Made by a program: the position numbers and the translations under genes. From assembly GCF_002159915.1 (NCBI RefSeq), contig NZ_NFJP01000012.1, positions 1-64,000 on the forward strand: a stretch of DNA of 64,000 bases. The letters run 5' to 3'. Each line of letters starts with the position of its first letter. The stretch's first letter is position 1. This document shows positions 1 through 64,000 of this stretch, in pieces. The notes under the pieces were generated by a model. That model saw only the letters and a program-made list of their open reading frames with translations. It was not told the origin of the DNA and ran no database searches. This DNA is from Gordonibacter sp. An230 (GTDB taxonomy: Bacteria; Actinomycetota; Coriobacteriia; Coriobacteriales; Eggerthellaceae).

Positions 1-41
1 GAGCTCCCTGGTCTCCAACGGGTACATGCGGACTCCAATCC

Positions 42-65
42 GGACACCGGAGTGTCCAACTTTTT
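42..65 (+). terminator. intrinsic terminator of a gene to the left of the window
   Basis: GGACAC (42-47) pairs with GTGTCC (52-57) around a 4-nt loop, and a run of five T follows at 61-65. The shape fits a rho-independent terminator on the plus strand for a gene that ends before the window starts. Confidence 0.55.
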
Positions 66-93
66 GTCCGCACCCCCGATGGCAAAAATATGC

Positions 94-116
94 GAAAAAA
101 ATTGCCATGCTCGGCA
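94..116 (-). terminator. weak terminator downstream of the SMR pair
   Basis: On the minus strand a short stem (TGCC/GGCA, 103-116) is followed by a run of T's (94-101 on the complement). The stem is only about 4 bp, so this is a weak terminator candidate for the SMR operon that ends at 147. Confidence 0.35.
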
Positions 117-146
117 TCGCGGCCGATGTACGACTTACGGGGTGCT

Positions 147-524
147 CTAATTCTCCGCGCGCGCCTCTTCGATCTCCTGCGTGCCCTTGTTCAGCAGCGC
201 AATGCCGCCCACCACGAGTGCGATGCCGGCGGCGGTGGCCCAGCCGAAGGGGTCGCCCCAGGCCACGATGCCGATGGCCGCCGTGCCCACCGTGCCCACG
301 CCGCCCCAGATGCCGTAGGCCAGCCCCAGCGGGACCTTTTTCAGCACGATGGTGAACAGGCTGAACGCCAGCGCGTACGCGCAGATGGTGAGCGCGGTGA
401 ACAGGGGGTCGGAAAACCCGTGCGACACTTTCATCGACGTGGTGCCGCACAGCTCGGCGGCGATTGAGATGCTCAGCAGCAAGAATGGGTTCGCGCGTTC
501 CAGCAAGTCTTTCAGGTTTCCCAT
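147..524 (-). CDS. SMR-family drug efflux subunit (second of a pair)
   Basis: This 125-aa protein is a small multidrug resistance transporter with four predicted membrane segments. The membrane-embedded glutamate that binds proton and drug in EmrE is present as E24, and Y70 and W73 keep the EmrE spacing (E14, Y60, W63) shifted by ten. It has a 10-residue N-terminal extension and a charged C-terminal tail (EIEEARAEN). It begins 3 bp after the preceding SMR gene ends, so the two are surely co-transcribed and probably form a heterodimer, as in YkkCD or EbrAB. The MerR-type promoter at 925-955 should drive both. The substrate (toxic cation, guanidinium-like compound or other) cannot be read from the sequence. 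Confidence 0.9.
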   Translation of the reverse strand: MGNLKDLLERANPFLLLSISIAAELCGTTSMKVSHGFSDPLFTALTICAYALAFSLFTIVLKKVPLGLAYGIWGGVGTVGTAAIGIVAWGDPFGWATAAGIALVVGGIALLNKGTQEIEEARAEN

Positions 525-527
525 GCC

Positions 528-845
528 TCACACCCCCAGTTTCAGAAGCACGACGCCCGCGATGATGGCGACGATGCCGAGCGCTTTCTTCGCGTTGAAC
601 CCTTCATGCCAAAACGCCGCGCCGATGAGGGCGGTGAGCGCCACGCCCGCGCCTGTCCACACGGCGTACACGAATCCGAGCGGCAGGTCGTTCAAGGTCT
701 GCGCCATCAGGTAGAACGCCACCAGGTACCCGGTGATGATGCCGATGATGGGCTTTTTGTTCTCGAAGCCGTTCGACAGCTTCATCATGGCCTCGGCGAA
801 CACCTCCGACACGATGGCGATGCCGAGCAGCACGTACGGCGTCAT
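528..845 (-). CDS. SMR-family drug efflux subunit (first of a pair)
   Basis: This 105-aa, four-helix small multidrug resistance protein has the classical EmrE length. E14, Y60, W63, G65 and G67 fall at exactly the EmrE positions, and the C-terminus reads GVVLLKLGV. The start is supported by AGGAGG just upstream of the ATG at 845. It is the first gene of a two-gene operon with the SMR gene at 147-524. Proton-coupled export of small hydrophobic cations is the known role of the family, and heterodimer formation with its neighbour is inferred. The divergent MerR gene at 976 is the likely regulator. Confidence 0.92.
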   Translation of the reverse strand: MTPYVLLGIAIVSEVFAEAMMKLSNGFENKKPIIGIITGYLVAFYLMAQTLNDLPLGFVYAVWTGAGVALTALIGAAFWHEGFNAKKALGIVAIIAGVVLLKLGV

Positions 846-869
846 GGGCCTCCTTCCAGCAAACGATAC

Positions 870-905
870 AGGACGCCTCTGCGCCGTCCGGCCCGGAGGC
901 GTCCC
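870..905 (-). promoter_or_regulatory. hairpin in the SMR leader
   Basis: An inverted repeat GGACGCCTC / GAGGCGTCC with about a 15-nt loop lies between the SMR promoter and the first SMR start codon. The loop can form a further short stem (GCC/GGC). I could not match it to a guanidine riboswitch class. It may be an attenuator or an mRNA stabiliser. Confidence 0.35.
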
Positions 906-924
906 TGGAATGTCGCGAGCAGGT

Positions 925-955
925 ATCCTAAACTATGCCCCAAGGGTAGAGTCAA
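925..955 (-). promoter_or_regulatory. MerR-type promoter (19-bp spacer) for the SMR operon
   Basis: On the minus strand TTGACT (950-955) and TAGGAT (925-930) are separated by exactly 19 bp. This over-long spacer is the hallmark of promoters activated by DNA distortion by MerR regulators. The spacer carries an imperfect dyad, CTACCC and GGGCATAG, around TTG (933-949). The MerR gene starts 20 bp away on the other strand. Confidence 0.75.
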
Positions 956-975
956 CGGCGGATCGAGGGAAGGCC

Positions 976-1776
976 ATGCGAAACGACCTGCTGTCCATCG
1001 GCGAAGTGGCGAATCTCAAAGGCGTGAGCGTGAAGGCGCTGCGCTATTACGAGCGCGTGGGCGTGCTGCGCCCCGCCTACGTGAACCCCGAGACGGGGTA
1101 CCGCTATTACACGATGCGCCAGATGGGCGAGCTGGACGTTATCGTATCGTGCGTGCAGCTGGGCGTTCCCTTGCGCGAACTGTCCGGCTACGTGTCGGAT
1201 CAAGGCGTCATGGACGTGTCGGCGCTGCTCGATCGGGCGCGCGACTTGGCGGCGAAGAAGCTGCGCGAAACCCAGGTCATCCTCATGACGTTGGACGAGT
1301 ACCGAGAAGGATCCGCAGCCCAAAACGCATGCAGGTTGCTCCCTGCGCCGTATGAGAGGATCCTTGACGCGCGGACGTTCCTTTCGTCCCCGTGGTCGGA
1401 GGACGGCTTCGACGCGAGACGCTATGCGAAAGCTGCGACTGGGCTGTACGTTCGGGCGAGGGAAGTCGGGCTCGTGCCGTTGTTCCTGCAAGGGATGATG
1501 TGGCGCGCGGACGGCCAGACGGGGGAGCGCTCGTGGCAGGTGGTGCTCGAGGCGCGCCCGCTTCCCGGCGAGGCGAGCCGCGTTCCGCTTGTCGAACTGC
1601 CCGATGGCCGCGTGTATGCGGGGCATCGCATCGAAGGGGAGACGCTTGAGCAATGCTTCCGCGCCGCGTTCGACGAGGCGCGGAAGCCTGTTGGGGACGA
1701 AGTGCTGCTGGCGTTCGAGGTGTGGGATGCGGAACTGCGCTTCGGGCGCACGACCCTCGAAGTGCTGCGCGGATAG
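976..1776 (+). CDS. MerR-family regulator of the divergent SMR operon
   Basis: This 266-aa protein has an N-terminal MerR winged helix (about residues 6-75; signature ALRYYERVGVLRP and GYRYY), a short coiled linker and a C-terminal region of about 150 residues that looks like a GyrI/BmrR-type effector-binding domain. I chose the ATG at 976 because the reading frame open further upstream crosses the divergent promoter and GAGGGAAGG lies just before this ATG. BmrR-type proteins bind a drug and twist a 19-bp-spacer promoter into an active form. Such a promoter lies at 925-955, so control of the SMR pair is the obvious inference. Confidence 0.88.
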   Translation: MRNDLLSIGEVANLKGVSVKALRYYERVGVLRPAYVNPETGYRYYTMRQMGELDVIVSCVQLGVPLRELSGYVSDQGVMDVSALLDRARDLAAKKLRETQVILMTLDEYREGSAAQNACRLLPAPYERILDARTFLSSPWSEDGFDARRYAKAATGLYVRAREVGLVPLFLQGMMWRADGQTGERSWQVVLEARPLPGEASRVPLVELPDGRVYAGHRIEGETLEQCFRAAFDEARKPVGDEVLLAFEVWDAELRFGRTTLEVLRG

Positions 1777-1787
1777 CCTCGCGGACG

Positions 1788-3053
1788 TCAGCGCAGGTCG
1801 AGGACCGTCGCGCCGACGCTTCCGGCCTCGTCGTCCTTGATGCCCGCAAGCGGCACGCGCGAGCGCAGAAGCGCGATCCAGCCGAGGATGCCGACGCCCA
1901 TCGACGCCACGATGATGATGCCGATGCCCGTCACGAAGTTCGGCCACGGCAGCACCGCGACGAGCATGCCCACGCAGCCGATGGCCGTGTGGGCGAAGTT
2001 GATGAGCGACGAGGCCGCTCCCGTGTCGCCCTCTTGCTGGGACAGCAAGATGTTCGTGCTGTAGGGGCGCACGGCCGCCTCGGCGAGGGCGAACGCGAGA
2101 AACGTCAGGCAGAAGAGCGTCGGCGACAGCTCGCCTACGGCCAGCATGACCAGGCCGGACGCAAGCCCGACGCCGAGAAGGATGCCCGTGAAGCGCCGCG
2201 CCGACACGAATCGCGAGGCCGCAAGCCACGCGAACGGCCCGAACACCGTCAGCAGCGCCGCGACGGCGAAGTACAGGCTGTACTCCAGCTCGGAAAGCCC
2301 GAAAAACGTGATGTAGACATACGATCCCACGGCGATGTAGGCCATGAACGGCAGGTTGTACAACCCCACGATGCCGAGGAACGCCGAGAACCCCTTGTTG
2401 CGCGCGACCACGCCGAGCTGCTTCAGGCTGCCCGTCACCGAGCCATCGTAGCGCTCGTCGGCGGGCAGCGTTTCGTCGAATAACAGGGCCAGCGCGCTGC
2501 AGACTGCGCCGATGCCGGCGAGCACCCAAAACGTCATGCGCCAGTCGGCCACCTGCAAAACGAGCGCGCCCACCACCGGTGCTAGCACCGGTCCCACCAC
2601 GAACATCACCTGCACGAGCGACAGCAGCGCCTCGCGCCGCTCGGGCACGACGGCGTCCTTCACCACCGCGGTGGACACCGCGCTCACCGCGCCCGCGCCC
2701 AGCGCTTGAAGCACGCGCATCGCGATGAGCATGCCGATGGAGGTCGAGAGTGCGCATGCGGCGCTGGCCAGCGCGTAGGCGAGGATGCCCGCCACGAGCA
2801 CCGGTTTGCGCCCGTAGCGGTCGCTCACAGGACCGAAAATCAGCAGCCCCACGGCGAAGAACAGGAAGTATCCCACGAGCGTGAGGTTCACCATGGCCTC
2901 GGACGTGCCGAAGAACTCGGTCATGTGGGGCACGGCCGGCGTGTACATGTCGAGCGAGAGGGGCGTGACAAGCGCTCCTACGACGAGCAGCACGACAAGC
3001 CCGAACGGCCCCAGGCGTCGTTGCGGGCGCGCAAGCCAAGAATGCAGAGCCAT
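1788..3053 (-). CDS. MFS multidrug exporter (Bcr/CflA-like, DHA1 family)
   Basis: This 421-aa protein has twelve predicted membrane helices. The MFS motif A reads GPVSDRYGRKP after the second helix, and an N-terminal SLDMYTPAVP segment is typical of the Bcr/CflA drug:proton antiporters. The start at 3053 is preferred because AAGGAG sits 8 nt upstream; an in-frame ATG twelve codons earlier lacks such a site. It is convergent with the MerR gene, with only 11 bp between the two stop codons. It probably exports bicyclomycin-, sulfonamide- or chloramphenicol-like compounds, but the substrate is not determinable here. Confidence 0.88.
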   Translation of the reverse strand: MALHSWLARPQRRLGPFGLVVLLVVGALVTPLSLDMYTPAVPHMTEFFGTSEAMVNLTLVGYFLFFAVGLLIFGPVSDRYGRKPVLVAGILAYALASAACALSTSIGMLIAMRVLQALGAGAVSAVSTAVVKDAVVPERREALLSLVQVMFVVGPVLAPVVGALVLQVADWRMTFWVLAGIGAVCSALALLFDETLPADERYDGSVTGSLKQLGVVARNKGFSAFLGIVGLYNLPFMAYIAVGSYVYITFFGLSELEYSLYFAVAALLTVFGPFAWLAASRFVSARRFTGILLGVGLASGLVMLAVGELSPTLFCLTFLAFALAEAAVRPYSTNILLSQQEGDTGAASSLINFAHTAIGCVGMLVAVLPWPNFVTGIGIIIVASMGVGILGWIALLRSRVPLAGIKDDEAGSVGATVLDLR

Positions 3054-3762
3054 ATTCCAATCTCCTTGGGAACCAAGATGCCGCGTCATGCGCGGATGGC
3101 TGCATAGTGTAGTGGAGCCATTCTCAAAGTGGTGAAGATGCTGTGGTTTATCGCCGAGCGGGCGATGCGGTGTCGGAAGCCTTTCGCCTCTTTGCGCTCG
3201 CTTGCGAAGGGCTGATCGCAGCCTCGTTCTCGGCGCTTTTCGCCAGGTCGCGTTGCGAAGGGACGCTTCTTGGGGAAGCGCTCTCTTGGCGAGACGTTTT
3301 CCGCACGAGGCCGAGACGGAGCGGGCGTACGCCCTCGGTTTTCGAGTGCGGAAAGGGCCTTTCGCCTCGCCGTCGCAAGGCTTGGGGCCTTGGCTCGGCG
3401 GTGATGATCACAGCGGGGGGGGGGGCGAGATGAGCGCAAGGGGGCCGGTACGCTCCGGAGGCCGAAGAACCTCGCTTGCGATGCAACTGCGATGGCGTGC
3501 CCCTCCGCATTTTTCGTTCAGCCGAGACGCGACGCAAAGAGAACGTCGAGCGGCTGGGTTGTGCGTCGCGACTCCCTTTCCGTGCTCGCGCCCCGTCGTT
3601 TCGCGGATGCGAGAGGCGTTTCGGCCCCTCCCTTCTGTCGCTTTCGTCGAAAAAGCGACACTTCGCCGGAAACGCTCGTGCGCTTTAGCCTATTGGAGTA
3701 CAATGAGCGAACGCGTCACATAGGAAACCGCACGTCAGGGGCCAGCGAGAAGGGACGGATCA
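3054..3762. other. 709-bp gap without a recognisable gene
   Basis: This GC-rich stretch separates the MFS gene from ilvE. The short reading frames in it are arginine-rich and overlap on both strands, with no recognisable domain. It contains an 11-G homopolymer at 3415-3425 and a possible -10 box TACAAT at 3699-3704, about 60 bp before ilvE. It may include a decayed gene or a long ilvE leader. Confidence 0.4.
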
Positions 3763-4695
3763 ATGGCAGACATCACGGAAGTCGACTACATCTGGAAAAA
3801 CGGCGAACTCATCCCGTGGGCAGAGGCCACCACGCATGTGTTGTCCCACTCGCTGCATTACGGTTCCGGCGTCTTCGAGGGCATTCGCTGCTATCAGAAC
3901 CCAACGACGAAGAAAAGCTACGTCTTCCGCTTGCGCGATCACATGGAGCGCCTTCATCGCAGCTGCAAGATCGCCTGCATCGATCTGCCTTACACGGTGG
4001 ACGAGTTGTGCGAAGCCACGGTGGAGGTCATCCGTGCGAACAAGCTGCCGTCGTGCTACATTCGTCCCATCGTGTACCGCGGTTACGGCGTGATGGGCGT
4101 CGACCCCACGGGCGCGCCGACGGACGTGGCCATCGCCGTGTGGCCGTGGGACTCGTATCTGGGGGCCGATGCGCTTGAGAGGGGCGTGTCCGTGGGCGTG
4201 TCATCGTGGCGCCAGCGCACGAACAACTCCATTCCTCCCGCGGTGAAGGCCACGGCGTCGTATATGAACTCCATCTTGGCGAAGCTCGAGGCCAAGGAGC
4301 ACGGCTATGCCGAGGCCATCATGCTCAACGAGCAGGGCCTTGTGTGCGAGGGCACCGGGGAGAACCTGTTCGTCGTGCGCGACGGCGTGCTGTCCACGCC
4401 GCCTTTGTCCGACGGCCTTTTGGAGGGCATCACGCGCGACACGGTGCTGTGCCTGGCCGACGATCTGGAGATTCCCGCGATCGAGGAGAGCTTGACGCGC
4501 GCCGACCTCTACATCGCCGACGAGGTGTTCATGACCGGCTCGGCTGCCGAGCTCACGCCCATCGGCAGTGTGGACGGCCGCGAGATCGGCAAACCCGGCG
4601 AGGTCACCCGCGCGCTGCAAGAGCGCTTCTTCGACGTGGCGTACGGCAACATCGACGAGTACCTGGAATGGCTGACTGAAGTTCCGACGGCGTAA
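3763..4695 (+). CDS. ilvE: branched-chain amino acid aminotransferase
   Basis: This 310-aa class IV PLP aminotransferase transfers the amino group between glutamate and the 2-keto acids of valine, leucine and isoleucine. K162 in the segment VKATASYMNS corresponds to the PLP-binding lysine of E. coli IlvE, and EGTGENLFVV (about 195) contributes the cofactor-binding glutamate region. RGYGVMGVD and SLHYGSGVFEGIR are further family signatures. The ATG follows AGAAGGG at a normal distance. It lies upstream of citramalate synthase, which supplies 2-ketobutyrate for isoleucine, so the pair fits one pathway. A long structured gap separates them, so they may be regulated separately. Confidence 0.93.
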   Translation: MADITEVDYIWKNGELIPWAEATTHVLSHSLHYGSGVFEGIRCYQNPTTKKSYVFRLRDHMERLHRSCKIACIDLPYTVDELCEATVEVIRANKLPSCYIRPIVYRGYGVMGVDPTGAPTDVAIAVWPWDSYLGADALERGVSVGVSSWRQRTNNSIPPAVKATASYMNSILAKLEAKEHGYAEAIMLNEQGLVCEGTGENLFVVRDGVLSTPPLSDGLLEGITRDTVLCLADDLEIPAIEESLTRADLYIADEVFMTGSAAELTPIGSVDGREIGKPGEVTRALQERFFDVAYGNIDEYLEWLTEVPTA

Positions 4696-4705
4696 CAGCC
4701 GTCGG
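4684..4705 (+). terminator. hairpin overlapping the ilvE stop codon
   Basis: CCGACGGC (4684-4691) and GCCGTCGG (4698-4705) form a perfect 8-bp stem with a 6-nt loop that contains the ilvE stop. No T-run follows, so it may be a weak or Rho-linked terminator or an mRNA 3'-end stabiliser. Confidence 0.45.
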
Positions 4706-4765
4706 GACCCGCTGACGCTTGGAGATTCCACCGTTCTGTCGAACGACGGAGCCCGCCGACGCTGC

Positions 4766-4866
4766 GGGGCGCCGAGGCACGCCGCCTTCGCGCGATCCCG
4801 CAGGCTCGCGTACCGAAGTACGCGTCGCCTGCGCGATCCCACGAATTCGACGCACCTCGGCGCCCC
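4766..4866 (+). promoter_or_regulatory. large structured leader between ilvE and citramalate synthase
   Basis: A perfect 12-bp outer inverted repeat, GGGGCGCCGAGG (4766-4777) with CCTCGGCGCCCC (4855-4866), encloses a second hairpin centred on CGCGTAC-cgaa-GTACGCG that is extended by GCAGGC/GCCTGC. The phrase GCGCGATCCC occurs on both sides of the inner hairpin. It could be a transcription attenuator, an unrecognised RNA element for the downstream gene, or a palindromic mobile repeat. Confidence 0.45.
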
Positions 4867-4973
4867 TCGCTGACACACTGCGCCAACCTGCGCGGTTGTT
4901 TTCGCGCTCCGCGCGAATCGTCCAACTGGCGCGCTTTTCGCTGCCGCCCTCTCACCGAAGCAAAGGAGCATTC

Positions 4974-6566
4974 GTGGATCGCATCCTCACCTACGACAGC
5001 ACGTTGCGCGACGGAGAGCAGTGCGAGGGCATCACGCTGTCGCTTGAGGACAAGCTGCGCATCGTCGAGCGACTCGATGCGTTCGGCATCGACTTCATCG
5101 AGGGCGGCTTTCCCGCGTCGAACCCGAAGGACATCGCGTTTTTCCAGCGCGTGCAGGCCATGCCGCTTCGGCATGCGCGCATCGCGGCGTTCGGCTCCAC
5201 GTGCAAGAAGGGCGTGGCGGCCGAGGAGGACCAGGGCCTTGCGGATCTCGTCGCCAGCGGGGCGCCGGTGGCCACCATCGTGGGAAAGACGTGGGACGCG
5301 CAGGTCACGCGCGCGCTTCTCACCACGCTCGACGAGAACCTGCGCATGATCCGCGACTCGGTGTCCTTTCTCAAACGCCAAGGGCTGACGGTGGTGTTCG
5401 ACGCCGAGCACTTCTTCGACGGCTACAAGGCCAACCCCGACTACGCGCTTTCCTGCGTGCGCGCGGCCAGCGAAGCCGGTGCCGACTCCATCGACTTGTG
5501 CGAGACGAACGGCGGCGCGCTGCCGTTCGAGGTGGGCGAGATCGCAGCCGCCGTGGCCGCCGCGCTGCCGGGTCAGCAGCTGGGCATCCACTGCCACAAC
5601 GATTCGGGGTGCGCCGTGGCGAACACGCTGGCGGCCGTGCGCGCCGGGGTGACCCAGGTGCAGGGCACGGTGAACGGTTTCGGCGAGCGCGTGGGCAACA
5701 CCGACCTGCTCACCGTCATCGCCGACCTCGAATTGAAGATGGGGCGCGTCACCGTCGGGCCTGAGAACCTGCGCGAGCTGACGAGCGTGTCCCAGTTCGT
5801 AGCAGAGGCGTGCAACGTGTCGGTGCCGGCGCACCATCCGTACACGGGCGCGTCGGCGTTCGCCCACAAGGGCGGCTTGCACGCTAGCGCCATCGCGCGC
5901 TTCCCCGAGGCGTACGAGCACACGCCCCCGGAAAGCGTGGGCAACACGCAGCGCATGCTGGTGAGCGAACTGGCCGGCAAGGCGTCGCTTGTGGCGAAGG
6001 CGCGCGGCCTCGGCGTCGATTTGAGCGCGCACGCCGAGAAGGTTCAGGCCATCCTCGATAACATCAAGGAGCGCGAAGCGGCCGGATACTCCTACGAGAC
6101 GGCAGACGGCTCGCTCGCGCTGCTGCTCAAGCGCCACCTGGGCGCGTATCGGCCGCACTTCACGCTGGAGAGCTTCCGCGTCATCGTGGACGACCGCGAG
6201 GACACCGGCGCGCTTGCGAAGGACGCCATGAGCGAGGCCACCATCAAGATCCACGTGGGCGGCGAGCGCTTCGTGGCGACAGGGGAGGGCGCGGGCCCCG
6301 TCGGCGCGCTCGACACCGCGCTGCGCATGGCCATCGGCGCGTTCTATCCCCAGGTGGCCGACATGGAGTTGGTGGACTACAAGGTGCGCATCCTCGACGA
6401 GAACGTGGGCACCGACGCCATCACGCGCGTCGTCATCACCACGCGCGACGGCCGCGACAGCTGGGGCACCGTGGGCGTGTCCGAGAACATCATCGAGGCG
6501 TCGTGGAACGCGCTGGTGGATTCCATCGAGTACGGGCTTATGAGGATCGAGGAGGGGTGCCGATGA
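4974..6566 (+). CDS. cimA: (R)-citramalate synthase, long LeuA-like form
   Basis: This 530-aa DRE-TIM metallolyase condenses pyruvate with acetyl-CoA to citramalate, the first step of the threonine-independent route to isoleucine. YDSTLRDGEQCEG at the N-terminus and HCHNDSGCAVANT in the middle are the catalytic and metal-binding signatures. A LeuA-type allosteric domain occupies roughly residues 380-525. The length matches bacterial CimA of the Geobacter type (about 530) rather than isopropylmalate synthase. The start is a GTG with AAGGAG five bases upstream; frames open further upstream run through the structured gap. The stop overlaps the next start (ATGA), so the following regulator is co-translated. 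An isopropylmalate or homocitrate synthase role is a less likely alternative. Confidence 0.88.
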   Translation: MDRILTYDSTLRDGEQCEGITLSLEDKLRIVERLDAFGIDFIEGGFPASNPKDIAFFQRVQAMPLRHARIAAFGSTCKKGVAAEEDQGLADLVASGAPVATIVGKTWDAQVTRALLTTLDENLRMIRDSVSFLKRQGLTVVFDAEHFFDGYKANPDYALSCVRAASEAGADSIDLCETNGGALPFEVGEIAAAVAAALPGQQLGIHCHNDSGCAVANTLAAVRAGVTQVQGTVNGFGERVGNTDLLTVIADLELKMGRVTVGPENLRELTSVSQFVAEACNVSVPAHHPYTGASAFAHKGGLHASAIARFPEAYEHTPPESVGNTQRMLVSELAGKASLVAKARGLGVDLSAHAEKVQAILDNIKEREAAGYSYETADGSLALLLKRHLGAYRPHFTLESFRVIVDDREDTGALAKDAMSEATIKIHVGGERFVATGEGAGPVGALDTALRMAIGAFYPQVADMELVDYKVRILDENVGTDAITRVVITTRDGRDSWGTVGVSENIIEASWNALVDSIEYGLMRIEEGCR

Positions 6567-6865
6567 GCGAGTTGCGCACGTCCGAAGTGGAGGACCTTCT
6601 GCGGGTGCTGGCCGCGCTCGACGACGAGGATGTGATCTTCTCGCTGCTGGAGGACTTGTTCACCATCCGCGAGATCAAAGAGACGTCGCAGCGGTTGGCC
6701 GTGGCGCGCCAGCTGGATGCCGGCAAGTCCTACGCGGCCATCGAGGAGGCCACGGGCGCGTCGGCCACCACCATCGCCCGCGTGTCGAAGTGCCTCTCCT
6801 ATGGCGCCGGCGGCTACAACGCCGCCCTCAACGTGCTCGACGATGCGGGCGCGCCGCGCTGCTGA
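6563..6865 (+). CDS. YerC/TrpR-like DNA-binding regulator
   Basis: This 100-aa protein belongs to the TrpR/YerC-YecD family. Helices around ETSQRLAVARQLDAGKSY and the segment IEEATGASATTIARVSKCL form the TrpR-type helix-turn-helix. Its ATG overlaps the cimA stop by 4 bp, and GGAGGGG lies just ahead. Family members bind DNA as dimers, but the ligand of the YerC branch is not established. The overlap suggests a role linked to amino acid supply, perhaps control of the operon itself. Confidence 0.85.
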   Translation: MSELRTSEVEDLLRVLAALDDEDVIFSLLEDLFTIREIKETSQRLAVARQLDAGKSYAAIEEATGASATTIARVSKCLSYGAGGYNAALNVLDDAGAPRC

Positions 6866-7074
6866 ACTGGTTGTTCCTCCAGAAAGGTCGCCGAGTTGGC
6901 CGTCCCTGCCGGGCCGGCCATTCGCCCCGGCCCCTCTACCGAGCCAACTGCTGCGATTCCGCTTCTTGCTCCCTCCTCGTTGTCGCTCGGATCGGTCGAT
7001 TTTCACGGCTAAACCGCTCGCTCCGAGCGACAACGCCCTCCGTCGCTTCGCCCCGACGACGCAAAGGGAAGGGG

Positions 7075-7121
7075 CGTGTTTTGCAGGGCCGTTTTCATTC
7101 GTACTGATCCTGCAAAACACG
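7075..7121. repeat. 13-bp perfect inverted repeat in the 6866-7281 gap
   Basis: CGTGTTTTGCAGG (7075-7087) is repeated in inverted form as CCTGCAAAACACG (7109-7121) with 21 bp between. No T-run follows, so it is not a typical terminator. It may be an operator, a processing hairpin, or an end remnant of a small mobile element. Apart from a possible -10 (TATAGT near 7224) I see nothing else in this 416-bp gap. Confidence 0.5.
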
Positions 7122-7281
7122 GCGCGATCGGGCGAACTTGATCCAGAAACAAGCTATTCACCTGGTAATACGAACGAAGCATGAAGATGTGCCAGGGTTT
7201 TGGCGGGCTGTTGCGTGTTCGTGATATAGTCGTGGTGCGATTGCAACCGAACGGTCGCAAGAACGCAAGGAGGTATCGCAC

Positions 7282-8370
7282 ATGACACAATCTGCGCGCG
7301 GCGTGGATCGCCGCACGTTTCTTCTGGGGGCAGCCGCACTTGGCGCAGCAGCGGTGCTGCGGCCAGGGCTTGCCTTCGCCGATCCCACGTCTGCCGACAA
7401 GATGGCCGAGGCCGAGGCCGTTCGCGCACGCATCTTGGCGATGCAGGACGAGTTGGAAGTGGTGTCGGACTCCTATTACAAGGCGCTCGACGAGCACGAG
7501 GCCGCCGTCCAGGCGGTCGCCGACGCGCAGCTTCGCATCGACGAGGCCAATGCGAAGATCGCCGATCTGCAGGAGCGGTTGGGCGAGCGGGCGCGCGGCA
7601 TGTACCGCACGGGCCAGTCCACGCTGCTCGATTTCGTGCTGGGCGCCACGTCGTTCGAGGAGTTCGTCACGAACTGGGACCTGCTCAAGAACATCAACGA
7701 CAACGATGCCGCCATGGTGCAGGAAACCAAGGACCTGCGCGCCGAAGTGGAGGCTGCGAAAGTCGAGCTTGAGGAGCAGGAGCGCATCGCCGCCGAGAAG
7801 GCTGACGAGGCGGCGCGCGTCAAGCAGGAGGCCGAAGCCACCATTGCGTCGCTCGAAGAGCTGGTGGCGCAGCTTGACGCCGAGGCGCAGCAACTGCTCG
7901 AGCAGGAGCAGGAGGCTGAGCGCGCAGCCGCGGCGGCTGCAGCCGAAGCCGAGGCCCGCCGCACGTACGCGTACAGTTCGGGATCGGCGGTGTCGAGCAT
8001 TCCGTCGCAAGGCTCCGTGGTGGATTACGCGCTCTCGCGCATTGGCTGCCCGTACGTGTGGGGTGCGGAGGGCCCCGACGCCTTCGACTGCTCGGGTTTG
8101 GTGACGTGGGCGTATCGGCAGGTGGGAATCTCGGTGCCGCACCAGACCGAGGCGCAGTACTATGCCGCCGCCGCACGGGTGCCCGTCTCGGAGGCGCGCC
8201 CGGGCGACGTGCTGTGGATCAGCTACGGCGACGGCTACAACGGGCACGTGGGCATCGCTTGCAACGAGGGCGGCACGCATTACGTCCACGCGCCGACGTT
8301 CGGCGCCTTCGTGCGCGACACCGACCCCCTCAGCTGGGCCGGCTTCACCCACGCGCTTCGCTTCGCCTAG
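7282..8370 (+). CDS. Tat-exported NlpC/P60 peptidoglycan endopeptidase with coiled coil
   Basis: This 362-aa protein starts with a Tat-type signal (DRRTFLLGAAALG, then AFADP as a likely cleavage region near 33-35). A long Ala/Glu-rich coiled coil follows (about 38-235). An NlpC/P60 domain ends the protein, with the catalytic triad visible as C270 (FDCSG), H322 (GHVG) and H336 (YVHAP). This architecture resembles RipA and CwlO, which cut gamma-D-Glu-mDAP peptide bonds during cell separation. AAGGAGG precedes the ATG by eight bases. Use of the Tat rather than the Sec route is inferred from the twin arginine only. A perfect palindrome follows the stop. Confidence 0.88.
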   Translation: MTQSARGVDRRTFLLGAAALGAAAVLRPGLAFADPTSADKMAEAEAVRARILAMQDELEVVSDSYYKALDEHEAAVQAVADAQLRIDEANAKIADLQERLGERARGMYRTGQSTLLDFVLGATSFEEFVTNWDLLKNINDNDAAMVQETKDLRAEVEAAKVELEEQERIAAEKADEAARVKQEAEATIASLEELVAQLDAEAQQLLEQEQEAERAAAAAAAEAEARRTYAYSSGSAVSSIPSQGSVVDYALSRIGCPYVWGAEGPDAFDCSGLVTWAYRQVGISVPHQTEAQYYAAAARVPVSEARPGDVLWISYGDGYNGHVGIACNEGGTHYVHAPTFGAFVRDTDPLSWAGFTHALRFA

Positions 8371-8395
8371 CCGTGCGCCGCGTTCGCCGTATTCG

Positions 8396-8421
8396 CCGCG
8401 TCGGACGATCGTCCGACGCGG
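8396..8421. promoter_or_regulatory. 26-bp perfect palindrome
   Basis: CCGCGTCGGACGA (8396-8408) is followed directly by its reverse complement TCGTCCGACGCGG. It is immediately followed by TATCAT (8422-8427), a possible -10 box, 43 bp before the next gene. It can act as terminator of the peptidase gene (no T-run) or as an operator of the flavodoxin-fold gene. Confidence 0.5.
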
Positions 8422-8470
8422 TATCATGCTGCGTGCATGTTTGAATCGAGTCTCGGGCGAAGGAGACGCT

Positions 8471-9034
8471 ATGACCATCTTGTTCGTGAACGCCTGTCTG
8501 CGTGGCGAGGACTCGCGCACGCTCGTCCTGTGTCGGGAATACCTGGCCTCGCGCGGCGACGACGTTGCGGAGGTGAACCTGGCGAGCCTCGATCTGCGTC
8601 CCTTCGATGCCGAGATGGTGGCGCGCCGCACGGCTCAGCAGACCGCTGGCGCATGGGACGACCCCTTGTTCGCGTTGTCGCGCCAATTCGCGGAGGCCGA
8701 GGACATCGTCATCGGCGCGCCGTACTGGGATCTGTCGTTTCCGGCGGCGCTCAAGGTGTACTTCGAGCATGTGAGCGTGTGCGACCTCACGTTCCACTAC
8801 ACCGAGGACGCTCGGTGCGAGGGCATCTGCCGCGCGCGCCGCATCACGTACATCACGACGTGCGGCGGCTTCGTGGAAGGGGCGAACTTCGGCTACGAGT
8901 ACGTGTGCGGCATCGCGAAGATGTTCGGTATCCCCGAGACGAGGTTCGTGGCGGCCGAGGGCCTCGACATCGTGGGGGTCGACGTCGAAGCACAGCTGGA
9001 CAAGGCGCGCGCTCAGTTGGCGCGGCTCGACTAA
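8471..9034 (+). CDS. flavodoxin-fold NAD(P)H oxidoreductase
   Basis: This 187-aa protein resembles flavodoxin_2/NAD(P)H:quinone oxidoreductases and AzoR-type FMN enzymes: an N-terminal LFVNACLRGEDSRT phosphate-binding loop, the segment IVIGAPYWDLSFPAALKVYFE that lines the FMN site, and ITYITTCGG. It should be a soluble FMN or FAD enzyme reducing quinones, azo or nitro compounds with NAD(P)H. The ATG at 8471 has GAAGGAG a few bases upstream. The next gene begins 16 bp after its stop and is probably co-transcribed. The physiological substrate is unknown. Confidence 0.82.
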   Translation: MTILFVNACLRGEDSRTLVLCREYLASRGDDVAEVNLASLDLRPFDAEMVARRTAQQTAGAWDDPLFALSRQFAEAEDIVIGAPYWDLSFPAALKVYFEHVSVCDLTFHYTEDARCEGICRARRITYITTCGGFVEGANFGYEYVCGIAKMFGIPETRFVAAEGLDIVGVDVEAQLDKARAQLARLD

Positions 9035-9050
9035 GACGACAGGGGATGGC

Positions 9051-9611
9051 ATGAAACGGCTGCTCGTGGTGGTGGACTTCCAGAACGATTTCGTGGACGG
9101 GGCGCTGGGCTTCTCGGGAGCGGAGCGCCTCGAAGGGCCCATCGCGGAGAAGATCCGCGCATATTACGATGCGTACGACGAGGTGGTGTTCACCTTCGAC
9201 ACTCACAGGCGCGATTACCTGAATACGCAGGAGGGGCGCAACCTGCCCGTTGAGCATTGCATCGACGGCACGCCCGGTCATGACCTGCACGGATCGGTTG
9301 CGGGGTTGCTCGACCGCGCGACGGCGGTGTTCGACAAGCCCACGTTCGGTTCGGAAGGGCTGTTCGACTGGCTGCGTACGGCCCAGAAGGCCGCCGAAGA
9401 GCTGGGCCGCGCGCCGTTTGAGAGCATCGAGCTCGTGGGGCTCGTGTCGAACATCTGCGTGATCGCGAACGCCGTCCTGGCGAAGACGGCGTGTCCCGAG
9501 GTGCCCGTCATCGTGGACGCCGCGTGCACGGCTTCGTTCGACCCCTCCCTCAACGAGAAGGCCCTCGATGTGATGGAGGGCCTGCAGATCCAGGTGATCA
9601 ATCGACGTTAG
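9051..9611 (+). CDS. isochorismatase-like cysteine hydrolase
   Basis: This 186-aa protein has the isochorismatase/nicotinamidase fold. The catalytic aspartate is D9 in VVVDFQNDF and the nucleophile is C136 in VSNICVIAN, followed by a typical A-x-T-A-C segment. Family members hydrolyse nicotinamide, ureidoacrylate, biuret or related amides. VEHCIDGTPGHDL agrees with the nicotinamidase-like branch, but without a clear metal-binding D-x-H trio I do not call PncA. It sits 16 bp behind the flavodoxin-fold gene, forming a likely two-gene operon that ends at the hairpin at 9621. Confidence 0.82.
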   Translation: MKRLLVVVDFQNDFVDGALGFSGAERLEGPIAEKIRAYYDAYDEVVFTFDTHRRDYLNTQEGRNLPVEHCIDGTPGHDLHGSVAGLLDRATAVFDKPTFGSEGLFDWLRTAQKAAEELGRAPFESIELVGLVSNICVIANAVLAKTACPEVPVIVDAACTASFDPSLNEKALDVMEGLQIQVINRR

Positions 9612-9620
9612 GCGCATGCT

Positions 9621-9660
9621 CGACGGTCCTGTTGCGTCGCGAGATGCGACAGGACCGTCG
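9621..9660. terminator. terminator between convergent genes
   Basis: CGACGGTCCTGT (9621-9632) pairs perfectly with ACAGGACCGTCG (9649-9660) around a 16-nt loop, which can extend the stem further. It lies between the hydrolase stop and the flavoprotein stop and can serve both strands. Confidence 0.6.
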
Positions 9661-9733
9661 TCGGGCGCATGCGATCCGGACGAAACGATGCAGGCCGCAT
9701 GCGCCCGAAAAGGACCAACGCAGAGAGGTGCGT

Positions 9734-11407
9734 TTAGGAAATCGCTTCCACGTCGGCTTCAGTGACGGGGTGGGCAGACTCGAGGTTGCCGCCTGTTGCG
9801 GCTTGGATTCCGCAGATACGGCCCGTCATGATGCAATGACCGGCTGACATGCCTCCTTGATACATGGACCAGTCGGGGCTGCCGCACAACTGTCCGGCGC
9901 TGAACCCCGTCACCCAGAGGTTGGGGATGACCGTGCCGTCGGTGCGCAGCGCCTGATAATTCTCGTTGACGGTGACGCCGGCGCACAGAGCCGACACGCG
10001 CACATGCTTGTGGATGCCCCAAAACGGCGCCTTTTCGATCTTTTTCAGGTACTTGGCCTGCTTGCCGAAGTCCGCATCGAACCCGGCTTCACACAACTCG
10101 TTGTATCGTTCGACCGATTTTTTGAGTGCGTCGGCGGGGATGCCCAACTTGTCTGCCAGCTCGTCCAAAGTGTCGCAGCAGTGCGTGTCGATGAAGCCTT
10201 CGAGGACGTTCGCGCCGCTTTCAGCCGAGCGGTCCATTTCCACATCGGGCATGTACACGCGGATGGCCTCCTGGTCGGTGGGCTTGCCGCCCCACTCGGT
10301 GACCTGGGCGACGTAGTCGTCGTCGAAGATCTGCGAGTACCAACCGGGTTTTGGCTGGTTGCGCAGCACGCAGTTCACCTCTTCGAATACGCAGTCCTCG
10401 TTCATGAAGCGCTCGCCGTTCTCGTTGACTGCCAAAAACGGCTCGTTGTACATGGGGCCGGAGTCAAAGTCGTGCATCATGTGGGCGTGTCCGACGGGAA
10501 CGAGGCCTGCGCCAATGGCCATGGACATGAGGATGCCGTCTCCGGTCTTGTTGCTCTGCTTGCGGTCGAACTCCTTCACGTCGGGGCAGTAGCGCTCCAC
10601 GAGGCTTTGGTTGTTCTGGTAGTCGCCGGTGGAGAGGACGACGCCCTTCGTGGCGTTGAACTTGATGTACGAGGAGCCGTTCTTGCCGACGACCCCCGTC
10701 GCCGCTCCGTTTTCGTCGGTGATTAGCTGTACGCCCGGGGTGGAGTAAAAGAATTCGACGCCCTTGCTTGCGGCCAACTCGGCCAAATGCTCCACCATCG
10801 TGCCGTTGTTGTACGGCTTCGGCCCGAACATGATGCTGCGGCGGGCGCACTTCGAGCCGTCGTCGTATTCGGTCACGGCCGTGGGGCGCACCGTGTAGGG
10901 AGGGAAGCCCGCTTCGGCGGTGCGCACCTGCGTCCAGCGGATGGCCTCGCCTGAGTACTTGCAGTACGTTTCGGCGAGTTTGCGGTCGGCGCGCCAGCGG
11001 CAATCTTCCAGATAGCCTTGCAGATAGTTCATCACGCCTTGCTCGTCGCTTTGGTCGAGCAGCACGCCTGTGCACGTGCCTCCTTGCGCGATGGGCTTCG
11101 ATTCCTTTTGGAGTACGGCGACGCTCGCTCCCTCCTCGAGCGCTGACAGTGCGGCCGGCACGCCGCCTGTGCCTGCGCCGACCACCACCACGTCGTAAGT
11201 CTTTTCTTCGGCGAACTCGGTGATGGGAGCCAGTTCGACAGGCGATTCTTCGAAATCGCTGGCCTGAAGTCCTGCGGGGTAGGCGGCTTCGTCGGTTTGC
11301 GCGGGGCTGTCGGGCGCAGATGGCGCGCACCCGGCCAATCCCGCTCCTGTGGCCACGATGCCGGTGGCAAACGCTCCCTTGAGGAAGTCTCGGCGGTTCA
11401 GTTCCAT
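9734..11407 (-). CDS. Tat-exported FAD-dependent reductase (fumarate reductase flavoprotein family), copy 1
   Basis: This 557-aa protein has a Tat signal (NRRDFLKG, R5-R6) and a lipobox LAGC with C27 as likely lipid site, so it should sit on the outer face of the membrane. The FAD dinucleotide motif is VVVVGAGTGG near residue 75, and the body is an FrdA/UrdA/KstD-type FAD_binding_2 domain. NENGERFMNED marks the substrate-capping part, but the arginine expected a few residues later in true fumarate reductases is not evident (EDCVFEEVN). No heme-binding CXXCH or FMN-binding domain is present, so electrons must come from another carrier. The start at 11407 has AAAGGAGAGG upstream. The divergent membrane LuxR gene at 11601 is its probable regulator. 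The electron acceptor is unknown. Confidence 0.87.
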   Translation of the reverse strand: MELNRRDFLKGAFATGIVATGAGLAGCAPSAPDSPAQTDEAAYPAGLQASDFEESPVELAPITEFAEEKTYDVVVVGAGTGGVPAALSALEEGASVAVLQKESKPIAQGGTCTGVLLDQSDEQGVMNYLQGYLEDCRWRADRKLAETYCKYSGEAIRWTQVRTAEAGFPPYTVRPTAVTEYDDGSKCARRSIMFGPKPYNNGTMVEHLAELAASKGVEFFYSTPGVQLITDENGAATGVVGKNGSSYIKFNATKGVVLSTGDYQNNQSLVERYCPDVKEFDRKQSNKTGDGILMSMAIGAGLVPVGHAHMMHDFDSGPMYNEPFLAVNENGERFMNEDCVFEEVNCVLRNQPKPGWYSQIFDDDYVAQVTEWGGKPTDQEAIRVYMPDVEMDRSAESGANVLEGFIDTHCCDTLDELADKLGIPADALKKSVERYNELCEAGFDADFGKQAKYLKKIEKAPFWGIHKHVRVSALCAGVTVNENYQALRTDGTVIPNLWVTGFSAGQLCGSPDWSMYQGGMSAGHCIMTGRICGIQAATGGNLESAHPVTEADVEAIS

Positions 11408-11600
11408 ATCCCTCTCCTTTTCTGTCGGTGTGCCGTCTTGAGCAAAGGGCATCCGTTTTGCGCGGTTCTGCCCTGCCCGCCCTTCGAAAACCTATCAGGA
11501 TCGGCTCGTCCGCTCTTCCTACAAACGGTATGAACTTGCTGATGGACGTGCGATTCATCCCGGTTTTCTGATATAAACGTGTCTTGGGGAAGGAGCGGAG

Positions 11601-13064
11601 ATGCTGCGTTCTGTTCATCGGTTTTTTCGGGAAACTCCCGGTGTCGTTCTCGCCATCGTGGGGCTTGCGTGCGCGTTCATGGTGCTGGAGATCCAGCGCA
11701 TGCCGGTGGCGCGTTTCGTGAGCTTCTCCATGTTCGCCCCGCTGCCGTACATCGTGGAAGCGACGGTGATGCTGGCGATTGTCGCTTGGCAATGGGCGCG
11801 GCCCGCGTTGCGCCTGGGGGACAGCCGTGCGGTGCGGACGATCGTGGCGCTTTTGGTGCTGGCTTCCACGGGATTGCTTCTTTATGCGCCGCTGGAGGAC
11901 GATGGCGTGACGCTCGGCGTGCTCATGACGTATCGAGCGAGCACCGGCATGCTCGTGGTGCTCTGGGGCGAACGGCTCGTTTCGCTGGGCGCCCGTCGCG
12001 CTGGGTTTGCGGTCGCGCTTTCCTGCATGCTGTCGGGCGCAGCGACTTCGGGTTTGGCGTTTTTCTCAAGTGGGGTGGCTCGTGCGTTGCTGGGCATGTT
12101 GCCCTTGCTTGCCGGAGGGCTTTTTGTTGCGTATCGGCCTCGGGTTGTCGAAGAGGGGGCGAAAAGCGGTGCGGACGCGGATGGGTTGCGGCGATCGCTT
12201 CCGCGGTTTGCATGTTCGTCAACGAAAGACCGCGCAGTCGCTGTCGGCCTGGTGACTCTGCCTTTGGTGTGCCGCGGGCCCATGGTGATGTCCCAGTCGT
12301 CGTGGATGGGGTTGCAAGGGGATGCCGCCATGTCCTCTCTCATCCAGGCTTCCATAGGGTGCGGGATCGTTTTGGCGGGGTTGATCGCGTTGTTGGTGGT
12401 CAGACACGTGTGGAGCCAGAGCTTTGTTTTGGTGTACGAGCTGTTCGTGCTTCCGGTGACGTTCGTGTCGTTCTACACAGCGCAAACTTCGGACGACCTG
12501 TGGTTTCTGCACATGCTCATCGTGGATTCCACGTACAAGGTCACCCTGTTCTACATCATGATGACTCCGTTTCTGTTTCCCGAAAGGCCTCGCGGGAGCA
12601 GCGCCTCGGTGTATCTCCTCGCCTCCTTTGCGTTCATGATTGCGATGCGGGCTTTGTTCGTTGGCCTTGAGGGGGCTCTTCAGAAATCTGCGTATGCGGC
12701 CCTGACTGCTGTTGTGGTACTTGCGTCGTTTGTTGGCGGGGGTCTTTTGTCCTTCATGATTCTGCAGCGGCAGTCGGGACGACGCGAGGCCGTGCGCGCT
12801 GCGGCGGCCGAGGCGATGCGGGCCAGCCTCGAAAAGCGCTGCAAAACAGTGGCCGACCGATTCGACTGCACGCCTCGCGAGCGGGAGATTCTCGTTCTGC
12901 TCGCGCAAAACTATCGTGCGCCCTACATAGCCGAAAAGCTGGTCGTGAGCCAATCGACGGTGAAGACGCACATGCGCAACCTCTACGGCAAGCTCGGCGT
13001 GCACTCGCAAGCCGAGCTGCTTTTGCGGTTGGAAGAAGAGGCCGAGAACATCACGGCAGATTAA
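11601..13064 (+). CDS. membrane-anchored LuxR-family regulator, copy 1
   Basis: This 487-aa protein has about twelve hydrophobic segments (residues 12-395) followed by a LuxR/NarL-type helix-turn-helix (about 415-480; CTPREREILVLLAQ, QSTVKTHMRNLYGKLGVHS). Such proteins are abundant in Eggerthellaceae, where the membrane part is thought to sense a small molecule. It is divergent from the flavin reductase at 9734-11407 with a 193-bp shared promoter region that contains TATAAA at 11572-11577. The natural inference is that it senses the reductase substrate and activates the reductase gene. Confidence 0.85.
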   Translation: MLRSVHRFFRETPGVVLAIVGLACAFMVLEIQRMPVARFVSFSMFAPLPYIVEATVMLAIVAWQWARPALRLGDSRAVRTIVALLVLASTGLLLYAPLEDDGVTLGVLMTYRASTGMLVVLWGERLVSLGARRAGFAVALSCMLSGAATSGLAFFSSGVARALLGMLPLLAGGLFVAYRPRVVEEGAKSGADADGLRRSLPRFACSSTKDRAVAVGLVTLPLVCRGPMVMSQSSWMGLQGDAAMSSLIQASIGCGIVLAGLIALLVVRHVWSQSFVLVYELFVLPVTFVSFYTAQTSDDLWFLHMLIVDSTYKVTLFYIMMTPFLFPERPRGSSASVYLLASFAFMIAMRALFVGLEGALQKSAYAALTAVVVLASFVGGGLLSFMILQRQSGRREAVRAAAAEAMRASLEKRCKTVADRFDCTPREREILVLLAQNYRAPYIAEKLVVSQSTVKTHMRNLYGKLGVHSQAELLLRLEEEAENITAD

Positions 13065-13124
13065 GGATTCACATGCGCTTGACGGCTCCTCCTTGCGCTG
13101 CGCGAGCGTCGTGCGTCGGAGCGG

Positions 13125-13769
13125 CTAGCGGCGGCGGGCGAAGGTTTCGAGCACGAGCTGGGCGCGGGTGCCGATGGGGGTTCGGTTCTCGGCGAGGAAG
13201 CGGGGGACGTCCTCGATGGCCAGAAGGAACGGCTCGATGAACTCGTTGGGTTCGGGCTGCGCGGTGGACACCCGTTCCACCTGGGCGAATACGACATGCA
13301 CCGTTTCGTCGGTGAGGCCGGTGGACGAGTAGCCCGCCTGCGGCAGCGGTTCAAGCGCTGGTGCGTTCGCGCAGTCGGCTTCCGCGCGCAGGGCGTAGCC
13401 CGTCTCCTCGCGCAGCTCGCGATCGACGCAAGCGGCCAAGCTTTCGCCCGGTTCTTTGAGCCCGGCGGGAAACGCGATGCACCAGCTGTTGAGAGGGTAC
13501 CGAAACTCGCGAATGAGCAGCAGGTTTCCGTCAGGCGTCTGCGGCACGATGCAGACGGCGTCCGCGATGGGCCGCTCTCCGCGCGCGTTTCCTTCGAGTT
13601 CGGCACGGTAGGCGTCGATGCTCTTGCGCGAGGCGCTTTCGTACTCGTATGTCGAACCGTCGGGCATGGCGTAGGCGAGGACGTACTTCTTGATCCATCC
13701 GTCGGACACCTGGCGAATGCCGACGAGCCGGGGAATGGCGGTTTCTGACGTGTTGGATGTGCGAGGCAT
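13125..13769 (-). CDS. Nudix hydrolase (ADP-ribose pyrophosphatase type)
   Basis: This 214-aa protein contains a perfect Nudix box, GLKEPGESLAACVDRE followed by LREETGY, in the middle of the chain. FRYPLNSWCIAFPAG just before it is typical of ADP-ribose and nucleotide-sugar pyrophosphatases. The start at 13769 is supported by AGGAG upstream; a longer open frame runs back into the sirtuin gene. It lies 64 bp behind the sirtuin gene on the same strand. Sirtuins release O-acetyl-ADP-ribose, which ADP-ribose pyrophosphatases can cleave, so a shared NAD-derivative pathway is plausible but inferred. Confidence 0.87.
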   Translation of the reverse strand: MPRTSNTSETAIPRLVGIRQVSDGWIKKYVLAYAMPDGSTYEYESASRKSIDAYRAELEGNARGERPIADAVCIVPQTPDGNLLLIREFRYPLNSWCIAFPAGLKEPGESLAACVDRELREETGYALRAEADCANAPALEPLPQAGYSSTGLTDETVHVVFAQVERVSTAQPEPNEFIEPFLLAIEDVPRFLAENRTPIGTRAQLVLETFARRR

Positions 13770-13833
13770 GTTGGCTCCTGTTCTCAAGCGGGGGGCGGTG
13801 CGGCGTTGAGGGCGGGCGGGGACGGATGCCGTC

Positions 13834-14586
13834 CTATCGGAAATCGAGCACGTCGCCGACGTTCGCGGCGATGCAGAGATCGGCGTGGCGGTCGCGCGGC
13901 GTGGGCGTGCGGTTGACGATGACGAGGCGGCTTCCTTGGAAGACATCGATGAGCCCGGCGGCCGGGTAGACCGAAAGCGACGTCCCCGCGATCACGAGCA
14001 GATCGGCCTGCGCGATTGCGGTTATCGCCTCGTGAAGCGTGCGCTCGTCGAGGGGTTCTTCGTACAGCACGACTGCGGGCTTCACGATGCGCCCGCATGC
14101 GGGGCAACGCGGCACGCCGTCGGGGTTCGCGGCGCGCAGGTCGAGCAGCCGTTCGACCGAGTAGGGAGCGCCGCAGCCCATGCAGGCGTTGCGCAGCACG
14201 CTGCCGTGCAGTTCAAGCACGTTTCGACTGCCGGCTTTTTGGTGGAGCCCGTCGATGTTCTGGGTGATCACGGCGCGCAGCGTGCCGTCGTGTTCGAGTT
14301 CGGCGAGTGCGCGGTGCGCGCGGTTCGGCTCGGCATCGAGCGCGAGCATGCGTTCGCAGTAGAAGTCGAAGAACTCGCTAGGGTGCGCGTCGAAGAAGCT
14401 GCGGCTGACCATCTGTTCGGGCGGGTACCGATGCTTTTGCGCGTAGAGGCCGTCCGGGCTGCGGAAGTCGGGGATGCCGCTTTCGGTGGACACGCCCGCG
14501 CCGCCGAAGAACACCATGCCGCCGGGAGGGGTGTCGGCTATCCATGCGCGAAGCGTTTCCGCTGCGCGTCTCGTCGCATCGTCCAT
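13834..14586 (-). CDS. cobB: NAD-dependent protein deacylase (sirtuin)
   Basis: This 250-aa protein is a Sir2-family enzyme that removes acyl groups from lysines using NAD. GAGVSTESGIPDFRS (about 29-43) binds NAD, TQNIDGLH and ELHG supply the catalytic core including the general-base histidine, and CMGC with CPAC form the zinc site. GTSLSVYPAAGL closes the Rossmann part. The length is that of a stand-alone bacterial sirtuin with no fused partner. The Nudix gene follows at 64 bp. A parS site lies 51 bp upstream of the start. Confidence 0.92.
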   Translation of the reverse strand: MDDATRRAAETLRAWIADTPPGGMVFFGGAGVSTESGIPDFRSPDGLYAQKHRYPPEQMVSRSFFDAHPSEFFDFYCERMLALDAEPNRAHRALAELEHDGTLRAVITQNIDGLHQKAGSRNVLELHGSVLRNACMGCGAPYSVERLLDLRAANPDGVPRCPACGRIVKPAVVLYEEPLDERTLHEAITAIAQADLLVIAGTSLSVYPAAGLIDVFQGSRLVIVNRTPTPRDRHADLCIAANVGDVLDFR

Positions 14587-14636
14587 GCTCCTCCTTTCGC
14601 GTTCGGCTCGTCTGCGCCATCATACAGCAGGAACAG

Positions 14637-14654
14637 ATGTTTCACGTGAAACAT
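14637..14654. other. parS centromere site 1
   Basis: ATGTTTCACGTGAAACAT is a perfect 18-bp palindrome containing the 16-bp parS consensus TGTTTCACGTGAAACA bound by ParB. parS sites cluster near the replication origin in most bacteria. Confidence 0.88.
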
Positions 14655-15256
14655 CCGACGAGGGGCGTGCGCGCACATGCGAGCGATTGGTGGGACGGGC
14701 ATTCGCGCCGCAGGGCGCATGCGCGAAGGCGCGCGATGGCGGTGGGCGTGGCAACGACGGTGAGTGCGGCACGCTCAGGCGGGGATGGCAAGCGGCACGC
14801 TGGGCGCGCCGCGCGCGGGCGGGTGACGAAAGGCGCGGGTGCGACGTGCCCGCACGGGCGACGGGCGTGCGAACCCTCTTGAGTGGGCTGCTTGAGGTGT
14901 GACGTGCTTGGACGGCAGAGTGGAAGGGGCCCCATGGCGCACCGGGATGTTTGCACCGGACGAAGAGGAAAGGAATGCGGCGCGCAGCCTTGCAGGTGTG
15001 CGATGGCAGGCGGCCACGCGGTTCGTCTTGCGCGGCGCTTGGCAGCCGCATTTCGGAAGCGCGGCCGGTGCGCGATAGGCGTGCGATCGACGTGCGACCA
15101 GCGTGCGACGACGTGTTGCCAGCGCGACGGCGGCGTGCGGATGGACACGGGTGCGAGGAGGACCCGAAAGGCCACGCCGCAGCGCGGGGGAGGGGATGCG
15201 CTGCGGCGTGCAGAGGAGGGGTGGTTAACAGGGAAGGCGCATCGCGCCTCTGAGGG
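14655..15256. other. 602-bp gap beside parS with no recognisable gene
   Basis: This stretch is very GC-rich and runs from parS to the hsp20 stop. Reading frames are open on both strands only because stops are rare at this composition, and none shows a domain or a good ribosome-binding site. I see no tRNA and no clear terminator. Confidence 0.4.
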
Positions 15257-15721
15257 CTAGCCCTCGATGGCGATGGTCTTCTTCTCTTCGAGCTTGGGCT
15301 GCTCCTGCTTCTTCGGAACGGCGATCTTCAGCACGCCGTCCTCGAACTTCGCGCGGATGTCGTCCTCTTCGATGTCGTCGCCCACGTAGAACGTGCGGCT
15401 GCACTTGCCGCTGAAACGCTCCTTGCGGACGTACGTGCCCTTCTCGTCCTTGTCCTCGCTTTCGCTTTGCGTCTGCGCGGCGATGGTGAGGTAGCCGTCC
15501 TTGAGTTCGGCTTGGACGTCGTCTTTCTTGAAGCCCGGCAGGTCGATAGTCAGCTCGAATCCGGCATCGGTTTCCTTGATGTCGGTGCGCATGAGCGAGG
15601 GCGACATCTTCTGCATCGCCTGCACGGGCGCGGTGGCGGCATCGAAGAACGCGTCGAACGGGTCGGACATAAGCTCGCTCAGCAGGTTGCGGTTCCTCCG
15701 CATGGGCATCAACATGGCCAT
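15257..15721 (-). CDS. hsp20: small heat shock protein (Hsp20/alpha-crystallin)
   Basis: This 154-aa chaperone prevents aggregation of unfolded proteins. The alpha-crystallin domain spans about residues 45-140 (DIKETDAGFELTIDLPGFKKDD, FEDGVLKIAVPKK), with an N-terminal arm (LLSELMSDPFDAFFD). Several closely spaced ATGs exist; AGGAG directly abuts the one at 15730, so the ATG at 15721 with normal spacing is preferred. Upstream lie a consensus promoter and a CIRCE element, so HrcA repression and heat or proteotoxic induction are expected. Confidence 0.92.
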   Translation of the reverse strand: MAMLMPMRRNRNLLSELMSDPFDAFFDAATAPVQAMQKMSPSLMRTDIKETDAGFELTIDLPGFKKDDVQAELKDGYLTIAAQTQSESEDKDEKGTYVRKERFSGKCSRTFYVGDDIEEDDIRAKFEDGVLKIAVPKKQEQPKLEEKKTIAIEG

Positions 15722-15795
15722 ACCAATCATCTCCTCAACGTGTGCGGGACATATAAAATCTAAGTCCCAATCTGTGCGGTTTTCTGTACGCTTTC

Positions 15796-15824
15796 GTTAT
15801 AAATCGTTTGATTAGCACTGTCAA
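15796..15824 (-). promoter_or_regulatory. sigma-70-type promoter of hsp20
   Basis: On the minus strand TTGACA (15819-15824) and TATAAC (15796-15801) are separated by exactly 17 bp. The -35 box lies inside the CIRCE element, so HrcA binding would block polymerase. Confidence 0.8.
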
Positions 15825-15838
15825 GCTGAGAGTGCCAA
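15812..15838 (-). promoter_or_regulatory. CIRCE operator (HrcA site)
   Basis: TTAGCACTG-N9-GAGTGCCAA matches the CIRCE consensus TTAGCACTC-N9-GAGTGCTAA with one mismatch in each arm and the correct 9-bp spacer. It overlaps the hsp20 promoter. Confidence 0.82.
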
Positions 15839-16501
15839 CGTTACGGTTTCGTCAACTTCGGCGTACGTTTTGCGTGCGGCCGATGATACGCTGGCGACGC
15901 GGCGATCCGCCTCCAGCTCGTCGTCGGCTGCGAAAGCGAAACATTCCCGGCACGCGCGCGTCATGCGGGCTGCGCGCGTCGAGGAGGGCTCGGAGGGGTC
16001 GGGTTGCGTTTCGGAATCGATTTCCACGACGGGCCGCGCATTCGTTTTCGCGCGAGCGTCGATGTTGCGAAGACGGTCTTTGCCCAAGGCGTGTCACAGT
16101 GCGTGGCGTGGGTATTCGATGCAAGGCTGGCTTTTGCGCAGGTGGAACACGGGAGAGACGGGGGCGGCAAGCGACGCTTGGCGGTGCCGACGCCAGAGGC
16201 AGGACGGCAGCGCGGCGAACGGCAAGGCGGCACGGAAGCGGGTGGCGAACTACGGGCTTTCAGGGTGCGGGACGGCTTGCGATGGGCGCCTGGATGGTGG
16301 CGCGGCTTGCGGAAGTCGGCATTCGGCAAGGTGGTCGCGGCTTTGCGTCTTGCGACGGCGTGGCAGGTAGGATGCGACAGGCGCGTCATGCGCTCTGCGC
16401 GGCCCCTTCGCATCGTGGGGCGTCTCAACTGCGGCCTCTTTCCTTGCGTGATGCCCTATACTGAACGCGAGGAAAAGCGAACGCGGGCGAAAGGGCGCAC
16501 C
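15839..16501. other. 663-bp gap without a recognisable gene
   Basis: Open frames here are arginine- and alanine-rich on both strands with no recognisable domain. A possible -10 box TATACT (16457-16462) lies about 40 bp before the phosphodiesterase gene. The rest may be decayed coding sequence. Confidence 0.4.
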
Positions 16502-17050
16502 ATGACCACCATCGGCCTTATCTCGGACACGCATGGACGGCTGCCGGACGAGGCGCTTGCGGCTATGGCCGACGTCGATCACATTATTCACGCGGGCGAC
16601 ATCGGTGGCCCCGAGATCCTTCACGAGCTTGAGGCGTTGGCACCGACGACGGCGGTGCTGGGCAACAACGACTTCGACGAGTACGGCGCGCGGGTGGGGC
16701 GGTTCGCGCATCCCGTCATCGACGGCGTGCGCTTCCTCGTGGCGCACTATCCGCGCGACGTGCGGATCGGTTTCAACGGTTGCGCGGGGCTTGCGGCGGG
16801 CGATCCCATTCCGCAGGTGTGCGTCCACGGGCACACGCACGTTCCCGAGTTGCTGACCGGCGCGGAGGCGCGTCCGGCATCGTTCTTCCTCTGCCCCGGC
16901 GCGCCATTTCGCCCGCGCGGTGGGTTTCCGAAGTGCACGGGCCGCATGGAGGTGGAGGGCGGGCGCGTGCTGGGCGTGCGCATCGCGTCGTTCGACGGCC
17001 AAACGGTGTTCGCGGTGGGCTGCTTCGACGAATCTGCGCCCGCACGCTAG
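16502..17050 (+). CDS. YfcE/MJ0936-type metallophosphoesterase
   Basis: This 182-aa protein is a small calcineurin-like phosphodiesterase. The metal-site motifs are all present in order: SDTHG (D9, H11), GDIGGPE, GNND, a lone H in AHYP, and GHTH. Family members hydrolyse phosphodiesters in vitro using Mn or Ni; the natural substrate is generally unknown. The ATG follows an AAAGGGCG stretch, a modest ribosome-binding site. It is monocistronic, and the repeat element at 17085 follows. Confidence 0.88.
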   Translation: MTTIGLISDTHGRLPDEALAAMADVDHIIHAGDIGGPEILHELEALAPTTAVLGNNDFDEYGARVGRFAHPVIDGVRFLVAHYPRDVRIGFNGCAGLAAGDPIPQVCVHGHTHVPELLTGAEARPASFFLCPGAPFRPRGGFPKCTGRMEVEGGRVLGVRIASFDGQTVFAVGCFDESAPAR

Positions 17051-17084
17051 GCACAGAGAGAGGGAGGGCGCTCGCGAAGGCCGC

Positions 17085-17295
17085 AAAAGCAAATAGCAGT
17101 CAAATGAAAATCAAGTGAGACGGCGTGGGCGACTGCCATTGTTTTCCCAGTTCATCTGGGTGTCGGATGCGCAGCCTTCCCAAGGAGCCCCCGAAAAGGC
17201 GCCCGCAAAGGCCCCGAAAAGCAAATAGCGGTCAAATGAAACACGCGAGCCCTCTGCCATCCCGCTGCGTCGACAACGGGGTGGCGACGAGGGCG
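17085..17295. repeat. 210-bp direct repeat, left copy
   Basis: This is nearly identical to 18821-19030. Each copy begins with AAAAGCAAATAGCAGTCAAA (variants), has a second copy of that motif about 130 bp later, and includes a CCCAG-ttcat-CTGGG hairpin and a terminal CCATCCC...GGGRTGG hairpin whose changes are compensatory (G-U). The copies bracket the AlbA_2 gene. Confidence 0.8.
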
Positions 17296-17311
17296 CTCGC
17301 TTTCCCTTCGG

Positions 17312-18790
17312 CTAAGCCCAATCGGGCAAGTACTCCCTGTATCGGGGGGAGGTGTCGGGATTGACCGGTTTGATGAGGTGCGCTTCGATTGCTTCTTTGA
17401 TGAGGCGGGATATCTGGGCTGCGTTGGAGCTTTTCACATCGAAGCGCTCGCGAAGGCTTTGGTTCGTGACGTGCGACCCTTGCGCATAGCAGATGCAAGC
17501 GTGCCAATAGCATGCGTCGAGTCGTTCTTGGGGGGTGAGGTGCTTGAACGGCGTGGTCTGGCGCAGTGTCACCCGCATGCTTCGCTCCTGCTGGATCTCT
17601 ATGGCGGGCGCGGGCATGTGAAAATGCTCGCATGCGGCTATGATCTTGTCCCAGCCGCTGCCGGCCTCTTCGCAAAAACCAAGGCGTCGAAGGAGGGAGG
17701 CCGTCCTTTCGTTTCGCGAGCGCGGTGGATCGTTGACGATGCGGTCCACGTCGACAAGCGGGCTGCCGGGGTTGGTGATCTCGATGCGGTTGTCGAACAG
17801 CTCGACGATCGGCCCGGTTCCGGTCATGTTGAAGTCCTGGTGCGTGAGCGCGTTTGCCACGAGCTCGCGGATGGCGATGCTTGGATACGCCCCTCTGGTC
17901 ACCCTCGTTGCGCCTTGGATCACATCGCGCGACGGGATGATCGCGTCGATGTAATCGATTGCCGAGTCCAGGGTGAGGGCGTATCCTTGCGAGAACTCTC
18001 GCTCGCGCAGGGCTCCGATGCGTCCGTTTCCATCGTATTGGAGCACGCGCAGTTTCTTGCGACGGACGGTGGGAATCTTCGAGAGGTCGCGGGCGAACAG
18101 GAGGGCTCCAAGGTTCGTGATGGAGATCAGCCCGTTGTCTTGGGCTGCGGCCATGCCCTCTTCAAGGAAGAAATGGGCTACGGTCTCAGGCGATTGGGGC
18201 CGGGGCGCGTCGAGCAGGTCGAAGTAGGCATTGCAGTCGAGGATGTCTGCAAGCTCGGTGGGCGCCACATCTTCAAGGGCCACTTGGTCTTCGAAAACTT
18301 CCTTTTGGATTTTCTTCCAGAGCTCCGTTTCCCGGCTTGAGCCAGTCTCGAGTTTTTGGGTGCTGCTTCCTGTGCGGATGTAAACGATATTGTCGTACTT
18401 GACGGGCTGGTTGAAAGCTGGCCATATCTTGAGGACGACAAGAGGTAAGCCGTTGCGAACGATTTCGTGAAATTCGAAATAGCAGTTGCTGCTTACATGC
18501 TGTCGAAGCCACAATTCGAGTTCTTGATTGCCTTTCTTTTTCGTTTTGGGATTGAAGTTCGTGCCGACTATCTTGTGAGAGGAGTCTTCGATTCCCCATA
18601 TCTTGTAAGCGGCAGGCGCATCGTGAAACGCTGCGGAGTTGGCGAGTGCGCAGATGTCCTTCGCCTCTTCTTCTGCTTGGGAGAAGTTGTGCTTGAATTC
18701 GACGTATTCGGTTTCGGCGGGAAGGGAAACAAGGTTGTCTATCAGCAGATCGAGGTTTTGCACGACCTTCTCCTTCGCTTTGTCCTGCAT
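17312..18790 (-). CDS. AlbA_2 (Schlafen-like) DNA-binding domain protein with HATPase_c_4 domain
   Basis: This 492-aa protein has an N-terminal AlbA_2 domain (about 25-150; EYVEFKHNF, KIWGIEDSSHKIVGT, VYIRTGSSTQ) and a C-terminal HATPase_c_4 part (RELVANALTHQDF, NRIEITNPGSP, NERTASLLRRLGFCEEAGSGWDKI). A C-terminal winged-helix-like segment follows. Such proteins are annotated as transcriptional regulators or ATP-binding proteins; exact roles are mostly unknown and some sit in defence islands. I prefer the ATG at 18790; a TTG nine codons earlier is possible. TACAAT ends only 9 bp before this ATG and no ribosome-binding site is visible, so the mRNA may be nearly leaderless. The gene fits exactly between two 210-bp direct repeats. 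Confidence 0.85.
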   Translation of the reverse strand: MQDKAKEKVVQNLDLLIDNLVSLPAETEYVEFKHNFSQAEEEAKDICALANSAAFHDAPAAYKIWGIEDSSHKIVGTNFNPKTKKKGNQELELWLRQHVSSNCYFEFHEIVRNGLPLVVLKIWPAFNQPVKYDNIVYIRTGSSTQKLETGSSRETELWKKIQKEVFEDQVALEDVAPTELADILDCNAYFDLLDAPRPQSPETVAHFFLEEGMAAAQDNGLISITNLGALLFARDLSKIPTVRRKKLRVLQYDGNGRIGALREREFSQGYALTLDSAIDYIDAIIPSRDVIQGATRVTRGAYPSIAIRELVANALTHQDFNMTGTGPIVELFDNRIEITNPGSPLVDVDRIVNDPPRSRNERTASLLRRLGFCEEAGSGWDKIIAACEHFHMPAPAIEIQQERSMRVTLRQTTPFKHLTPQERLDACYWHACICYAQGSHVTNQSLRERFDVKSSNAAQISRLIKEAIEAHLIKPVNPDTSPRYREYLPDWA

Positions 18791-18799
18791 CAGAGCGGC

Positions 18800-18828
18800 A
18801 TTGTAGCGAAAAAGCAAGTGAAAAGCAA
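18800..18828 (-). promoter_or_regulatory. promoter of the AlbA_2 gene inside the repeat edge
   Basis: On the minus strand TTGCTT (18823-18828) and TACAAT (18800-18805) are 17 bp apart. The -35 box lies within the right repeat copy. Transcription would begin close to the ATG at 18790. Confidence 0.5.
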
Positions 18829-19030
18829 ATAACAGTCAAATGAAAATCAAGTGAAAGGGCGTGGGCGGTTGCCGTTGTTTTCCCAGTTCATCTGGGTGTC
18901 GGATGCGCAGCCTTCCCAAGGAGCCCCCGAAAAGGCGCCCGCAGAGGCCCCGAAAAGCAAATAGCAGTCAAATGAAACGCGCGAGCCTTCCACCATCCCG
19001 CTGCGTTGACAATGGGATGGCGGCGAGGGC
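18821..19030. repeat. 210-bp direct repeat, right copy
   Basis: This copy aligns end to end with 17085-17295 in the same orientation, with scattered substitutions only. Both copies of the AAGCAAATARCRGTCAAATG motif and both hairpins are retained. It lies directly upstream of the AlbA_2 gene. Confidence 0.8.
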
Positions 19031-19508
19031 TTGATTGGCGGATGGCGCATCGGCGACGTGATCGGAGCGCTCAATGTGGGCTGCGGTCGCTACTGCATTC
19101 GCGCCGTTCGAATCGTCGGTTGTGCTGCGGGCATAGCGTCGATATCGCGGCGCGCCTTGTTTTTGCCAGGGCGAACACCGTGCTTGTTGAGGCGCTCGCC
19201 GTGGTTCCTGCCGCATTTCCATTCTTGTCGCCAAAGGGGGGTCCAGGAGGGTTTTATCTGGGGTGATGCGCAACATACTCCAAGATGGGTGACGGTTTTC
19301 CTGCCGAAAACGGGGGTTTCCGCACTATTGGGGGATGGATGAAAAGCCTGCGGGGCTTAGCATCGGGGGCGTTGCCGCCCTTGCCGGAGCGAGCGTCGTC
19401 TTCTGCTCCCTCCCTCCTTGAAGGCTTTTCCTCTCCAGGAGTTCGCTTCGGCAGGGGCGGCAATGGGAAGACGGCTGGCCGTGAGGCCTCGAAAGGAAGG
19501 GGACGAAT
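19031..19508. other. 478-bp gap before flavin reductase copy 2
   Basis: I see no gene here. The short open frames carry no recognisable domain. The part next to the repeat may be the remnant of whatever lay there before the repeat arose. The end of the gap must hold the promoter of the flavin reductase gene; no consensus promoter is evident. Confidence 0.35.
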
Positions 19509-21437
19509 ATGGGATCCTTTGAGATGAATCGACGCGCGTTTCTTGGGCTTGGGGCCACGGCGGCGGTGGCCGCGGGCATGGGGCTGGCAGGCTGCTCGCC
19601 CAGAGCCGCGAGCGAAGAGGCGGCGTCGGGCGCTGCGGTCGAAGCGGTCGAGCTTCCCGTGGGCGCGCCGAAGGGGACGCCTACAACAGCCGCCTGGTGC
19701 GCTGTGCCTGAAGCCATAGCCGATATCTCCGAGGAGAAGTCGTTCGATGTGGTGGTGGTCGGTGCCGGCATCGCGGGTTTGTCCGCTGCGGCGACGGCTG
19801 CTGAGCTGGGCGCATCGGTGGCCGTGATCGAAACGCTCAGCACGTACCAGACGCGCGGCCAGGATATCGGCACGGTCAACTCGTCGTTCCAGAAAGCGAA
19901 CGGCTTGGAGGCCAGCGAAGAGGATATCAACCAGATGTGCCTTGCATTGCAGCGCTACGCAGGCAACCGCACCGATCAGCGAATCTACCGCGTGTGGGGT
20001 CAGCGCTCCGGTGCCGATTTCGACTGGTGGTACAACACCATGCTCGAGCCGAAGGGCTACGGCATCGAAATCCCGCGCTGGCCGATGGAAGTGGAGTACG
20101 ATCCGGTGGACGGCGAGTGGTTCCCGCAGTTCTGCAACCAACAGGAGTTCACCGCGCCCGAAGGCGAAGAGGCGGGGATGAACGGCGGCTTCCCCGGCGC
20201 TATCGGCGAGCTTGAAGCGTATGCGAAAGATCATGGAGCGGAGTTCTTCTACGAGCATCGCGGTCGGCAGCTTGTGCGCGGTGGGCAACCGAACGGAACC
20301 GAAGGGCGCGTGACGGGCGTGATCGCAGAGACGTCGGATGGGTCGCATATCCAATTCAACGCGACGAAGGGCGTGATTTTGGCCACGGGCGATTACGGCC
20401 ACAACGTTGATATGATGCAGGCATGGTGCCCGTCGCAGTTGGAGCTGTCGCAAGAGAACAACGTCTATCCGAGCACGGGCAACGTGGGCGATGGCCATCT
20501 CATGGGCTTGTGGGTGGGCGGTATGATGCAGGCCATTCCGCACGCCTACATGGCGCACGGCACTCCTGGCATGCTTGGCTCCGATCCGTTCCTCATCGTC
20601 GACATGAACGGTCGGCGCTTCACGAACGAGGACATTCCCGGCCAGTCGTTTTCCGATTTGGCCGAGGAGCAGCCTGGCGTTGTGTTTTGGCAGATAGCCG
20701 ATGCGAAGTACCCTGAGCAGATGAAATGGTCCTCGCCGACGCATGGCGCGCAAATGAGCTTCACCGGCGACATCGATGCTTGGAATGCCGCTATGGAGAC
20801 GGGCGATAAGGACGCTATCGAATCCATGCTGACCGAGCAAGGGGTGAACCTCCAGCACGCTTGGACGGTCGAGGAGTTGGCCGAGGGCATCCACGTGGAC
20901 GCGGCCACGCTGCAGGAGACGCTTGACCGCTACAACGGATTCTGCCACGACGGCTACGATGCCGATTTCGGCAAGCAGGCCAAACGTCTGTGGCCGGTGG
21001 AGAACCCGCCGTACTTCTACAGCACGAGCGGTCAATGGGCGTTCATGCTCACGATGGGCGGCCTCAAGGGCACCGAGAAGGCCGAGGCCATCGACCAATG
21101 GGGAAACCCCATTCCCGGTTTGTGGATGGCGGGCAACGTGCAGGGCATGCGTTTCGCCATCGACTACCCCACCATCGTGTGCGGCCTTTCGCATTCGCTG
21201 TGCCTGACGTTTGGACGCGTGGCGGCCGAGCAAGCGGTTGCGGCCGATCCGGACGTTACGGAGCACGAATCGGTGTACCGGGAGTGGAAGGAAGCGAACC
21301 CGGATGCCGACGCCGCTGGTGGTGCGGCGGGTGCAGGTGGAGCGCCGGCGGGTGGCGGCGCTCCTGCAGGAGGGGAAGCTGCAGGTGGCACCCCGGCAGA
21401 TGGTGAGGCTCCCGTTGCGGGCGGCTCGACGGAATAG
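19509..21437 (+). CDS. Tat-exported FAD-dependent reductase, copy 2, with Gly/Ala/Pro-rich tail
   Basis: This 642-aa protein has a twin-arginine signal (NRRAFLGLG, R8-R9) and lipobox LAGC (C29). The FAD motif VVVVGAGIAG lies near 80, and NGRRFTNED near 375 marks the fumarate-reductase-like capping region; IPGQSFSDL follows where fumarate reductases carry a catalytic arginine. The last 45 or so residues are low-complexity Gly/Ala/Pro/Glu, unlike the other copies, and may be a wall-spanning linker or surface tail. AGGAAGGGG precedes the ATG at 19509. The LuxR-type gene 190 bp downstream on the same strand is the likely partner regulator. The acceptor is unknown. Confidence 0.86.
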   Translation: MGSFEMNRRAFLGLGATAAVAAGMGLAGCSPRAASEEAASGAAVEAVELPVGAPKGTPTTAAWCAVPEAIADISEEKSFDVVVVGAGIAGLSAAATAAELGASVAVIETLSTYQTRGQDIGTVNSSFQKANGLEASEEDINQMCLALQRYAGNRTDQRIYRVWGQRSGADFDWWYNTMLEPKGYGIEIPRWPMEVEYDPVDGEWFPQFCNQQEFTAPEGEEAGMNGGFPGAIGELEAYAKDHGAEFFYEHRGRQLVRGGQPNGTEGRVTGVIAETSDGSHIQFNATKGVILATGDYGHNVDMMQAWCPSQLELSQENNVYPSTGNVGDGHLMGLWVGGMMQAIPHAYMAHGTPGMLGSDPFLIVDMNGRRFTNEDIPGQSFSDLAEEQPGVVFWQIADAKYPEQMKWSSPTHGAQMSFTGDIDAWNAAMETGDKDAIESMLTEQGVNLQHAWTVEELAEGIHVDAATLQETLDRYNGFCHDGYDADFGKQAKRLWPVENPPYFYSTSGQWAFMLTMGGLKGTEKAEAIDQWGNPIPGLWMAGNVQGMRFAIDYPTIVCGLSHSLCLTFGRVAAEQAVAADPDVTEHESVYREWKEANPDADAAGGAAGAGGAPAGGGAPAGGEAAGGTPADGEAPVAGGSTE

Positions 21438-21627
21438 AAACTTCGGCGTTATTTGCCTGATGGGACGCAGGGCCTGGCCGCATGGCTGGGCCCTGCGCTG
21501 CGATGGGGGAGGGATGGGCATGTGGGTTGTCACGCGCATGATGCTCTTCTGCTATACTCTCGGCCAAGAAGGCCGAAAGAGGTTCGGGCGGGTTTACGCC
21601 CGATCGGGCTTTATGCGGAGGGGCTTG

Positions 21628-23109
21628 ATGGACGCGGTGAAGATGATAGGGGATCAGCGGTTTCTGCGTGCGGCGGCGGGGTTGGCTGCGTGCCTTGTGT
21701 TGTTCGGCGAGGGGTCAAGCATCAGCAGTCGGGCGGGCATTGAGACATTCGCAGTGATGACCGGAACGAATCCGCTTTCCGGCGGCATCACCATCATGGC
21801 GGCTTTCTTTGCGGTGGCTGTGTTCTCCCAAGCGGCGGGGAGGCTGCTGGCCACGAAGTCGTTCCTCGTAGGGGACGGTGTTGCGAATGCAGCGGGGGCG
21901 GTTCTGGTGCTTTCGGGGGCGATCGGGATTCCCGGTTCGGAGGTGCTTGCTCCTGCGGGCGGTCTGGCAATCGGGTTCAGCTCGACGCTTTTGCTCGTGC
22001 GTTGGGCCGATGTGCTCGTGCCGCGAGGCGCACGGGAGTCCTCTTTGTGCTTGGCATGCGCCATGCTCATGGTGGTGGCGTACGACGTGCTGGCAAAGGC
22101 GCTTGTTGACATCGCGTTCGCGGTGTCGGTGGTGGTGCTGTGCGCGTTTTCTCCCTGGCTGCTGGCACTGGCGGCGAGCGAGGGGCGCGGCGAGGAGGAG
22201 GCGCGCGCGATCGCGGAGTATCGCGGCGTCGTGCCCGTGTGGTTGTCGTTCGCGACGGTGGCGCTGTACGCCGTGGCTATGGGCGGCGTTCAAGTGGGCG
22301 GCGCGGGGCAGAACACGCTGTTCGAGGGCATCGCCGAGCTGTTGGCGTCTGCGGGCATCGCCATCGATGCGGGTATCGTGATAGCGGCGGTCGCTATCCT
22401 GCTTGGCGCGCGGTTCTTGCACGGGAATAATATGAGTTTCTTTCGCTTGACCATCCTTGCCTTGCTCTCCGTCGCGCTGTATCTGTCGGCGGCGCTTGCG
22501 GCGAATTGGGGTGTGGTCAACCTTGTCATCATGACCGTTGCCCGCATGCTTATTTTCGCTTACGTCTGGGCTTTGTTCTCGACGCCGGCGCGAACGATGT
22601 CGCCGATGCGGCTGTTCTCGGTCGGCTGGCTGCTGTTTTTGGTGCCTAATATGCTCATCACGCGCTTGGGGCTTGTCGTATCCGGTGGACAAGGCTCTTC
22701 GGCGGCTTTCGAGCTGGCGCTTGCGGTGGCGTTGCTGCTGTTGTTCGTGTTTGAGTTCACGCCGTTGCTCACTAGCCGTTACGCCAATGAGGATGGCGCG
22801 GAGAGTCCGGGTGCGGCCGCCGAGCCGAAAGACGCGTTCGCTGCGCGTATTGCGGCGCTCGTCGATCATGGAAGGCTTACGCCGCGCGAGCAGGATGTTC
22901 TTGTGGCTTTGGCGCGCGGTCGATCAGCCCAGTACATAGCCGACACGTTCGTGGTGAGCAAAGAGACGGCGCGCACCCATATCCGTCATATTTATCAAAA
23001 GCTCGCCGTCCATTCCCGTGAGGAGCTCATGGATTTGGTCGAAGAGGGGATGCCGCGCCCCGATCAGCGCACGGCGGTCAACTCTCCGGTGTCGGAATCC
23101 ATCACGTAG
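21628..23109 (+). CDS. membrane-anchored LuxR-family regulator, copy 2
   Basis: This 493-aa protein has about twelve membrane segments (residues 12-390) and a C-terminal LuxR helix-turn-helix (about 420-480; LTPREQDVLVALARGRSAQYIAD, KETARTHIRHIYQKLAVHS). The ATG at 21628 follows GGAGGGG; frames open further upstream run back into the reductase gene. It lies downstream of the flavin reductase on the same strand, unlike the divergent pair at 9.7-13 kb. Its last 46 bp overlap the 3' end of the convergent carbonic anhydrase gene. Confidence 0.85.
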   Translation: MDAVKMIGDQRFLRAAAGLAACLVLFGEGSSISSRAGIETFAVMTGTNPLSGGITIMAAFFAVAVFSQAAGRLLATKSFLVGDGVANAAGAVLVLSGAIGIPGSEVLAPAGGLAIGFSSTLLLVRWADVLVPRGARESSLCLACAMLMVVAYDVLAKALVDIAFAVSVVVLCAFSPWLLALAASEGRGEEEARAIAEYRGVVPVWLSFATVALYAVAMGGVQVGGAGQNTLFEGIAELLASAGIAIDAGIVIAAVAILLGARFLHGNNMSFFRLTILALLSVALYLSAALAANWGVVNLVIMTVARMLIFAYVWALFSTPARTMSPMRLFSVGWLLFLVPNMLITRLGLVVSGGQGSSAAFELALAVALLLLFVFEFTPLLTSRYANEDGAESPGAAAEPKDAFAARIAALVDHGRLTPREQDVLVALARGRSAQYIADTFVVSKETARTHIRHIYQKLAVHSREELMDLVEEGMPRPDQRTAVNSPVSESIT

Positions 23110-23657
23110 CCGCCGACGCGCACGTGCGGGGGCATGACGGGATGGTTGCGCACCATGTCGACGCTTCTGCGCACGGCCTCTTCGGTGTCGCCGAACCCGG
23201 CGAGCCAGCGGTCGAAGTCGATGCCGCAGTGGCGCGCGAACTCGATGCGCTCCTGCGACACGCCAAGACGCTCCATGTCGGTCACCATCGCCGCTCCGCT
23301 CATGTGCTGTGCGCCGCAGTTCGTGTGGGCAACGATCATGATGTCCTCCACGCCCAGCTCGCATATGGCGATCAAAAGCGAGCGCATCACGCTGCCGAAC
23401 GGGTGTGCCACTTCGGCACCGGCCACTTTGATGATCTTCGCATCGCCGTTCTTCAGCCCGAGCGCCGCGGAGAGGAGTTCGGTGAGCCGGGTGTCCATGC
23501 ACGACACGATGGCCAGTTTCTTGTCGGGATACTTGTCGGTTGCATAGCGCTCGTAGGCACGGCGCTCCACGAACGCGCGGTTGTGCGCGAGGATGCCGTC
23601 GATGGTGGGCGAGGCGCTTGCTTCGTCGATGGCGCCGCTGTTCGGATTCTGATCCAT
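23064..23657 (-). CDS. beta-class carbonic anhydrase
   Basis: This 197-aa enzyme interconverts CO2 and bicarbonate. The zinc ligands are C53 (CMDTR, with the D55-R57 dyad), H111 and C114 (HTNCG). KIIKVAGAEV and the spacing match the short clade of prokaryotic beta carbonic anhydrases. The ATG at 23657 follows AAGAAGG; an upstream in-frame ATG has no good site. The 3' end overlaps the convergent LuxR gene by 46 bp, so antisense interference is possible. Confidence 0.9.
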   Translation of the reverse strand: MDQNPNSGAIDEASASPTIDGILAHNRAFVERRAYERYATDKYPDKKLAIVSCMDTRLTELLSAALGLKNGDAKIIKVAGAEVAHPFGSVMRSLLIAICELGVEDIMIVAHTNCGAQHMSGAAMVTDMERLGVSQERIEFARHCGIDFDRWLAGFGDTEEAVRRSVDMVRNHPVMPPHVRVGGYVMDSDTGELTAVR

Positions 23658-23804
23658 GGGGTACCTTCTTTCGCGTGAGGCATCATGATAGCGCACTTTG
23701 TTCGCGCCCGTTCATATGGTGCGCGGGGTACTTGCGTTTGCGCGATGATCGGAGAGGGGCGAGAGCTCTTCTGCGAGGCGGGAGTATGCTTTGCGCGCAG
23801 TTGA

Positions 23805-24374
23805 TCAAGGTTGGGATGCATGAGAGGTCGGGGGCTCCAAGAGAGAGACGAGGAATTCCGGGGCGAATGATCGGAACAGGCTCGCCATTTGCTGCGGAGG
23901 CTCCACCATGCCTCCTTGCACCCATGTGCGCGTCATGTACTGCGCGCCGGCTACGAAGAAGTCGATTTCCAAAAGCTCTTGCTCGGTGAAAGATCGACCG
24001 GCATTCGCTGTTGCGTTCTCAAGAATGTGCTCCTTCACTGCGCGGCCGCCATGCTCGCATACGGAGTTGTATCCGACGCACCTGAAAGCGTGCACGAAGA
24101 AATCCTTGTTCTCCACCAGCAGATTGAACTTTTTGAGGTGCGCTTCGAACAGCCCCTGATCGATGCCCATCCGGTAGAGCGACTTGTTCATGAGGTGATC
24201 CCAATACCAGGTGGGAACGTCGAAGATGTCTTGGAAATACAGGTAGAACGTAGCACGTGAAACACCCAACCGCTCGCAAAGATGCGACACCTTCACCTTC
24301 TCGAGCGGGCATTCGTGCATGACTTCGGATAGTGCGCCGACAAACCGCAAGCGCGTTTCGATCTGCTTGTGCAT
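23805..24374 (-). CDS. TetR-like regulator beside flavin reductase copy 3
   Basis: This 189-aa protein has an N-terminal TetR-type helix-turn-helix (about 5-55; LEKVKVSHLCERLGVSRATFYLYFQDIFD) and an effector domain that ends in a hydrophobic tail. It is divergent from the flavin reductase at 24637, with a 262-bp shared region holding a perfect palindrome (24511-24522). It therefore replaces the LuxR partner seen next to the other reductases. The ligand is unknown and may be the reductase substrate. Confidence 0.82.
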   Translation of the reverse strand: MHKQIETRLRFVGALSEVMHECPLEKVKVSHLCERLGVSRATFYLYFQDIFDVPTWYWDHLMNKSLYRMGIDQGLFEAHLKKFNLLVENKDFFVHAFRCVGYNSVCEHGGRAVKEHILENATANAGRSFTEQELLEIDFFVAGAQYMTRTWVQGGMVEPPQQMASLFRSFAPEFLVSLLEPPTSHASQP

Positions 24375-24510
24375 GAGAGCCCCTTCCCTCTGGCCACATT
24401 GTAGGGCATTGAGCGCATCGTGGGGAGGGGGATGCGCTCGGCTCTCATCCGTGTCGATCGTGTCGAGCCTGGTCGAACTCGGACGAGCAGGTTTGACAAA
24501 ATGCGGAGAG

Positions 24511-24522
24511 TGTCAATTGACA
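24511..24522. promoter_or_regulatory. candidate TetR operator
   Basis: TGTCAATTGACA is a perfect 12-bp palindrome midway between the divergent TetR and reductase genes. A further TTGACA lies 17 bp upstream (TTTGACAAAA near 24492), so the site may overlap promoter elements. Confidence 0.5.
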
Positions 24523-24636
24523 TCCTTGCTTTCTCGACAGAGCGGATCGAGTGTCGATTGCGCAGCGATGTGCGCCGATCGTAGACTCGCGGATGGGGCA
24601 ACATCGGTCCCGCAGTTTCGATCGAGGAGGTTTGAG

Positions 24637-26451
24637 ATGAAGGGAACGGATCGGATTTCGAGGCGCGGCTTTTTAACGGGTGCGGCGGCCACTGGCGCGC
24701 TTGCGGCTATGGGTGCGCTTGCAGGATGCAGCCCGAAAGCGGCAGACGAGATGGCGCAAGAGGGCGGTGCGGAATCGACATCGTCAAGCGAGGGGACGAA
24801 AACCCCGTCGGTATTCGATAAGCCAGAGTCGGTAGCGGATCAGGTGAAGGAGACGAAGGACTACGATGTCGTGGTGGTGGGCGGCGGCAACTCAGGCGTG
24901 GTAGGCGCGTTGGAGTTGGCGCAGCTTGGTGCCAAGGTTCTGCTGATCGAGCAGTCCACGGCATGTACGAAATACGCGGGCGACATTGACGCGCTCGACA
25001 GCCAGATCCAGAAAGATTTGGGTATCGAGATCGACAAAGAGTGGGTCATCAAGGATCTCGTGCGGTACGGCCAGGGCAAAGTTGACGAGAACCTCATTCG
25101 CCAGTGGGCGTACAACGCCGGTGCCTTCATCGATTGGTATCAGGCGAACATGCAGAAGAAGGGCCTCGACGTCATGGTGGACACCGTGTGCAAGAAGTTC
25201 GAGCCCGAAGGCATCTGGTATTCGCCCGCGTCGGTTCACACGGCCTACCAACCTCCGCTCAAGGAGACGGCGAACTCCATGGGGTCGGAGATCGCGATTC
25301 CCGCCATGCTCGAACTGTTCGAGGAGGCGGGCGGCGAAGTGATGTACGAGACGACCGCGGTCGAGCTCGTTCAGGATGATTCGGGCAAGGTGACGGGCGT
25401 GATTGCGGAGCGCGATGGCGAATACGTGCAATTCAACACCGCGAAAGCTGTCATGCTGGCAACAGGAGGTTTCGGCGGGAACAAGGATATGATGGACGAA
25501 CTGGGAGTCATGTCCCATAAATTCTGCTCGTGCCACATCGGCACAGAGAACGCCCACGGTGATGGGATCCGCATGGCGGTATGGGCGGGCGCCGACCTCG
25601 ATTATGCATGTGAGGGAACGTGCAACATCTTCGACAGAGGGTGCATCACGGGAAACGACGAGAACGGGGACATCGGCCTCCAAGGGCAGGGCGGGGCTGA
25701 CGCTCGGCTTTGGTGGCCGGGATCTCAGCCGTTTTTGCGTGTGAACGCGTTCGGCAAGCGCTTCTGCAACGAGGATGGGCCTTACGATATCGTGTTCAAC
25801 CAGGCGTGCATGCAGCCGGGTCACTACTGGTGGCAGGTGTTCGACGCAAGCAGCTGGGAAGACGTCGTGGCGTTCGGCACCACCATCTGCTCTCGCGTGG
25901 TGGCGGAGGAGGGCGCGAAGAACTGCCTTCTGCTCGGCCAGTACTACCCGTGCACGAGTGCCGAGGAGTGGCAGAGCGTGTTCATCGATCCGAACGTCGA
26001 AAGCGGCATTCTGCTCAAAGCCGACACGATTGAGGAGCTTGTGGATATGATGGGCCTTCCGAAAGAGCAGACGCTGGCGACCATCGAACGTTACAACGAG
26101 CTTGCGGCGAAAGGGGTCGACGAGGACTTCCACAAGGCGTCATTCCGTTTGACCGCCATCGACGAAGGACCGTTCTACGCTTGCAAGCTGGCCGGTTGGC
26201 TGCTGTCCACCATGAGCGGCGTGCGCGTCGACTACACTTACACGCCGTTGACTTCCGAGGGCGATCGCATCGAGGGCTTGAAATGCGTGGGGCTGGACCA
26301 CGGCGGTTTCTTCAATGGCATGTATGCGCAGTACTATGGCGGTTTGAACATGAGCCACAACGTGGTGTCGTCGTGGCTGGCGGCAATGGATATCATGGGG
26401 CAGGAATATCCGGTGCCCGTGACGAGCGCCGCCAACGCGTACAAAGCGTAG
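24637..26451 (+). CDS. Tat-exported FAD-dependent reductase, copy 3
   Basis: This 604-aa protein has a twin-arginine signal (SRRGFLTG, R9-R10), lipobox LAGC (C31) and the FAD motif VVVVGGGNSG near 75. NAFGKRFCNEDGPYD marks the capping domain, again with no obvious fumarate-type arginine after it. AGGAGG sits just before the ATG at 24637. The TetR gene is divergent. Past the TAG stop, the +1 frame reads SDWQKAPASGNAEAV and stays open to 26567 with Ala/Gly-rich content like a tail, so a one-base shift may have shortened the C-terminus. The acceptor is unknown. Confidence 0.86.
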   Translation: MKGTDRISRRGFLTGAAATGALAAMGALAGCSPKAADEMAQEGGAESTSSSEGTKTPSVFDKPESVADQVKETKDYDVVVVGGGNSGVVGALELAQLGAKVLLIEQSTACTKYAGDIDALDSQIQKDLGIEIDKEWVIKDLVRYGQGKVDENLIRQWAYNAGAFIDWYQANMQKKGLDVMVDTVCKKFEPEGIWYSPASVHTAYQPPLKETANSMGSEIAIPAMLELFEEAGGEVMYETTAVELVQDDSGKVTGVIAERDGEYVQFNTAKAVMLATGGFGGNKDMMDELGVMSHKFCSCHIGTENAHGDGIRMAVWAGADLDYACEGTCNIFDRGCITGNDENGDIGLQGQGGADARLWWPGSQPFLRVNAFGKRFCNEDGPYDIVFNQACMQPGHYWWQVFDASSWEDVVAFGTTICSRVVAEEGAKNCLLLGQYYPCTSAEEWQSVFIDPNVESGILLKADTIEELVDMMGLPKEQTLATIERYNELAAKGVDEDFHKASFRLTAIDEGPFYACKLAGWLLSTMSGVRVDYTYTPLTSEGDRIEGLKCVGLDHGGFFNGMYAQYYGGLNMSHNVVSSWLAAMDIMGQEYPVPVTSAANAYKA

Positions 26452-26606
26452 CGACTGGCAGAAGGCGCCGGCCTCGGGCAATGCCGAAGCCGTGGCCGAT
26501 GCGGTCGCCGACATGACAGGCAGTGCGGTCGGCGCGGGCGCGATCGCGCGATGCGTTGCCGCCTAACGCCTTGCGTTCCGCACATCCTGATTGTCCGCGA
26601 ATAAAG

Positions 26607-26645
26607 CGAGGCCGCCCCCATGCGGGAGCGGCCTCGTCGGTCGTT
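26607..26645. terminator. bidirectional terminator
   Basis: CGAGGCCGC (26607-26615) pairs with GCGGCCTCG (26628-26636), and TTTTT follows shortly after on the plus strand. On the minus strand the stem is followed by CTTTATT. It separates the convergent flavin reductase and rubrerythrin genes. Confidence 0.75.
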
Positions 26646-26660
26646 TTTCGACGTGTACGC

Positions 26661-27263
26661 TTAGAACTGCTTGAAGGAAGCCTTCGGGCAGAAGCAGATG
26701 GGGCACTTCTCGAAGTCGTCGCCCTTGTGGATGTAGCCGCAGACGGGGCACAGGTAGAACGCGTCGTCATCGGCGGCGTCGATGTCGTTGTAGGCGGCCA
26801 GGTAGCGCTCGGCGTGCACGGACTCGGCCAGCTTGGCGCGGGTGAACACCTGCACGGCCTTCACGTTGCCCTCCTCCTGAGCCTTCTTGATGAACGCCGG
26901 GTACATGTCGGACGTCTCGAAGATCTCGCCCTGGGCGCCCATGATGAGGTTGAGGTCGGTCTGCACGGCCTCGGCTTCCGGCGCGGCCGGCTTCTCGTAA
27001 CCGGGCTCCATCTCGGACACGAGCTTGTACTCGAGGCCGATGTGGATCTGCTCGGCGGCCGAGGTGGCCTCGAACAGGCGGGCGATCTGGTCGTAGCCCT
27101 GCTCCTTGGCGGCCTTGGCGAACGCGGCGTACTTCGCGGACGCGCCCGTCTCGCCGGCGATGGCGGCCTTCAGGTTCTCAAGCGTCGTGCCGACTTCGCA
27201 GGTGCCGAAGCCGTTCATGTTGGTGCTGTTCTCGGCGGTGGGGATCTGGTCGCGAACCTTCAT
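26661..27263 (-). CDS. rbr: rubrerythrin
   Basis: This 200-aa non-heme diiron peroxidase protects anaerobes by reducing hydrogen peroxide to water. An N-terminal ferritin-like four-helix domain (about 25-160) carries the expected glutamates (AGETGASAKYAAFA, AAEQIHIGLEY, LAESVHAERYL). A C-terminal rubredoxin domain has its four iron-binding cysteines in CPVCGYIHKGD and CPIC. AAGGAGC precedes the ATG at 27263. A Fur-type operator and a promoter lie just upstream. Confidence 0.93.
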   Translation of the reverse strand: MKVRDQIPTAENSTNMNGFGTCEVGTTLENLKAAIAGETGASAKYAAFAKAAKEQGYDQIARLFEATSAAEQIHIGLEYKLVSEMEPGYEKPAAPEAEAVQTDLNLIMGAQGEIFETSDMYPAFIKKAQEEGNVKAVQVFTRAKLAESVHAERYLAAYNDIDAADDDAFYLCPVCGYIHKGDDFEKCPICFCPKASFKQF

Positions 27264-27299
27264 GGGTCTTGCTCCTTCTCGTCTGAATTCGATCTCCTC

Positions 27300-27322
27300 T
27301 TATTGAGAATGAATCTCAATAA
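27300..27322 (-). promoter_or_regulatory. Fur/PerR-type operator of rubrerythrin
   Basis: TTATTGAGA and TCTCAATAA form 9-bp inverted arms around 5 bp. The core TGAGAATGAATCTCA resembles Fur-family boxes. It sits immediately downstream of the -10 box, where a repressor would block transcription; peroxide-responsive PerR is the likely regulator. Confidence 0.6.
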
Positions 27323-27324
27323 GT

Positions 27325-27353
27325 ATGATACGCGTCTCCGCATCGCCATGCAA
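27325..27353 (-). promoter_or_regulatory. rubrerythrin promoter
   Basis: On the minus strand TTGCAT (27348-27353) and TATCAT (27325-27330) are separated by 17 bp. The -10 is strong and the -35 weak. The Fur-type box covers the start site region. Confidence 0.55.
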
Positions 27354-27551
27354 GGGGGTAACCGATCCCCTCCCCGCGATTCGCACAATGTCCACACTCC
27401 GTCTTTCTCCCCGCTCGCCTATCGCGTGCCTACACGAGATTGCGCAAGGGGGCAAGAGCGAGGATAAAAGCTGTCCCTTTCGTCCATTCTCCTCGATAGC
27501 GTGTGCGCATGCGCATCGGAACGAGGCAAAATGATCTTGAAAAGACGTTCG

Positions 27552-29033
27552 TCAGTTCATTTTGCGATCGTCTTCCAAACATTGGGCGACGGCGTTGAAC
27601 ACCTCGAGGCGAGAGTGGGCATCTAGTTTCGTGTAGATATGCTGCGTGTGGGTCTTCACGGTTTCGGTTGACACGCATAGACTGTGCGCGATGAATGCGC
27701 GATTGTATCCTTTCACAAGGTAGATCAAGATTTCCGATTCCCGGGGCGTGAGGCCGAAACGGGAAGCGGCTTGCTTGCAGGCTCGCGTTATGGAGGCCTC
27801 GTTCGCCATGCTCTCTCTCGCTTTGGGGATGGAGCTCAAGCGGGCTAGCAGGACGATGGTCGCAAAAAGAAGCAGGTAGATCATCGCATTCGACGCTGGC
27901 GACACGGTGAATTCCTGTCCGAGGGTCAAACGCAGCCAGCCCCCTGCAAGCACTCCTACGATTTGTCCAATCTGGTTCGCCAGAAAGCCGCCGACGAACA
28001 CGCGTGTGGAGTCGGCATGGTGGTGGGTGTAGACAACGCAGAACACCCATAACAGCCCATAGAAGTACATGAACCCGACAGTATGAAGCGCAAGAGCCGG
28101 CGAGGCGAACTCCCCCGTTTGCGGAACGGCGAGAGCCAGCACGATGAAAGCCACGGCGATGAACGCGATAGCTCGATAGAACAGAGCGAATGACTCTCCG
28201 TCATCGGGGATTTTCGAGAGGACGAGCATGGCTGATGCGCAGAGCGTGGCCGCTACGAACACCCAAGCGCTCTGGCTTGCTTGGCCGTCTACTTCGGTGA
28301 GATTGCGCAGAAGGCCGGCCGACATACCCAAGATGACCACCAACCCCATGAACACCGTCAAATGAGATGATCGGAATTTCGAGGAGGGTTTTCCCGCATT
28401 AAAGGGGCGTGCGCCTCTCTCGTCAACTCCGCTTGAGAGTCCGATCGCTCGCCAAAACGCATATGCCGCAGCGCACGGGATGGCCATCATGCAGACGAAC
28501 GCGATCTGCGGAGGGACTAGGGAGATGAAGAGCGTGATGAAGGCGCTCATGACGAGGGAGAACGTGGTGAATTGCAGAACCACGCCCGAGTCGTAGCGGG
28601 AAATGAGCGTTCCCCAGTATGCCGTCATGATTCCGCTGCCAATGCCCGATGCGACTCCTCCAGCCCAAAAGAAACTCGCTTCGAACGTTGGCAGCGCATG
28701 GGTGAGCCCAATAAACGCTGCGCTTGCGGCCATCGAGCACGCGCTTATCGTCAAACCTGCCAAGGAAGCCTTGCGACGAAGGACCGGGATCAGGAAAAAC
28801 AGGCTCAGCACAAGCGTGCATACCGCAAGAGAGACGAGCCAGAACGTGTGCTCGGCGAAATCAGCGCTTCTCGTCGTGAAGGGAACGTTGAACACGCCGC
28901 TCCAGCTCATGGCGAATACCCATCCGTTGAACAGGGAGAGCGAAGCTGCAAGGAAGCGATGGCTTGACAGCATGGATACGAATTGGGTAAAAGCCGTTTT
29001 TGCAGGTGGTGAGCTTGTGTTTTGATATCCCAT
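27552..29033 (-). CDS. membrane-anchored LuxR-family regulator, copy 3
   Basis: This 493-aa protein has about twelve membrane segments (residues 25-400) and a C-terminal LuxR helix-turn-helix (about 420-480; GLTPRESEILIYLVKGYNRAF, TETVKTHTQHIYTKLDAHS). GGAGGGG lies just before the ATG at 29033. It is 209 bp downstream of flavin reductase copy 4 on the same strand, and I infer that it regulates that gene. The ligand is unknown. Confidence 0.85.
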   Translation of the reverse strand: MGYQNTSSPPAKTAFTQFVSMLSSHRFLAASLSLFNGWVFAMSWSGVFNVPFTTRSADFAEHTFWLVSLAVCTLVLSLFFLIPVLRRKASLAGLTISACSMAASAAFIGLTHALPTFEASFFWAGGVASGIGSGIMTAYWGTLISRYDSGVVLQFTTFSLVMSAFITLFISLVPPQIAFVCMMAIPCAAAYAFWRAIGLSSGVDERGARPFNAGKPSSKFRSSHLTVFMGLVVILGMSAGLLRNLTEVDGQASQSAWVFVAATLCASAMLVLSKIPDDGESFALFYRAIAFIAVAFIVLALAVPQTGEFASPALALHTVGFMYFYGLLWVFCVVYTHHHADSTRVFVGGFLANQIGQIVGVLAGGWLRLTLGQEFTVSPASNAMIYLLLFATIVLLARLSSIPKARESMANEASITRACKQAASRFGLTPRESEILIYLVKGYNRAFIAHSLCVSTETVKTHTQHIYTKLDAHSRLEVFNAVAQCLEDDRKMN

Positions 29034-29242
29034 ATCCCCTCCTGGTTTGTAGCCAGTATAGTGAAGTCGAGGGCTTTTTCCATCTTGGACGGCGAGGTTG
29101 GTCGTTGCGGCATCGAGCCGTTGATCCCTTGTCGCCGCTTGCTCTTTCGACGCACGTGCGCGCCGAGAGCGTCGATTATCTGGAGGGGTGTGACGCTCTC
29201 GGCATTGGGCGGTCAGGACGGCGCGGCGCGCTTGTTGCGCTC

Positions 29243-31012
29243 CTATTCGTTCTCGACGATGAACTTGCCTGCTAGGTAGCTGAGGGTGAGGTTGCTGCCG
29301 TAGGTGAATCCGGGCACCATATAGGTGTACTGCGCATAGAACATATCGCCTATCATGCTCCCGACGTTATACAACCCTTCAATGGGATTATCGTCTTTGT
29401 CGCATACCCGCATGTTCTCATCGGTGCGGAGGCCTCCAAGGATGGTGAGGAAAAAGCTCGTGTCGCTCACCTCTCCGTAGAAAGGTCCTTTGGACAGCGG
29501 AATCATAAAGCCGGGATGCTTGTGGAACAGGGAGTCTTCTCCTGATTCGCAGTCGGCGTTATACCGTTCGATGTTGTCGAGCGTGCTTTCGGGTAGTCCC
29601 ATTTGGCTTACCAACTCGTCGAGCGTGTCGGCCTTGAAGTACAGGCCAGACTCCACGCTTTTCTCCCACGATGCGATAACGTCGTCTGCCGACAAGGGTT
29701 CGGCAATGCCGTAGGGTTTGCTGCCGTCGATCCATTCGAGCGGGTACTGTTCGGCGTAGTTGACATCCCATAAGGCGTAACTCACTCCACCGGGGCAGCC
29801 CATTTGGATAGTGAAGGGCAACGTGCCCAGCATCCCGTACTCATTACAGAAGCGTTTGCCTTCGCGGTTGACGGTGAACCCGGTGAAGGGCAAGACGCCG
29901 TTCATAGGGCCGGCTTTCACGCCGCCGCCGTTCGGGCAAGCGGGCCATGCCTTCTGCCATGCCGCGCCGATCCAAAGCCCCATCTTTTGTCCGTCTCCGG
30001 GGAACAACCCTCCGTACACGAGTTCCTTGTCGTAATTGGGCTCCTCGTCGAAGAAACTTTCGGTGATGTACTCCATTGCCTGAGGAGCGTATTTTGCCAT
30101 CATGTCACGATTCGTGGAGAAATCGCCGGTGGCCAGCACCACGGCCTTGCTTCCCACATACTGGACATAGGTGCCGTCTTCCTTTTCGGCTATGACGGCG
30201 TTCACACGACCGCTTGTTCCGTTCGGCGTATCGCCGCGGACGAGCTGGCACGCTTTGGTGTGGTAGTGAATGGAGGTGCCGGACAACTCTTCGAAACGCG
30301 CCGCCAGCTCATTGACGACGAGAGGTTGGTTGAATCCCATGCCGGGGTTTTCGTCGTTGTACCAACCGTGCGCGCCGGGGACGTAGTAGATGGAGCCGCT
30401 CTCGTTGTTGATGGTGGGAACGAAGTTCTCGATGCCGGTTGTGTAGCCGCGTTCCTCCATGATATCGATGAGCCAGTTCATAACCTCTTCGGAGTGGTTG
30501 TAGTACTGGTACCATTTACGGGTGTCCACGCGGGCGCCGTTTGCCTGCAGCTCCTTTTCATACCATTCGGCGCTGTTGCGCGGAATGCCAAGGGCCTCCA
30601 TGGTTTTGCTATACGTGGCGTGATTCGACCCGCCGCGGCTGATGGGTTTGCTGCTGGCGCTGATGAGCACCACGTTCGCTCCTTCTTCGGCGATCGAATT
30701 GGCCACGGTCAGGCCACCCGTGCCGGCTCCTACCACGACGACCTCCGCCTCGATGGTTTCTGCGATATCGGTGATGGGCTCGTCAGGAGTTTCAAAGGAC
30801 CACGTTCCAAAGTACGAGTCGGCGGTCATGGCGCCGTCGTGCGCCGAGGACGGGGCGGTTGCGTTCGAGGCCGAGTCTGTCTGGGGCTTCGATGGCGAGC
30901 AGCCGGCCATTCCGGCAGCCACTCCGGCTCCGGCAAGGGCTGCTCCTGTGAGAAAACTCCGGCGCGTGAGGCCGTTTCGATGGGCGTTTCCCCGCGTTGC
31001 GTTTGCGTGCAT
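29243..31012 (-). CDS. Tat-exported FAD-dependent reductase, copy 4
   Basis: This 589-aa protein has a longer N-region before the twin arginine (LTRRSFLTG, R17-R18) and lipobox MAGC (C38). The FAD motif VVVVGAGTGG lies near 95. VNREGKRFCNEYGMLGTL is the capping-domain signature, and the following residues differ from all other copies, pointing to a different substrate. AAGGAGGAGG precedes the ATG. The LuxR gene downstream on the same strand is its likely regulator. Location outside the cytoplasmic membrane as a lipoprotein is inferred from the signal. Confidence 0.86.
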   Translation of the reverse strand: MHANATRGNAHRNGLTRRSFLTGAALAGAGVAAGMAGCSPSKPQTDSASNATAPSSAHDGAMTADSYFGTWSFETPDEPITDIAETIEAEVVVVGAGTGGLTVANSIAEEGANVVLISASSKPISRGGSNHATYSKTMEALGIPRNSAEWYEKELQANGARVDTRKWYQYYNHSEEVMNWLIDIMEERGYTTGIENFVPTINNESGSIYYVPGAHGWYNDENPGMGFNQPLVVNELAARFEELSGTSIHYHTKACQLVRGDTPNGTSGRVNAVIAEKEDGTYVQYVGSKAVVLATGDFSTNRDMMAKYAPQAMEYITESFFDEEPNYDKELVYGGLFPGDGQKMGLWIGAAWQKAWPACPNGGGVKAGPMNGVLPFTGFTVNREGKRFCNEYGMLGTLPFTIQMGCPGGVSYALWDVNYAEQYPLEWIDGSKPYGIAEPLSADDVIASWEKSVESGLYFKADTLDELVSQMGLPESTLDNIERYNADCESGEDSLFHKHPGFMIPLSKGPFYGEVSDTSFFLTILGGLRTDENMRVCDKDDNPIEGLYNVGSMIGDMFYAQYTYMVPGFTYGSNLTLSYLAGKFIVENE

Positions 31013-31222
31013 GCGATCCTCCTCCTTGTTCTTCGCTGCCTTGAAGCCGGGATGCGCTTCCGTTGTCGATGCTGAAGGCTTCCCGACATGGCTCCCCTAT
31101 ACGCGCAAACTCGGTGAAGGGGTATCACCCAGAGGGGTGAAGTTGAAAATGGCTCCTTTGGGGGACGGCGATTTCGATGCAAGCGAGCGAATCTTTTTGA
31201 AGGGCGAAGGCGTTCTTTGCAA

Positions 31223-31268
31223 GAAAGGCCCGCAGTCTGCCGCTTTTTGCAGTTTGTGCGGGCCTTTC
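31223..31268 (-). terminator. terminator of the ABC transporter gene
   Basis: GAAAGGCCCGCA (31223-31234) pairs perfectly with TGCGGGCCTTTC (31257-31268). On the minus strand it follows the ABC gene stop by about 60 bp and ends in CTTTCTT. It separates that gene from flavin reductase copy 4. Confidence 0.6.
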
Positions 31269-31329
31269 GGTTCTTCGAGGCGGCGCGACGCGACCGGCGC
31301 ACGCCAAGCCGCGTCGCCGCCCCGCTGCG

Positions 31330-34300
31330 TCACTCGCTCCTCAGCGCCTCCACGGGGTCCTTCCTGCTGGCGGCGCTTGAGGGGATGAGGCCGGCCAAGA
31401 ACGTGAGGAACATGCTGATTCCCACGAGCACGAGGGCCGCCTGCCACGGCAGCAACGCCACGTTCGCCACGTTGAACAGCGCGTAGACGATGGCGTTGGC
31501 GGGGATGCAGGCGAGCGCGGTCAGGCCGATGCCGATGACGCCGGCGGTGAAGCCCACGATGATCGTCTCGGCGTTGAACACGCGGCTGATGTCGCCTTTG
31601 CTGGCGCCGATGGAGCGCAGGATGCCGATCTCCTTCTTGCGCTCGAGCACCGAGATGTAGGTGATGACGCCGATCATGATAGACGACACCACAAGCGAGA
31701 TGGCCACGAACGCCACCAGCACGTAGCTGATCATGTTCACGATATCGGTGACCGAGGACATGAGCGCGCCCACGAAGTCGGTGTAGGTGATCACCTTGTC
31801 GTCCTGGCCCTCGTCGGCCATGCGGTCGTTGTACGCGTCGAGGATGTCGATGACGTGCTCTTTGCTCTCGAAGTCGATGGGGTAGATGTCGATGCCGGAG
31901 GGTTTGGCGACGTCGGCATAGCCGAGCTTCTTGAGGTTGCCGTCGTACGAGGCGTCCTCGGTGCTCATGAGCGACATGATGAGCTCGCCGAGGTCCTCTT
32001 CGGTCATGTTCATCTGGAACGCGTCCGCGAACGCGGCCTCGTCGATGCTCATGGCGTTGGCCATGTTGGTGGACAGCTGGCTCATAGACTGTTGCATGGC
32101 GGCCGACACCTGCGTCTGGAGCGCCGCGGACATCTGCTGCATGTACGCGGTCATGACGGTTTGCAGGTAGGTGCTCATGGCCGTCTGGATGGACGACTGC
32201 AGCTGGCCTTGCAGCGCTTGGGCCATGGCGGGCACGGCCTGCTGCATCTTCTCGGAAAGCTGCTGCTGCAGCTGGGATTGCAGGGCGGCGGTGGCTTGGT
32301 CCATGTCGATGGATTCCTCGATGGCGGCGACCATCTTCTCCTGCACCTCGTCCGTGGCCAGGTACGCTTCGAGGGCCGCTTCCATGTCGGGGTACTCCGG
32401 ATGCTCCTTGTACCACGCGTCGAACCCGCCCATGACCTCGGCCATCGCGGCTTGGATCTTCTCCGAATCCAGGTCGGGCTGCACCTCTTCCATGTCCAGC
32501 GTGATGTCGCTGAAGTCGATCATGCTGCCGAGGTCGATGCTGCCGGGGTCGACGGCGATGCCCGACGCGTCGAACGCCGGCAGCGCGTTCGCGTCGAGCG
32601 ACAGGCCCGACAGATCGAGCGACAGGCCGGACATGCCCGCGGTCAACGCGTTCTCGTCGATGGTGAACGCCGCTTGCAGCTTGCTGCCGTCGATGGTGAA
32701 CATCGACTCCATGTCGAGGCTGCCTTCTTCGCCCTCTTCGTCCTCGGCGCCGAACTCCTTGCCGGTGAACACGTCCACGGCGGGGTCGGCCAGCTGATCC
32801 TGCACGATCGCGCTGCTTTCGGCCTGCTCGATCACATGGCTTGCAAGCGAGGCGGGGTAGTTGAGGCCGGGGGTCAGCATGGTGACGCTCGCGTCGTCGC
32901 GTGGCTGCACGATGCCGACGATCTTGATGTCCTCGCCGTTCTCCACGAGATCGCGCATGTAGGCGTCGTCGTCGGTCTTGTCTTTCCACACGTGGTACTC
33001 GTCATCGTAGACGTAGTAGTCGGCGGCGTTCACCAGCTTGAACGTGGTGTTCAAAATCTCGTCGTAGGAGGGATCCTCGATGTCGTCGGGGGTGGCCACG
33101 TCCTCTTCGGCGGCGAACTGCTTGACCATCTCGTCGAGCTCGGTCGAATCGCGCAGCCCCAGCGTGTACAGCATGAAGTCGCTCATGCCGCCGCTGCCGG
33201 TGAGCACGAGCACGCATTCGTTGTAGCGCTCGGGCCAGCGTCCGGCCTTCACGTCGTACTGCCCCTCGTACAGGTTGGGGTCGTTGGGCATCTCAAAGAA
33301 CATGTCGGTGCTCATCATGGTGGACATCATGTTGTTCGAGCTGGTCGCGGACCCAAGGCCCAGCATCGAGAACGACGTGTCCGGGTTCACCTGATGCAGC
33401 GCCTCCGCGTCCGAGCTGAATATCTGCGGGGTCACGTCGTAGGAGTACTCGATGGCGCTCGTGTACTCCTCGATGCCGCTCTCGCCGCTGTCGAGGTATT
33501 CCTTGAGCGAGGCCAGGTCATTGCTGCCGATGCTCGCGAACATGTTGGTGACCATATCGATGACGTGCACCGAATCGCCGCCCTCTTCGGCGCTCGCGGC
33601 CGTCTCGCCCATTTCGGCGCTCGTGCCCACGAGCGCCGAGGTGAGGTCGACGCCACTGCTTTGGATCTGCAGCGGGTACTCGGACAGCGTCTCCTCCTCC
33701 ACCGACTTGATGTAGTTGTTCACGCCGTTCGCGAGCGCCAGGATGGACGCGATGCCGATGATGCCGATGGAGCCCGCGAACGCCGTCATGAGCGTGCGGC
33801 CCTTCTTCGTCATGAGGTTCTTGAACGACAGCGAAAGCGCCGTGGGAAACGACATCTTCGTGCGACGTACGGGCTTGTCGCTTTCGCGCAAGTCCTCGGC
33901 GGTGGGGTGGAAGGGGTCGGTGTCGCTTCTGATGACGCCGTCGGCCAGGTTCACGATGCGGGTGGCGTACCGCTCGGCCAGCTCGGGGTTGTGCGTGACC
34001 ATGATGACGAGGCGGTCGTTGGCGATCTCGGTGAGCAGGTCCATGATCTGGACGCTCGTTTTTGAGTCGAGGGCGCCGGTGGGCTCGTCGGCCAGAAGGA
34101 TCTCCGGGTCGTTGATGAGGGCGCGGGCGATGGCCACGCGCTGCATCTGACCGCCGGAGAGCTGGCTGGGCTTTTTGTTCACGTGCTCGCCGAGGCCCAC
34201 GCGCTCAAGCGCCCGCACGGCGCGCTCGCGCCGCTCGGTGCGCGACACGCCGGACAGCGTGAGCGCCAACTCCACGTTGGCCAGCACCGTTTGGTGGGGG

Positions 34301-34584
34301 ATGAGGTTGTAGCTTTGGAACACGAAGCCGATGCGGTTGTTGCGGTAGGCATCCCAATCCTTGTCCTTGTACTGCTCGGTGGAGATGCCGTCAATGACAA
34401 GGTTGCCCGAGTCGTAATGGTCGAGGCCGCCGATGATGTTGAGCATGGTGGTCTTGCCCGACCCCGAGGGGCCGAGCACCGCCACGAACTCGTTGTCGCG
34501 GAAGGCCACCGACACGTTGTCGAGGGCCGTCTGCGTGAAGCTGGCCGTGGTGTAGGACTTGCAGATGTTGAGCAGTTGGAGCAT
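31330..34584 (-). CDS. fused ABC transporter ATPase-permease (MacB/FtsX type) with a giant external domain
   Basis: This 1084-aa protein joins an ABC ATPase (about 1-225; Walker A GPSGSGKT at 38-45, signature LSGGQMQRV, Walker B ILLADEPTGALDS) to an FtsX-like permease. One membrane helix lies near 255-285 and three near 960-1075. Between them is an external region of about 650 residues, including a Gln/Met/Ala-rich helical stretch with near-repeats (about 760-890). MacB-type proteins are mechanotransducers moving lipoproteins, peptides or antibiotics, and FtsX types activate cell-wall hydrolases. No accessory subunit gene is adjacent. The role is unassigned, with antimicrobial peptide resistance or envelope lipoprotein handling as options. 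GAAAGG precedes the ATG. Confidence 0.87.
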   Translation of the reverse strand: MLQLLNICKSYTTASFTQTALDNVSVAFRDNEFVAVLGPSGSGKTTMLNIIGGLDHYDSGNLVIDGISTEQYKDKDWDAYRNNRIGFVFQSYNLIPHQTVLANVELALTLSGVSRTERRERAVRALERVGLGEHVNKKPSQLSGGQMQRVAIARALINDPEILLADEPTGALDSKTSVQIMDLLTEIANDRLVIMVTHNPELAERYATRIVNLADGVIRSDTDPFHPTAEDLRESDKPVRRTKMSFPTALSLSFKNLMTKKGRTLMTAFAGSIGIIGIASILALANGVNNYIKSVEEETLSEYPLQIQSSGVDLTSALVGTSAEMGETAASAEEGGDSVHVIDMVTNMFASIGSNDLASLKEYLDSGESGIEEYTSAIEYSYDVTPQIFSSDAEALHQVNPDTSFSMLGLGSATSSNNMMSTMMSTDMFFEMPNDPNLYEGQYDVKAGRWPERYNECVLVLTGSGGMSDFMLYTLGLRDSTELDEMVKQFAAEEDVATPDDIEDPSYDEILNTTFKLVNAADYYVYDDEYHVWKDKTDDDAYMRDLVENGEDIKIVGIVQPRDDASVTMLTPGLNYPASLASHVIEQAESSAIVQDQLADPAVDVFTGKEFGAEDEEGEEGSLDMESMFTIDGSKLQAAFTIDENALTAGMSGLSLDLSGLSLDANALPAFDASGIAVDPGSIDLGSMIDFSDITLDMEEVQPDLDSEKIQAAMAEVMGGFDAWYKEHPEYPDMEAALEAYLATDEVQEKMVAAIEESIDMDQATAALQSQLQQQLSEKMQQAVPAMAQALQGQLQSSIQTAMSTYLQTVMTAYMQQMSAALQTQVSAAMQQSMSQLSTNMANAMSIDEAAFADAFQMNMTEEDLGELIMSLMSTEDASYDGNLKKLGYADVAKPSGIDIYPIDFESKEHVIDILDAYNDRMADEGQDDKVITYTDFVGALMSSVTDIVNMISYVLVAFVAISLVVSSIMIGVITYISVLERKKEIGILRSIGASKGDISRVFNAETIIVGFTAGVIGIGLTALACIPANAIVYALFNVANVALLPWQAALVLVGISMFLTFLAGLIPSSAASRKDPVEALRSE

Positions 34585-35072
34585 GGTGCGCCTTTCAGGG
34601 CGCGCGTTGCCGGCAGGCGTCGCGCGCGTGTCATGCGAAGGTTGCCGTTTTGTTGAACATGGTAGATTTTCCCGCCTTCCGAACGGTGGGAATGCTCAAT
34701 CTCCACCGAGTTTACCGAACGGTTACCTTTCGCACGCTGCGGTGGGGGCGAAGTTCCGCTTTCGGGTTCGAGCGCGCTGCGAAGACGGGGAAGGGGCGGG
34801 GTGCTGAAGATGGCGCTTGCGATAGGGCGTCGCGAAAGGGGCGTCTGCCTTGCATCGCGCGCGGTGGGGAGTCGGAATGTCGGGCTGTCGTCGAAGCCAA
34901 AGCGCGCCGCTCGGGTTTTCGGTGCGGGTTTTCGGTGCGTTGCCTTTCGGCGGGCGGGTGCCCCCGTCGGGCGAAAAATGCGGCATAATAGGCGCGAACG
35001 AACCGAAGGGCGCCGCGCGGCGCGGACATGCGATGCGCGAAGCGGCGCTGTTTGCGAGCGAAAGGACCGCGC
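34585..35072. promoter_or_regulatory. 488-bp divergent promoter region with CCGAACGGT repeats
   Basis: The region between the ABC transporter and the M18 aminopeptidase contains CCGAACGGT twice (near 34678 and within TTTACCGAACGGTTA at 34711-34725), each a short dyad. These may be operator sites for the ABC gene. I see no gene in the remaining GC-rich part. Confidence 0.4.
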
Positions 35073-36479
35073 ATGGAACACGAAGTGGCATGGAAGCGCT
35101 ACGATACGTCCGACCTCGAGGCGCTTGAGCGGCTTGCCGCCGACTACATCGATTTCATCAGCGAGAACAAAACCGAGCGCGAGTGCGCCGCCGCGGCGGT
35201 CGCGCAGGCCGAAGCGTGCGGCTACCGCAGCCTCGCCGAGGCGGTGCGCGAGGGGCGCGCGCTCAAAGCGGGCGACAAGGTGTGGGCGCTCTCGCATGGC
35301 AAGGCGCTCGTTTTGGCGCATCTCGGCGCGCGGCCGCTTGCCGAGGGCATGAACGTCCTCGGTGCGCACATCGACTCGCCGCGCCTCGACCTCAAGCAGA
35401 ACCCGTTCTCCGAAGCAAACGGCTTGGCGCACCTCGATACGCACTACTACGGCGGCATCAAGGCGTATCAGTGGGTGACGTTGCCGCTGGCGCTGCACGG
35501 CGTGGTGGCGAAGAAGGACGGCACGGTGGTGGACGTGCAGGTGGGCGAGGATGCGGGCGACCCTGTGTTCTGCGTTACCGACTTGCTCATCCACCTGGCC
35601 GGAAAGCAGATGGCGAAGAAGGCCAACGAGGTGGTGGAGGGCGAGGATCTGGACATCCTCATGGGCAACCGTCCCCTCGTCGTCGAGGGCGACGATGCGA
35701 AGGATGCCGAGAAGGAGCCGGTGAAGGCCTTCGCCCTCAAGCTGCTGGCCGAGAAGTACGGCATCGACGAGGAGGACTTCCTGTCGGCCGAGATCGAGGT
35801 GGTGCCAGCGGGCCGCGCGCGCGAGTTGGGCTTCGACCGCAGCATGGTGATCGGTTACGGGCAGGACGACCGCGTGTGCGCCTACACGTCGCTCGCAGCG
35901 CAGCTGGCGCTGGGCGACGAGGTGCCCGACAAGACGGCGGTGTGCGTGCTCGTTGACAAGGAGGAGATCGGCAGCGTGGGCGCCACCGGCATGGCATCGC
36001 AGTTCTTCGAGAACGCCGTTGCCGAGATCATGGAGCTGGCTGGCGAGGGCGGCCCGTTGCCCCTGCGTCGCGCGCTTGCGGCGTCGAGCATGCTGTCCTC
36101 CGACGTGTCCGCAGGGTTCGATCCCGCCTACGCGAGCGTGTTCGAGGCGAAGAACAGCGCGTATCTGGGTCGCGGCCTCGTGTTCAACAAGTACACGGGC
36201 TCGCGCGGCAAAAGCGGCTCCAACGACGCAAGCGCCGAGTACGTGGCGCGCATACGCCGCATCATGGACGATGCGGGCGTGGCCTTCCAGACCGCCGAAC
36301 TGGGGCGGGTCGATGCGGGCGGTGGCGGGACGATCGCCTACATCCCCGCGAAGTACGGCATGGACGTCATCGACTCCGGCGTGGCCGTGCTGTCGATGCA
36401 CTCGCCGTGGGAGGTGTCCAGCAAGGCCGACATCTACGAGGCGCGCAAGGGCTACGAGGCGTTTTTGAGGAACGCGTAG
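35073..36479 (+). CDS. M18-family aminopeptidase
   Basis: This 468-aa cytosolic dinuclear zinc aminopeptidase removes N-terminal residues from peptides, with preference in the family for acidic or small residues. Metal-site signatures are GAHIDSPRLDLKQNP, KEEIGSVGATG, the S-S-D-V segment (SSDVSAGFDP) and the closing MHSPWEVSSKAD. The chain length fits the bacterial ApeA/LAP4 branch. The ATG at 35073 follows AAAGGA. It is monocistronic, and more than 500 bp of repeat-rich DNA follows. Confidence 0.9.
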   Translation: MEHEVAWKRYDTSDLEALERLAADYIDFISENKTERECAAAAVAQAEACGYRSLAEAVREGRALKAGDKVWALSHGKALVLAHLGARPLAEGMNVLGAHIDSPRLDLKQNPFSEANGLAHLDTHYYGGIKAYQWVTLPLALHGVVAKKDGTVVDVQVGEDAGDPVFCVTDLLIHLAGKQMAKKANEVVEGEDLDILMGNRPLVVEGDDAKDAEKEPVKAFALKLLAEKYGIDEEDFLSAEIEVVPAGRARELGFDRSMVIGYGQDDRVCAYTSLAAQLALGDEVPDKTAVCVLVDKEEIGSVGATGMASQFFENAVAEIMELAGEGGPLPLRRALAASSMLSSDVSAGFDPAYASVFEAKNSAYLGRGLVFNKYTGSRGKSGSNDASAEYVARIRRIMDDAGVAFQTAELGRVDAGGGGTIAYIPAKYGMDVIDSGVAVLSMHSPWEVSSKADIYEARKGYEAFLRNA

Positions 36480-36701
36480 GTGCGCTTTTCCGGGCTGCGT
36501 CCTGTTGCGTCCGGGTGCGCGGTTGGGCGTGCGTCCGGACGCGCTTGCGTTCGCACTTGGACTTGCGCTTGCGTCTGGGTGCGAGCCTGCTCCTGAACCG
36601 CGCTCGCGTCCGCGCCGAGCCCCCCAAACCCTTCTTACGTCCCGGAGAAGGCTTCACGCTTTCTTCGTATCGCCTCGCATGTTCGTTTGGCGGCCGATTT
36701 T

Positions 36702-36850
36702 GGCCACGAAACCGAGTTCTGGCACGGGGCCGTTCCGAAAAGGGCGGCTCCGTTTATCGTGACCAGGCATTATGTTGGCAGATATCGGAGGTGGGCGGGC
36801 AAAAGGCACGCAACGGCGCGTATTCCGTGCGAGAACGCGGTTTCGTGGCC
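36702..36850. repeat. 149-bp element with 26-bp terminal inverted repeats
   Basis: The arms at 36702-36727 and 36825-36850 are inverted copies matching at 24 of 26 positions (ends GGCCACGAAACC and GGTTTCGTGGCC). The 97-bp interior has no reading frame of note. It may be a miniature inverted-repeat element or a long RNA hairpin. No clear target duplication was seen. Confidence 0.55.
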
Positions 36851-36892
36851 ATTTCCGGGCCGTTTCGCTGCACGAGCGTTTTATCGGGCGCG

Positions 36893-36957
36893 CGGACATG
36901 CGGACACGCGGACATATGGGCACGCGGCCATGCGTGGGCGCGCGGACACGCGGACTT
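36893..36957. repeat. degenerate 8-bp tandem repeat
   Basis: About eight octamers related to CGGACACG (CGGACATG, CGGACACG, CGGACATA, TGGGCACG, CGGCCATG and others) lie in tandem about 40 bp after the inverted-repeat element. Together the two occupy the 36480-37060 gap, which otherwise holds nothing I recognise. Confidence 0.55.
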
Positions 36958-37060
36958 GCGAGCGCTCGCTCGTGCATGGCTGCAGAGATAGAAAGCGCAT
37001 GGATGGAGAAGGATTTCGATCCGCTGCGGGCAATCCTTCGCTACACTGCTTGCGCGGTTC

Positions 37061-38518
37061 ATGCATGCTTGGTTTTGTCGGTTGGACGCCTTGGTTGTGA
37101 GCGAGGTTTCGTTGGATCGGGAGAAATTCGGATCTCGTCTGGGGTTCATCCTGATCAGCGCCGGATGCGCTATCGGGTTGGGCAACGTGTGGAGGTTCCC
37201 CTACATTGTGGGGCAGTACGGCGGTGCGGCGTTCGTGCTGCTCATCGTGTTCTTTTTGCTGGTGTTCGCGCTTCCCATCCTCGTGATGGAGTTCTCCGCA
37301 GGGCGCGCCAGCCGCAAGGGCATTGCGCGCAGCTACAACGCGCTCGAGCCTCCCGGTACGCGGTGGCACCGGTTCAAATGGGTCGCTTTGGCCGGAAACT
37401 ACCTGCTCATGATGTTCTACACGGTGGTGACGGGCTGGATGCTCGCGTTTATGGTGCGCAGCATGGCGGGCGCGTTTGAGGGTCTGGATGCGGCGGGCGC
37501 GCAGGAAATCTACGACGCATTGCTGGCGAATCCCGTGGAATCGGCGGCGTACATGCTGGTCACCGTTGCTGTTGGCGTGCTCGTGACGCGCGCGGGCCTG
37601 CAGAAGGGCATCGAACGCGTCACGAAGGTGATGATGGCGGCGCTGTTCGTGGTGCTGGCGGTGCTGTGCGTACGTGCGGTCACGTTGCCGGGGGCGGGAG
37701 AGGGCCTTGCGTTCTATCTCATGCCCGATTTCGGAAAGCTGTTCGCAGGGGCGACGCCTGCCGAGCAGTGGTCGACGTTTTTTGAGGCCGTGTTCGCGGC
37801 CATGGGGCAGGCGTTCTTCATGGTGTCGGTGGGCATGGGGTCTATGTCCATCTTCGGAAGCTATCTGGGGAAAGAGCGTCGGCTGACGGACGAGGCTCTT
37901 GGCATAGCCGGGCTTGACGTGCTGGTGGCCGTGATGGCGGGTCTCGTCATCTTTCCGGCGTGCTTCGCCTTCGGGGTGGAGCCAGGTGCAGGGCCGGGGC
38001 TTGTGTTCGTCACGTTGCCCGCGGTGTTCTCGCAGATGCCGCTGGGTCAGCTGTGGGGCGCGCTGTTCTTCCTGTTCATGAGCTTCGCCGCGCTTTCCAC
38101 CGTCATCGCGGTGTTCGAGAACATCGTCGGATTCAGCATGGACGAATGGGGCGTGCCGCGCGGGAGGGCGTGCGTTGTGAGCGGTGTCCTGATCGCGGTG
38201 CTGTCGCTGCCATGCGTGCTGGGTTTCAACGTGTGGGCGGGTTTCGAGGTGCCCGGCATCGGCAACATCCAGGCCGTGGAGGATTTTCTCATCTCGAACA
38301 CGATCCTGCCCATCGGCAGCCTCGTCTTGCTGCTGTTCTGTACGATGAGGCGCGGGTGGGGCTGGGACGCGTTCGTGCGCGAGGCCGACACCGGCGAAGG
38401 GCTGCGCTTTCCTCGTTGGGCGCGCGGCTACGTGCGCTTCGTTCTGCCGGCGCTGATCGCGGCGGTGCTTGCGGCTGGCTACCTTCCCATCGTGCGAACA
38501 TGGCTGGGGATGGCGTAG
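37061..38518 (+). CDS. NSS-family sodium-dependent amino acid/amine symporter
   Basis: This protein of about 465-485 residues belongs to the neurotransmitter:sodium symporter family, with 11-12 membrane helices. The first helix carries the sodium-binding signature GCAIGLGNVWRFPYIVGQYGG, and the loop after helix 2 reads EFSAGRASRKG. It imports an amino acid or amine with sodium; the specific substrate cannot be read. The start is uncertain: the ATG at 37061 lacks a ribosome-binding site, and GTG 37097 or TTG 37112 (after GCGAGG) are reasonable alternatives. It ends convergently with flavin reductase copy 5 at two strong hairpins. Confidence 0.87.
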   Translation: MHAWFCRLDALVVSEVSLDREKFGSRLGFILISAGCAIGLGNVWRFPYIVGQYGGAAFVLLIVFFLLVFALPILVMEFSAGRASRKGIARSYNALEPPGTRWHRFKWVALAGNYLLMMFYTVVTGWMLAFMVRSMAGAFEGLDAAGAQEIYDALLANPVESAAYMLVTVAVGVLVTRAGLQKGIERVTKVMMAALFVVLAVLCVRAVTLPGAGEGLAFYLMPDFGKLFAGATPAEQWSTFFEAVFAAMGQAFFMVSVGMGSMSIFGSYLGKERRLTDEALGIAGLDVLVAVMAGLVIFPACFAFGVEPGAGPGLVFVTLPAVFSQMPLGQLWGALFFLFMSFAALSTVIAVFENIVGFSMDEWGVPRGRACVVSGVLIAVLSLPCVLGFNVWAGFEVPGIGNIQAVEDFLISNTILPIGSLVLLLFCTMRRGWGWDAFVREADTGEGLRFPRWARGYVRFVLPALIAAVLAAGYLPIVRTWLGMA

Positions 38519-38546
38519 CGCACCTGGCCATGGTGCAGCGTGCGAG

Positions 38547-38644
38547 TCCGGTTTCCGCGGCGCGGAGGGCGGACGTGGAAACCGGACGTTGGGCGGCGGT
38601 TCTCTTCGTGGCTGCTTCCGTCGGTGCCGCCGGTGGAAGCAGCC
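38547..38644. terminator. double-hairpin terminator between convergent genes
   Basis: TCCGGTTTCC (38547-38556) pairs with GGAAACCGGA (38577-38586), and GGCTGCTTCC (38610-38619) with GGAAGCAGCC (38635-38644), the latter followed by CCTTTCACCTT. Both lie between the symporter stop and the reductase stop. Confidence 0.65.
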
Positions 38645-38656
38645 GCCTTTCACCTT

Positions 38657-40534
38657 CTAGATCTCGACCTTCACGGTTTCGGCCATGAGGTAGCCGTAGT
38701 TCAAGGCGGCGTCGAAGCCCATGGCGTAGGGGCGGCCGTCCTTCTCTTCGATGGAGCCGCACACGTCGCCTGCCGCGTACAGGCCGGGGATGGCCTCGCC
38801 GGCGTCGTTTTGCACGCGTCCGGCGGTGTCGATGACAAGCCCGCCCGTGGTCAGGTAGAACGTGGGAATGCAGGATATCACCCAGATGCCGTCGTGCGTG
38901 TCGAGGTAGGGCAGCTTCGAGCGTCCGAACTCGTCTTCCTCGCCGGCGAGCGCGTGGGCGTTGTGCGTCTCGAGCGTGGCTGCCAGCTCGGGAAGCCCCA
39001 ATTCCTCGGCTGCGGCTTCCACGGAATCGTAGTGCACCATGTCGCCGCGATGTTCGAGGCACTTGTAGGTGTCCATGGCGTACAGCTCGTTCTTGTTCGT
39101 GGTGATGCGGCCCGCTTCGTCGGTGATGTAGTAGAACGCGCCGCCGTTGGCCTCGTCGAGGAGCGCGCGTCCGAGCACGCCGTGGTTGTCCGACATGATG
39201 TTGCCGAACTGCTTGCCCGAGGCGTTCACGAGGATGCCCGGCGTGGTTTGGTACAGGAAGGCGATCTCGAAGTTCGAGCCGGCCTGGTTCGTGGTGGACA
39301 AGAACGCGCCCAGCTCGCGTCCCATGCACTCGATGGCGCCGCCCGCCTGCATGCCCAGCTCGATGCCGTCGCCGGTGGAGCCGGGGGCGCAGTTGAACTT
39401 GAACTCGGCGTAATCGGGATAGTGCTCTTTGAGCATCTCCTCGTTCGCTGCGAAGCCGCCCGACGTGAGGCACACTGCCTTCGCCGTGACGGTCCAGGTG
39501 GAGCCGTCGCGCCCTTCTGCTTTAAGTCCGGTGACGCGTCCGTCGGCGTCCTGCACAAGCTCGGTCACCTTCGTGGCGTACACGATCTGCCCGCCGAGCG
39601 CGCCCACGCGGTCCACGAGGAAGTCCTTCGCGTAGCCGCAGCCGCCCATGTAGCAGCCCGGAGCCAGGTAGGGCGTCACGCCGTAGGCTTTGTTCACGCC
39701 CAGGCTGTAGAAGCCGATGCCCATGTCATGCATCCAGTCGACGAGCTGGCCCGAGTTCGAGTACATGGCCGTCTGGTACGGCATCGCGCCGTCGAAGCGG
39801 TCGTTCTCGGCGACGAGGTACTTCTGCATGACGCCCAGCATGAGCTCCTTTTTGTACATGGGGTTCTCGTCGGCGCGGCCGAGGGCGTAGTTCGTCTGCA
39901 GCTGCGATTCCGCGGAGGCCACGCCCGAGTATGTCATGGGCATGGAACCGCCGGCGATGTCCTGCTTTTCGAACAGGATGACGGACTTCCCGGCTTCCAG
40001 CAGCCGCGTCGCCGCGACAAGGCCCGCGGTCCCGGCACCCATGAGCGCCACGTCCACTTCGGCGGTTTGCGCGGTGCCGCCGCTGGGGGCGGTGGTGCCC
40101 AGGCGGTAATCTTTCGGATCGCCGCCGGCGTTCGTGATGGCGTCGGCCACGGCGGTTTGGACGGCCATCGAAGTGGTGGTGGCTCCGGTGACGGTGTCCA
40201 CATCGAGGTTCTTGGATTCCAGGATGCGCGCGGCCATCATCGGCGCGGCGGTCGAACCGATGCCGATCGTGTCGTCGCAGCGCAGCACGCTCACGCCGGC
40301 GATGTCGCCGCCAGCCACGGTCACCTGCACGTACAGCGTGTCGTCGTGGCCCATGGCCGTGCCGATCCACTTGCCGTCGGTGAAGCTTTCGGGGACGCTC
40401 TTTTGCGGCTTGGCTCCATCCTCTTGGTCGTCCGCTGCCTGTTGCGGCGCGGCGCATCCGGCCAGGGCGCCGAGCGCGGCGACGCTGCCGAGCGCGAGCG
40501 ACCCCTTGAGAAAGTTCCTGCGGTCAAGTTCCAT
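38657..40534 (-). CDS. Tat-exported flavin reductase with covalent-FMN domain, copy 5
   Basis: This 625-aa protein has a twin-arginine signal (DRRNFLKG, R5-R6) and lipobox LAGC (C27). Unlike the other copies it carries an FMN_bind domain (about 50-135) with the flavinylation motif TGATTT (116-121), where ApbE attaches FMN to threonine. A FAD_binding_2 domain follows (VALMGAGTAG near 165). This two-flavin layout matches extracytoplasmic urocanate/fumarate-type reductases that receive electrons through the bound FMN. After NASGKQFGN the residues SDNHGVLGRALL include an arginine that may act in catalysis. AAGGAGGG precedes the ATG at 40534. The LuxR gene at 40923 is divergent. Confidence 0.88.
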   Translation of the reverse strand: MELDRRNFLKGSLALGSVAALGALAGCAAPQQAADDQEDGAKPQKSVPESFTDGKWIGTAMGHDDTLYVQVTVAGGDIAGVSVLRCDDTIGIGSTAAPMMAARILESKNLDVDTVTGATTTSMAVQTAVADAITNAGGDPKDYRLGTTAPSGGTAQTAEVDVALMGAGTAGLVAATRLLEAGKSVILFEKQDIAGGSMPMTYSGVASAESQLQTNYALGRADENPMYKKELMLGVMQKYLVAENDRFDGAMPYQTAMYSNSGQLVDWMHDMGIGFYSLGVNKAYGVTPYLAPGCYMGGCGYAKDFLVDRVGALGGQIVYATKVTELVQDADGRVTGLKAEGRDGSTWTVTAKAVCLTSGGFAANEEMLKEHYPDYAEFKFNCAPGSTGDGIELGMQAGGAIECMGRELGAFLSTTNQAGSNFEIAFLYQTTPGILVNASGKQFGNIMSDNHGVLGRALLDEANGGAFYYITDEAGRITTNKNELYAMDTYKCLEHRGDMVHYDSVEAAAEELGLPELAATLETHNAHALAGEEDEFGRSKLPYLDTHDGIWVISCIPTFYLTTGGLVIDTAGRVQNDAGEAIPGLYAAGDVCGSIEEKDGRPYAMGFDAALNYGYLMAETVKVEI

Positions 40535-40897
40535 GGTTGTTCCCTCCTTGCTCTGGATCCGAACGGCTTCGGCGTTGCCGGGGGCGCGCCATTGGCGGCG
40601 GCCCCGCTGGCGCTCGGGCGCATCCGGCGAGCGCATCCGGGTTGCGGCCTGGTGCTGCCCGAGGGGCGCATCCGAACTCTCGTGCCGTCGTTGCCGTGCG
40701 GGGTGGACGGGTTCCAGTATGAGGCGCGTGAAGGGGAGGGTCGACACCGACCGTGGGTGCTTTTCGGCGCGAAGGGGTGCGCACCCCTCCCCGATTTTCG
40801 GTTATTTTTTGCATTTCTCCTGTTCACGCGATGTCCATCAGCCGACCAGCGCCGTCGTTTTCCGCGCGATCACGCCTCATCAGGCGGGAAGAGCGGC

Positions 40898-40903
40898 TAC
40901 AAT
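40898..40903 (+). promoter_or_regulatory. -10 box of LuxR copy 4
   Basis: TACAAT lies 19 bp before the GTG start, with the ribosome-binding site directly after it. The transcript would have a very short leader. No consensus -35 is present, as expected for an activated promoter. Confidence 0.4.
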
Positions 40904-40922
40904 AGCGAAGGGAGGAGGTGGC

Positions 40923-42620
40923 GTGGCAAACGGGTTTTCTGACAGAGTGCTGGGGGCGGCGGGGTTCGGCTTGTGCAAGGCCGCGATTTCGGTTGCCTAT
41001 ATCACGGCGATGGGGTCGGTGTCCTCGAGCGTTGGGTTCGTGTCCGAACTCGATTTCATGTTCACGATGAACGCGGCGTCGTTCGTCACGGCTTTCGCTG
41101 TTTTGCTGCTGGTGGGAACGGGGCGTTTGCGTCCGGGAAGGCTGTCTCAGGTGCCTGCCGTCATCGCACTGCTCATCGGGTTCTTTCTGAGCGCGACGGG
41201 CGTGATGACGGGGTTGCCCGTGGGCGCTACCGCTGCGCTGTACGGCCTTCTGTGCGGCTTCGCGTTGACGGTGCTCAATGCCGCGTGGCTTGAGGTGTTC
41301 GCTGCGGAATCCGACGCGACGACCGGCGTATGCCAGGTTCTCGGCGGGCTGGTCGTGCAGTGCGCGCTTGTGTCGGTGGCGCCGCTTTTGGCTTCGTTCG
41401 CGGCCAGCGTGCTCTCCATCGCGGCGGTTGCGACGTCGGCGCTGCTGCTTTCGCGTCTCAAGCGCAAGGTCGCGTTTCCCGAGAGGGCTCCGTTGCTGCC
41501 GGAGCGGTCGGATGAGCGGTTTCGGCTGCTGCAAGCGTGCTTGTGCCTGTTCGTCCTTGTGGGCGTGGTGGGCATTCTGCACACCACGGTGCTCGGGTCG
41601 CAGTCGGAGCATATCGTGGGCGATGTGAACATGTGGATGCCTCTCGTGGCGGCCACGATGCTCACGGCGGTTGTGGCGGGTCTGACCATGCGCCATCCCG
41701 ATCCCACGGCGGTGTACAAGGGCTGTCTGCCGGTCATGCTGGTGCTTTTGTCGCTGCTGCCGTTTTTCGGCGAGGTGCTCGGCGGACTGGCAGGATTGGT
41801 GATGATCGCGTGCTACGACGTGTGCGGCATGGTGTTTCTGCTGTTCATCGTTGATCGAGCACGCGCGCTGGGCATCTCGGTCTACGCGTTGTCGAGCGCG
41901 TACTCGGGAGGGTCGGGGCTGTTTCTGGCCGTCGGGCTGGGCATCGGCATCGCTCTCGGTGCGCTGAGCGCCGACTACGGGCTGTCGCTTTTGACGCTGC
42001 TGGCGTTCGCGGCCATCTATCCGCTGGCCCTCGTGCTGCTGGTGGTGCTGCGGCGCGTGTATCCTGCAGGAGCAGCGGGCCCGCGTGCGGAGGGAGGGGA
42101 GCCGGTTAGCGCCGCGCAGGTCGAGGGCGCGGGAAGGGCGAGCGCTGTCGCTCGGGATGCTGGCGCGGGGAGAGTGCGTGCTGCTGCGGGCGCAGATGGG
42201 GAGAGGCGTGCGTCGGCGTGGGCGTCGACGGGCGATTGCGCGGGGGAGGGCCGCTTGAGGAGCGCTGACGCGGGCGCGGATGCCCAGGCGGCGGTAGATG
42301 CGGCTGCTTCGGCGAGAGGGGTTTCGAGCGACTTGCTGCGTGCGAAGCGCGAGCCCGGGGTTGCTCCTGTTGTCGAGGACGCGCTTGCCGCGGGGGCCGA
42401 TGCAGTGGCGGCTCGCTTCGATCTCACGCGTCGCGAGCGCGAGATCCTTGGCTATCTGGCGCGCGGCCGTTCGGCTCGGTTCATCGCCGAGACGTTGGTC
42501 ATCTCCGAGAACACCGCATGGGCGCACATCAAGCGCATCTATGCGAAGACGGGCGTCCATTCCAAGCAAGAGCTCATGAGCATGGTGGAGCGACGCGCGG
42601 GCGAGGGCGCTGGGCGATGA
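40923..42620 (+). CDS. membrane-anchored LuxR-family regulator, copy 4, with long linker
   Basis: This 565-aa protein has about twelve membrane segments (residues 10-380), an unusually long Ala/Gly/Arg-rich low-complexity linker (about 383-490), and a LuxR helix-turn-helix (about 500-560; LTRREREILGYLARGRSARF, ENTAWAHIKRIYAKTGVHS). The start is a GTG preceded by AGGAGG; frames open upstream run into the divergent gene. It is divergent from the covalent-FMN reductase. The three other copies have short linkers, so the linker here may have grown by repeat expansion. Confidence 0.84.
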   Translation: MANGFSDRVLGAAGFGLCKAAISVAYITAMGSVSSSVGFVSELDFMFTMNAASFVTAFAVLLLVGTGRLRPGRLSQVPAVIALLIGFFLSATGVMTGLPVGATAALYGLLCGFALTVLNAAWLEVFAAESDATTGVCQVLGGLVVQCALVSVAPLLASFAASVLSIAAVATSALLLSRLKRKVAFPERAPLLPERSDERFRLLQACLCLFVLVGVVGILHTTVLGSQSEHIVGDVNMWMPLVAATMLTAVVAGLTMRHPDPTAVYKGCLPVMLVLLSLLPFFGEVLGGLAGLVMIACYDVCGMVFLLFIVDRARALGISVYALSSAYSGGSGLFLAVGLGIGIALGALSADYGLSLLTLLAFAAIYPLALVLLVVLRRVYPAGAAGPRAEGGEPVSAAQVEGAGRASAVARDAGAGRVRAAAGADGERRASAWASTGDCAGEGRLRSADAGADAQAAVDAAASARGVSSDLLRAKREPGVAPVVEDALAAGADAVAARFDLTRREREILGYLARGRSARFIAETLVISENTAWAHIKRIYAKTGVHSKQELMSMVERRAGEGAGR

Positions 42621-42702
42621 TTGCGCGGGATGCGCTCACCTCCCTCCCTCCGCTTCCCGCGCTCCTTCTGCCTTTCTGCCTTCCGCTCTTCTCCTTGATG
42701 CG

Positions 42703-42747
42703 CATACGGTAAGGGATTGAAAAGTTTTTCTTGATAGTTTACCGAAA
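42703..42747. repeat. 45-bp AT-rich element, copy 1
   Basis: It begins CATACGGTAA and ends TTTACCGAAA, with AGTTTTTC at the centre. The ends contain inverted half-sites CGGTAA/TTACCG. It is the first of three co-oriented copies upstream of the IMP dehydrogenase gene. Confidence 0.65.
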
Positions 42748-42764
42748 GTTCGTGGAAGAGGTCA

Positions 42765-42809
42765 CATACGGTAAAGTTATTGGCAGTTTTTCGTGATATT
42801 GTACCGAAA
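42765..42809. repeat. 45-bp AT-rich element, copy 2
   Basis: It begins CATACGGTAA, has AGTTTTTC at the same internal position and ends GTACCGAAA. It matches copy 1 at 34 of 45 positions without gaps and starts 62 bp after it. Confidence 0.65.
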
Positions 42810-42868
42810 TCGCTTGTTCGCACGCTGAAAAGCGTGCCGGATGGGCCTTCTAGGGTTGTTTCATCTTC

Positions 42869-42913
42869 CTTACGGTAAGATATCACTGAAAATTTCTGAA
42901 TCTATTACCATAA
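42869..42913. repeat. 45-bp AT-rich element, copy 3 (diverged)
   Basis: It begins CTTACGGTAA and ends ATTACCATAA in the same 45-bp frame, with ATTTCTG at the centre. It starts 104 bp after copy 2. Spacings of 62 and 104 bp are near 6 and 10 helical turns, so all three face the same side of the DNA. Confidence 0.5.
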
Positions 42914-43079
42914 CGAGCATCTTGCTGCACGGCCTTCTTCGTTGCGCGTTTGGGACGGTCTCTTCTTGCTGCGTTTGCGCCGTCCTCTCGTGCGGCCCCG
43001 TCATGCCGCCCTCTCCGTCGCGCGCTGCTGCACCGTCGTCCCCGCGCGCCCCTGAGCGTCGCCGTCGCCGTTCGGGTCG

Positions 43080-43099
43080 CGAATATTTCTCCATATTCG
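43080..43099. promoter_or_regulatory. palindrome upstream of the IMP dehydrogenase promoter
   Basis: CGAATAT (43080-43086) and ATATTCG (43093-43099) form 7-bp arms around 6 bp, about 45 bp before the -10 box. It is a candidate operator for a purine-responsive or global regulator. Confidence 0.45.
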
Positions 43100-43143
43100 G
43101 AGTTTTCCCACAACAAGCCTCGCGCGGGTGGCGATCGCGTGGC

Positions 43144-43149
43144 TATAAT
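43144..43149 (+). promoter_or_regulatory. -10 box of the IMP dehydrogenase gene
   Basis: A perfect TATAAT with TG two bases ahead (TGGCTATAAT) lies 110 bp before the ATG. No good -35 is visible, so an extended -10 or an activator is likely. Confidence 0.55.
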
Positions 43150-43259
43150 AGCAAGCAACACCCGAGCAACGGATGCTTGACGGGATACTTTCACCCGCCG
43201 CGTTGAGACACCCGCGCCGCATCCATGCGCAGACCGCGCCGACCGCAGATGGAGGAGCC

Positions 43260-44783
43260 ATGGCCTACTACTTCGACGAGCCGTCCCGTACCTTCAACGA
43301 GTACCTGTTGGTTCCGGGACATACCCCGGCATCGTGCGTGCCTACGGCTGTGAGCTTGAAGACTCCGCTTGTGAAGTACCGCAAAGGCGAGGAAGAGTGC
43401 CCGCTTTCGCTTAACATCCCCATGGTGTCGGCCATCATGACCGCCGTGTCCGATGACCGCATGGCGGTGGCGCTGGCCACTGAGGGCGGCCTGTCGTTCA
43501 TCTACGGTAACCAGTCCATTGAAGACGAAGCGGCCATGGTCGCGCGCGTCAAAGACTACAAGGCCGGCTTCGTCACCTCCGATGCCAACCTCTCGCCCGA
43601 CATGACGCTGGCCGACGTGGTGGCCCTCAAAGAGGAGCATGGCCACTCCACCATGCCCGTCACCGATGACGGCACGGCGCACGGCAAGCTGTTGGGCATC
43701 GTGACCGGCCGCGACTACCGGCTGTCGCGCATGGGATTGGACGAGAAGGTGGCTGACTTCATGACGCCGCGCGAGAAGCTCATCGTGGCGCCTGCGGACA
43801 CCACGCTCAAGGTTGCCAACGACATCATCTGGGACAACAAGCTGAACTCCCTGCCCATCGTGGATGCGGACGACCGTTTGGTGGCGCTCGTGTTCCGCAA
43901 GGACTACGATTCGCACAAGTCCAACCCCAACGAGATGCTGGACGCGCACAAGCGCTACATGGTGGGTGCGGGCATCAACTCCCGTGACTATGCCGAGCGC
44001 GTGCCGGCGCTCGTGGAGGCCGGCGCGGACGTGCTGTGCATCGACAGCTCCGAGGGCTTCTCCGACTGGCAGAAGATGACCATCGAATGGGTGCGCGAGC
44101 ACTACGGCGACACGGTGAAGATCGGCGCGGGTAACGTCGTGGATGCCGACGGCTTCCGGTTCCTGGCCGAGGCGGGCGCCGACTTCGTGAAGATCGGCAT
44201 CGGCGGCGGCTCCATCTGCATCACGCGCGAGACGAAGGGCATCGGCCGCGGTCAGGCCACGGCCACCATCGAGGTGGCGAAGGCGCGCGACGAGTACTTC
44301 CGCGAGACGGGCGTCTACATCCCGCTGTGCTCCGACGGCGGCATCGTCTACGATCACCACATCTCGCTCGCGCTGGCCATGGGCGCCGACTTCGTCATGC
44401 TGGGCCGCTACTTCGCCCGCTTCGACGAGAGCCCGTCGAACAAGGTGATGGTGAACGGCACCTACATGAAGGAGTACTGGGGCGAGGGTTCGGCTCGCGC
44501 GCGCAACTGGCAGCGCTACGACTTGGGCGGCAAGAAGAAGAACCTCACGTTCGAGGAAGGCGTGGACAGCTACGTGCCCTACGCCGGCAGCTTGAAGGAC
44601 AACGTGGACGTGACGCTGCTCAAGCTGAAGTCCACTATGTGCAACTGCGGCGCGCTCACCATCCCCGAGTTCCAGGACAAGGCGAAGCTCACGTTGGTGT
44701 CTGCCACGTCCATCGTGGAGGGCGGCGCGCACGACGTGCTGCTGAAGGACAAGACCCCCTATGTGAGCAACACTATGCGCTGA
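43260..44783 (+). CDS. guaB: IMP dehydrogenase, Tritrichomonas-like type
   Basis: This 507-aa enzyme oxidises IMP to XMP with NAD, the committed step to GMP. The TIM barrel is interrupted by two CBS domains (about 105-220). The catalytic loop is [18 protein letters not shown] with nucleophile C320, and the flap contains [23 protein letters not shown]. These phrases match the divergent IMPDH of Tritrichomonas foetus (Cys319) far better than the usual bacterial GPGSICTTR type, from my memory of that sequence. GGAGGAG precedes the ATG at 43260. It is monocistronic, with an elaborate upstream region (three 45-bp elements, a palindrome, TATAAT) and a strong terminator after it. Confidence 0.92.
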
Positions 44784-44856
44784 TCCTCGCCGCGCCTTGT
44801 CGCTTCGTGTGACGATTCGGCCCCGCATCCTCCCTCCCTGTGGGGCCACCTTTCAG

Positions 44857-44899
44857 GAAAGGCCGACGTCCCCCCTTCATCGGGGGGCGCCGGCCTTTC
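44857..44899. terminator. strong terminator after the IMP dehydrogenase gene
   Basis: GAAAGGCCGACGTCCCCCC pairs with GGGGGGCGCCGGCCTTTC through a long, almost perfect stem with a TTCATC loop. CTTTC ends the stem on both strands. Confidence 0.75.
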
Positions 44900-44998
44900 G
44901 CACGGACGAGGGCGAGGGCGCTTTCAGGGGGCGACGCACACCGCTGTCCGCGTTGATGCCCGTATTGCATGTCTGGAGTGAGCATCTGATACGAACGA

Positions 44999-45016
44999 AT
45001 GTTTCACGTGAAACAT
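44999..45016. other. parS centromere site 2
   Basis: ATGTTTCACGTGAAACAT is identical over 18 bp to the site at 14637 and contains the 16-bp ParB consensus. It lies 30.4 kb from site 1 in a gap without other features (45017-45311 holds no recognisable gene). Confidence 0.88.
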
Positions 45017-45311
45017 TGGGAAGGTTCTCTCGTCTGTTGTCGGAGGCTTTTGCTGCGCGCCCATCGGCTTCCGCATTTTTTGCGTTTCGCGCGGCTTCGT
45101 TGCGCGTTTGGCCTCATCGATGTTCTGCTTGCGGTTCTGGCGTTAGTTTGGTTGCTGGAGTCGTTGGGCGCCGCTACGTCGTGCGCTTTGCACTGGATGT
45201 CGGGCGACGCGCCTTTCTCGTCCGGCCTTCTCGCGTTGGAGTATCGTGCTTCACGTTCGCATTCTGCATCTCGCGCTTTTTCGCATCTCGTTTCCGTTTC
45301 GCGCCTCTTTC

Positions 45312-46253
45312 TTACAGCGCGGGGCTCGAGTGGCGGTGCGCCACGACGGTGGGGTTCGCCTTGATGACGGCGTGCAGCTCGTCGATGTAGCGCAGCAGCA
45401 AGGGGCTCGGGCGGCGCTCGTTGTGCATGAGGTAGCCCACCTGCATCGTCTCGTCCACGGCAAGCGGGATGCTCGCAATGCCCGAGTGCATTTCGGCCGA
45501 CAGCACCCCGGTTGACAACGTAAATCCGTTGTAGCTGGTCAGCAGGTTGGTAAGCGTACCTCGATCCGAGATGCGTATGTTGCGCTTGTGCGGTAGGTGG
45601 GCGAGCGGTTCCTCGGAGTAGTAAAACGAGTTCGTGGCGCCTTGCTCGAAAGAGTAGCGCGGGTATGGTTCCAGATCCTCGGGTTTGATCAGCGTGCGGT
45701 CGGCTAGCGGATGATGTTCGCCTACGAATACGTGCACGCGCGCATCGAACAAGGGGGAATAGGTCACGTCAGCGTCGTCGAAGGCCTTGCGCAGCACGCG
45801 GCGGTTGAAATCGTCGGTGTAGAGGATGCCCACCTCGCTGCGGAATGCGCGCACGTCGTCGATGATCTCGGCCGTGGTGGCTTCGCGCAGCACGAATTCG
45901 TACTCCTCGCCTTCGCATGCCTCCACCACGTTCACGAAGGCTTGCACGCTGAACGCGTAATGCTGGGTGGACACGGCGAGGCGCAGGTGGGCGGCTCCTT
46001 TGTCGGCGTAGCGCGCCTCTAGCATGTCGGCTTGCTCGATAACCTGGCGCGCGTAGCCTAAAAGCTCGGTGCCGTCGTTGGTGAGCGTCACGCCACGGTT
46101 GCTGCGCGTGAACACGGTGATGCCCAATTCGCGCTCGAGCTCCTTCATGGCGGTGGATAGGTTCGACTGCGAGGCGTACAGGTTCTGCGCGGCGGCATTG
46201 ATGGAACCGTGCTCCGCGATGGCGATAAGGTAGCGCAGCTGCTGCAAAGTCAT
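45312..46253 (-). CDS. LysR-family regulator A
   Basis: This 313-aa protein has an N-terminal LysR winged helix (about 1-60; LRYLIAIAEHGSINAAAQNLYASQSNLSTAMKELE) and a periplasmic-binding-like effector domain (about 85-300). The ATG at 46253 is the standard LysR start (MTLQQLRYL). It is on the same strand as the second LysR gene but separated from it by a terminator. It may belong to the glycyl radical enzyme locus, yet it is not adjacent to any of its structural genes. Confidence 0.87.
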   Translation of the reverse strand: MTLQQLRYLIAIAEHGSINAAAQNLYASQSNLSTAMKELERELGITVFTRSNRGVTLTNDGTELLGYARQVIEQADMLEARYADKGAAHLRLAVSTQHYAFSVQAFVNVVEACEGEEYEFVLREATTAEIIDDVRAFRSEVGILYTDDFNRRVLRKAFDDADVTYSPLFDARVHVFVGEHHPLADRTLIKPEDLEPYPRYSFEQGATNSFYYSEEPLAHLPHKRNIRISDRGTLTNLLTSYNGFTLSTGVLSAEMHSGIASIPLAVDETMQVGYLMHNERRPSPLLLRYIDELHAVIKANPTVVAHRHSSPAL

Positions 46254-46453
46254 GGGCGGTCGCCTTCCGATAGGGCAGATGGAGCGCTCCGAGCGCGTTC
46301 CATCTCATTATATTCCACCGATCCGTCATCGCGGACGGTAAGGGTGCACTGCTGGTTCTGCGCGTTCGCTCTCTTCGATCCCGGTTCGTTTGCGCTCGGG
46401 GTCGGGCGAGCGGGGCGCTTTGGCCGGACGAGCCGACAGGTCTGCTCTGCGCG

Positions 46454-46493
46454 AACGGGGCATCGAGGCTAAAGCCTAAGCGCCCGCCCCGTT
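46454..46493 (-). terminator. terminator of LysR gene B
   Basis: AACGGGGC (46454-46461) pairs with GCCCCGTT (46486-46493), enclosing a smaller AGGC/GCCT stem. It lies just downstream of the LysR gene stop at 46509 on the minus strand. Confidence 0.5.
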
Positions 46494-46508
46494 GCGAAAC
46501 GGTGTGGG

Positions 46509-47414
46509 CTACAGGTATCGCGTGAACACGTTCACGAATGCGGATACGATCTCCCGTGTTTGACGCGGCATGTTTTTGTTGATGGCGACGAAGGCGGTGA
46601 GTGTGGCGCGCTTGTCGCTGAGGGGGATGTGCACGAAGTCGGGGAAGACGTTGTACTGCACGTAGGGTTGGAAGCTGTACATCACGGCACGTCCTTTGTT
46701 CAGCTCGTCTTTGCACAAGACGGGGTTGTTGGTGGAAAGGCTGACGTCGAAATCGGCTAACTTGGAGAGGGAGTGCACGCCCGAAGCCCCGCCCACTTCG
46801 TACACGATGATCGGGTATTGGGACAAGGCTCCGACCGTGAGCGTCTTTCGGTTCGCCAAGGGATGCTGCGGCGACACGGCGGCGTAGGTGCGGAAGGTCG
46901 TCAGCTCGAAGAGCTCGATATCGTCGGGAATGCCGTCAAAAAACTCGACCAGAAGTTTGGACACCAGCAGGATCCCGCATGTCGTGATGTTCTCCGCGAT
47001 CTGGCCGATGATGTCCTGCCGATACTTTTCGCAGGTGAAGGCGGCAACGTTGGGATAGAGGGAGCGGAATTCCGTAAAGGCGAAAGGCAGGACTGATACG
47101 CCGAGCATGGGGGATATGCTGATGCTCAGCTCGCCGCGGATGCGCTCCCGGGGGCTGGCGGTGTTGGCGAGGTCCGCATACAAGGCGTCTAGCCTCGCTA
47201 AGATGTCCCGAGCGGCTATGACCGCCTTCTTGCCGTTCTCGGTGAGGCGGACACCCCGCTCGCTGCGTTCCAGGAGCTGGCAGCCAAGCTCGCGCTCCAA
47301 GGTGCGCATCGAGTTGTCCAAGGCTTGGCGGGATATGTGAATGTTCTTGGCGGCCATGCTTATCGAGCAACATTTGGCTATTTCGGCTAATCCTGACAAT
47401 TGCTCTAAACGCAT
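46509..47414 (-). CDS. LysR-family regulator B, divergent from the anion transporter
   Basis: This 301-aa protein has a LysR winged helix (about 1-60; LEQLSGLAEIAKCCSISMAAKNIHISRQALDNSMRTLE) and a ligand-binding domain of the usual length. It is divergent from the transporter at 47826 with a 411-bp intergenic region, the standard layout for a LysR protein controlling the neighbouring operon. I infer that it responds to the substrate or intermediate of the glycyl radical enzyme pathway. Confidence 0.88.
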   Translation of the reverse strand: MRLEQLSGLAEIAKCCSISMAAKNIHISRQALDNSMRTLERELGCQLLERSERGVRLTENGKKAVIAARDILARLDALYADLANTASPRERIRGELSISISPMLGVSVLPFAFTEFRSLYPNVAAFTCEKYRQDIIGQIAENITTCGILLVSKLLVEFFDGIPDDIELFELTTFRTYAAVSPQHPLANRKTLTVGALSQYPIIVYEVGGASGVHSLSKLADFDVSLSTNNPVLCKDELNKGRAVMYSFQPYVQYNVFPDFVHIPLSDKRATLTAFVAINKNMPRQTREIVSAFVNVFTRYL

Positions 47415-47825
47415 GGCATTCCTCCCTCATGAATTACGACCGAGAAAAAGCATTCGCTTGGCATAGAGCATAAGGAAAGCGGGATGCCCTTAGTTTATAG
47501 ATGCGAGGTGGGGTGAGACGCGGTATGTGGGCAAGATATGCAGCTTTGCCTTGCATACGCCCATGCGGGGCAAAGGATATCGGCTGCTCCGTCCTGCGCA
47601 CAGGTTTTCCCGTCCCTATACTGTGGGCAAGAGCAGGGTTCGAATGAGGGGTTTTGAAAACGGATGGGGACGGCTGCGCATGACGGCAGCGATGCGGGTT
47701 GCATGGTCTGTCCTCGCCGAGAGGGAATATCGTCGGGCCGCTTTTCGGAGAGCGATGCAGCCGGGATGCGGCGAAGGGCGATGACGCGAGCTGCATGATC
47801 TGCCTTACATGAGAGGAGGGGTCGT
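47415..47825. promoter_or_regulatory. divergent control region of the glycyl radical enzyme locus
   Basis: This 411-bp gap holds TAAGG-N12-CCTTA (47471-47492), a candidate LysR site close to the regulator start, and a TATACT -10 candidate at 47617-47622 for the transporter operon. The leader to the transporter would be about 200 nt. No gene is evident. Confidence 0.45.
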
Positions 47826-49229
47826 TTGGACGCTCAGGGAAGGATAGGGGGCCTGCGCTTTTCCAAGAAAGCCGCCATCCAGGGGATTATGACGTTCGGG
47901 GTGCCTTTTCTGCTGTTCTTGATTCCCACGAACGAAACGTTCACCCCAGTTATCCAGCGCTATTTTGTCATCACGTCCATGGCCGTCATGACGTTTTGCT
48001 TCGGCAATGTTCCACAGACGGCGGTGGCGATCCTTCTGCCGGTAAGCTATGTGATATTCGGAGTCGCGCAGCCCTCAGACATCTACTCGGTGTGGGCGGG
48101 CGACACCATCTGGATGATTTTAGGTGGCATCATCCTGGCGGCGATCCTGCAGAAGTCGGGACTGCTGAAGCGCATCGCGTACAAGTGCATCATCCTCACG
48201 GGTGCGAGCTACCGGGGCATCATCGTCGGTCTAGGCCTGGCGAGCATCGTTCTCACCATAATCATGCCCGGCCAAGGGTTCATGGCGGTCGCTCCGCTGT
48301 CGTACGGCATCTGCAAGGCGCTGCATCTTGGCAAGGGAAAGGACGCGGCTGGCATCATGCTGAGCGGTGCGGTGCTGTCGCTGTCGACGCATTTCTTCCT
48401 GTACAACCCGCATACCCTCGTCGTGTTTGGCGTGGGCGAGCAGGTGACGGGCCCCTTGAACGTGACATGGGGCAGCTACTTTATGAACAATTGCATCAGC
48501 ATCGTGTTCTTCCTGCTTCTGATGGGCGTGTGCCTGCTGATGTTCAAGCCGTCGAAGCCCTTGTCCGGCAAGGAGTACTTCGTGGGCGCGCTTGCCGACA
48601 TGGGCAAGATGCAGCTGCAGGAGAAGAAGTGCATTGCCGTCAGCGTGCTCTTGGTCGCCCTTCTGGTGACTCAGCCGCTGCACGGCGTGAGCGCCGGCTG
48701 GATTTTCACCGCGGTGCCCATGCTGCTGTTCTTGCCGGGCATTGCCGTCGGGGACAGCGAGGACCTAAAGAAGATAGACTACGGCTTCATCTTCTTCATC
48801 GGCGCCTGCATGGCTATCGGATCCAGCACGTCCTCGCTGGGCATCGGCGACATAATTGCGGATATCGCCATCCCTGCTTTGCAGGACTGCTCGGCGACGC
48901 TCGTGCTGTTCGTGGTCTACGTGCTGTGCTTCCTGTTGAACTTCATCATGACCCCTTTGGCCATCTGGTCGGCGTTCGCGGTTCCGTTCGTGAGCATCAC
49001 CAACGCCGTAGGCATCGATCCGCAGGCGCTGTTCTTCCTCATGTACCACGCGACAGACCAAGTGATCATGCCCTACGAGTACGCGTACTACCTGCTGTTC
49101 TTCTCGTTCGGCCTGATTCCGCTGAAAGAGTTTGTGAAGATCATGGGTGTCAAGACGATTTTGAACGCGGTGTTCGTGTTCGCGATTTTGATCCCGTTCT
49201 GGAATCTGATCGGGTTTTTGATGGCCTGA
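47826..49229 (+). CDS. SLC13/DASS-type anion symporter
   Basis: This 467-aa membrane protein has about twelve hydrophobic segments and resembles divalent anion:sodium symporters (DASS, CitT/SdcS-like): repeated helical hairpins such as SVWAGDTIWMILGGIILAAIL and a C-terminal mirror repeat with VPFVSITNAVGIDPQ. It probably imports a carboxylate, sulfonate or related anion. The start is TTG with GAGGAGGGG upstream. It is followed at 123 bp by the glycyl radical enzyme on the same strand, which points to substrate uptake for that enzyme. Confidence 0.82.
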   Translation: MDAQGRIGGLRFSKKAAIQGIMTFGVPFLLFLIPTNETFTPVIQRYFVITSMAVMTFCFGNVPQTAVAILLPVSYVIFGVAQPSDIYSVWAGDTIWMILGGIILAAILQKSGLLKRIAYKCIILTGASYRGIIVGLGLASIVLTIIMPGQGFMAVAPLSYGICKALHLGKGKDAAGIMLSGAVLSLSTHFFLYNPHTLVVFGVGEQVTGPLNVTWGSYFMNNCISIVFFLLLMGVCLLMFKPSKPLSGKEYFVGALADMGKMQLQEKKCIAVSVLLVALLVTQPLHGVSAGWIFTAVPMLLFLPGIAVGDSEDLKKIDYGFIFFIGACMAIGSSTSSLGIGDIIADIAIPALQDCSATLVLFVVYVLCFLLNFIMTPLAIWSAFAVPFVSITNAVGIDPQALFFLMYHATDQVIMPYEYAYYLLFFSFGLIPLKEFVKIMGVKTILNAVFVFAILIPFWNLIGFLMA

Positions 49230-49352
49230 CTGATTGCCGAAGCAGGACGGATCGACGGGCGCGTGGCGGTAAGCGCAAGGTTGGACTTACGGGATGGGCT
49301 CCTCAAGGGTCTTCCTGTGTAAGTTGAAAAGCCGTGAGAAAGGATTTCTGCT

Positions 49353-51848
49353 ATGTCGAACGTTTCGGAGTGCTGCAGGACGCTGTCACCGCAAGAGCAA
49401 CACCTTGCGGACATCGCCAAGGGGGACACCAGCTACAAGAAGGGAAGGGAGCGGGTGTTCAAGATTCTCGATCGCGTGCAGAATCTGAAGCCCGTCATCG
49501 ATGCGGAGCGCGCGAAGTACTTCACGCAGTCCATGATCACCACCGAGGGCGAGCACCTTACCCTGCGTTGGGCGAAGGCGATGATGAACATCGCCAAGAA
49601 CATCACCGTGTACGTTGAGGAGGACAGCCTGATCTGCGGCCGTGCTGGGTGCCAGGGCCGTTACGGCATCCTGTATCCCGAGCTTGACGGCGACATCTAC
49701 GAAGAGGCCATCCGCCTTCTTCCCACCCGAACGACCTCGCCGTTCGACATGAGCGAGGAGACGATCGACACCATCCTCACCGACATTGCGCCCTTCTGGG
49801 ACGGCAAGACGTTCTTCAACGATCTGTACAACGCCCTGCCCGAGGACACCTTGAAGCTCACCTACGAGCCCGAGGAGAAGGCCACTTCCCGTTTCATTGT
49901 GAACGAGACGGCTTCGTTCCGCTCTTCCAACCAGTGGGTCCACGACTACGAGAAGGTGCTGAAGCGCGGCTTTAAGAGCATCAAGGAGGAAGCGCAGGCG
50001 AAGCTCGACGCCCTCGATCCCATGGATCCTCTGGACAACGTGAACAAAAAGCCTTTCTACGAGGCCATTGTCATCGTGTGCGACGCTATCGTTCTGTGGG
50101 CCAACCGCTACGCCGATCTGTACGAGCGCGAGGCGCAGAAGTGCGCGGATCCTGTGCGCAAGCAGGAGATGGAGAAGATCGCCGAGCGTTGCCGTCACGT
50201 GCCTGAGTACCCTGCGCGCGATTTCCCCGAAGCCATTCAATCGCAATGGTTCGTTCAGATGTTCTCCCGCTTGGAGCAGAAAACCGGCACCATCATATCC
50301 AACGGGCGCATGGACCAGTATCTCTACCCCTACTACAAGGCCGACAAAGACGCCGGTAAGCTGACCGACCAGCAGGCGATGGAGTATCTGGAGTGCATGT
50401 GGGTGGGTATGTCCCAGTTCATAGACTTGTACATGAGCACCACCGGAGGCGCTTTCAACGAGGGCTATGCGCACTGGGAGGCAGTGACCATCGGCGGACA
50501 GAACTCGGAAGGCAAGGATGCCACCAACGAGCTGACCTACCTGTTCTTGCGCTCGAAGCGCGAATTCCCCATGCACTATCCCGATCTGGCGGCGCGCGTG
50601 CACGCTTTGTCGCCGCAGCGCTACATCGAGGAAGTGGCGGAAACTATCAAAGAAGGAAGCGGGTTCCCCAAGCTGCTGAACGATGAGGAGATCGTGCTGC
50701 AGCTGGTGTCCAACGGCGCGAAGATCGGCGAGGCGTACGACTATGCCGTCTCCGGCTGCGCCGAGGCCCGCATGCCCAACCGCGACACCTTCACCTCGCC
50801 AGGCGTGTACATCAACTTCGCTTCCGCTATCGAGATGGTGATGTACAACGGTCGCACGCTGAAAACCGGCGACGAGGTGCTGGGCCTTCAGACGGGCGAG
50901 GTCGAAGACCTCAAGACATGGGACGATGTGTGGAACGCCTACGTGGCGCAGGCCACCAACCTGCTGAAGCATGCCTTCGTGCAGCAAAAGTACATCGATC
51001 GGCTGCGCGAGAAGCATTTCGCTGTTCCCATGAGCTCGTCTCTGCACGATCTGTGCATGAAGGAGGGCCTCGACCTGCACACGGAGTTCATCCCCGGTGG
51101 CGTTGATATCGGATACTTCGAGTCCATGGGCTTCGGAACCGTGGTCGACTCCCTGGCTGCCATCAAGAAGTGCGTCTTTGACGAAAAATCCACCACCCTG
51201 GCCGAGATACGCGATGCCATGAGGGCCAACTTCAAGGGCTACGAGATCCTGCAGCAGCGTTTGCGCATGGCGCCGAAGTACGGCAACGATGATCCGTATG
51301 CCGACGAGATAGGCAAGGCGTGCGACTTGGTGTGCTCTGAGTTCACGGAGAAGTACTCCCGTTCTTTGGGGATCAACTACTGCCTGCGCTATGTGCCGTT
51401 CACCTCTCATGTTCCGTTCGGCGAGGTGGTTGGCGCTACTCCGAACGGCCGCGTGGCGTGGTTCCCCCTCTCCGACGGCTCGTCCGCATCGCAGGGCGAT
51501 GATACCAACGGTCCCACGGCGGTGCTTCTGAGCAACTTCTACACGAAGAACCCGAGCTTCCATGATCGCGCCGCTCGCCTGCTGAACATCAAGTTCGATC
51601 CCAGCGCGGTAGCGGGGCAGGAGGGAACGGACAAGCTCTGCTCCTTTATCCGCACTTGGTGCGATTTGAAGCTCTGGCATGTGCAGTTCAACGTTGTCAA
51701 CCGCGAAACCCTGGTTGCCGCTCAGAAGGATCCCGACAAGTACCGTGGGCTCATCGTGCGCATCGCGGGCTACAGCGCTTACTTCTGCGACCTCTCGCCG
51801 TCGTTGCAAGACGATCTCATCGCTAGGACGCAGACAGCCACGATCTAG
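49353..51848 (+). CDS. glycyl radical enzyme of the sulfonate lyase/dehydratase type (IslA/HpfG/HpsG-like)
   Basis: This 831-aa protein is a PFL-like glycyl radical enzyme. The radical glycine is G806 in RIAGYSAYF; the thiyl cysteine and base glutamate are C469 and E471 in SGCAEARMPN. R190, Q194, W375 and R679 each sit one position after residues I recall for the sulfonate pocket and radical site of isethionate sulfite-lyase IslA (R189, Q193, W374, R678; C468, E470, G805), a striking match. Residues near 681-683 (VPF) may differ, so a related substrate such as dihydroxypropanesulfonate is possible. Known members cleave C-S or C-O bonds anaerobically. AAAGGA lies before the ATG. Transporter upstream and activase downstream form one locus. 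Confidence 0.85.
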   Translation: MSNVSECCRTLSPQEQHLADIAKGDTSYKKGRERVFKILDRVQNLKPVIDAERAKYFTQSMITTEGEHLTLRWAKAMMNIAKNITVYVEEDSLICGRAGCQGRYGILYPELDGDIYEEAIRLLPTRTTSPFDMSEETIDTILTDIAPFWDGKTFFNDLYNALPEDTLKLTYEPEEKATSRFIVNETASFRSSNQWVHDYEKVLKRGFKSIKEEAQAKLDALDPMDPLDNVNKKPFYEAIVIVCDAIVLWANRYADLYEREAQKCADPVRKQEMEKIAERCRHVPEYPARDFPEAIQSQWFVQMFSRLEQKTGTIISNGRMDQYLYPYYKADKDAGKLTDQQAMEYLECMWVGMSQFIDLYMSTTGGAFNEGYAHWEAVTIGGQNSEGKDATNELTYLFLRSKREFPMHYPDLAARVHALSPQRYIEEVAETIKEGSGFPKLLNDEEIVLQLVSNGAKIGEAYDYAVSGCAEARMPNRDTFTSPGVYINFASAIEMVMYNGRTLKTGDEVLGLQTGEVEDLKTWDDVWNAYVAQATNLLKHAFVQQKYIDRLREKHFAVPMSSSLHDLCMKEGLDLHTEFIPGGVDIGYFESMGFGTVVDSLAAIKKCVFDEKSTTLAEIRDAMRANFKGYEILQQRLRMAPKYGNDDPYADEIGKACDLVCSEFTEKYSRSLGINYCLRYVPFTSHVPFGEVVGATPNGRVAWFPLSDGSSASQGDDTNGPTAVLLSNFYTKNPSFHDRAARLLNIKFDPSAVAGQEGTDKLCSFIRTWCDLKLWHVQFNVVNRETLVAAQKDPDKYRGLIVRIAGYSAYFCDLSPSLQDDLIARTQTATI

Positions 51849-51899
51849 TTTCAGGGTGCATGGCGCTCTGCACCGGTGAATGTATCTATGGCAATTGAT

Positions 51900-51938
51900 C
51901 GTGCCCCGATCCCTCTGGGCAGGGGCACGACTTTTGCT
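51900..51938 (+). terminator. attenuating hairpin between enzyme and activase genes
   Basis: CGTGCCCC (51900-51907) pairs with GGGGCACG (51922-51929) around 14 nt, followed by ACTTTTGCTT. A partial terminator here would keep activase mRNA below that of the much more abundant radical enzyme. Confidence 0.55.
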
Positions 51939-51956
51939 TGCGGAAGGGAGGTGCGT

Positions 51957-52847
51957 GTGGAAAAGGGATGCGTGTTCAATATTCAGAAGTACTCGGTGCA
52001 CGATGGGCCCGGAATCAGGACGATCGTTTACCTGAAGGGTTGCCCGCTGCGTTGCAAGTGGTGCTGCAACCCCGAATCGCAGTTGGAAAAACCCCAGATC
52101 GCCTATAACATCGAGAAGTGCATAGGGGACGTATGCCTGCTCTGCGAGGGCGTGTGCCCGAGGCACAACATCGCCTTCATGGACACCAACAAGGTTTGGA
52201 TCGATCATGGCAACTGCATCAACTGCCTGCAGTGTGCGAAGGTTTGTCCGGCGGGTGCGATCATCAGCTATGGGGAATACCGCGAAGCGAGCGATGTCGT
52301 CGACGAGGTGGAGCGCGATCTGACGTTCTATAGCCGCTCGGGCGGCGGCATGACGTTGAGCGGCGGTGAGCCGCTTCTTCAGGCAGACTATGCTTTGGCG
52401 CTGCTCAAAGAGGCGAAGAGACGGGGCATCAACACGGCCATAGAAACGTGCGGCTGCGTGCCATGGAAGAGGGCTGAGGAAGTGTTCTCCTACCTCGACT
52501 ACGCCTTTTTCGACATCAAGAGCATGGACGCGCAGAAGCACAAGGAGTGGACCGGATGGGACAATTCCGTTGTGCTCGACACGTTTAGGAACATGCGCGA
52601 AGCTTATCCGGAATTGAAGACCCGGGTCAGGACTCCGGTGGTGCCCGGTTTCAACGATACGGAAGACGACATCAGAGCCATACGCGACCTGGCCCGAAGC
52701 TATCCGAACACCGATTACGAGCTGTTGCGTTACCATCGCTACGGCACGACGAAGTACACGTTCATCGGCAAGGAATACGAGCTGGGCGATCAGGAGCTGG
52801 ACGACGCGCTCTTCGAAAGGCTCAAGCAGATATCGAACGAGGAGTGA
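51957..52847 (+). CDS. glycyl radical enzyme activase (radical SAM)
   Basis: This 296-aa protein installs the glycyl radical on its partner. The radical SAM cluster motif is C29-x3-C33-x2-C36 (GCPLRCKWCC). An inserted ferredoxin-like domain has two four-cysteine sets (C55, C60, C63, C67 and C87, C90, C93, C97), as in activases of dehydratase and lyase type but not PFL. MTLSGGEPLLQ is the SAM-binding GGE region. A GTG at 51957 with GGGAGG five bases upstream is the best start; an in-frame ATG at 51876 lies before the hairpin and would add 27 residues. The next gene starts 11 bp after the stop. Confidence 0.9.
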   Translation: MEKGCVFNIQKYSVHDGPGIRTIVYLKGCPLRCKWCCNPESQLEKPQIAYNIEKCIGDVCLLCEGVCPRHNIAFMDTNKVWIDHGNCINCLQCAKVCPAGAIISYGEYREASDVVDEVERDLTFYSRSGGGMTLSGGEPLLQADYALALLKEAKRRGINTAIETCGCVPWKRAEEVFSYLDYAFFDIKSMDAQKHKEWTGWDNSVVLDTFRNMREAYPELKTRVRTPVVPGFNDTEDDIRAIRDLARSYPNTDYELLRYHRYGTTKYTFIGKEYELGDQELDDALFERLKQISNEE

Positions 52848-52858
52848 GAGGTGAGTGC

Positions 52859-53704
52859 ATGAAAGTCATCGACTTCAGGTTCCGTCCGCACAGCAAAGCC
52901 ACCTTGGAAGGCCTGGCCAACAGCGTTATTTTCCGTGAAGGGCTGCTTGCCAACGGGGTTGATCTGGACGCTTTCGTTGCCAAAGCCCAGGGCATGGACG
53001 AGATCACGTCGCAATTGCGACGTGACGGCGTGGTCAAGGCGGTCATCGTGGGGCGCGATGCGGAAACGACGTACGGCTTCGCGCCGAACAACCAGGAGGT
53101 TGCCGACTTCGTTGCGTTCGACCCGGACGTGTACGTGGGTTTCGCAGGTTTGGACCCGCACAAGGGCTCGGAGTCGGTGGAAACGCTCATCGACCTCGTA
53201 GAGAACCGGGGCTTCGGCGGGGCGGCCCTCGACCCCATCTACGCGCAGGCGGCGCTTCACGAACGTTGCTACTACCCCGTTTACGCGACGTGCGAGCGCC
53301 TGCGGATCCCCCTCGTCATCACGTCGGGTCCGGCGCGCTACACCCCCAAAACGGTGATGGACTACGCGCGTCCCGGCTACATCGACCAGGTGGCTGCCGA
53401 TTTCCCCGAACTTAAGATCGTGGTGAGCCACGGTGGCTGGCCCTACATCGAGGAAATGATGGGCGTGGCGTTTCGCAACAAGAACGTCTATTTCGAGCTA
53501 TCGGAGTACGAATCGTTCCCTGGTAGCGATAATCTCATCAAAGCTGCGTCAACCGTCATTTCTGATCAGATGCTGTTCGCCAGCGCGCATCCTTTCGTTG
53601 ATTACCGGGATGCGATAAAGTTCTACCGTACGTTGCCGTTCGACGACGTGGTTCGGGAGAAGATCATGTGGAAGAATGCCGCCGCCGTGCTTGGTGCGGC
53701 GTAA
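52859..53704 (+). CDS. amidohydrolase-2 fold protein with missing metal ligands
   Basis: This 281-aa TIM-barrel protein resembles the ACMSD/resorcylate-decarboxylase group of amidohydrolases. The HxH metal motif on strand 1 is replaced by R7 and R9 (DFRFRPH), the expected strand-5 histidine region reads VITSGPARY, and the usual GSD near the end reads ASAHPF (A243). Only the strand-6 histidine H191 (VVSHGGWP) is kept. It may work without metal or have a non-hydrolytic role. GAGAGGTGAG precedes the ATG at 52859, 11 bp after the activase stop, so it belongs to the radical enzyme operon. Processing of the lyase product, or removal of a protecting group from the substrate, are guesses. Confidence 0.8.
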   Translation: MKVIDFRFRPHSKATLEGLANSVIFREGLLANGVDLDAFVAKAQGMDEITSQLRRDGVVKAVIVGRDAETTYGFAPNNQEVADFVAFDPDVYVGFAGLDPHKGSESVETLIDLVENRGFGGAALDPIYAQAALHERCYYPVYATCERLRIPLVITSGPARYTPKTVMDYARPGYIDQVAADFPELKIVVSHGGWPYIEEMMGVAFRNKNVYFELSEYESFPGSDNLIKAASTVISDQMLFASAHPFVDYRDAIKFYRTLPFDDVVREKIMWKNAAAVLGAA

Positions 53705-53830
53705 GCGTGGCGTACGATATGCTTTCGCAGGTCGTGCTGTAATGCGCGGGTTTCGCTGTCGGTGGCGGCCTGCGAAGGCGTTGGTCATGGCGGGGCAGGT
53801 CGCGGTCAGCGTTCGGAAAAGGAGCAGCCA

Positions 53831-55105
53831 GTGGATGTGAGCCAGATAGTAGCCATCGCGGTGTTCGTCGTGGTCATGGTAGCGATCATGACCGAGAAGC
53901 TGCACCGTTCGCTTGCTGCCATCACGGGAGCTATGATCGTGCTCGCGCTGCATGTGATGCCGTTCGATGCGGCGATGGGGCACATCGACTTCAACACGTT
54001 AGGCGTGCTGTTGGGTATGATGCTGTTCGTGTCCGTGGTGAAGCTGTCGGGAGTATTCGAGTTTTTGGCCATCAAGAGCGCCCGCCTCGCCAAAGGCGAC
54101 CCATGGAAGATCATGCTGTTGTTCGTGCTGCTCACAGCTGTGCTGTCGGCATTTCTCGACAACGTGACCACCGTGCTGCTCATCGGCCCAATGACGCTGA
54201 CCGTGTGCAAGCTGCTCGATGTCAACCCCATCCCGTTTTTCATGACCGAGATCCTCGCGTCGAACATCGGCGGAACTGCTACGCTCATCGGAGACCCTCC
54301 CAATATTATGATAGGCTCGGCTGCGGGTTACTCGTTCTTCGACTTCATCGTGTACGACGCTCCTGCCGTGGTTGTTATCCTGATAGCCGTGCTCTTCGTG
54401 TTCTACCTTGTGTACGGTCGCACGATGCATGTAAGCGAGGAGCATCGCCGACGTGTCATGGAGCTGGACGAGCGCGAGCAGATCAAAAACCCGCGCCTGC
54501 TCAAGCAGAGCGTGATCATGACCGCTCTCGTGGTGGTCGGCTTCATGGCGCACGGTGCGCTCGGGCTGGAGTCGTGCATCATCGCGCTCGGTGCGGCGGG
54601 CGTCATCATACTGATCTCGGGAGAGAGCATCGAGGAAGCCCTGTCGAACGTGGAGTGGACCACGCTGTCGTTTTTCGCCGGCTTGTTCGTTATTGTGGGC
54701 GCGTTGGTGGAGACCGGTGTCATCGGCGCGTTGGCGAACGGACTGATCGACGCAACCGGTGGCAACGTGTTCGTCACCATGCTCGTGCTACTGGTCGGCT
54801 CGGCCGTGATATCGAGCTTTCTGGACAACATCCCGTTCGTGGCCACGATGATCCCCATTCTGCTGGCCATGGAATCAACCGGCATGGACGCGACGCCCTT
54901 GTGGTGGGCCGTCTCGCTGGGGGCGTGCTTGGGCGGCAACGGCACGCTCATCGGCGCCAGCGCCAACGTGGTGCTGTCCGACATCAGCAAGAAGCACGGT
55001 TACGAGATAACGTTTGCGAAGTATCTGAAGACGGGCTTTCCCATCATGTTGCTCACCGTCTTGATAGCTGGCGTCTATCTGGCAATCCGCTTTCCTCCGG
55101 CATGA
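53831..55105 (+). CDS. ArsB/NhaD-type anion permease
   Basis: This 424-aa protein has about eleven membrane segments and belongs to the ion transporter superfamily with ArsB, NhaD and the P permease. Paired re-entrant signatures are SAFLDNVTTVLLIGPM and NIGGTATLIGDPPNIMIG in the first half and SSFLDNIPFVATMIP and GGNGTLIGASANVV in the second. It may export an anionic product such as sulfite or a carboxylate, or act as a sodium/proton antiporter. The start is GTG with AAGGAG six bases upstream. It is 126 bp behind the amidohydrolase-fold gene on the same strand and probably part of the locus. Confidence 0.85.
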   Translation: MDVSQIVAIAVFVVVMVAIMTEKLHRSLAAITGAMIVLALHVMPFDAAMGHIDFNTLGVLLGMMLFVSVVKLSGVFEFLAIKSARLAKGDPWKIMLLFVLLTAVLSAFLDNVTTVLLIGPMTLTVCKLLDVNPIPFFMTEILASNIGGTATLIGDPPNIMIGSAAGYSFFDFIVYDAPAVVVILIAVLFVFYLVYGRTMHVSEEHRRRVMELDEREQIKNPRLLKQSVIMTALVVVGFMAHGALGLESCIIALGAAGVIILISGESIEEALSNVEWTTLSFFAGLFVIVGALVETGVIGALANGLIDATGGNVFVTMLVLLVGSAVISSFLDNIPFVATMIPILLAMESTGMDATPLWWAVSLGACLGGNGTLIGASANVVLSDISKKHGYEITFAKYLKTGFPIMLLTVLIAGVYLAIRFPPA

Positions 55106-55476
55106 TGCATGACGGATGCGTCGCCGTAGCTCGCGAGCGTATCGCGACTCTGCCGTCGTGCCGTTTTCGGCCAATGTCGGTTTGAGGTGGAAGGCGATGG
55201 CGAGAGGCCCGTTTCGCTGAGGTAGCGAGGGGCGATTCGATAAGGGGGGGCGCCTGCTGCTGCGCGCCCGGCCCGCGCTCGTCCCCGCGCTTCCCGGCGC
55301 CGGCCGCGGAGGGGGGAGGCTCGCCGAGGGGCCCCTCCGCATGCTGGGGGGGGGTCTATGGTTTTGCCGGCCCTGGGAGTCGGGTCTCTCTGCGTGCCGG
55401 CGCCCCTCCGCTCCCGCGGGGCCGCGGAGGGGCGCCGGCCCCGGGCCGGGCGCGCGCGGGGGGAAGGGGCGGGGCG
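55106..55476. other. GC-rich palindromic gap with poly-G run
   Basis: This 371-bp gap contains a perfect 16-bp inverted repeat (GCCGGCGCCCCTCCGC at 55396-55411 with its complement at 55424-55439), an earlier related pair around GCGGAGGGG/CCCCTCCGC, and G9 at 55346-55354. The large stem can terminate the flippase gene on the minus strand. No gene is evident. Confidence 0.5.
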
Positions 55477-57189
55477 TCACTCTTCGGCGAGCTCGTCGTC
55501 CCAGGAGCGGCGGCCGTGGCGGGCGCGACCTCCGGCCAGGTCGAGGGCCTCGTCGCTCGGCGCGCCAGCGCGCTGATGCGGCCCCCGCTTCGCATGCGCG
55601 CGCTCGCGGCGTTCGCGCTGCGCGCGCGCTTCGCTTGGGCGCGGATGATGGAAGTCCGCCTCCTGCGCTTCTTCCGCCCGAGCGGCATCCTCGCGAGCGA
55701 GCGAGGCGCGGATGCGCAGATACTCCCAGAACAGCAACATGAGCAGGATGCACATGACGATGAGGTAGCCGATAACGGCACCTGGCAGCCCGGTGAAGTT
55801 CACGAGCAACACCGGCACGAACAGCGAGAAACCGAACGTGATCAGGTACAGCTTCGTCACGGCCCGCTGCCTTCTGAGCACGGTGATCACCTGGTAGATG
55901 AACTCGATGGCAGCCGTGACACCTCCGGCGGCCAGCATGATGAGCGCCAACTCCCTAAACTGTTCGAAGTCGAGTCCGTACAAAAAGCCCATGATGGGGA
56001 TGCCGATCCAGCTCATCAGCACCATCACCGCACCTGTGAGGGCGATGATCATGGCGAGCATGGCGACGATGATGATGTTGAACTTCTTGCGTTTTGAAGG
56101 GTCGGCCCATGCTTGGGCCATGCGCATGGTCAGCGGTTTGTACACGAATCCGGCGGTAAGCAGGATGGCGTGCGCGGGGAAGTACAGAGCGTTGAAGTAC
56201 AGCTGGTTATCATAGGAGAGCGCGCCCTCCATGACGAACTTCGGCATGTTGTCGATGAGGTTGTACATGAACAGGGCCACAAAAAGCGGGAAACACTGCT
56301 TGAAAAGGGTGGCGACGCTCGACAGGCTGGCTCGCCGAGACTTCGGCGTTTCGAACAGCGTGAGCGGCAGCGTGAGGAACAGAAACGTTGCCACGGCGAC
56401 GATGGCCATGACGACGCATGCCACGGGAAGATTGCGTGTGATGAGCAGCGCAAAACTGAACACGACGAGAACGGTTATCGAACGAAATGCCTGCGATACT
56501 CCCGCCAAATACAGTTTGTCGGCCTGCTGCAAGCGCCCTTCGTACACGTCCGCGAGCGCGTCGATCATTTTGTACACGTACACGCCCCCGCTGATGACGA
56601 GCATGTCGCCCGAATAGCCGCGAACGGAGCAGTAGGCCGCCCCCGCCGCAAGCATGAGCACGCAGGTGATCCAGCGATTCACCTGATAGTCGGCGAACGA
56701 GTGCTCTTCGTCGATGTCGGAGGCTTGGTAGGTGCGCACGCCGTAGTTGCCCACGAACATGAGCATGAGGGCGGTGATGAACGCGAGCGAGAACATGCCC
56801 GCCTGCTCCACGCCCACAAGCTGCGTGACCACGATGGTGAGGACGGGGAACACCATGCCCCATGTTCCCACGCCCACGGTGTTCCATACGTAATCGCGGG
56901 TGGTGCGATGCGCGGCGTATTCGGCCTCCTGGTTGGTCAGCGAGCGTTCTGACACCGCGCCGAGGAGTCGGTTGCACCAGCGGTTGACGCTGCGGGTGAT
57001 GAAGTTGGGCCTGCGCGGCGGTTTTTCGGATGCATGGCGCTCGCGTTCGCGGGACGACGCGCCGAGGAAGGGCGCGGAGTCGGAGGAGGAGGGGGCACCG
57101 ACGGCGTCTGTGTCGAGGGGGGCAGGGGTGCGCTGCGCATTGCGCTTATGCACTCCCTGATAATCGTGCTCTTTCGACATGCGGTTCAT
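55477..57189 (-). CDS. flippase-like multi-helix membrane protein (MATE/MurJ/polysaccharide biosynthesis superfamily)
   Basis: This 570-aa protein has a charged N-terminal region of about 80 residues, twelve or so membrane helices (about 95-505) and a polar, Arg/Glu-rich C-terminal tail of about 65 residues. The helix layout and motifs such as TVGVGTWGMVFPVLTIVVTQLVG resemble the Wzx/RfbX lipid-oligosaccharide flippases. It likely moves a lipid-linked saccharide across the membrane. There is no glycosyltransferase cluster nearby, so it is an orphan. The ATG at 57189 is chosen, with 57180 also possible; ribosome-binding support is moderate (GGAGGAG further upstream). Confidence 0.75.
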   Translation of the reverse strand: MNRMSKEHDYQGVHKRNAQRTPAPLDTDAVGAPSSSDSAPFLGASSRERERHASEKPPRRPNFITRSVNRWCNRLLGAVSERSLTNQEAEYAAHRTTRDYVWNTVGVGTWGMVFPVLTIVVTQLVGVEQAGMFSLAFITALMLMFVGNYGVRTYQASDIDEEHSFADYQVNRWITCVLMLAAGAAYCSVRGYSGDMLVISGGVYVYKMIDALADVYEGRLQQADKLYLAGVSQAFRSITVLVVFSFALLITRNLPVACVVMAIVAVATFLFLTLPLTLFETPKSRRASLSSVATLFKQCFPLFVALFMYNLIDNMPKFVMEGALSYDNQLYFNALYFPAHAILLTAGFVYKPLTMRMAQAWADPSKRKKFNIIIVAMLAMIIALTGAVMVLMSWIGIPIMGFLYGLDFEQFRELALIMLAAGGVTAAIEFIYQVITVLRRQRAVTKLYLITFGFSLFVPVLLVNFTGLPGAVIGYLIVMCILLMLLFWEYLRIRASLAREDAARAEEAQEADFHHPRPSEARAQRERRERAHAKRGPHQRAGAPSDEALDLAGGRARHGRRSWDDELAEE

Positions 57190-57575
57190 GATGCTCGTCC
57201 CGCTCCTCCTTCGTGCTTCGCCCGGTGCGCCTTGCCCCATTATAGAGGTCGTGCCATGCGCGCTCTATAAGATTCATAGCGAAGGCAAACGATGCGGATC
57301 GCTCCGCGGCGCATGCAGACGCGGCGTGCGGCTTTGGTTGCCCGCACCTCCGATAGCGCCGCCTCGCCGAGCGACCGTTCCCGTCGCGCGGCCGGGCGCG
57401 CCTGCGCATCCGGCCGCTTTCCCATCTCGGCGAAGGATGCGGGTTGCGCGCTTTGCGGGGGGGGGGTGCTTTCCCGCGGCGGCAAGTGCGTCCCGACGCG
57501 GTCTCCTGCGGACTGGCACGCTTTTTGCTTTCGGGGAAGAAGGGCCGCATTCCCGATACGCGAAAAGGAGTGATC
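57190..57575. other. 386-bp divergent gap with poly-G run
   Basis: The gap between the flippase and fixA contains G10 at 57457-57466, about 110 bp before the fixA start. No gene or clear promoter consensus is visible. Length changes in the G-run could alter spacing of upstream control elements. Confidence 0.4.
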
Positions 57576-58343
57576 ATGAACATCGTTGTGTGCTACAAGA
57601 TCGTGCCCGACGAGCAAGACGCGGTTGTGCAGGCTGACCGCACGTTGTCGTTCGAGCGCGCTTCGCTCAAGATCGGCGACTACGATCTGAACGCTGTGGA
57701 GGCAGGCGCGCAGCTGGCGGAAGCCCATGGTGCATCGCTGGTGTGTCTTACCGTTGGCGGGGACGCCGTGGAGGACGCGAAGCTGAAGAAGGCCGTTCTC
57801 GCGCGCGGTCCGCATGAAAACGTTGCCGTGAGGGACGCGTCGCTTCCCGAGGCGGGGTCCACGACGACGGCGCGAGTGCTCGCGGCCGCCGTCAGGCACT
57901 TGGGCGAGTTCGATCTCGTGCTGTGCGGAGAAGGGTCCGCCGACCGTTATGCCCAGCAGGTTGGCGTGCAGCTGGGGGAGCTGCTGGGGGTGCCCGCCAT
58001 CAATGCCGTGAGCGCCATCGAGGTCGACGACGGAGTTGCGCATGTCGAGCGCGCAGTCGGCGCCGTGGTGGAGCGTTTGGATGTGCCTCTGCCGGCCGTG
58101 CTGTCGGTGGCCGCCGGCATCAACGAGCCGCGCATTCCTTCCATGAAGGACATTTTGACCGCAGGGAAGAAGCCCTCGCATGTGCTGTCGCTTGCCGACG
58201 TGGGATTCGATGGGGTCGATGAGGCCATCGACGTGGTGAGCACGTGCGCGCCCGAGCGGCGCGAGCGGGCGTGCGAAGTGTTCGAAGGCGATGACGACGA
58301 GACGATCAGGGCGTTCGCGGCGCGCGTGCGCGAGCGGCTGTAA
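57576..58343 (+). CDS. fixA: electron transfer flavoprotein beta subunit (FixA/EtfB)
   Basis: This 255-aa protein is the small subunit of an electron transfer flavoprotein. It starts MNIVVCYKIVPDEQD and has the nucleotide-binding core GDYDLNAVEAGAQLAEAHG and CGEGSADRYAQQVG, plus the family segment GVPAINAVSAIEV and the LP-VLSV-GINEPRIPS-KDIL signature near 185-205. AAAAGGAG precedes the ATG at 57576. The alpha subunit gene follows at 10 bp. FixAB-type ETFs can bifurcate electrons between quinone and ferredoxin with FixCX, or pair with an acyl-CoA dehydrogenase; neither partner is in the window. Confidence 0.9.
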   Translation: MNIVVCYKIVPDEQDAVVQADRTLSFERASLKIGDYDLNAVEAGAQLAEAHGASLVCLTVGGDAVEDAKLKKAVLARGPHENVAVRDASLPEAGSTTTARVLAAAVRHLGEFDLVLCGEGSADRYAQQVGVQLGELLGVPAINAVSAIEVDDGVAHVERAVGAVVERLDVPLPAVLSVAAGINEPRIPSMKDILTAGKKPSHVLSLADVGFDGVDEAIDVVSTCAPERRERACEVFEGDDDETIRAFAARVRERL

Positions 58344-58353
58344 GGAGGAATCC

Positions 58354-59271
58354 ATGAGCGACAAGACGATCGCGGTGTTCGCCGATACCGCGGAGGCTTA
58401 CGAAGGGCTGTGCAGCGGCGCTCGCGCCTTGGGCGGCGATCCGATCGCCCTTTGGGCGGGCGGCGAAGCCGAGGCGAAGCGCATCGCCGCATGGGGTGCG
58501 CGCGTGGTCTATGTGGGCGAGATCCCCGAGGGTGCGCTATACGAGGATTGTGCCCTCGCGTTTCAGCAGGTCATCGAAGCTGAGCGACCGGCGCTCGTCT
58601 TGGCGTGCGCCTCGAAGCGCACGCAGTGCGTTGCCGGGCGCCTCGCCGTGCGGCTGGGGGCGCCGGTGGTTTCCGATGCTTCGCGCATGGCGCTCGATGA
58701 CGACGGCGTTGAAACGGCCCGTTTGGTTTACGGCGGCGCGGCGGAGCGTGTCGAGCGATCGCGGGGGATGGCGATCGTGCTGGTGGGATCGGGGGTCTTC
58801 GAGATCGATGAGGCGCCTGCTCCCGGGGCGGTGGAACGCGCGGAGGTTTCCGTGGAGCCGGGGCCGATCAAGGTGGTCGAGCGCTGCAAGCGGCAGGAGG
58901 AGACGGTGGACCTTGGCGCTGCGAAGGTCGTGGTGTGCGTTGGCCGCGGCATCCAGAACGAGCGAAACGTGGACGCGGCGCGCCGGTTCGCGTCGCGCGT
59001 TGGCGGGGAGATGGCATGCACGCGTCCCATTGCGGAAGGCGAGGGTTGGATGGCTCGCAGCCGCTACCTGGGGGTCTCTGGAGCTGTGGTGAGGCCAGAC
59101 GTGTACGTGGGCTTGGGGGTGTCGGGACAGGTGCAGCATACCGTTGGCATGGCCGAGTCTCAATTCGTGGTGGCGGTTAACAAGGACAAGAGCGCCCCGA
59201 TCATGAAGCAGTGCGACCTCGGCCTTGTGGCCGACCTCGAGAAAGCGCTTCCTGTGCTTGCGTCGCTGTAG
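58354..59271 (+). CDS. fixB: electron transfer flavoprotein alpha subunit (FixB/EtfA)
   Basis: This 305-aa protein is the large ETF subunit. The C-terminal FAD domain (about 185-300) has GRGIQNERNVDAARRFASRVGGE, GVSGQVQHTVGM and VAVNKDKSAPI, the classical FAD-binding signatures. The N-terminal domain is shorter and more diverged, as in FixB/YgcQ-like proteins. AAGGAGG lies just before the ATG at 58354. Together with the beta subunit it should shuttle electrons from a flavin dehydrogenase to a membrane quinone reductase or ferredoxin. The operon ends at the hairpin at 59306. Confidence 0.9.
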   Translation: MSDKTIAVFADTAEAYEGLCSGARALGGDPIALWAGGEAEAKRIAAWGARVVYVGEIPEGALYEDCALAFQQVIEAERPALVLACASKRTQCVAGRLAVRLGAPVVSDASRMALDDDGVETARLVYGGAAERVERSRGMAIVLVGSGVFEIDEAPAPGAVERAEVSVEPGPIKVVERCKRQEETVDLGAAKVVVCVGRGIQNERNVDAARRFASRVGGEMACTRPIAEGEGWMARSRYLGVSGAVVRPDVYVGLGVSGQVQHTVGMAESQFVVAVNKDKSAPIMKQCDLGLVADLEKALPVLASL

Positions 59272-59305
59272 GTGCTCGAAACGCGCATGATGCAGGCGGG
59301 GCTTC

Positions 59306-59332
59306 GAAGCGCCGGGGCCCCGCCGGCGCTTC
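59306..59332. terminator. terminator between fixB and the convergent TetR gene
   Basis: GAAGCGCCGG (59306-59315) pairs with CCGGCGCTTC (59323-59332) around 7 nt. It lies between the two stop codons and touches the TetR stop. Confidence 0.65.
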
Positions 59333-59900
59333 AGATTTCGTACGCCGTGCTGCGGATCAGGGCGAACAGGGTTCGACAGCTTGGGTCGCCGTGCTTGATG
59401 GACAGCAGCATGCTGTCCCATACGAACGCGCACAGCGGCTCGGGGGCCAGTGCGCCGCGCAGGCGGTCGCGCAACACCCGAGGGTCGCGCTCGAGCGCCA
59501 TCTCGAGGCCGCGGCGGATATGCGCGAAGCACGCTTCTTCGCGTTTGCGCGCGGTTGCCAGGCCCTGCGCGTCGAGCGCCGCGATTTCAACAAGCCAGTC
59601 GTCGCGGAACTTCGCGAGTGCCTCGGATAGCTGTCGGGCGAGTTCCTGGCAGAAGCAGACGAAGTCGTCGCCGGCCACGGCGTGCGGCATGCGGTCGGCC
59701 AGCGCCTCGTTCCAGAACCGGCCCACCACGTCGTTGACGAGGTCGTTTTTGGTGGGGTAGGAGTTGTATACCGTGCCCACGGCCACGTTGCAGGCGCGTG
59801 CGACGTCGCGGATGCTGAGTCCCGCCAAGCCGGATTCGCTGGCAAGCGCGAAGGCGGCGTCGAGGATCTGCTGCTTGCTGATGACGGGTTTGTTGCCCAT
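59331..59900 (-). CDS. TetR-family regulator convergent to fixAB
   Basis: This 189-aa protein has a clean TetR helix-turn-helix (about 5-55; ISKQQILDAAFALASESGLAGLSIRDVARACNVAVGTVYNSYPTKNDLV). The C-terminal effector domain is of the usual size. GGAGGTG precedes the ATG at 59900; a few extra codons upstream are possible. It faces fixAB tail to tail, so it is not placed to share their promoter and its target is unclear. Confidence 0.88.
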   Translation of the reverse strand: MGNKPVISKQQILDAAFALASESGLAGLSIRDVARACNVAVGTVYNSYPTKNDLVNDVVGRFWNEALADRMPHAVAGDDFVCFCQELARQLSEALAKFRDDWLVEIAALDAQGLATARKREEACFAHIRRGLEMALERDPRVLRDRLRGALAPEPLCAFVWDSMLLSIKHGDPSCRTLFALIRSTAYEI

Positions 59901-60028
59901 GCGCACCTCCCGCATGCGGAAGCTCGTCGGTCGAACAGGACACGTTCCATTGTAGGGGAACGCGCGCGCTCCGCCTGTGAAGATTCGGCGATGCGAAGGC
60001 TCTCGGCCGCTCGACCTTCGAAAATTGG

Positions 60029-62038
60029 CTATCGCTTCGATCCTCCCGCGTCGCCGCGCAGGCGGTTCAGAGCGGCGAACACCTCTTGCCTGCGCGGCTT
60101 CGCCAGACCGCAGGGCACGAACGACCCGCAAAACGGCGCCCATCCCTCGCGCTCCAGCACGGCGAAGAGGCGATCGGCGGCCTCTGCCAGCGGGCATGTG
60201 CCGCCTGTGAAGCGCTCCAGGCCGTAACGCAGCATATAGGCCAGCGCGACTGTTTGCTCGGAGTCGGCGATCTGCTCCACGAAGCGCACATCCACGTTCT
60301 CCTTACCCAGCGAGAACGCGCCGCGCCCCTGTGAGTGCACCTTCAGCCGCTCGCGTCCGCGTGCGCCGCCGCGGCCACCGCGTCCGCGAGCCTTTCCGCT
60401 GTCGCGTTCGTCGTCGCGGCCTTGCGCGCTGCCTTCGCGTGCATCGTTCGCGCCTGCCGCTGCGAACGTCGGCATCGTGCGCCCGCCTCGCGGCATCCTG
60501 AACGTGGGGGCGCTCGTCGCGGGCGCCTCGTGCTGCGCGCATAGTTCCTTCACCCGTTGCGTGATGTCCACCGGCCGATAGCAGTCCATCTGAATCACTC
60601 GGTCGGCGATGTGGAAGAACGCGCCAGAGCTGCCCGCCACCAAAATGGTGGACACGCCCGACTGCTCGTACAGGCTGCGCGCCCGCTCTAGGAACGGCGT
60701 GATGGGCTCCTTCTCGCGACTGATGACCTGCTGCATGAACTCGTCGCGCACCATGAAGTTCGTGGCGGAGGTGTCCTCGTCTATGAGGAGCAGACGACAG
60801 CCCGCCTCCATGCTCTCCACAACGTTCGCGGCCTGCGAGGTGCTGCCGCTCGCGTTCCCCGTGGAGAAGGCCGTGGTGTCCTTGCCGTTGGGCAGGTCGT
60901 TGATGAAAAGCGATATGTCCACGTTGCGGATGGCGCGGCCGTCCTCGGCGCGCAGCTTCACCGCCGTGTCGTCGGCCAGCGCGAACTCGCGCCCATCGCC
61001 CGCGATGTGGTTGTACACGCCGTTTTGCAGCGCTTCGAGCAAGGTGGACTTCCCGTGATAGCCGCCGCCCACGACAAGCGTGATGCCGCGCGGCACCGCC
61101 ATGCCCGTGATGCGGCCTGCATGCGGCAGATCGAAGGAGCGTTCCAGCTCTGCGGGCGAGGCGAAGGGCACCGCATCCGCCAGCGGCTTGTCGGACACGC
61201 CGCTTCTCCGCGGCAGGATTGCCCCGTTCGCCACGAAGGCCACCAGCCCCTCCTCGCGCAGCTGCGCCCGCAGCGCCTCCTGGTCCTCGGCCAGATGCAC
61301 GGCGGCTTCCACCTGCCGCGCGTCCAAGCTGGTATGGAACAGGGCGCGCTTCACGCATGCGGGCAGGAAATCGAAGAGGATGCGCTCCAGCTCGCCTGCG
61401 TTGATGGTGCGCCCGAACGCGGGGAACCCCACATGGAAGCGCGCGGTGATGACGCCGCCTGCTCCCCGCGCCCCGCGCTCGGCGGCCGCGTCGCTCGCAC
61501 CACCTTCCGTGCCCTCCGCGCCACACTCGGCCCACTCGCTCTCCGCCCCGCGCTCGGCGGTCGCGTCGTCCAGGTCGTTTTCCGCATGGCTGTCGGCTGC
61601 ATCGCGCCCGCCTTCCGCGCCCCGTGCGCCACGCTCGGCCCACCCGCCTTCCGTGCCCTCCGCGCCGCCCGAAATCTCGCATGCGCTGCGCTCCAACACC
61701 TCCTGCCCGCAGCGTGTGATGGATACAAGCCCGCTCTTTCCCGATCCCTTGGCCTTGAAGCTATACTGCTCGAACTGCGCCCCCAGCTGCCGCGTGAGGA
61801 AGTCCGCCAGCGCCGTGCGTGAGGCGCGGTTCGCGCGGAACTTCTCGGGAAAGCCTGCCGTCGCGTAGGGCACCTCCACGCGCAAGCTGGACGGCGCCGC
61901 GAAAGGATCCCCTTGCACATGGTCGATGAACAGGCAGAAGTCAGCAAACCGGTAGGCGCCTGCCAAAGATTTGTACGCTGGATACCCCCGCCTATCCAGC
62001 CCTCGCAAGGCTTTGCGCAACTCGTCTGCTGTTTTCAC
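60029..62038 (-). CDS. COG3044 ABC-class P-loop ATPase with low-complexity insertion
   Basis: This 669-aa protein belongs to the predicted ATPases of the ABC class (COG3044, PF09818), of unknown function. The N-terminal part (about 1-130) starts the family domain, Walker A is VVGGGYHGKSTLLEAL near 355, and LLLIDEDTSATNFMVRD is the Walker B/switch region. Between about 125 and 200 an insertion of near-repeats (AEGTEGG, AERGARG) interrupts the conserved region, and an Arg/Gly-rich stretch (RGRGGRGGARGRER, about 565) could bind RNA. The GTG at 62038 follows AGGAGG; a GTG two codons earlier is also possible. It is monocistronic. Confidence 0.8.
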   Translation of the reverse strand: MKTADELRKALRGLDRRGYPAYKSLAGAYRFADFCLFIDHVQGDPFAAPSSLRVEVPYATAGFPEKFRANRASRTALADFLTRQLGAQFEQYSFKAKGSGKSGLVSITRCGQEVLERSACEISGGAEGTEGGWAERGARGAEGGRDAADSHAENDLDDATAERGAESEWAECGAEGTEGGASDAAAERGARGAGGVITARFHVGFPAFGRTINAGELERILFDFLPACVKRALFHTSLDARQVEAAVHLAEDQEALRAQLREEGLVAFVANGAILPRRSGVSDKPLADAVPFASPAELERSFDLPHAGRITGMAVPRGITLVVGGGYHGKSTLLEALQNGVYNHIAGDGREFALADDTAVKLRAEDGRAIRNVDISLFINDLPNGKDTTAFSTGNASGSTSQAANVVESMEAGCRLLLIDEDTSATNFMVRDEFMQQVISREKEPITPFLERARSLYEQSGVSTILVAGSSGAFFHIADRVIQMDCYRPVDITQRVKELCAQHEAPATSAPTFRMPRGGRTMPTFAAAGANDAREGSAQGRDDERDSGKARGRGGRGGARGRERLKVHSQGRGAFSLGKENVDVRFVEQIADSEQTVALAYMLRYGLERFTGGTCPLAEAADRLFAVLEREGWAPFCGSFVPCGLAKPRRQEVFAALNRLRGDAGGSKR

Positions 62039-62454
62039 GGGCACCGACCTCCTTCGCAGTCGGCGCTCAGTATAGCAGCAAAGATTCCGGTCGAGGCGTT
62101 CGCTCAAGCGTTTCGACCGCCGTGCTCCATTTGTCGATTATGCTTTCTGGCTGGCTGCCCGAGCTGCCGCATCCACCGTGCGTCGCAACGGACGCGCTCT
62201 CCGCCCGCAACGCCTGGTGCTTGCGGGCGACGATGGCGATGCTTGCGCACGGAGAAGCCGGGGAATTCGGAAACGCCTTCTGCGCTGCATCCATTGGAAC
62301 GCGAAGCAGAAGAGCCTTCCTGGCCGCTTTCTCCTTCCCGCGATTATTCTGCCGCCGTGCGACATACGCCGATGCCCCCATACTGCCTGGTACATGGAAC
62401 CCTCTCCGCCCCAGGGGCAAAGAGGGATCCCGTGGAAGGTGCGCTCGGGCGAAC

Positions 62455-63281
62455 CTCCATGTGCGGAAATGGGGCGATGCCGCTTCCGCTTGTGATGCTG
62501 TGGCGGCGCAAGCGGAAGCTGCTGCCGAGAAGCGGGCGGAAACCGATGCCGCGTGCAATCGACCAGTGGAGCTGCGGTCGATTTGGAGGCGGTTGGCCAG
62601 AGATGCCGTGGAACGCTTTGCGAGCGAGATGCTGGGCGCCAAGCCATGGGGGTCGACGGGCGATAGCGGATGAAGGTGACAGAGCCATGGCCGATCCCAA
62701 AGAGCGGTCGAGGCGGTGCGTTCGCGGCATTCGGTGCGGGTCCCTTCCGCCTTTGCCGATTCTTCAAGGAGGCCTTCTTCATGTGCTGAGCTCGCCCATG
62801 AGCGGGAATCGTCGGGCATGGTCAACGACGGAGATGCCAAGTTTGCCGCCGAAAAAGAGGCTTTGCGCGAGGCTGCCGAGAAGCTTCAAGAGGACGGTGC
62901 CCGTCGAAAGCTCGAGACGGCTGATCGGGTTGGTGCCGTCGGGGCGGTCAAAAGCGGACTGCCCTCAAAGCGGCGCAATCCGACGCGTTGCTGGCAATGC
63001 CCGATGCCGAAGTATGTGAATTGCTGGAGCATGAGCAGGCGGCGGTTGCAGCAGGTCGATCTGCTCGGGCAGAAGCTCGGATGGTTGCCGAGCGAAGATG
63101 TTCTAGAAGTGCTCCGGGCGATTCGTTCGAGGAGCGGTCGGGCATCTTGCTCGATGGCGGTCCAACGGCTTCGATGCTTCTTCGCATGGCTCGGTTGTCG
63201 GCTGCGCGCTCTCCCGCGTTGAGGCCATGCGGGCAGGATGCGATGGGGCCGGATTCTTTCAACCGTTCCCGAGCCTGGTGA
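62455..63281 (+). pseudogene. possible remnant of a coiled-coil protein gene
   Basis: One frame reads AVAAQAEAAAEKRAETDAAC and then RRLARDAVERFASEML up to TGA stops at 62671 and 62677. The same frame resumes with AHERESSG and KFAAEKEALREAAEKLQ (about 62770-62940). A different frame then continues with DALLAMPDAEVCELLEHEQ (about 62980-63040). Helical, Ala/Glu-rich coding texture across stops and a frameshift suggests a broken gene. The original product cannot be named. Confidence 0.3.
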
Positions 63282-63642
63282 ATGAGCGATGCGGGTGGAC
63301 GGAGGATCTGCGCGATGCGTCAAAACGAGTTGGGGAAAGGCGGCGTCGGGTGGTCCCCGTTTCCGAGGCGCGTCCGGACGGCGTGCTGCAAAACTATGGG
63401 CATGCGGCTGTCGCTGTCGGATGCGGCGGGACTCTTTGCGCCCATGCGGCTCGATCGGGGTTCCTCGTTCTAGGCCGGTTCGTTCCCTCGAACGAGCCTT
63501 GTATGTACGTTCAGGCTCCAAATCCTGCATTTGGCCCTATCGACGCCGTGGATGGCCTTCAAGTTCTCTATCGGTGTAGTAAAATGAAACTCCCTTTCGT
63601 TCCCAATGCGTTAGAAGGATACGGTTTGTCGCACACGCTTCG

Positions 63643-63861
63643 ATGCTCATCGCGCTTTTCAACCCTGCGACCTCCATGGGCCCTATCTCCGTCGCGGATG
63701 CTTTTGGCTGGATGTTCGGCATGACGAAAGAAGCGGTGCTTGGTAATGGCTGTGAGAATGCCGGCAAGGCTGCCCTTGCCAGTGCCGCTATGCGCCGTCG
63801 CCTCTCGCTTGCGTGCGAGTATGGGACGCTGCTGCGGTGTTTTGCCGACGAGACGTTGTAA
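63643..63861 (+). CDS. short hypothetical protein
   Basis: This 72-aa frame (middle part ADAFGWMFGMTKEAVLGNG) ends 11 bp before the next gene. It has no recognisable domain and no strong ribosome-binding site. It may be the tail of the decayed region or a small gene co-transcribed with the following regulator. Confidence 0.25.
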   Translation: MLIALFNPATSMGPISVADAFGWMFGMTKEAVLGNGCENAGKAALASAAMRRRLSLACEYGTLLRCFADETL

Positions 63862-63872
63862 AGGCCGTTTTC

Positions 63873-64000
63873 ATGTCCCTTATTCTTCGACTTGACAGAG
63901 TTATGGCCGACAGGAAAATGCCGCTTGGTCGGCTTGCGAAAAAGATAGACATCGCGCCGGCGAACCTGTCGAGAATCAAAACGGGCAAGATAAAGGCCGT
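63873..64000 (+). CDS. Cro/CI-type helix-turn-helix regulator (HTH_26 type), cut by the window end
   Basis: The 42 complete codons visible before the window edge read MSLILRLDRVMADRKMPLGR and then LAKKIDIAPANLSRIKTGKIK. This is the start of a small Xre-family regulator of the YozG/HTH_26 type, normally about 65-75 aa. Members often sit beside a DUF2975 membrane protein gene; none is visible upstream, so it could follow beyond the window. Only a weak AAAGG lies upstream of the ATG. Confidence 0.75.
   Translation, partial: MSLILRLDRVMADRKMPLGRLAKKIDIAPANLSRIKTGKIKA

Follow-up and report, generated by a model that had tools for sequence, protein, structure and literature searches.

Which sulfonate is cleaved by a gut bacterium whose glycyl radical enzyme (GRE) lies beside two anion permeases and an amidohydrolase-fold protein, and what becomes of the sulfite? 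The question is raised by a locus at 47826-55105 of the window, a 64,000-nucleotide stretch of the genome of Gordonibacter sp. An230 that was analysed as a whole. It touches on the gut Coriobacteriia carrying dsrAB, a list of which has been published; according to the available text of a 2023 review, sulfite reduction by these bacteria awaits experimental validation and their sulfite probably comes from sulfonates (PMC10591310). The initial annotation had proposed a variant pathway acting on a sulfonate that might be larger than isethionate.

Results

The locus is a lower-GC insertion

Open frames for a GRE, an activase, an amidohydrolase-fold protein and two permeases were found at 47826-55105 as first annotated, and the domain scans agree with these assignments. 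The first gene (47826-49229, + strand) encodes an SLC13/DASS-type anion carrier scoring 79.1 bits on PF00939 (Na_sulph_symp; cut-off 27) and 89.0 on TIGR00785, below the cut-off of 198.6. Proposed initially as the route of substrate entry, it is plausible in that role and a probable sulfonate importer, the sulfonate being its presumed substrate. The IslA-type GRE follows (49353-51848, + strand; 831 aa, with PFL-like and Gly_radical domains), and then a radical SAM activase with Radical_SAM and ferredoxin domains (51876-52847, + strand) that scores 428.4 bits on NF048010 (cut-off 430) and 339.3 on TIGR02494 (cut-off 174.35); its first 27 codons are doubtful because relatives begin near 51957 (GTG). 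The amidohydrolase-fold protein, here termed AMH (P0003; 52844-53704, + strand; PF04909 Amidohydro_2, 110.6 bits, cut-off 26.4), likely starts at the ATG at 52859. The CitMHS/ArsB-type permease (P0005; 53762-55105, + strand; PF03600, 319.3 bits, cut-off 31.9) may, judged by eye, start at a GTG near 53831. A LysR-type regulator (46509-47414, - strand; PF00126 and PF03466 over cut-off) is divergent from the cassette. No shell protein genes were found among the frames scanned or read at 45.3-57.2 kb. Within 46200-55600, two promoter-like sites were counted against 3.0 expected and 12 terminator-like sites against 6.3 expected.

These genes occupy an inserted stretch (about 46300-55400) bounded by a LysR gene (45312-46253) on one side and a flippase-like gene (55477-57240) on the other, both of which are common to genus mates. 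The GC content of the insertion is 0.590, compared with 0.634 in the flanks. The immediate flanks align with the genus mates at 79-92% DNA identity and the cassette does not, its sole alignment being a 161-base piece of the GRE gene matched at 69% to another GRE of genome G088; the CitMHS/ArsB-type permease likewise sits within the stretch that has no counterpart in the genus mates. By eye, G088 carries phenylacetate-CoA-ligase-like, LysR-like substrate-domain and ATPase-like genes at this site, and genome G089 carries the first two of these before its contig ends. GRE matches at 1e-50 occur in 8 of 138 genomes of the family, all but the window's own at 31-35% identity, and a GRE of the present kind is found in the host genome only (1/138). 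The host genome itself (3.88 Mb, 73 contigs, 96.66% complete, 0.86% contaminated) yields a single PF02901 match, the GRE of the locus. Its placement as Coriobacteriia of the Eggerthellaceae type is in keeping with 1,000 bases next to a 16S fragment, whose best match is a Collinsella aerofaciens record (83.6%, the second row reaching 73.4%), with a GC content of 0.628 and with the presence of reductase-like frames. Homologues of the LysR (38% identical), GRE, activase, AMH and SLC13 (43% identical) genes lie together on one 22-kb stretch, L014, a gene set which suggests that the cassette came from a Peptococcaceae-like source.

The GRE resembles isethionate sulfite-lyase

Alignment with Bilophila IslA places R190, Q194, W375, C469, E471, R679 and G806 of the window GRE opposite R189, Q193, W374, C468, E470, R678 and G805, with the offset of one that had been claimed; all seven IslA residues named in a study of that enzyme are therefore conserved. 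By this alignment C469, E471 and G806 correspond to the catalytic residues and R190, Q194 and R679 to the sulfonate pocket. The available text of the study gives the activity of the Bilophila mutants R189E, Q193A, R678E, E470Q, C468S and G805A as undetectable (PMC8473560). The nearest solved chains are 5ymr (1209 bits), 7kq3 (1194 bits; labelled isethionate sulfite-lyase) and 6lon (1135 bits), identity being 65.2% and 62.9% to the two IslA chains (5ymr and 7kq3, respectively) and 60.0% to 6lon, the DHPS sulfite-lyase HpsG, which has the same Arg/Gln/Arg sulfonate pocket. That the HpsG value lies so close below those for IslA counts, taken by itself, against the IslA assignment.

We compared the two families at those columns of an 80-row alignment where 10 IslA rows all share one residue and 23 HpsG rows another, leaving out of the HpsG set L062, a long, fused row, and omitting five columns in which the window GRE has a gap. 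The window GRE shows the IslA state at 16 of these 27 columns, the HpsG state at five and neither at six. Among its IslA-state columns are Phe682, Thr312 and Gly586 (IslA numbering), so that the pocket signature fixed in the 23 HpsG rows (Ile682, Ala312, Ser586) is absent; the HpsG rows also have Leu192, where the window GRE has Asn.

A quick tree of 94 rows, built without copies of the window GRE and without GRE frames of fewer than 650 aligned positions, joined the window GRE to L002-L006 (support 100), then to L014 (98; flagged as a long row) and then to a Desulfotomaculum/Desulforamulus pair (96). HpsG formed a separate 24-row clade with a support of 100. In the phylogenetic check that had been suggested at the outset, the window GRE thus falls on the IslA side and not with HpsG, the forks that unite its group with the IslA clade having a support of 88, below the tool's mark of 95. 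Its closest relatives, L002-L006, come from metagenome-assembled genomes labelled Peptococcaceae or Clostridia and are 82-85% identical to it; three carry names from cecum or colon samples. The assignment of the window GRE as a sulfonate-cleaving enzyme of the IslA kind is supported by these sequence comparisons.

Position 192 and the identity of the substrate

Within the pocket, the IslA residue Ile192 is replaced by Asn (N193) in the window GRE, a position missing from the residue list of the initial annotation. Asn occupies this column in the window GRE and in L002-L006, that is in 6 of the 80 rows and in none of the other 74, which have Ile (34), Leu (36) or other residues (4). The replacement may be a tuning of the enzyme or a sign of another substrate. 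The actual substrate could be some other sulfonate of higher polarity, such as 3-sulfolactate, DHPS or a related compound, with Asn193 contacting the extra group: Asn is present in every member of the clade and nowhere else, a long branch (0.36) leads to this clade, and Ile192 of IslA lies near the sulfonate (PMC8473560, available text). The same text, however, reports that the Bilophila I192A enzyme is active with a similar KM (12 versus 8 mM; kcat 0.40 versus 2.0 per s) and remarks on poor conservation at this position (PMC8473560). The pocket, moreover, retains Phe683 and further residues of the IslA type, whereas HpsG, whose substrate is a C3 sulfonate, has Ile in place of this Phe and differs at further positions. 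We regard a more polar substrate as unlikely and isethionate as the likeliest substrate.

A sulfonate larger than isethionate, as first proposed, is possible, the Ile192 to Asn replacement being the one feature found in its favour. The accompanying argument from gene content fails. It had been reasoned that the missing aldehyde dehydrogenase, phosphotransacetylase and sulfite reductase, together with the amidohydrolase-fold protein, indicate a variant pathway. Indeed, no frame of the locus encodes any of these three enzymes, but elsewhere the genome has DsrAB on contig C12 and three PF00171 aldehyde dehydrogenases (contigs C3, C18 and C23), and published clusters are similarly composed. In the available text of Peck et al., the clusters of Desulfovibrio strains consist of transport genes, islA and islB only, with acetaldehyde dehydrogenases elsewhere (PMC6386719), and the Bilophila IslAB cluster holds a gene, 00649, of 'predicted amidohydrolase function' (PMC8667426, likewise from the available text). 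Given that the isl loci of Desulfovibrio are without these genes too, and that AMH is found repeatedly in the family, gene content was rejected as evidence for a larger sulfonate.

Beyond the identity of the GRE, the locus shares with the IslA/IslB systems of Bilophila wadsworthia and Desulfovibrio the sulfonate-binding and radical residues and an activase downstream. It differs in the Asn at position 192, in having an SLC13-type carrier where Desulfovibrio has a DctP/DctMQ transporter, in its lack of microcompartment genes and in its host, which lies outside the phyla (Proteobacteria, Firmicutes and Bacteroidetes) named for IslA in the available text of Peck et al. (PMC6386719). The GRE, activase and AMH genes also occur together in the Bilophila microcompartment cluster, whose gene order is matched by L031 of Candidatus Bilophila faecipullorum when neighbour functions are read by eye. 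There, AMH is the outermost and last gene, 43% identical to P0003, and adjoins an RnfC-like gene followed by microcompartment genes; the window locus is without shell proteins, AdhE and Pta. A second locus of Candidatus Bilophila faecipullorum, L073, has an HpsG-type GRE and activase followed by AMH and TRAP transporter genes (again by eye).

Sulfite and acetaldehyde have potential outlets in the host genome

Sulfite could be respired in this bacterium, since dsrAB and dsrMK lie on another contig, C12, of the host genome: dsrA scores 561.5 bits (cut-off 392.85), dsrB 493.1 (cut-off 341.5), DsrK 721.5 (cut-off 400) and DsrM 506.6 (cut-off 300), and a second DsrK-like gene reaches 387.7, slightly below the cut-off of 400. 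DsrC was not recognised on this 19.9-kb stretch; a 105-aa frame was read as DsrD and is without an NCBIfam match at 1e-10, and neighbouring genes resemble, by eye, those for tetrapyrrole and siroheme. The GC content of the stretch (0.633) compares with 0.634 in the window flanks, and the tetranucleotide correlation is 0.964, shorter stretches of two genus mates giving 0.913 and 0.916. The dsr contig is attributed to the host genome on the basis of assembly and composition. dsrB is present in 17 of the 138 genomes of the family. Within the genus (3 genomes), dsrB and a GRE of this kind occur only together, in the host genome (1/3).

Export of sulfite or another anion by the ArsB/NhaD-type permease, as the initial annotation envisaged, is consequently not required. 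Isethionate might nonetheless be cleaved without respiration of the sulfite, which would instead be assimilated or leave the cell through the CitMHS/ArsB-type permease. The permease adjoins the cassette, and loci of this type are also seen in genomes bearing the names Serratia, Pectobacterium, Sporomusa and Clostridium, for which sulfite respiration is not known. Given that dsrA, dsrB, DsrK and DsrM are all in the host genome and that dsrB and the GRE keep company within the genus, we consider this very unlikely.

None of the three PF00171 enzymes is an AdhE-length fusion, the longest frame being 601 aa; the one on C3 is nearest to the ExaC acetaldehyde dehydrogenase (596.8 bits, below the cut-off of 900). 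In L002 and L003, the two nearest relatives, an iron-type alcohol dehydrogenase (Fe-ADH) adjoins the GRE and matches the AdhE model best (380 bits, below the cut-off of 951), which fits acetaldehyde as the product. A SarD-like role for this Fe-ADH was rejected (202 and 199 bits on the sulfoacetaldehyde reductase model, cut-off 700). A taurine aminotransferase in L075 was likewise discarded, the best model being a generic aminotransferase subfamily.

AMH lacks most of the usual metal ligands and accompanies the GRE

The predicted model of AMH is an amidohydrolase barrel (pLDDT 89.6), and its best structural matches are barrels of the same kind. The top match, 3irs (Z 29.2, rmsd 2.8, 264 aligned residues), is BB4693 of Bordetella bronchiseptica, an uncharacterised TIM barrel that also has DFRxRP in place of HxH; AMH is 28% identical to it, and the entry title gives no function. 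Four of the five usual metal ligands are lost from AMH, the strand-6 His alone being kept. In all 17 AMH rows, RxR replaces HxH, the strand-5 His has given way to Thr, Ser or Ala and the strand-8 Asp to Ala; R12, R14, R71, H106, K107, H196 and H249 are invariant among these rows. P0003 also has matches in 27 other genomes of the host's family, all at 25-28% identity. Inspection of 14 of these showed ordinary paralogues that retain the metal ligands, with the His of strand 5, the His of strand 6 and the Asp of strand 8 present in 14/14 and HxH in all 13 that extend to it.

The distribution of AMH was examined in 149 Desulfovibrionaceae genomes, with thresholds of E at most 1e-80 for AMH (44 genomes) and at most 1e-180 for the GRE (47 genomes). 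Both were present in 44 genomes, the GRE only in three, AMH only in none and neither in 102 (Fisher p about 1e-34, the genomes being related and so not independent). A GRE is no more than 20 kb away from 49 of the 62 AMH places in these genomes, and 11 of the other 13 are on contigs for which no GRE was listed. Of the 80 GRE loci retrieved, many of them truncated at a contig end, 23 contain AMH at least 43% identical and four more a relative of 27-29% identity. When the genomes of 50 of these loci were searched, 34 had AMH at 1e-30 or better; those of L003-L006 carry it off the fetched GRE stretch (395-397 bits), and that of L002 has a weak match alone (9.2e-47). The 16 without AMH include Samsonia, Serratia, Sodalis, Brenneria, Pectobacterium, two Sporomusa and a Clostridium, as well as a Desulfosporosinus, a Desulfobacteraceae and a Nitrospiraceae metagenome-assembled genome. 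Since these last three lack it, a link between AMH and sulfite respiration is one read from genome names, and it has exceptions.

In the literature searched on amidohydrolases with isethionate, glycyl radical or sulfite-lyase, AMH turned up as one table line only, in the available text of PMC8667426. Metal-dependent bile salt hydrolases were dropped as a lead, the available text of PMC13081902 containing neither PF04909 nor Eggerthella. AMH could conceivably be a metal-free, arginine-lined amidohydrolase-fold protein devoted to radical desulfonation, whose RxR motif would bind the oxyanion of a sulfonate or sulfite and which would break the carbonyl-bisulfite adducts formed from sulfite and acetaldehyde (IslA) or hydroxyacetone (HpsG), or hand sulfite on. 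Such a role fits the occurrence of AMH next to IslA as well as HpsG enzymes and the lack of it in several genomes that bear the names of fermenters or acetogens; it is a speculative proposal, and we rate its chances as low.

Discussion

The locus places a familiar type of system, an IslA-type sulfonate lyase, in a new host, a dsr-bearing gut actinobacterium. Of the interpretation from which we started, the sulfonate-cleaving GRE of the IslA kind and the plausible SLC13 importer stand, while the variant pathway deduced from the gene set does not. That the GRE is a dehydratase or some other GRE and no sulfonate lyase, as might be taken from the name of the NCBIfam model it matches, (2S)-3-sulfopropanediol dehydratase, is scarcely credible: the name does not discriminate and was rejected as evidence because the Bilophila-type IslA of L031 scores 1495.8 bits on the same model, the CutC (499 bits, cut-off 1050), HypD (523, cut-off 1100) and Klebsiella-type HpfG (NF048009; 451.2, cut-off 1000) models all stay below their cut-offs, and the GRE retains the Arg pair, the Gln and the Trp that typify IslA.

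We favour, with reasonable confidence, the reading that a gut bacterium of the Eggerthellaceae type has acquired a cassette for isethionate respiration, and the acquired gene set probably cleaves sulfite from isethionate. In the pathway we propose, the SLC13-type carrier would bring in isethionate and the activase would set the radical on G806. By analogy with IslA, C469 would then take hydrogen from C2 of isethionate, upon which sulfite would depart to leave acetaldehyde. DsrAB and DsrMK, whose genes are present on the other contig, could carry the flux from sulfite to sulfide, and unlinked dehydrogenases, the ExaC-like enzyme on C3 being the best candidate, could convert acetaldehyde to acetate or ethanol. 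AMH regularly accompanies this GRE family.

Our search of the literature on Eggerthella, Eggerthellaceae, Gordonibacter and Rubneribacter with isethionate, sulfite or dsrAB, which covered the available texts and few subscription papers and hence gives a weak absence, yielded no report of IslA in Coriobacteriia. The host group is not usually linked to sulfonate-splitting radical chemistry. In AMH, the IslA and HpsG enzymes have a companion in nearly all Desulfovibrionaceae genomes that carry such enzymes. For a dsr-bearing genome of the Coriobacteriia type, the locus offers a source of sulfite, a question that is open in print, and the idea is directly testable because both halves, the sulfonate lyase and dsr, are held by one genome. 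If it is true, Actinomycetota would join the organisms that produce hydrogen sulfide from isethionate in the gut.

A profile scan with the NCBIfam model NF048011 returned scores of 1434 to 1571 bits for the glycyl radical enzyme of the window (49353-51848), for other enzymes of the IslA side and for HpsG alike, across the window and loci L031, L073, L002, L009 and L014. The model is named (2S)-3-sulfopropanediol dehydratase. Since it scores highly on both the IslA side and HpsG, automatic annotation probably misnames IslA.

Amidohydrolase-fold proteins resembling the companion protein encoded at 52844-53704 were found 18 times in a single Mailhella genome, that of locus L036. The majority score far below the family linked to glycyl radical enzymes; in this genome it is the wider RxR amidohydrolase group that has expanded.

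The first 77 bases of a 5,075-base contig (C51) from the window's own genome are identical to window 55604-55680, and its other end repeats window 55186-55444 at 93% identity. This pattern resembles an assembly junction or a strain variant where the insertion ends on the right. The same contig carries an MFS gene that, in a genus mate (G089), adjoins the flippase-like gene. Elsewhere in the window, the N-termini of frames 9734-11452, 19509-21437 and 29243-31012 resemble, by eye, twin-arginine signals of secreted reductases.

Within the window's family, another genome (G017; 2.5 Mb) encodes seven divergent glycyl radical enzymes, four of them inside 16 kb of one contig (C3). The sulfite reductase gene dsrB exceeded the cut-off in 17 of the family's 138 genomes, representing 10 of 48 genera.
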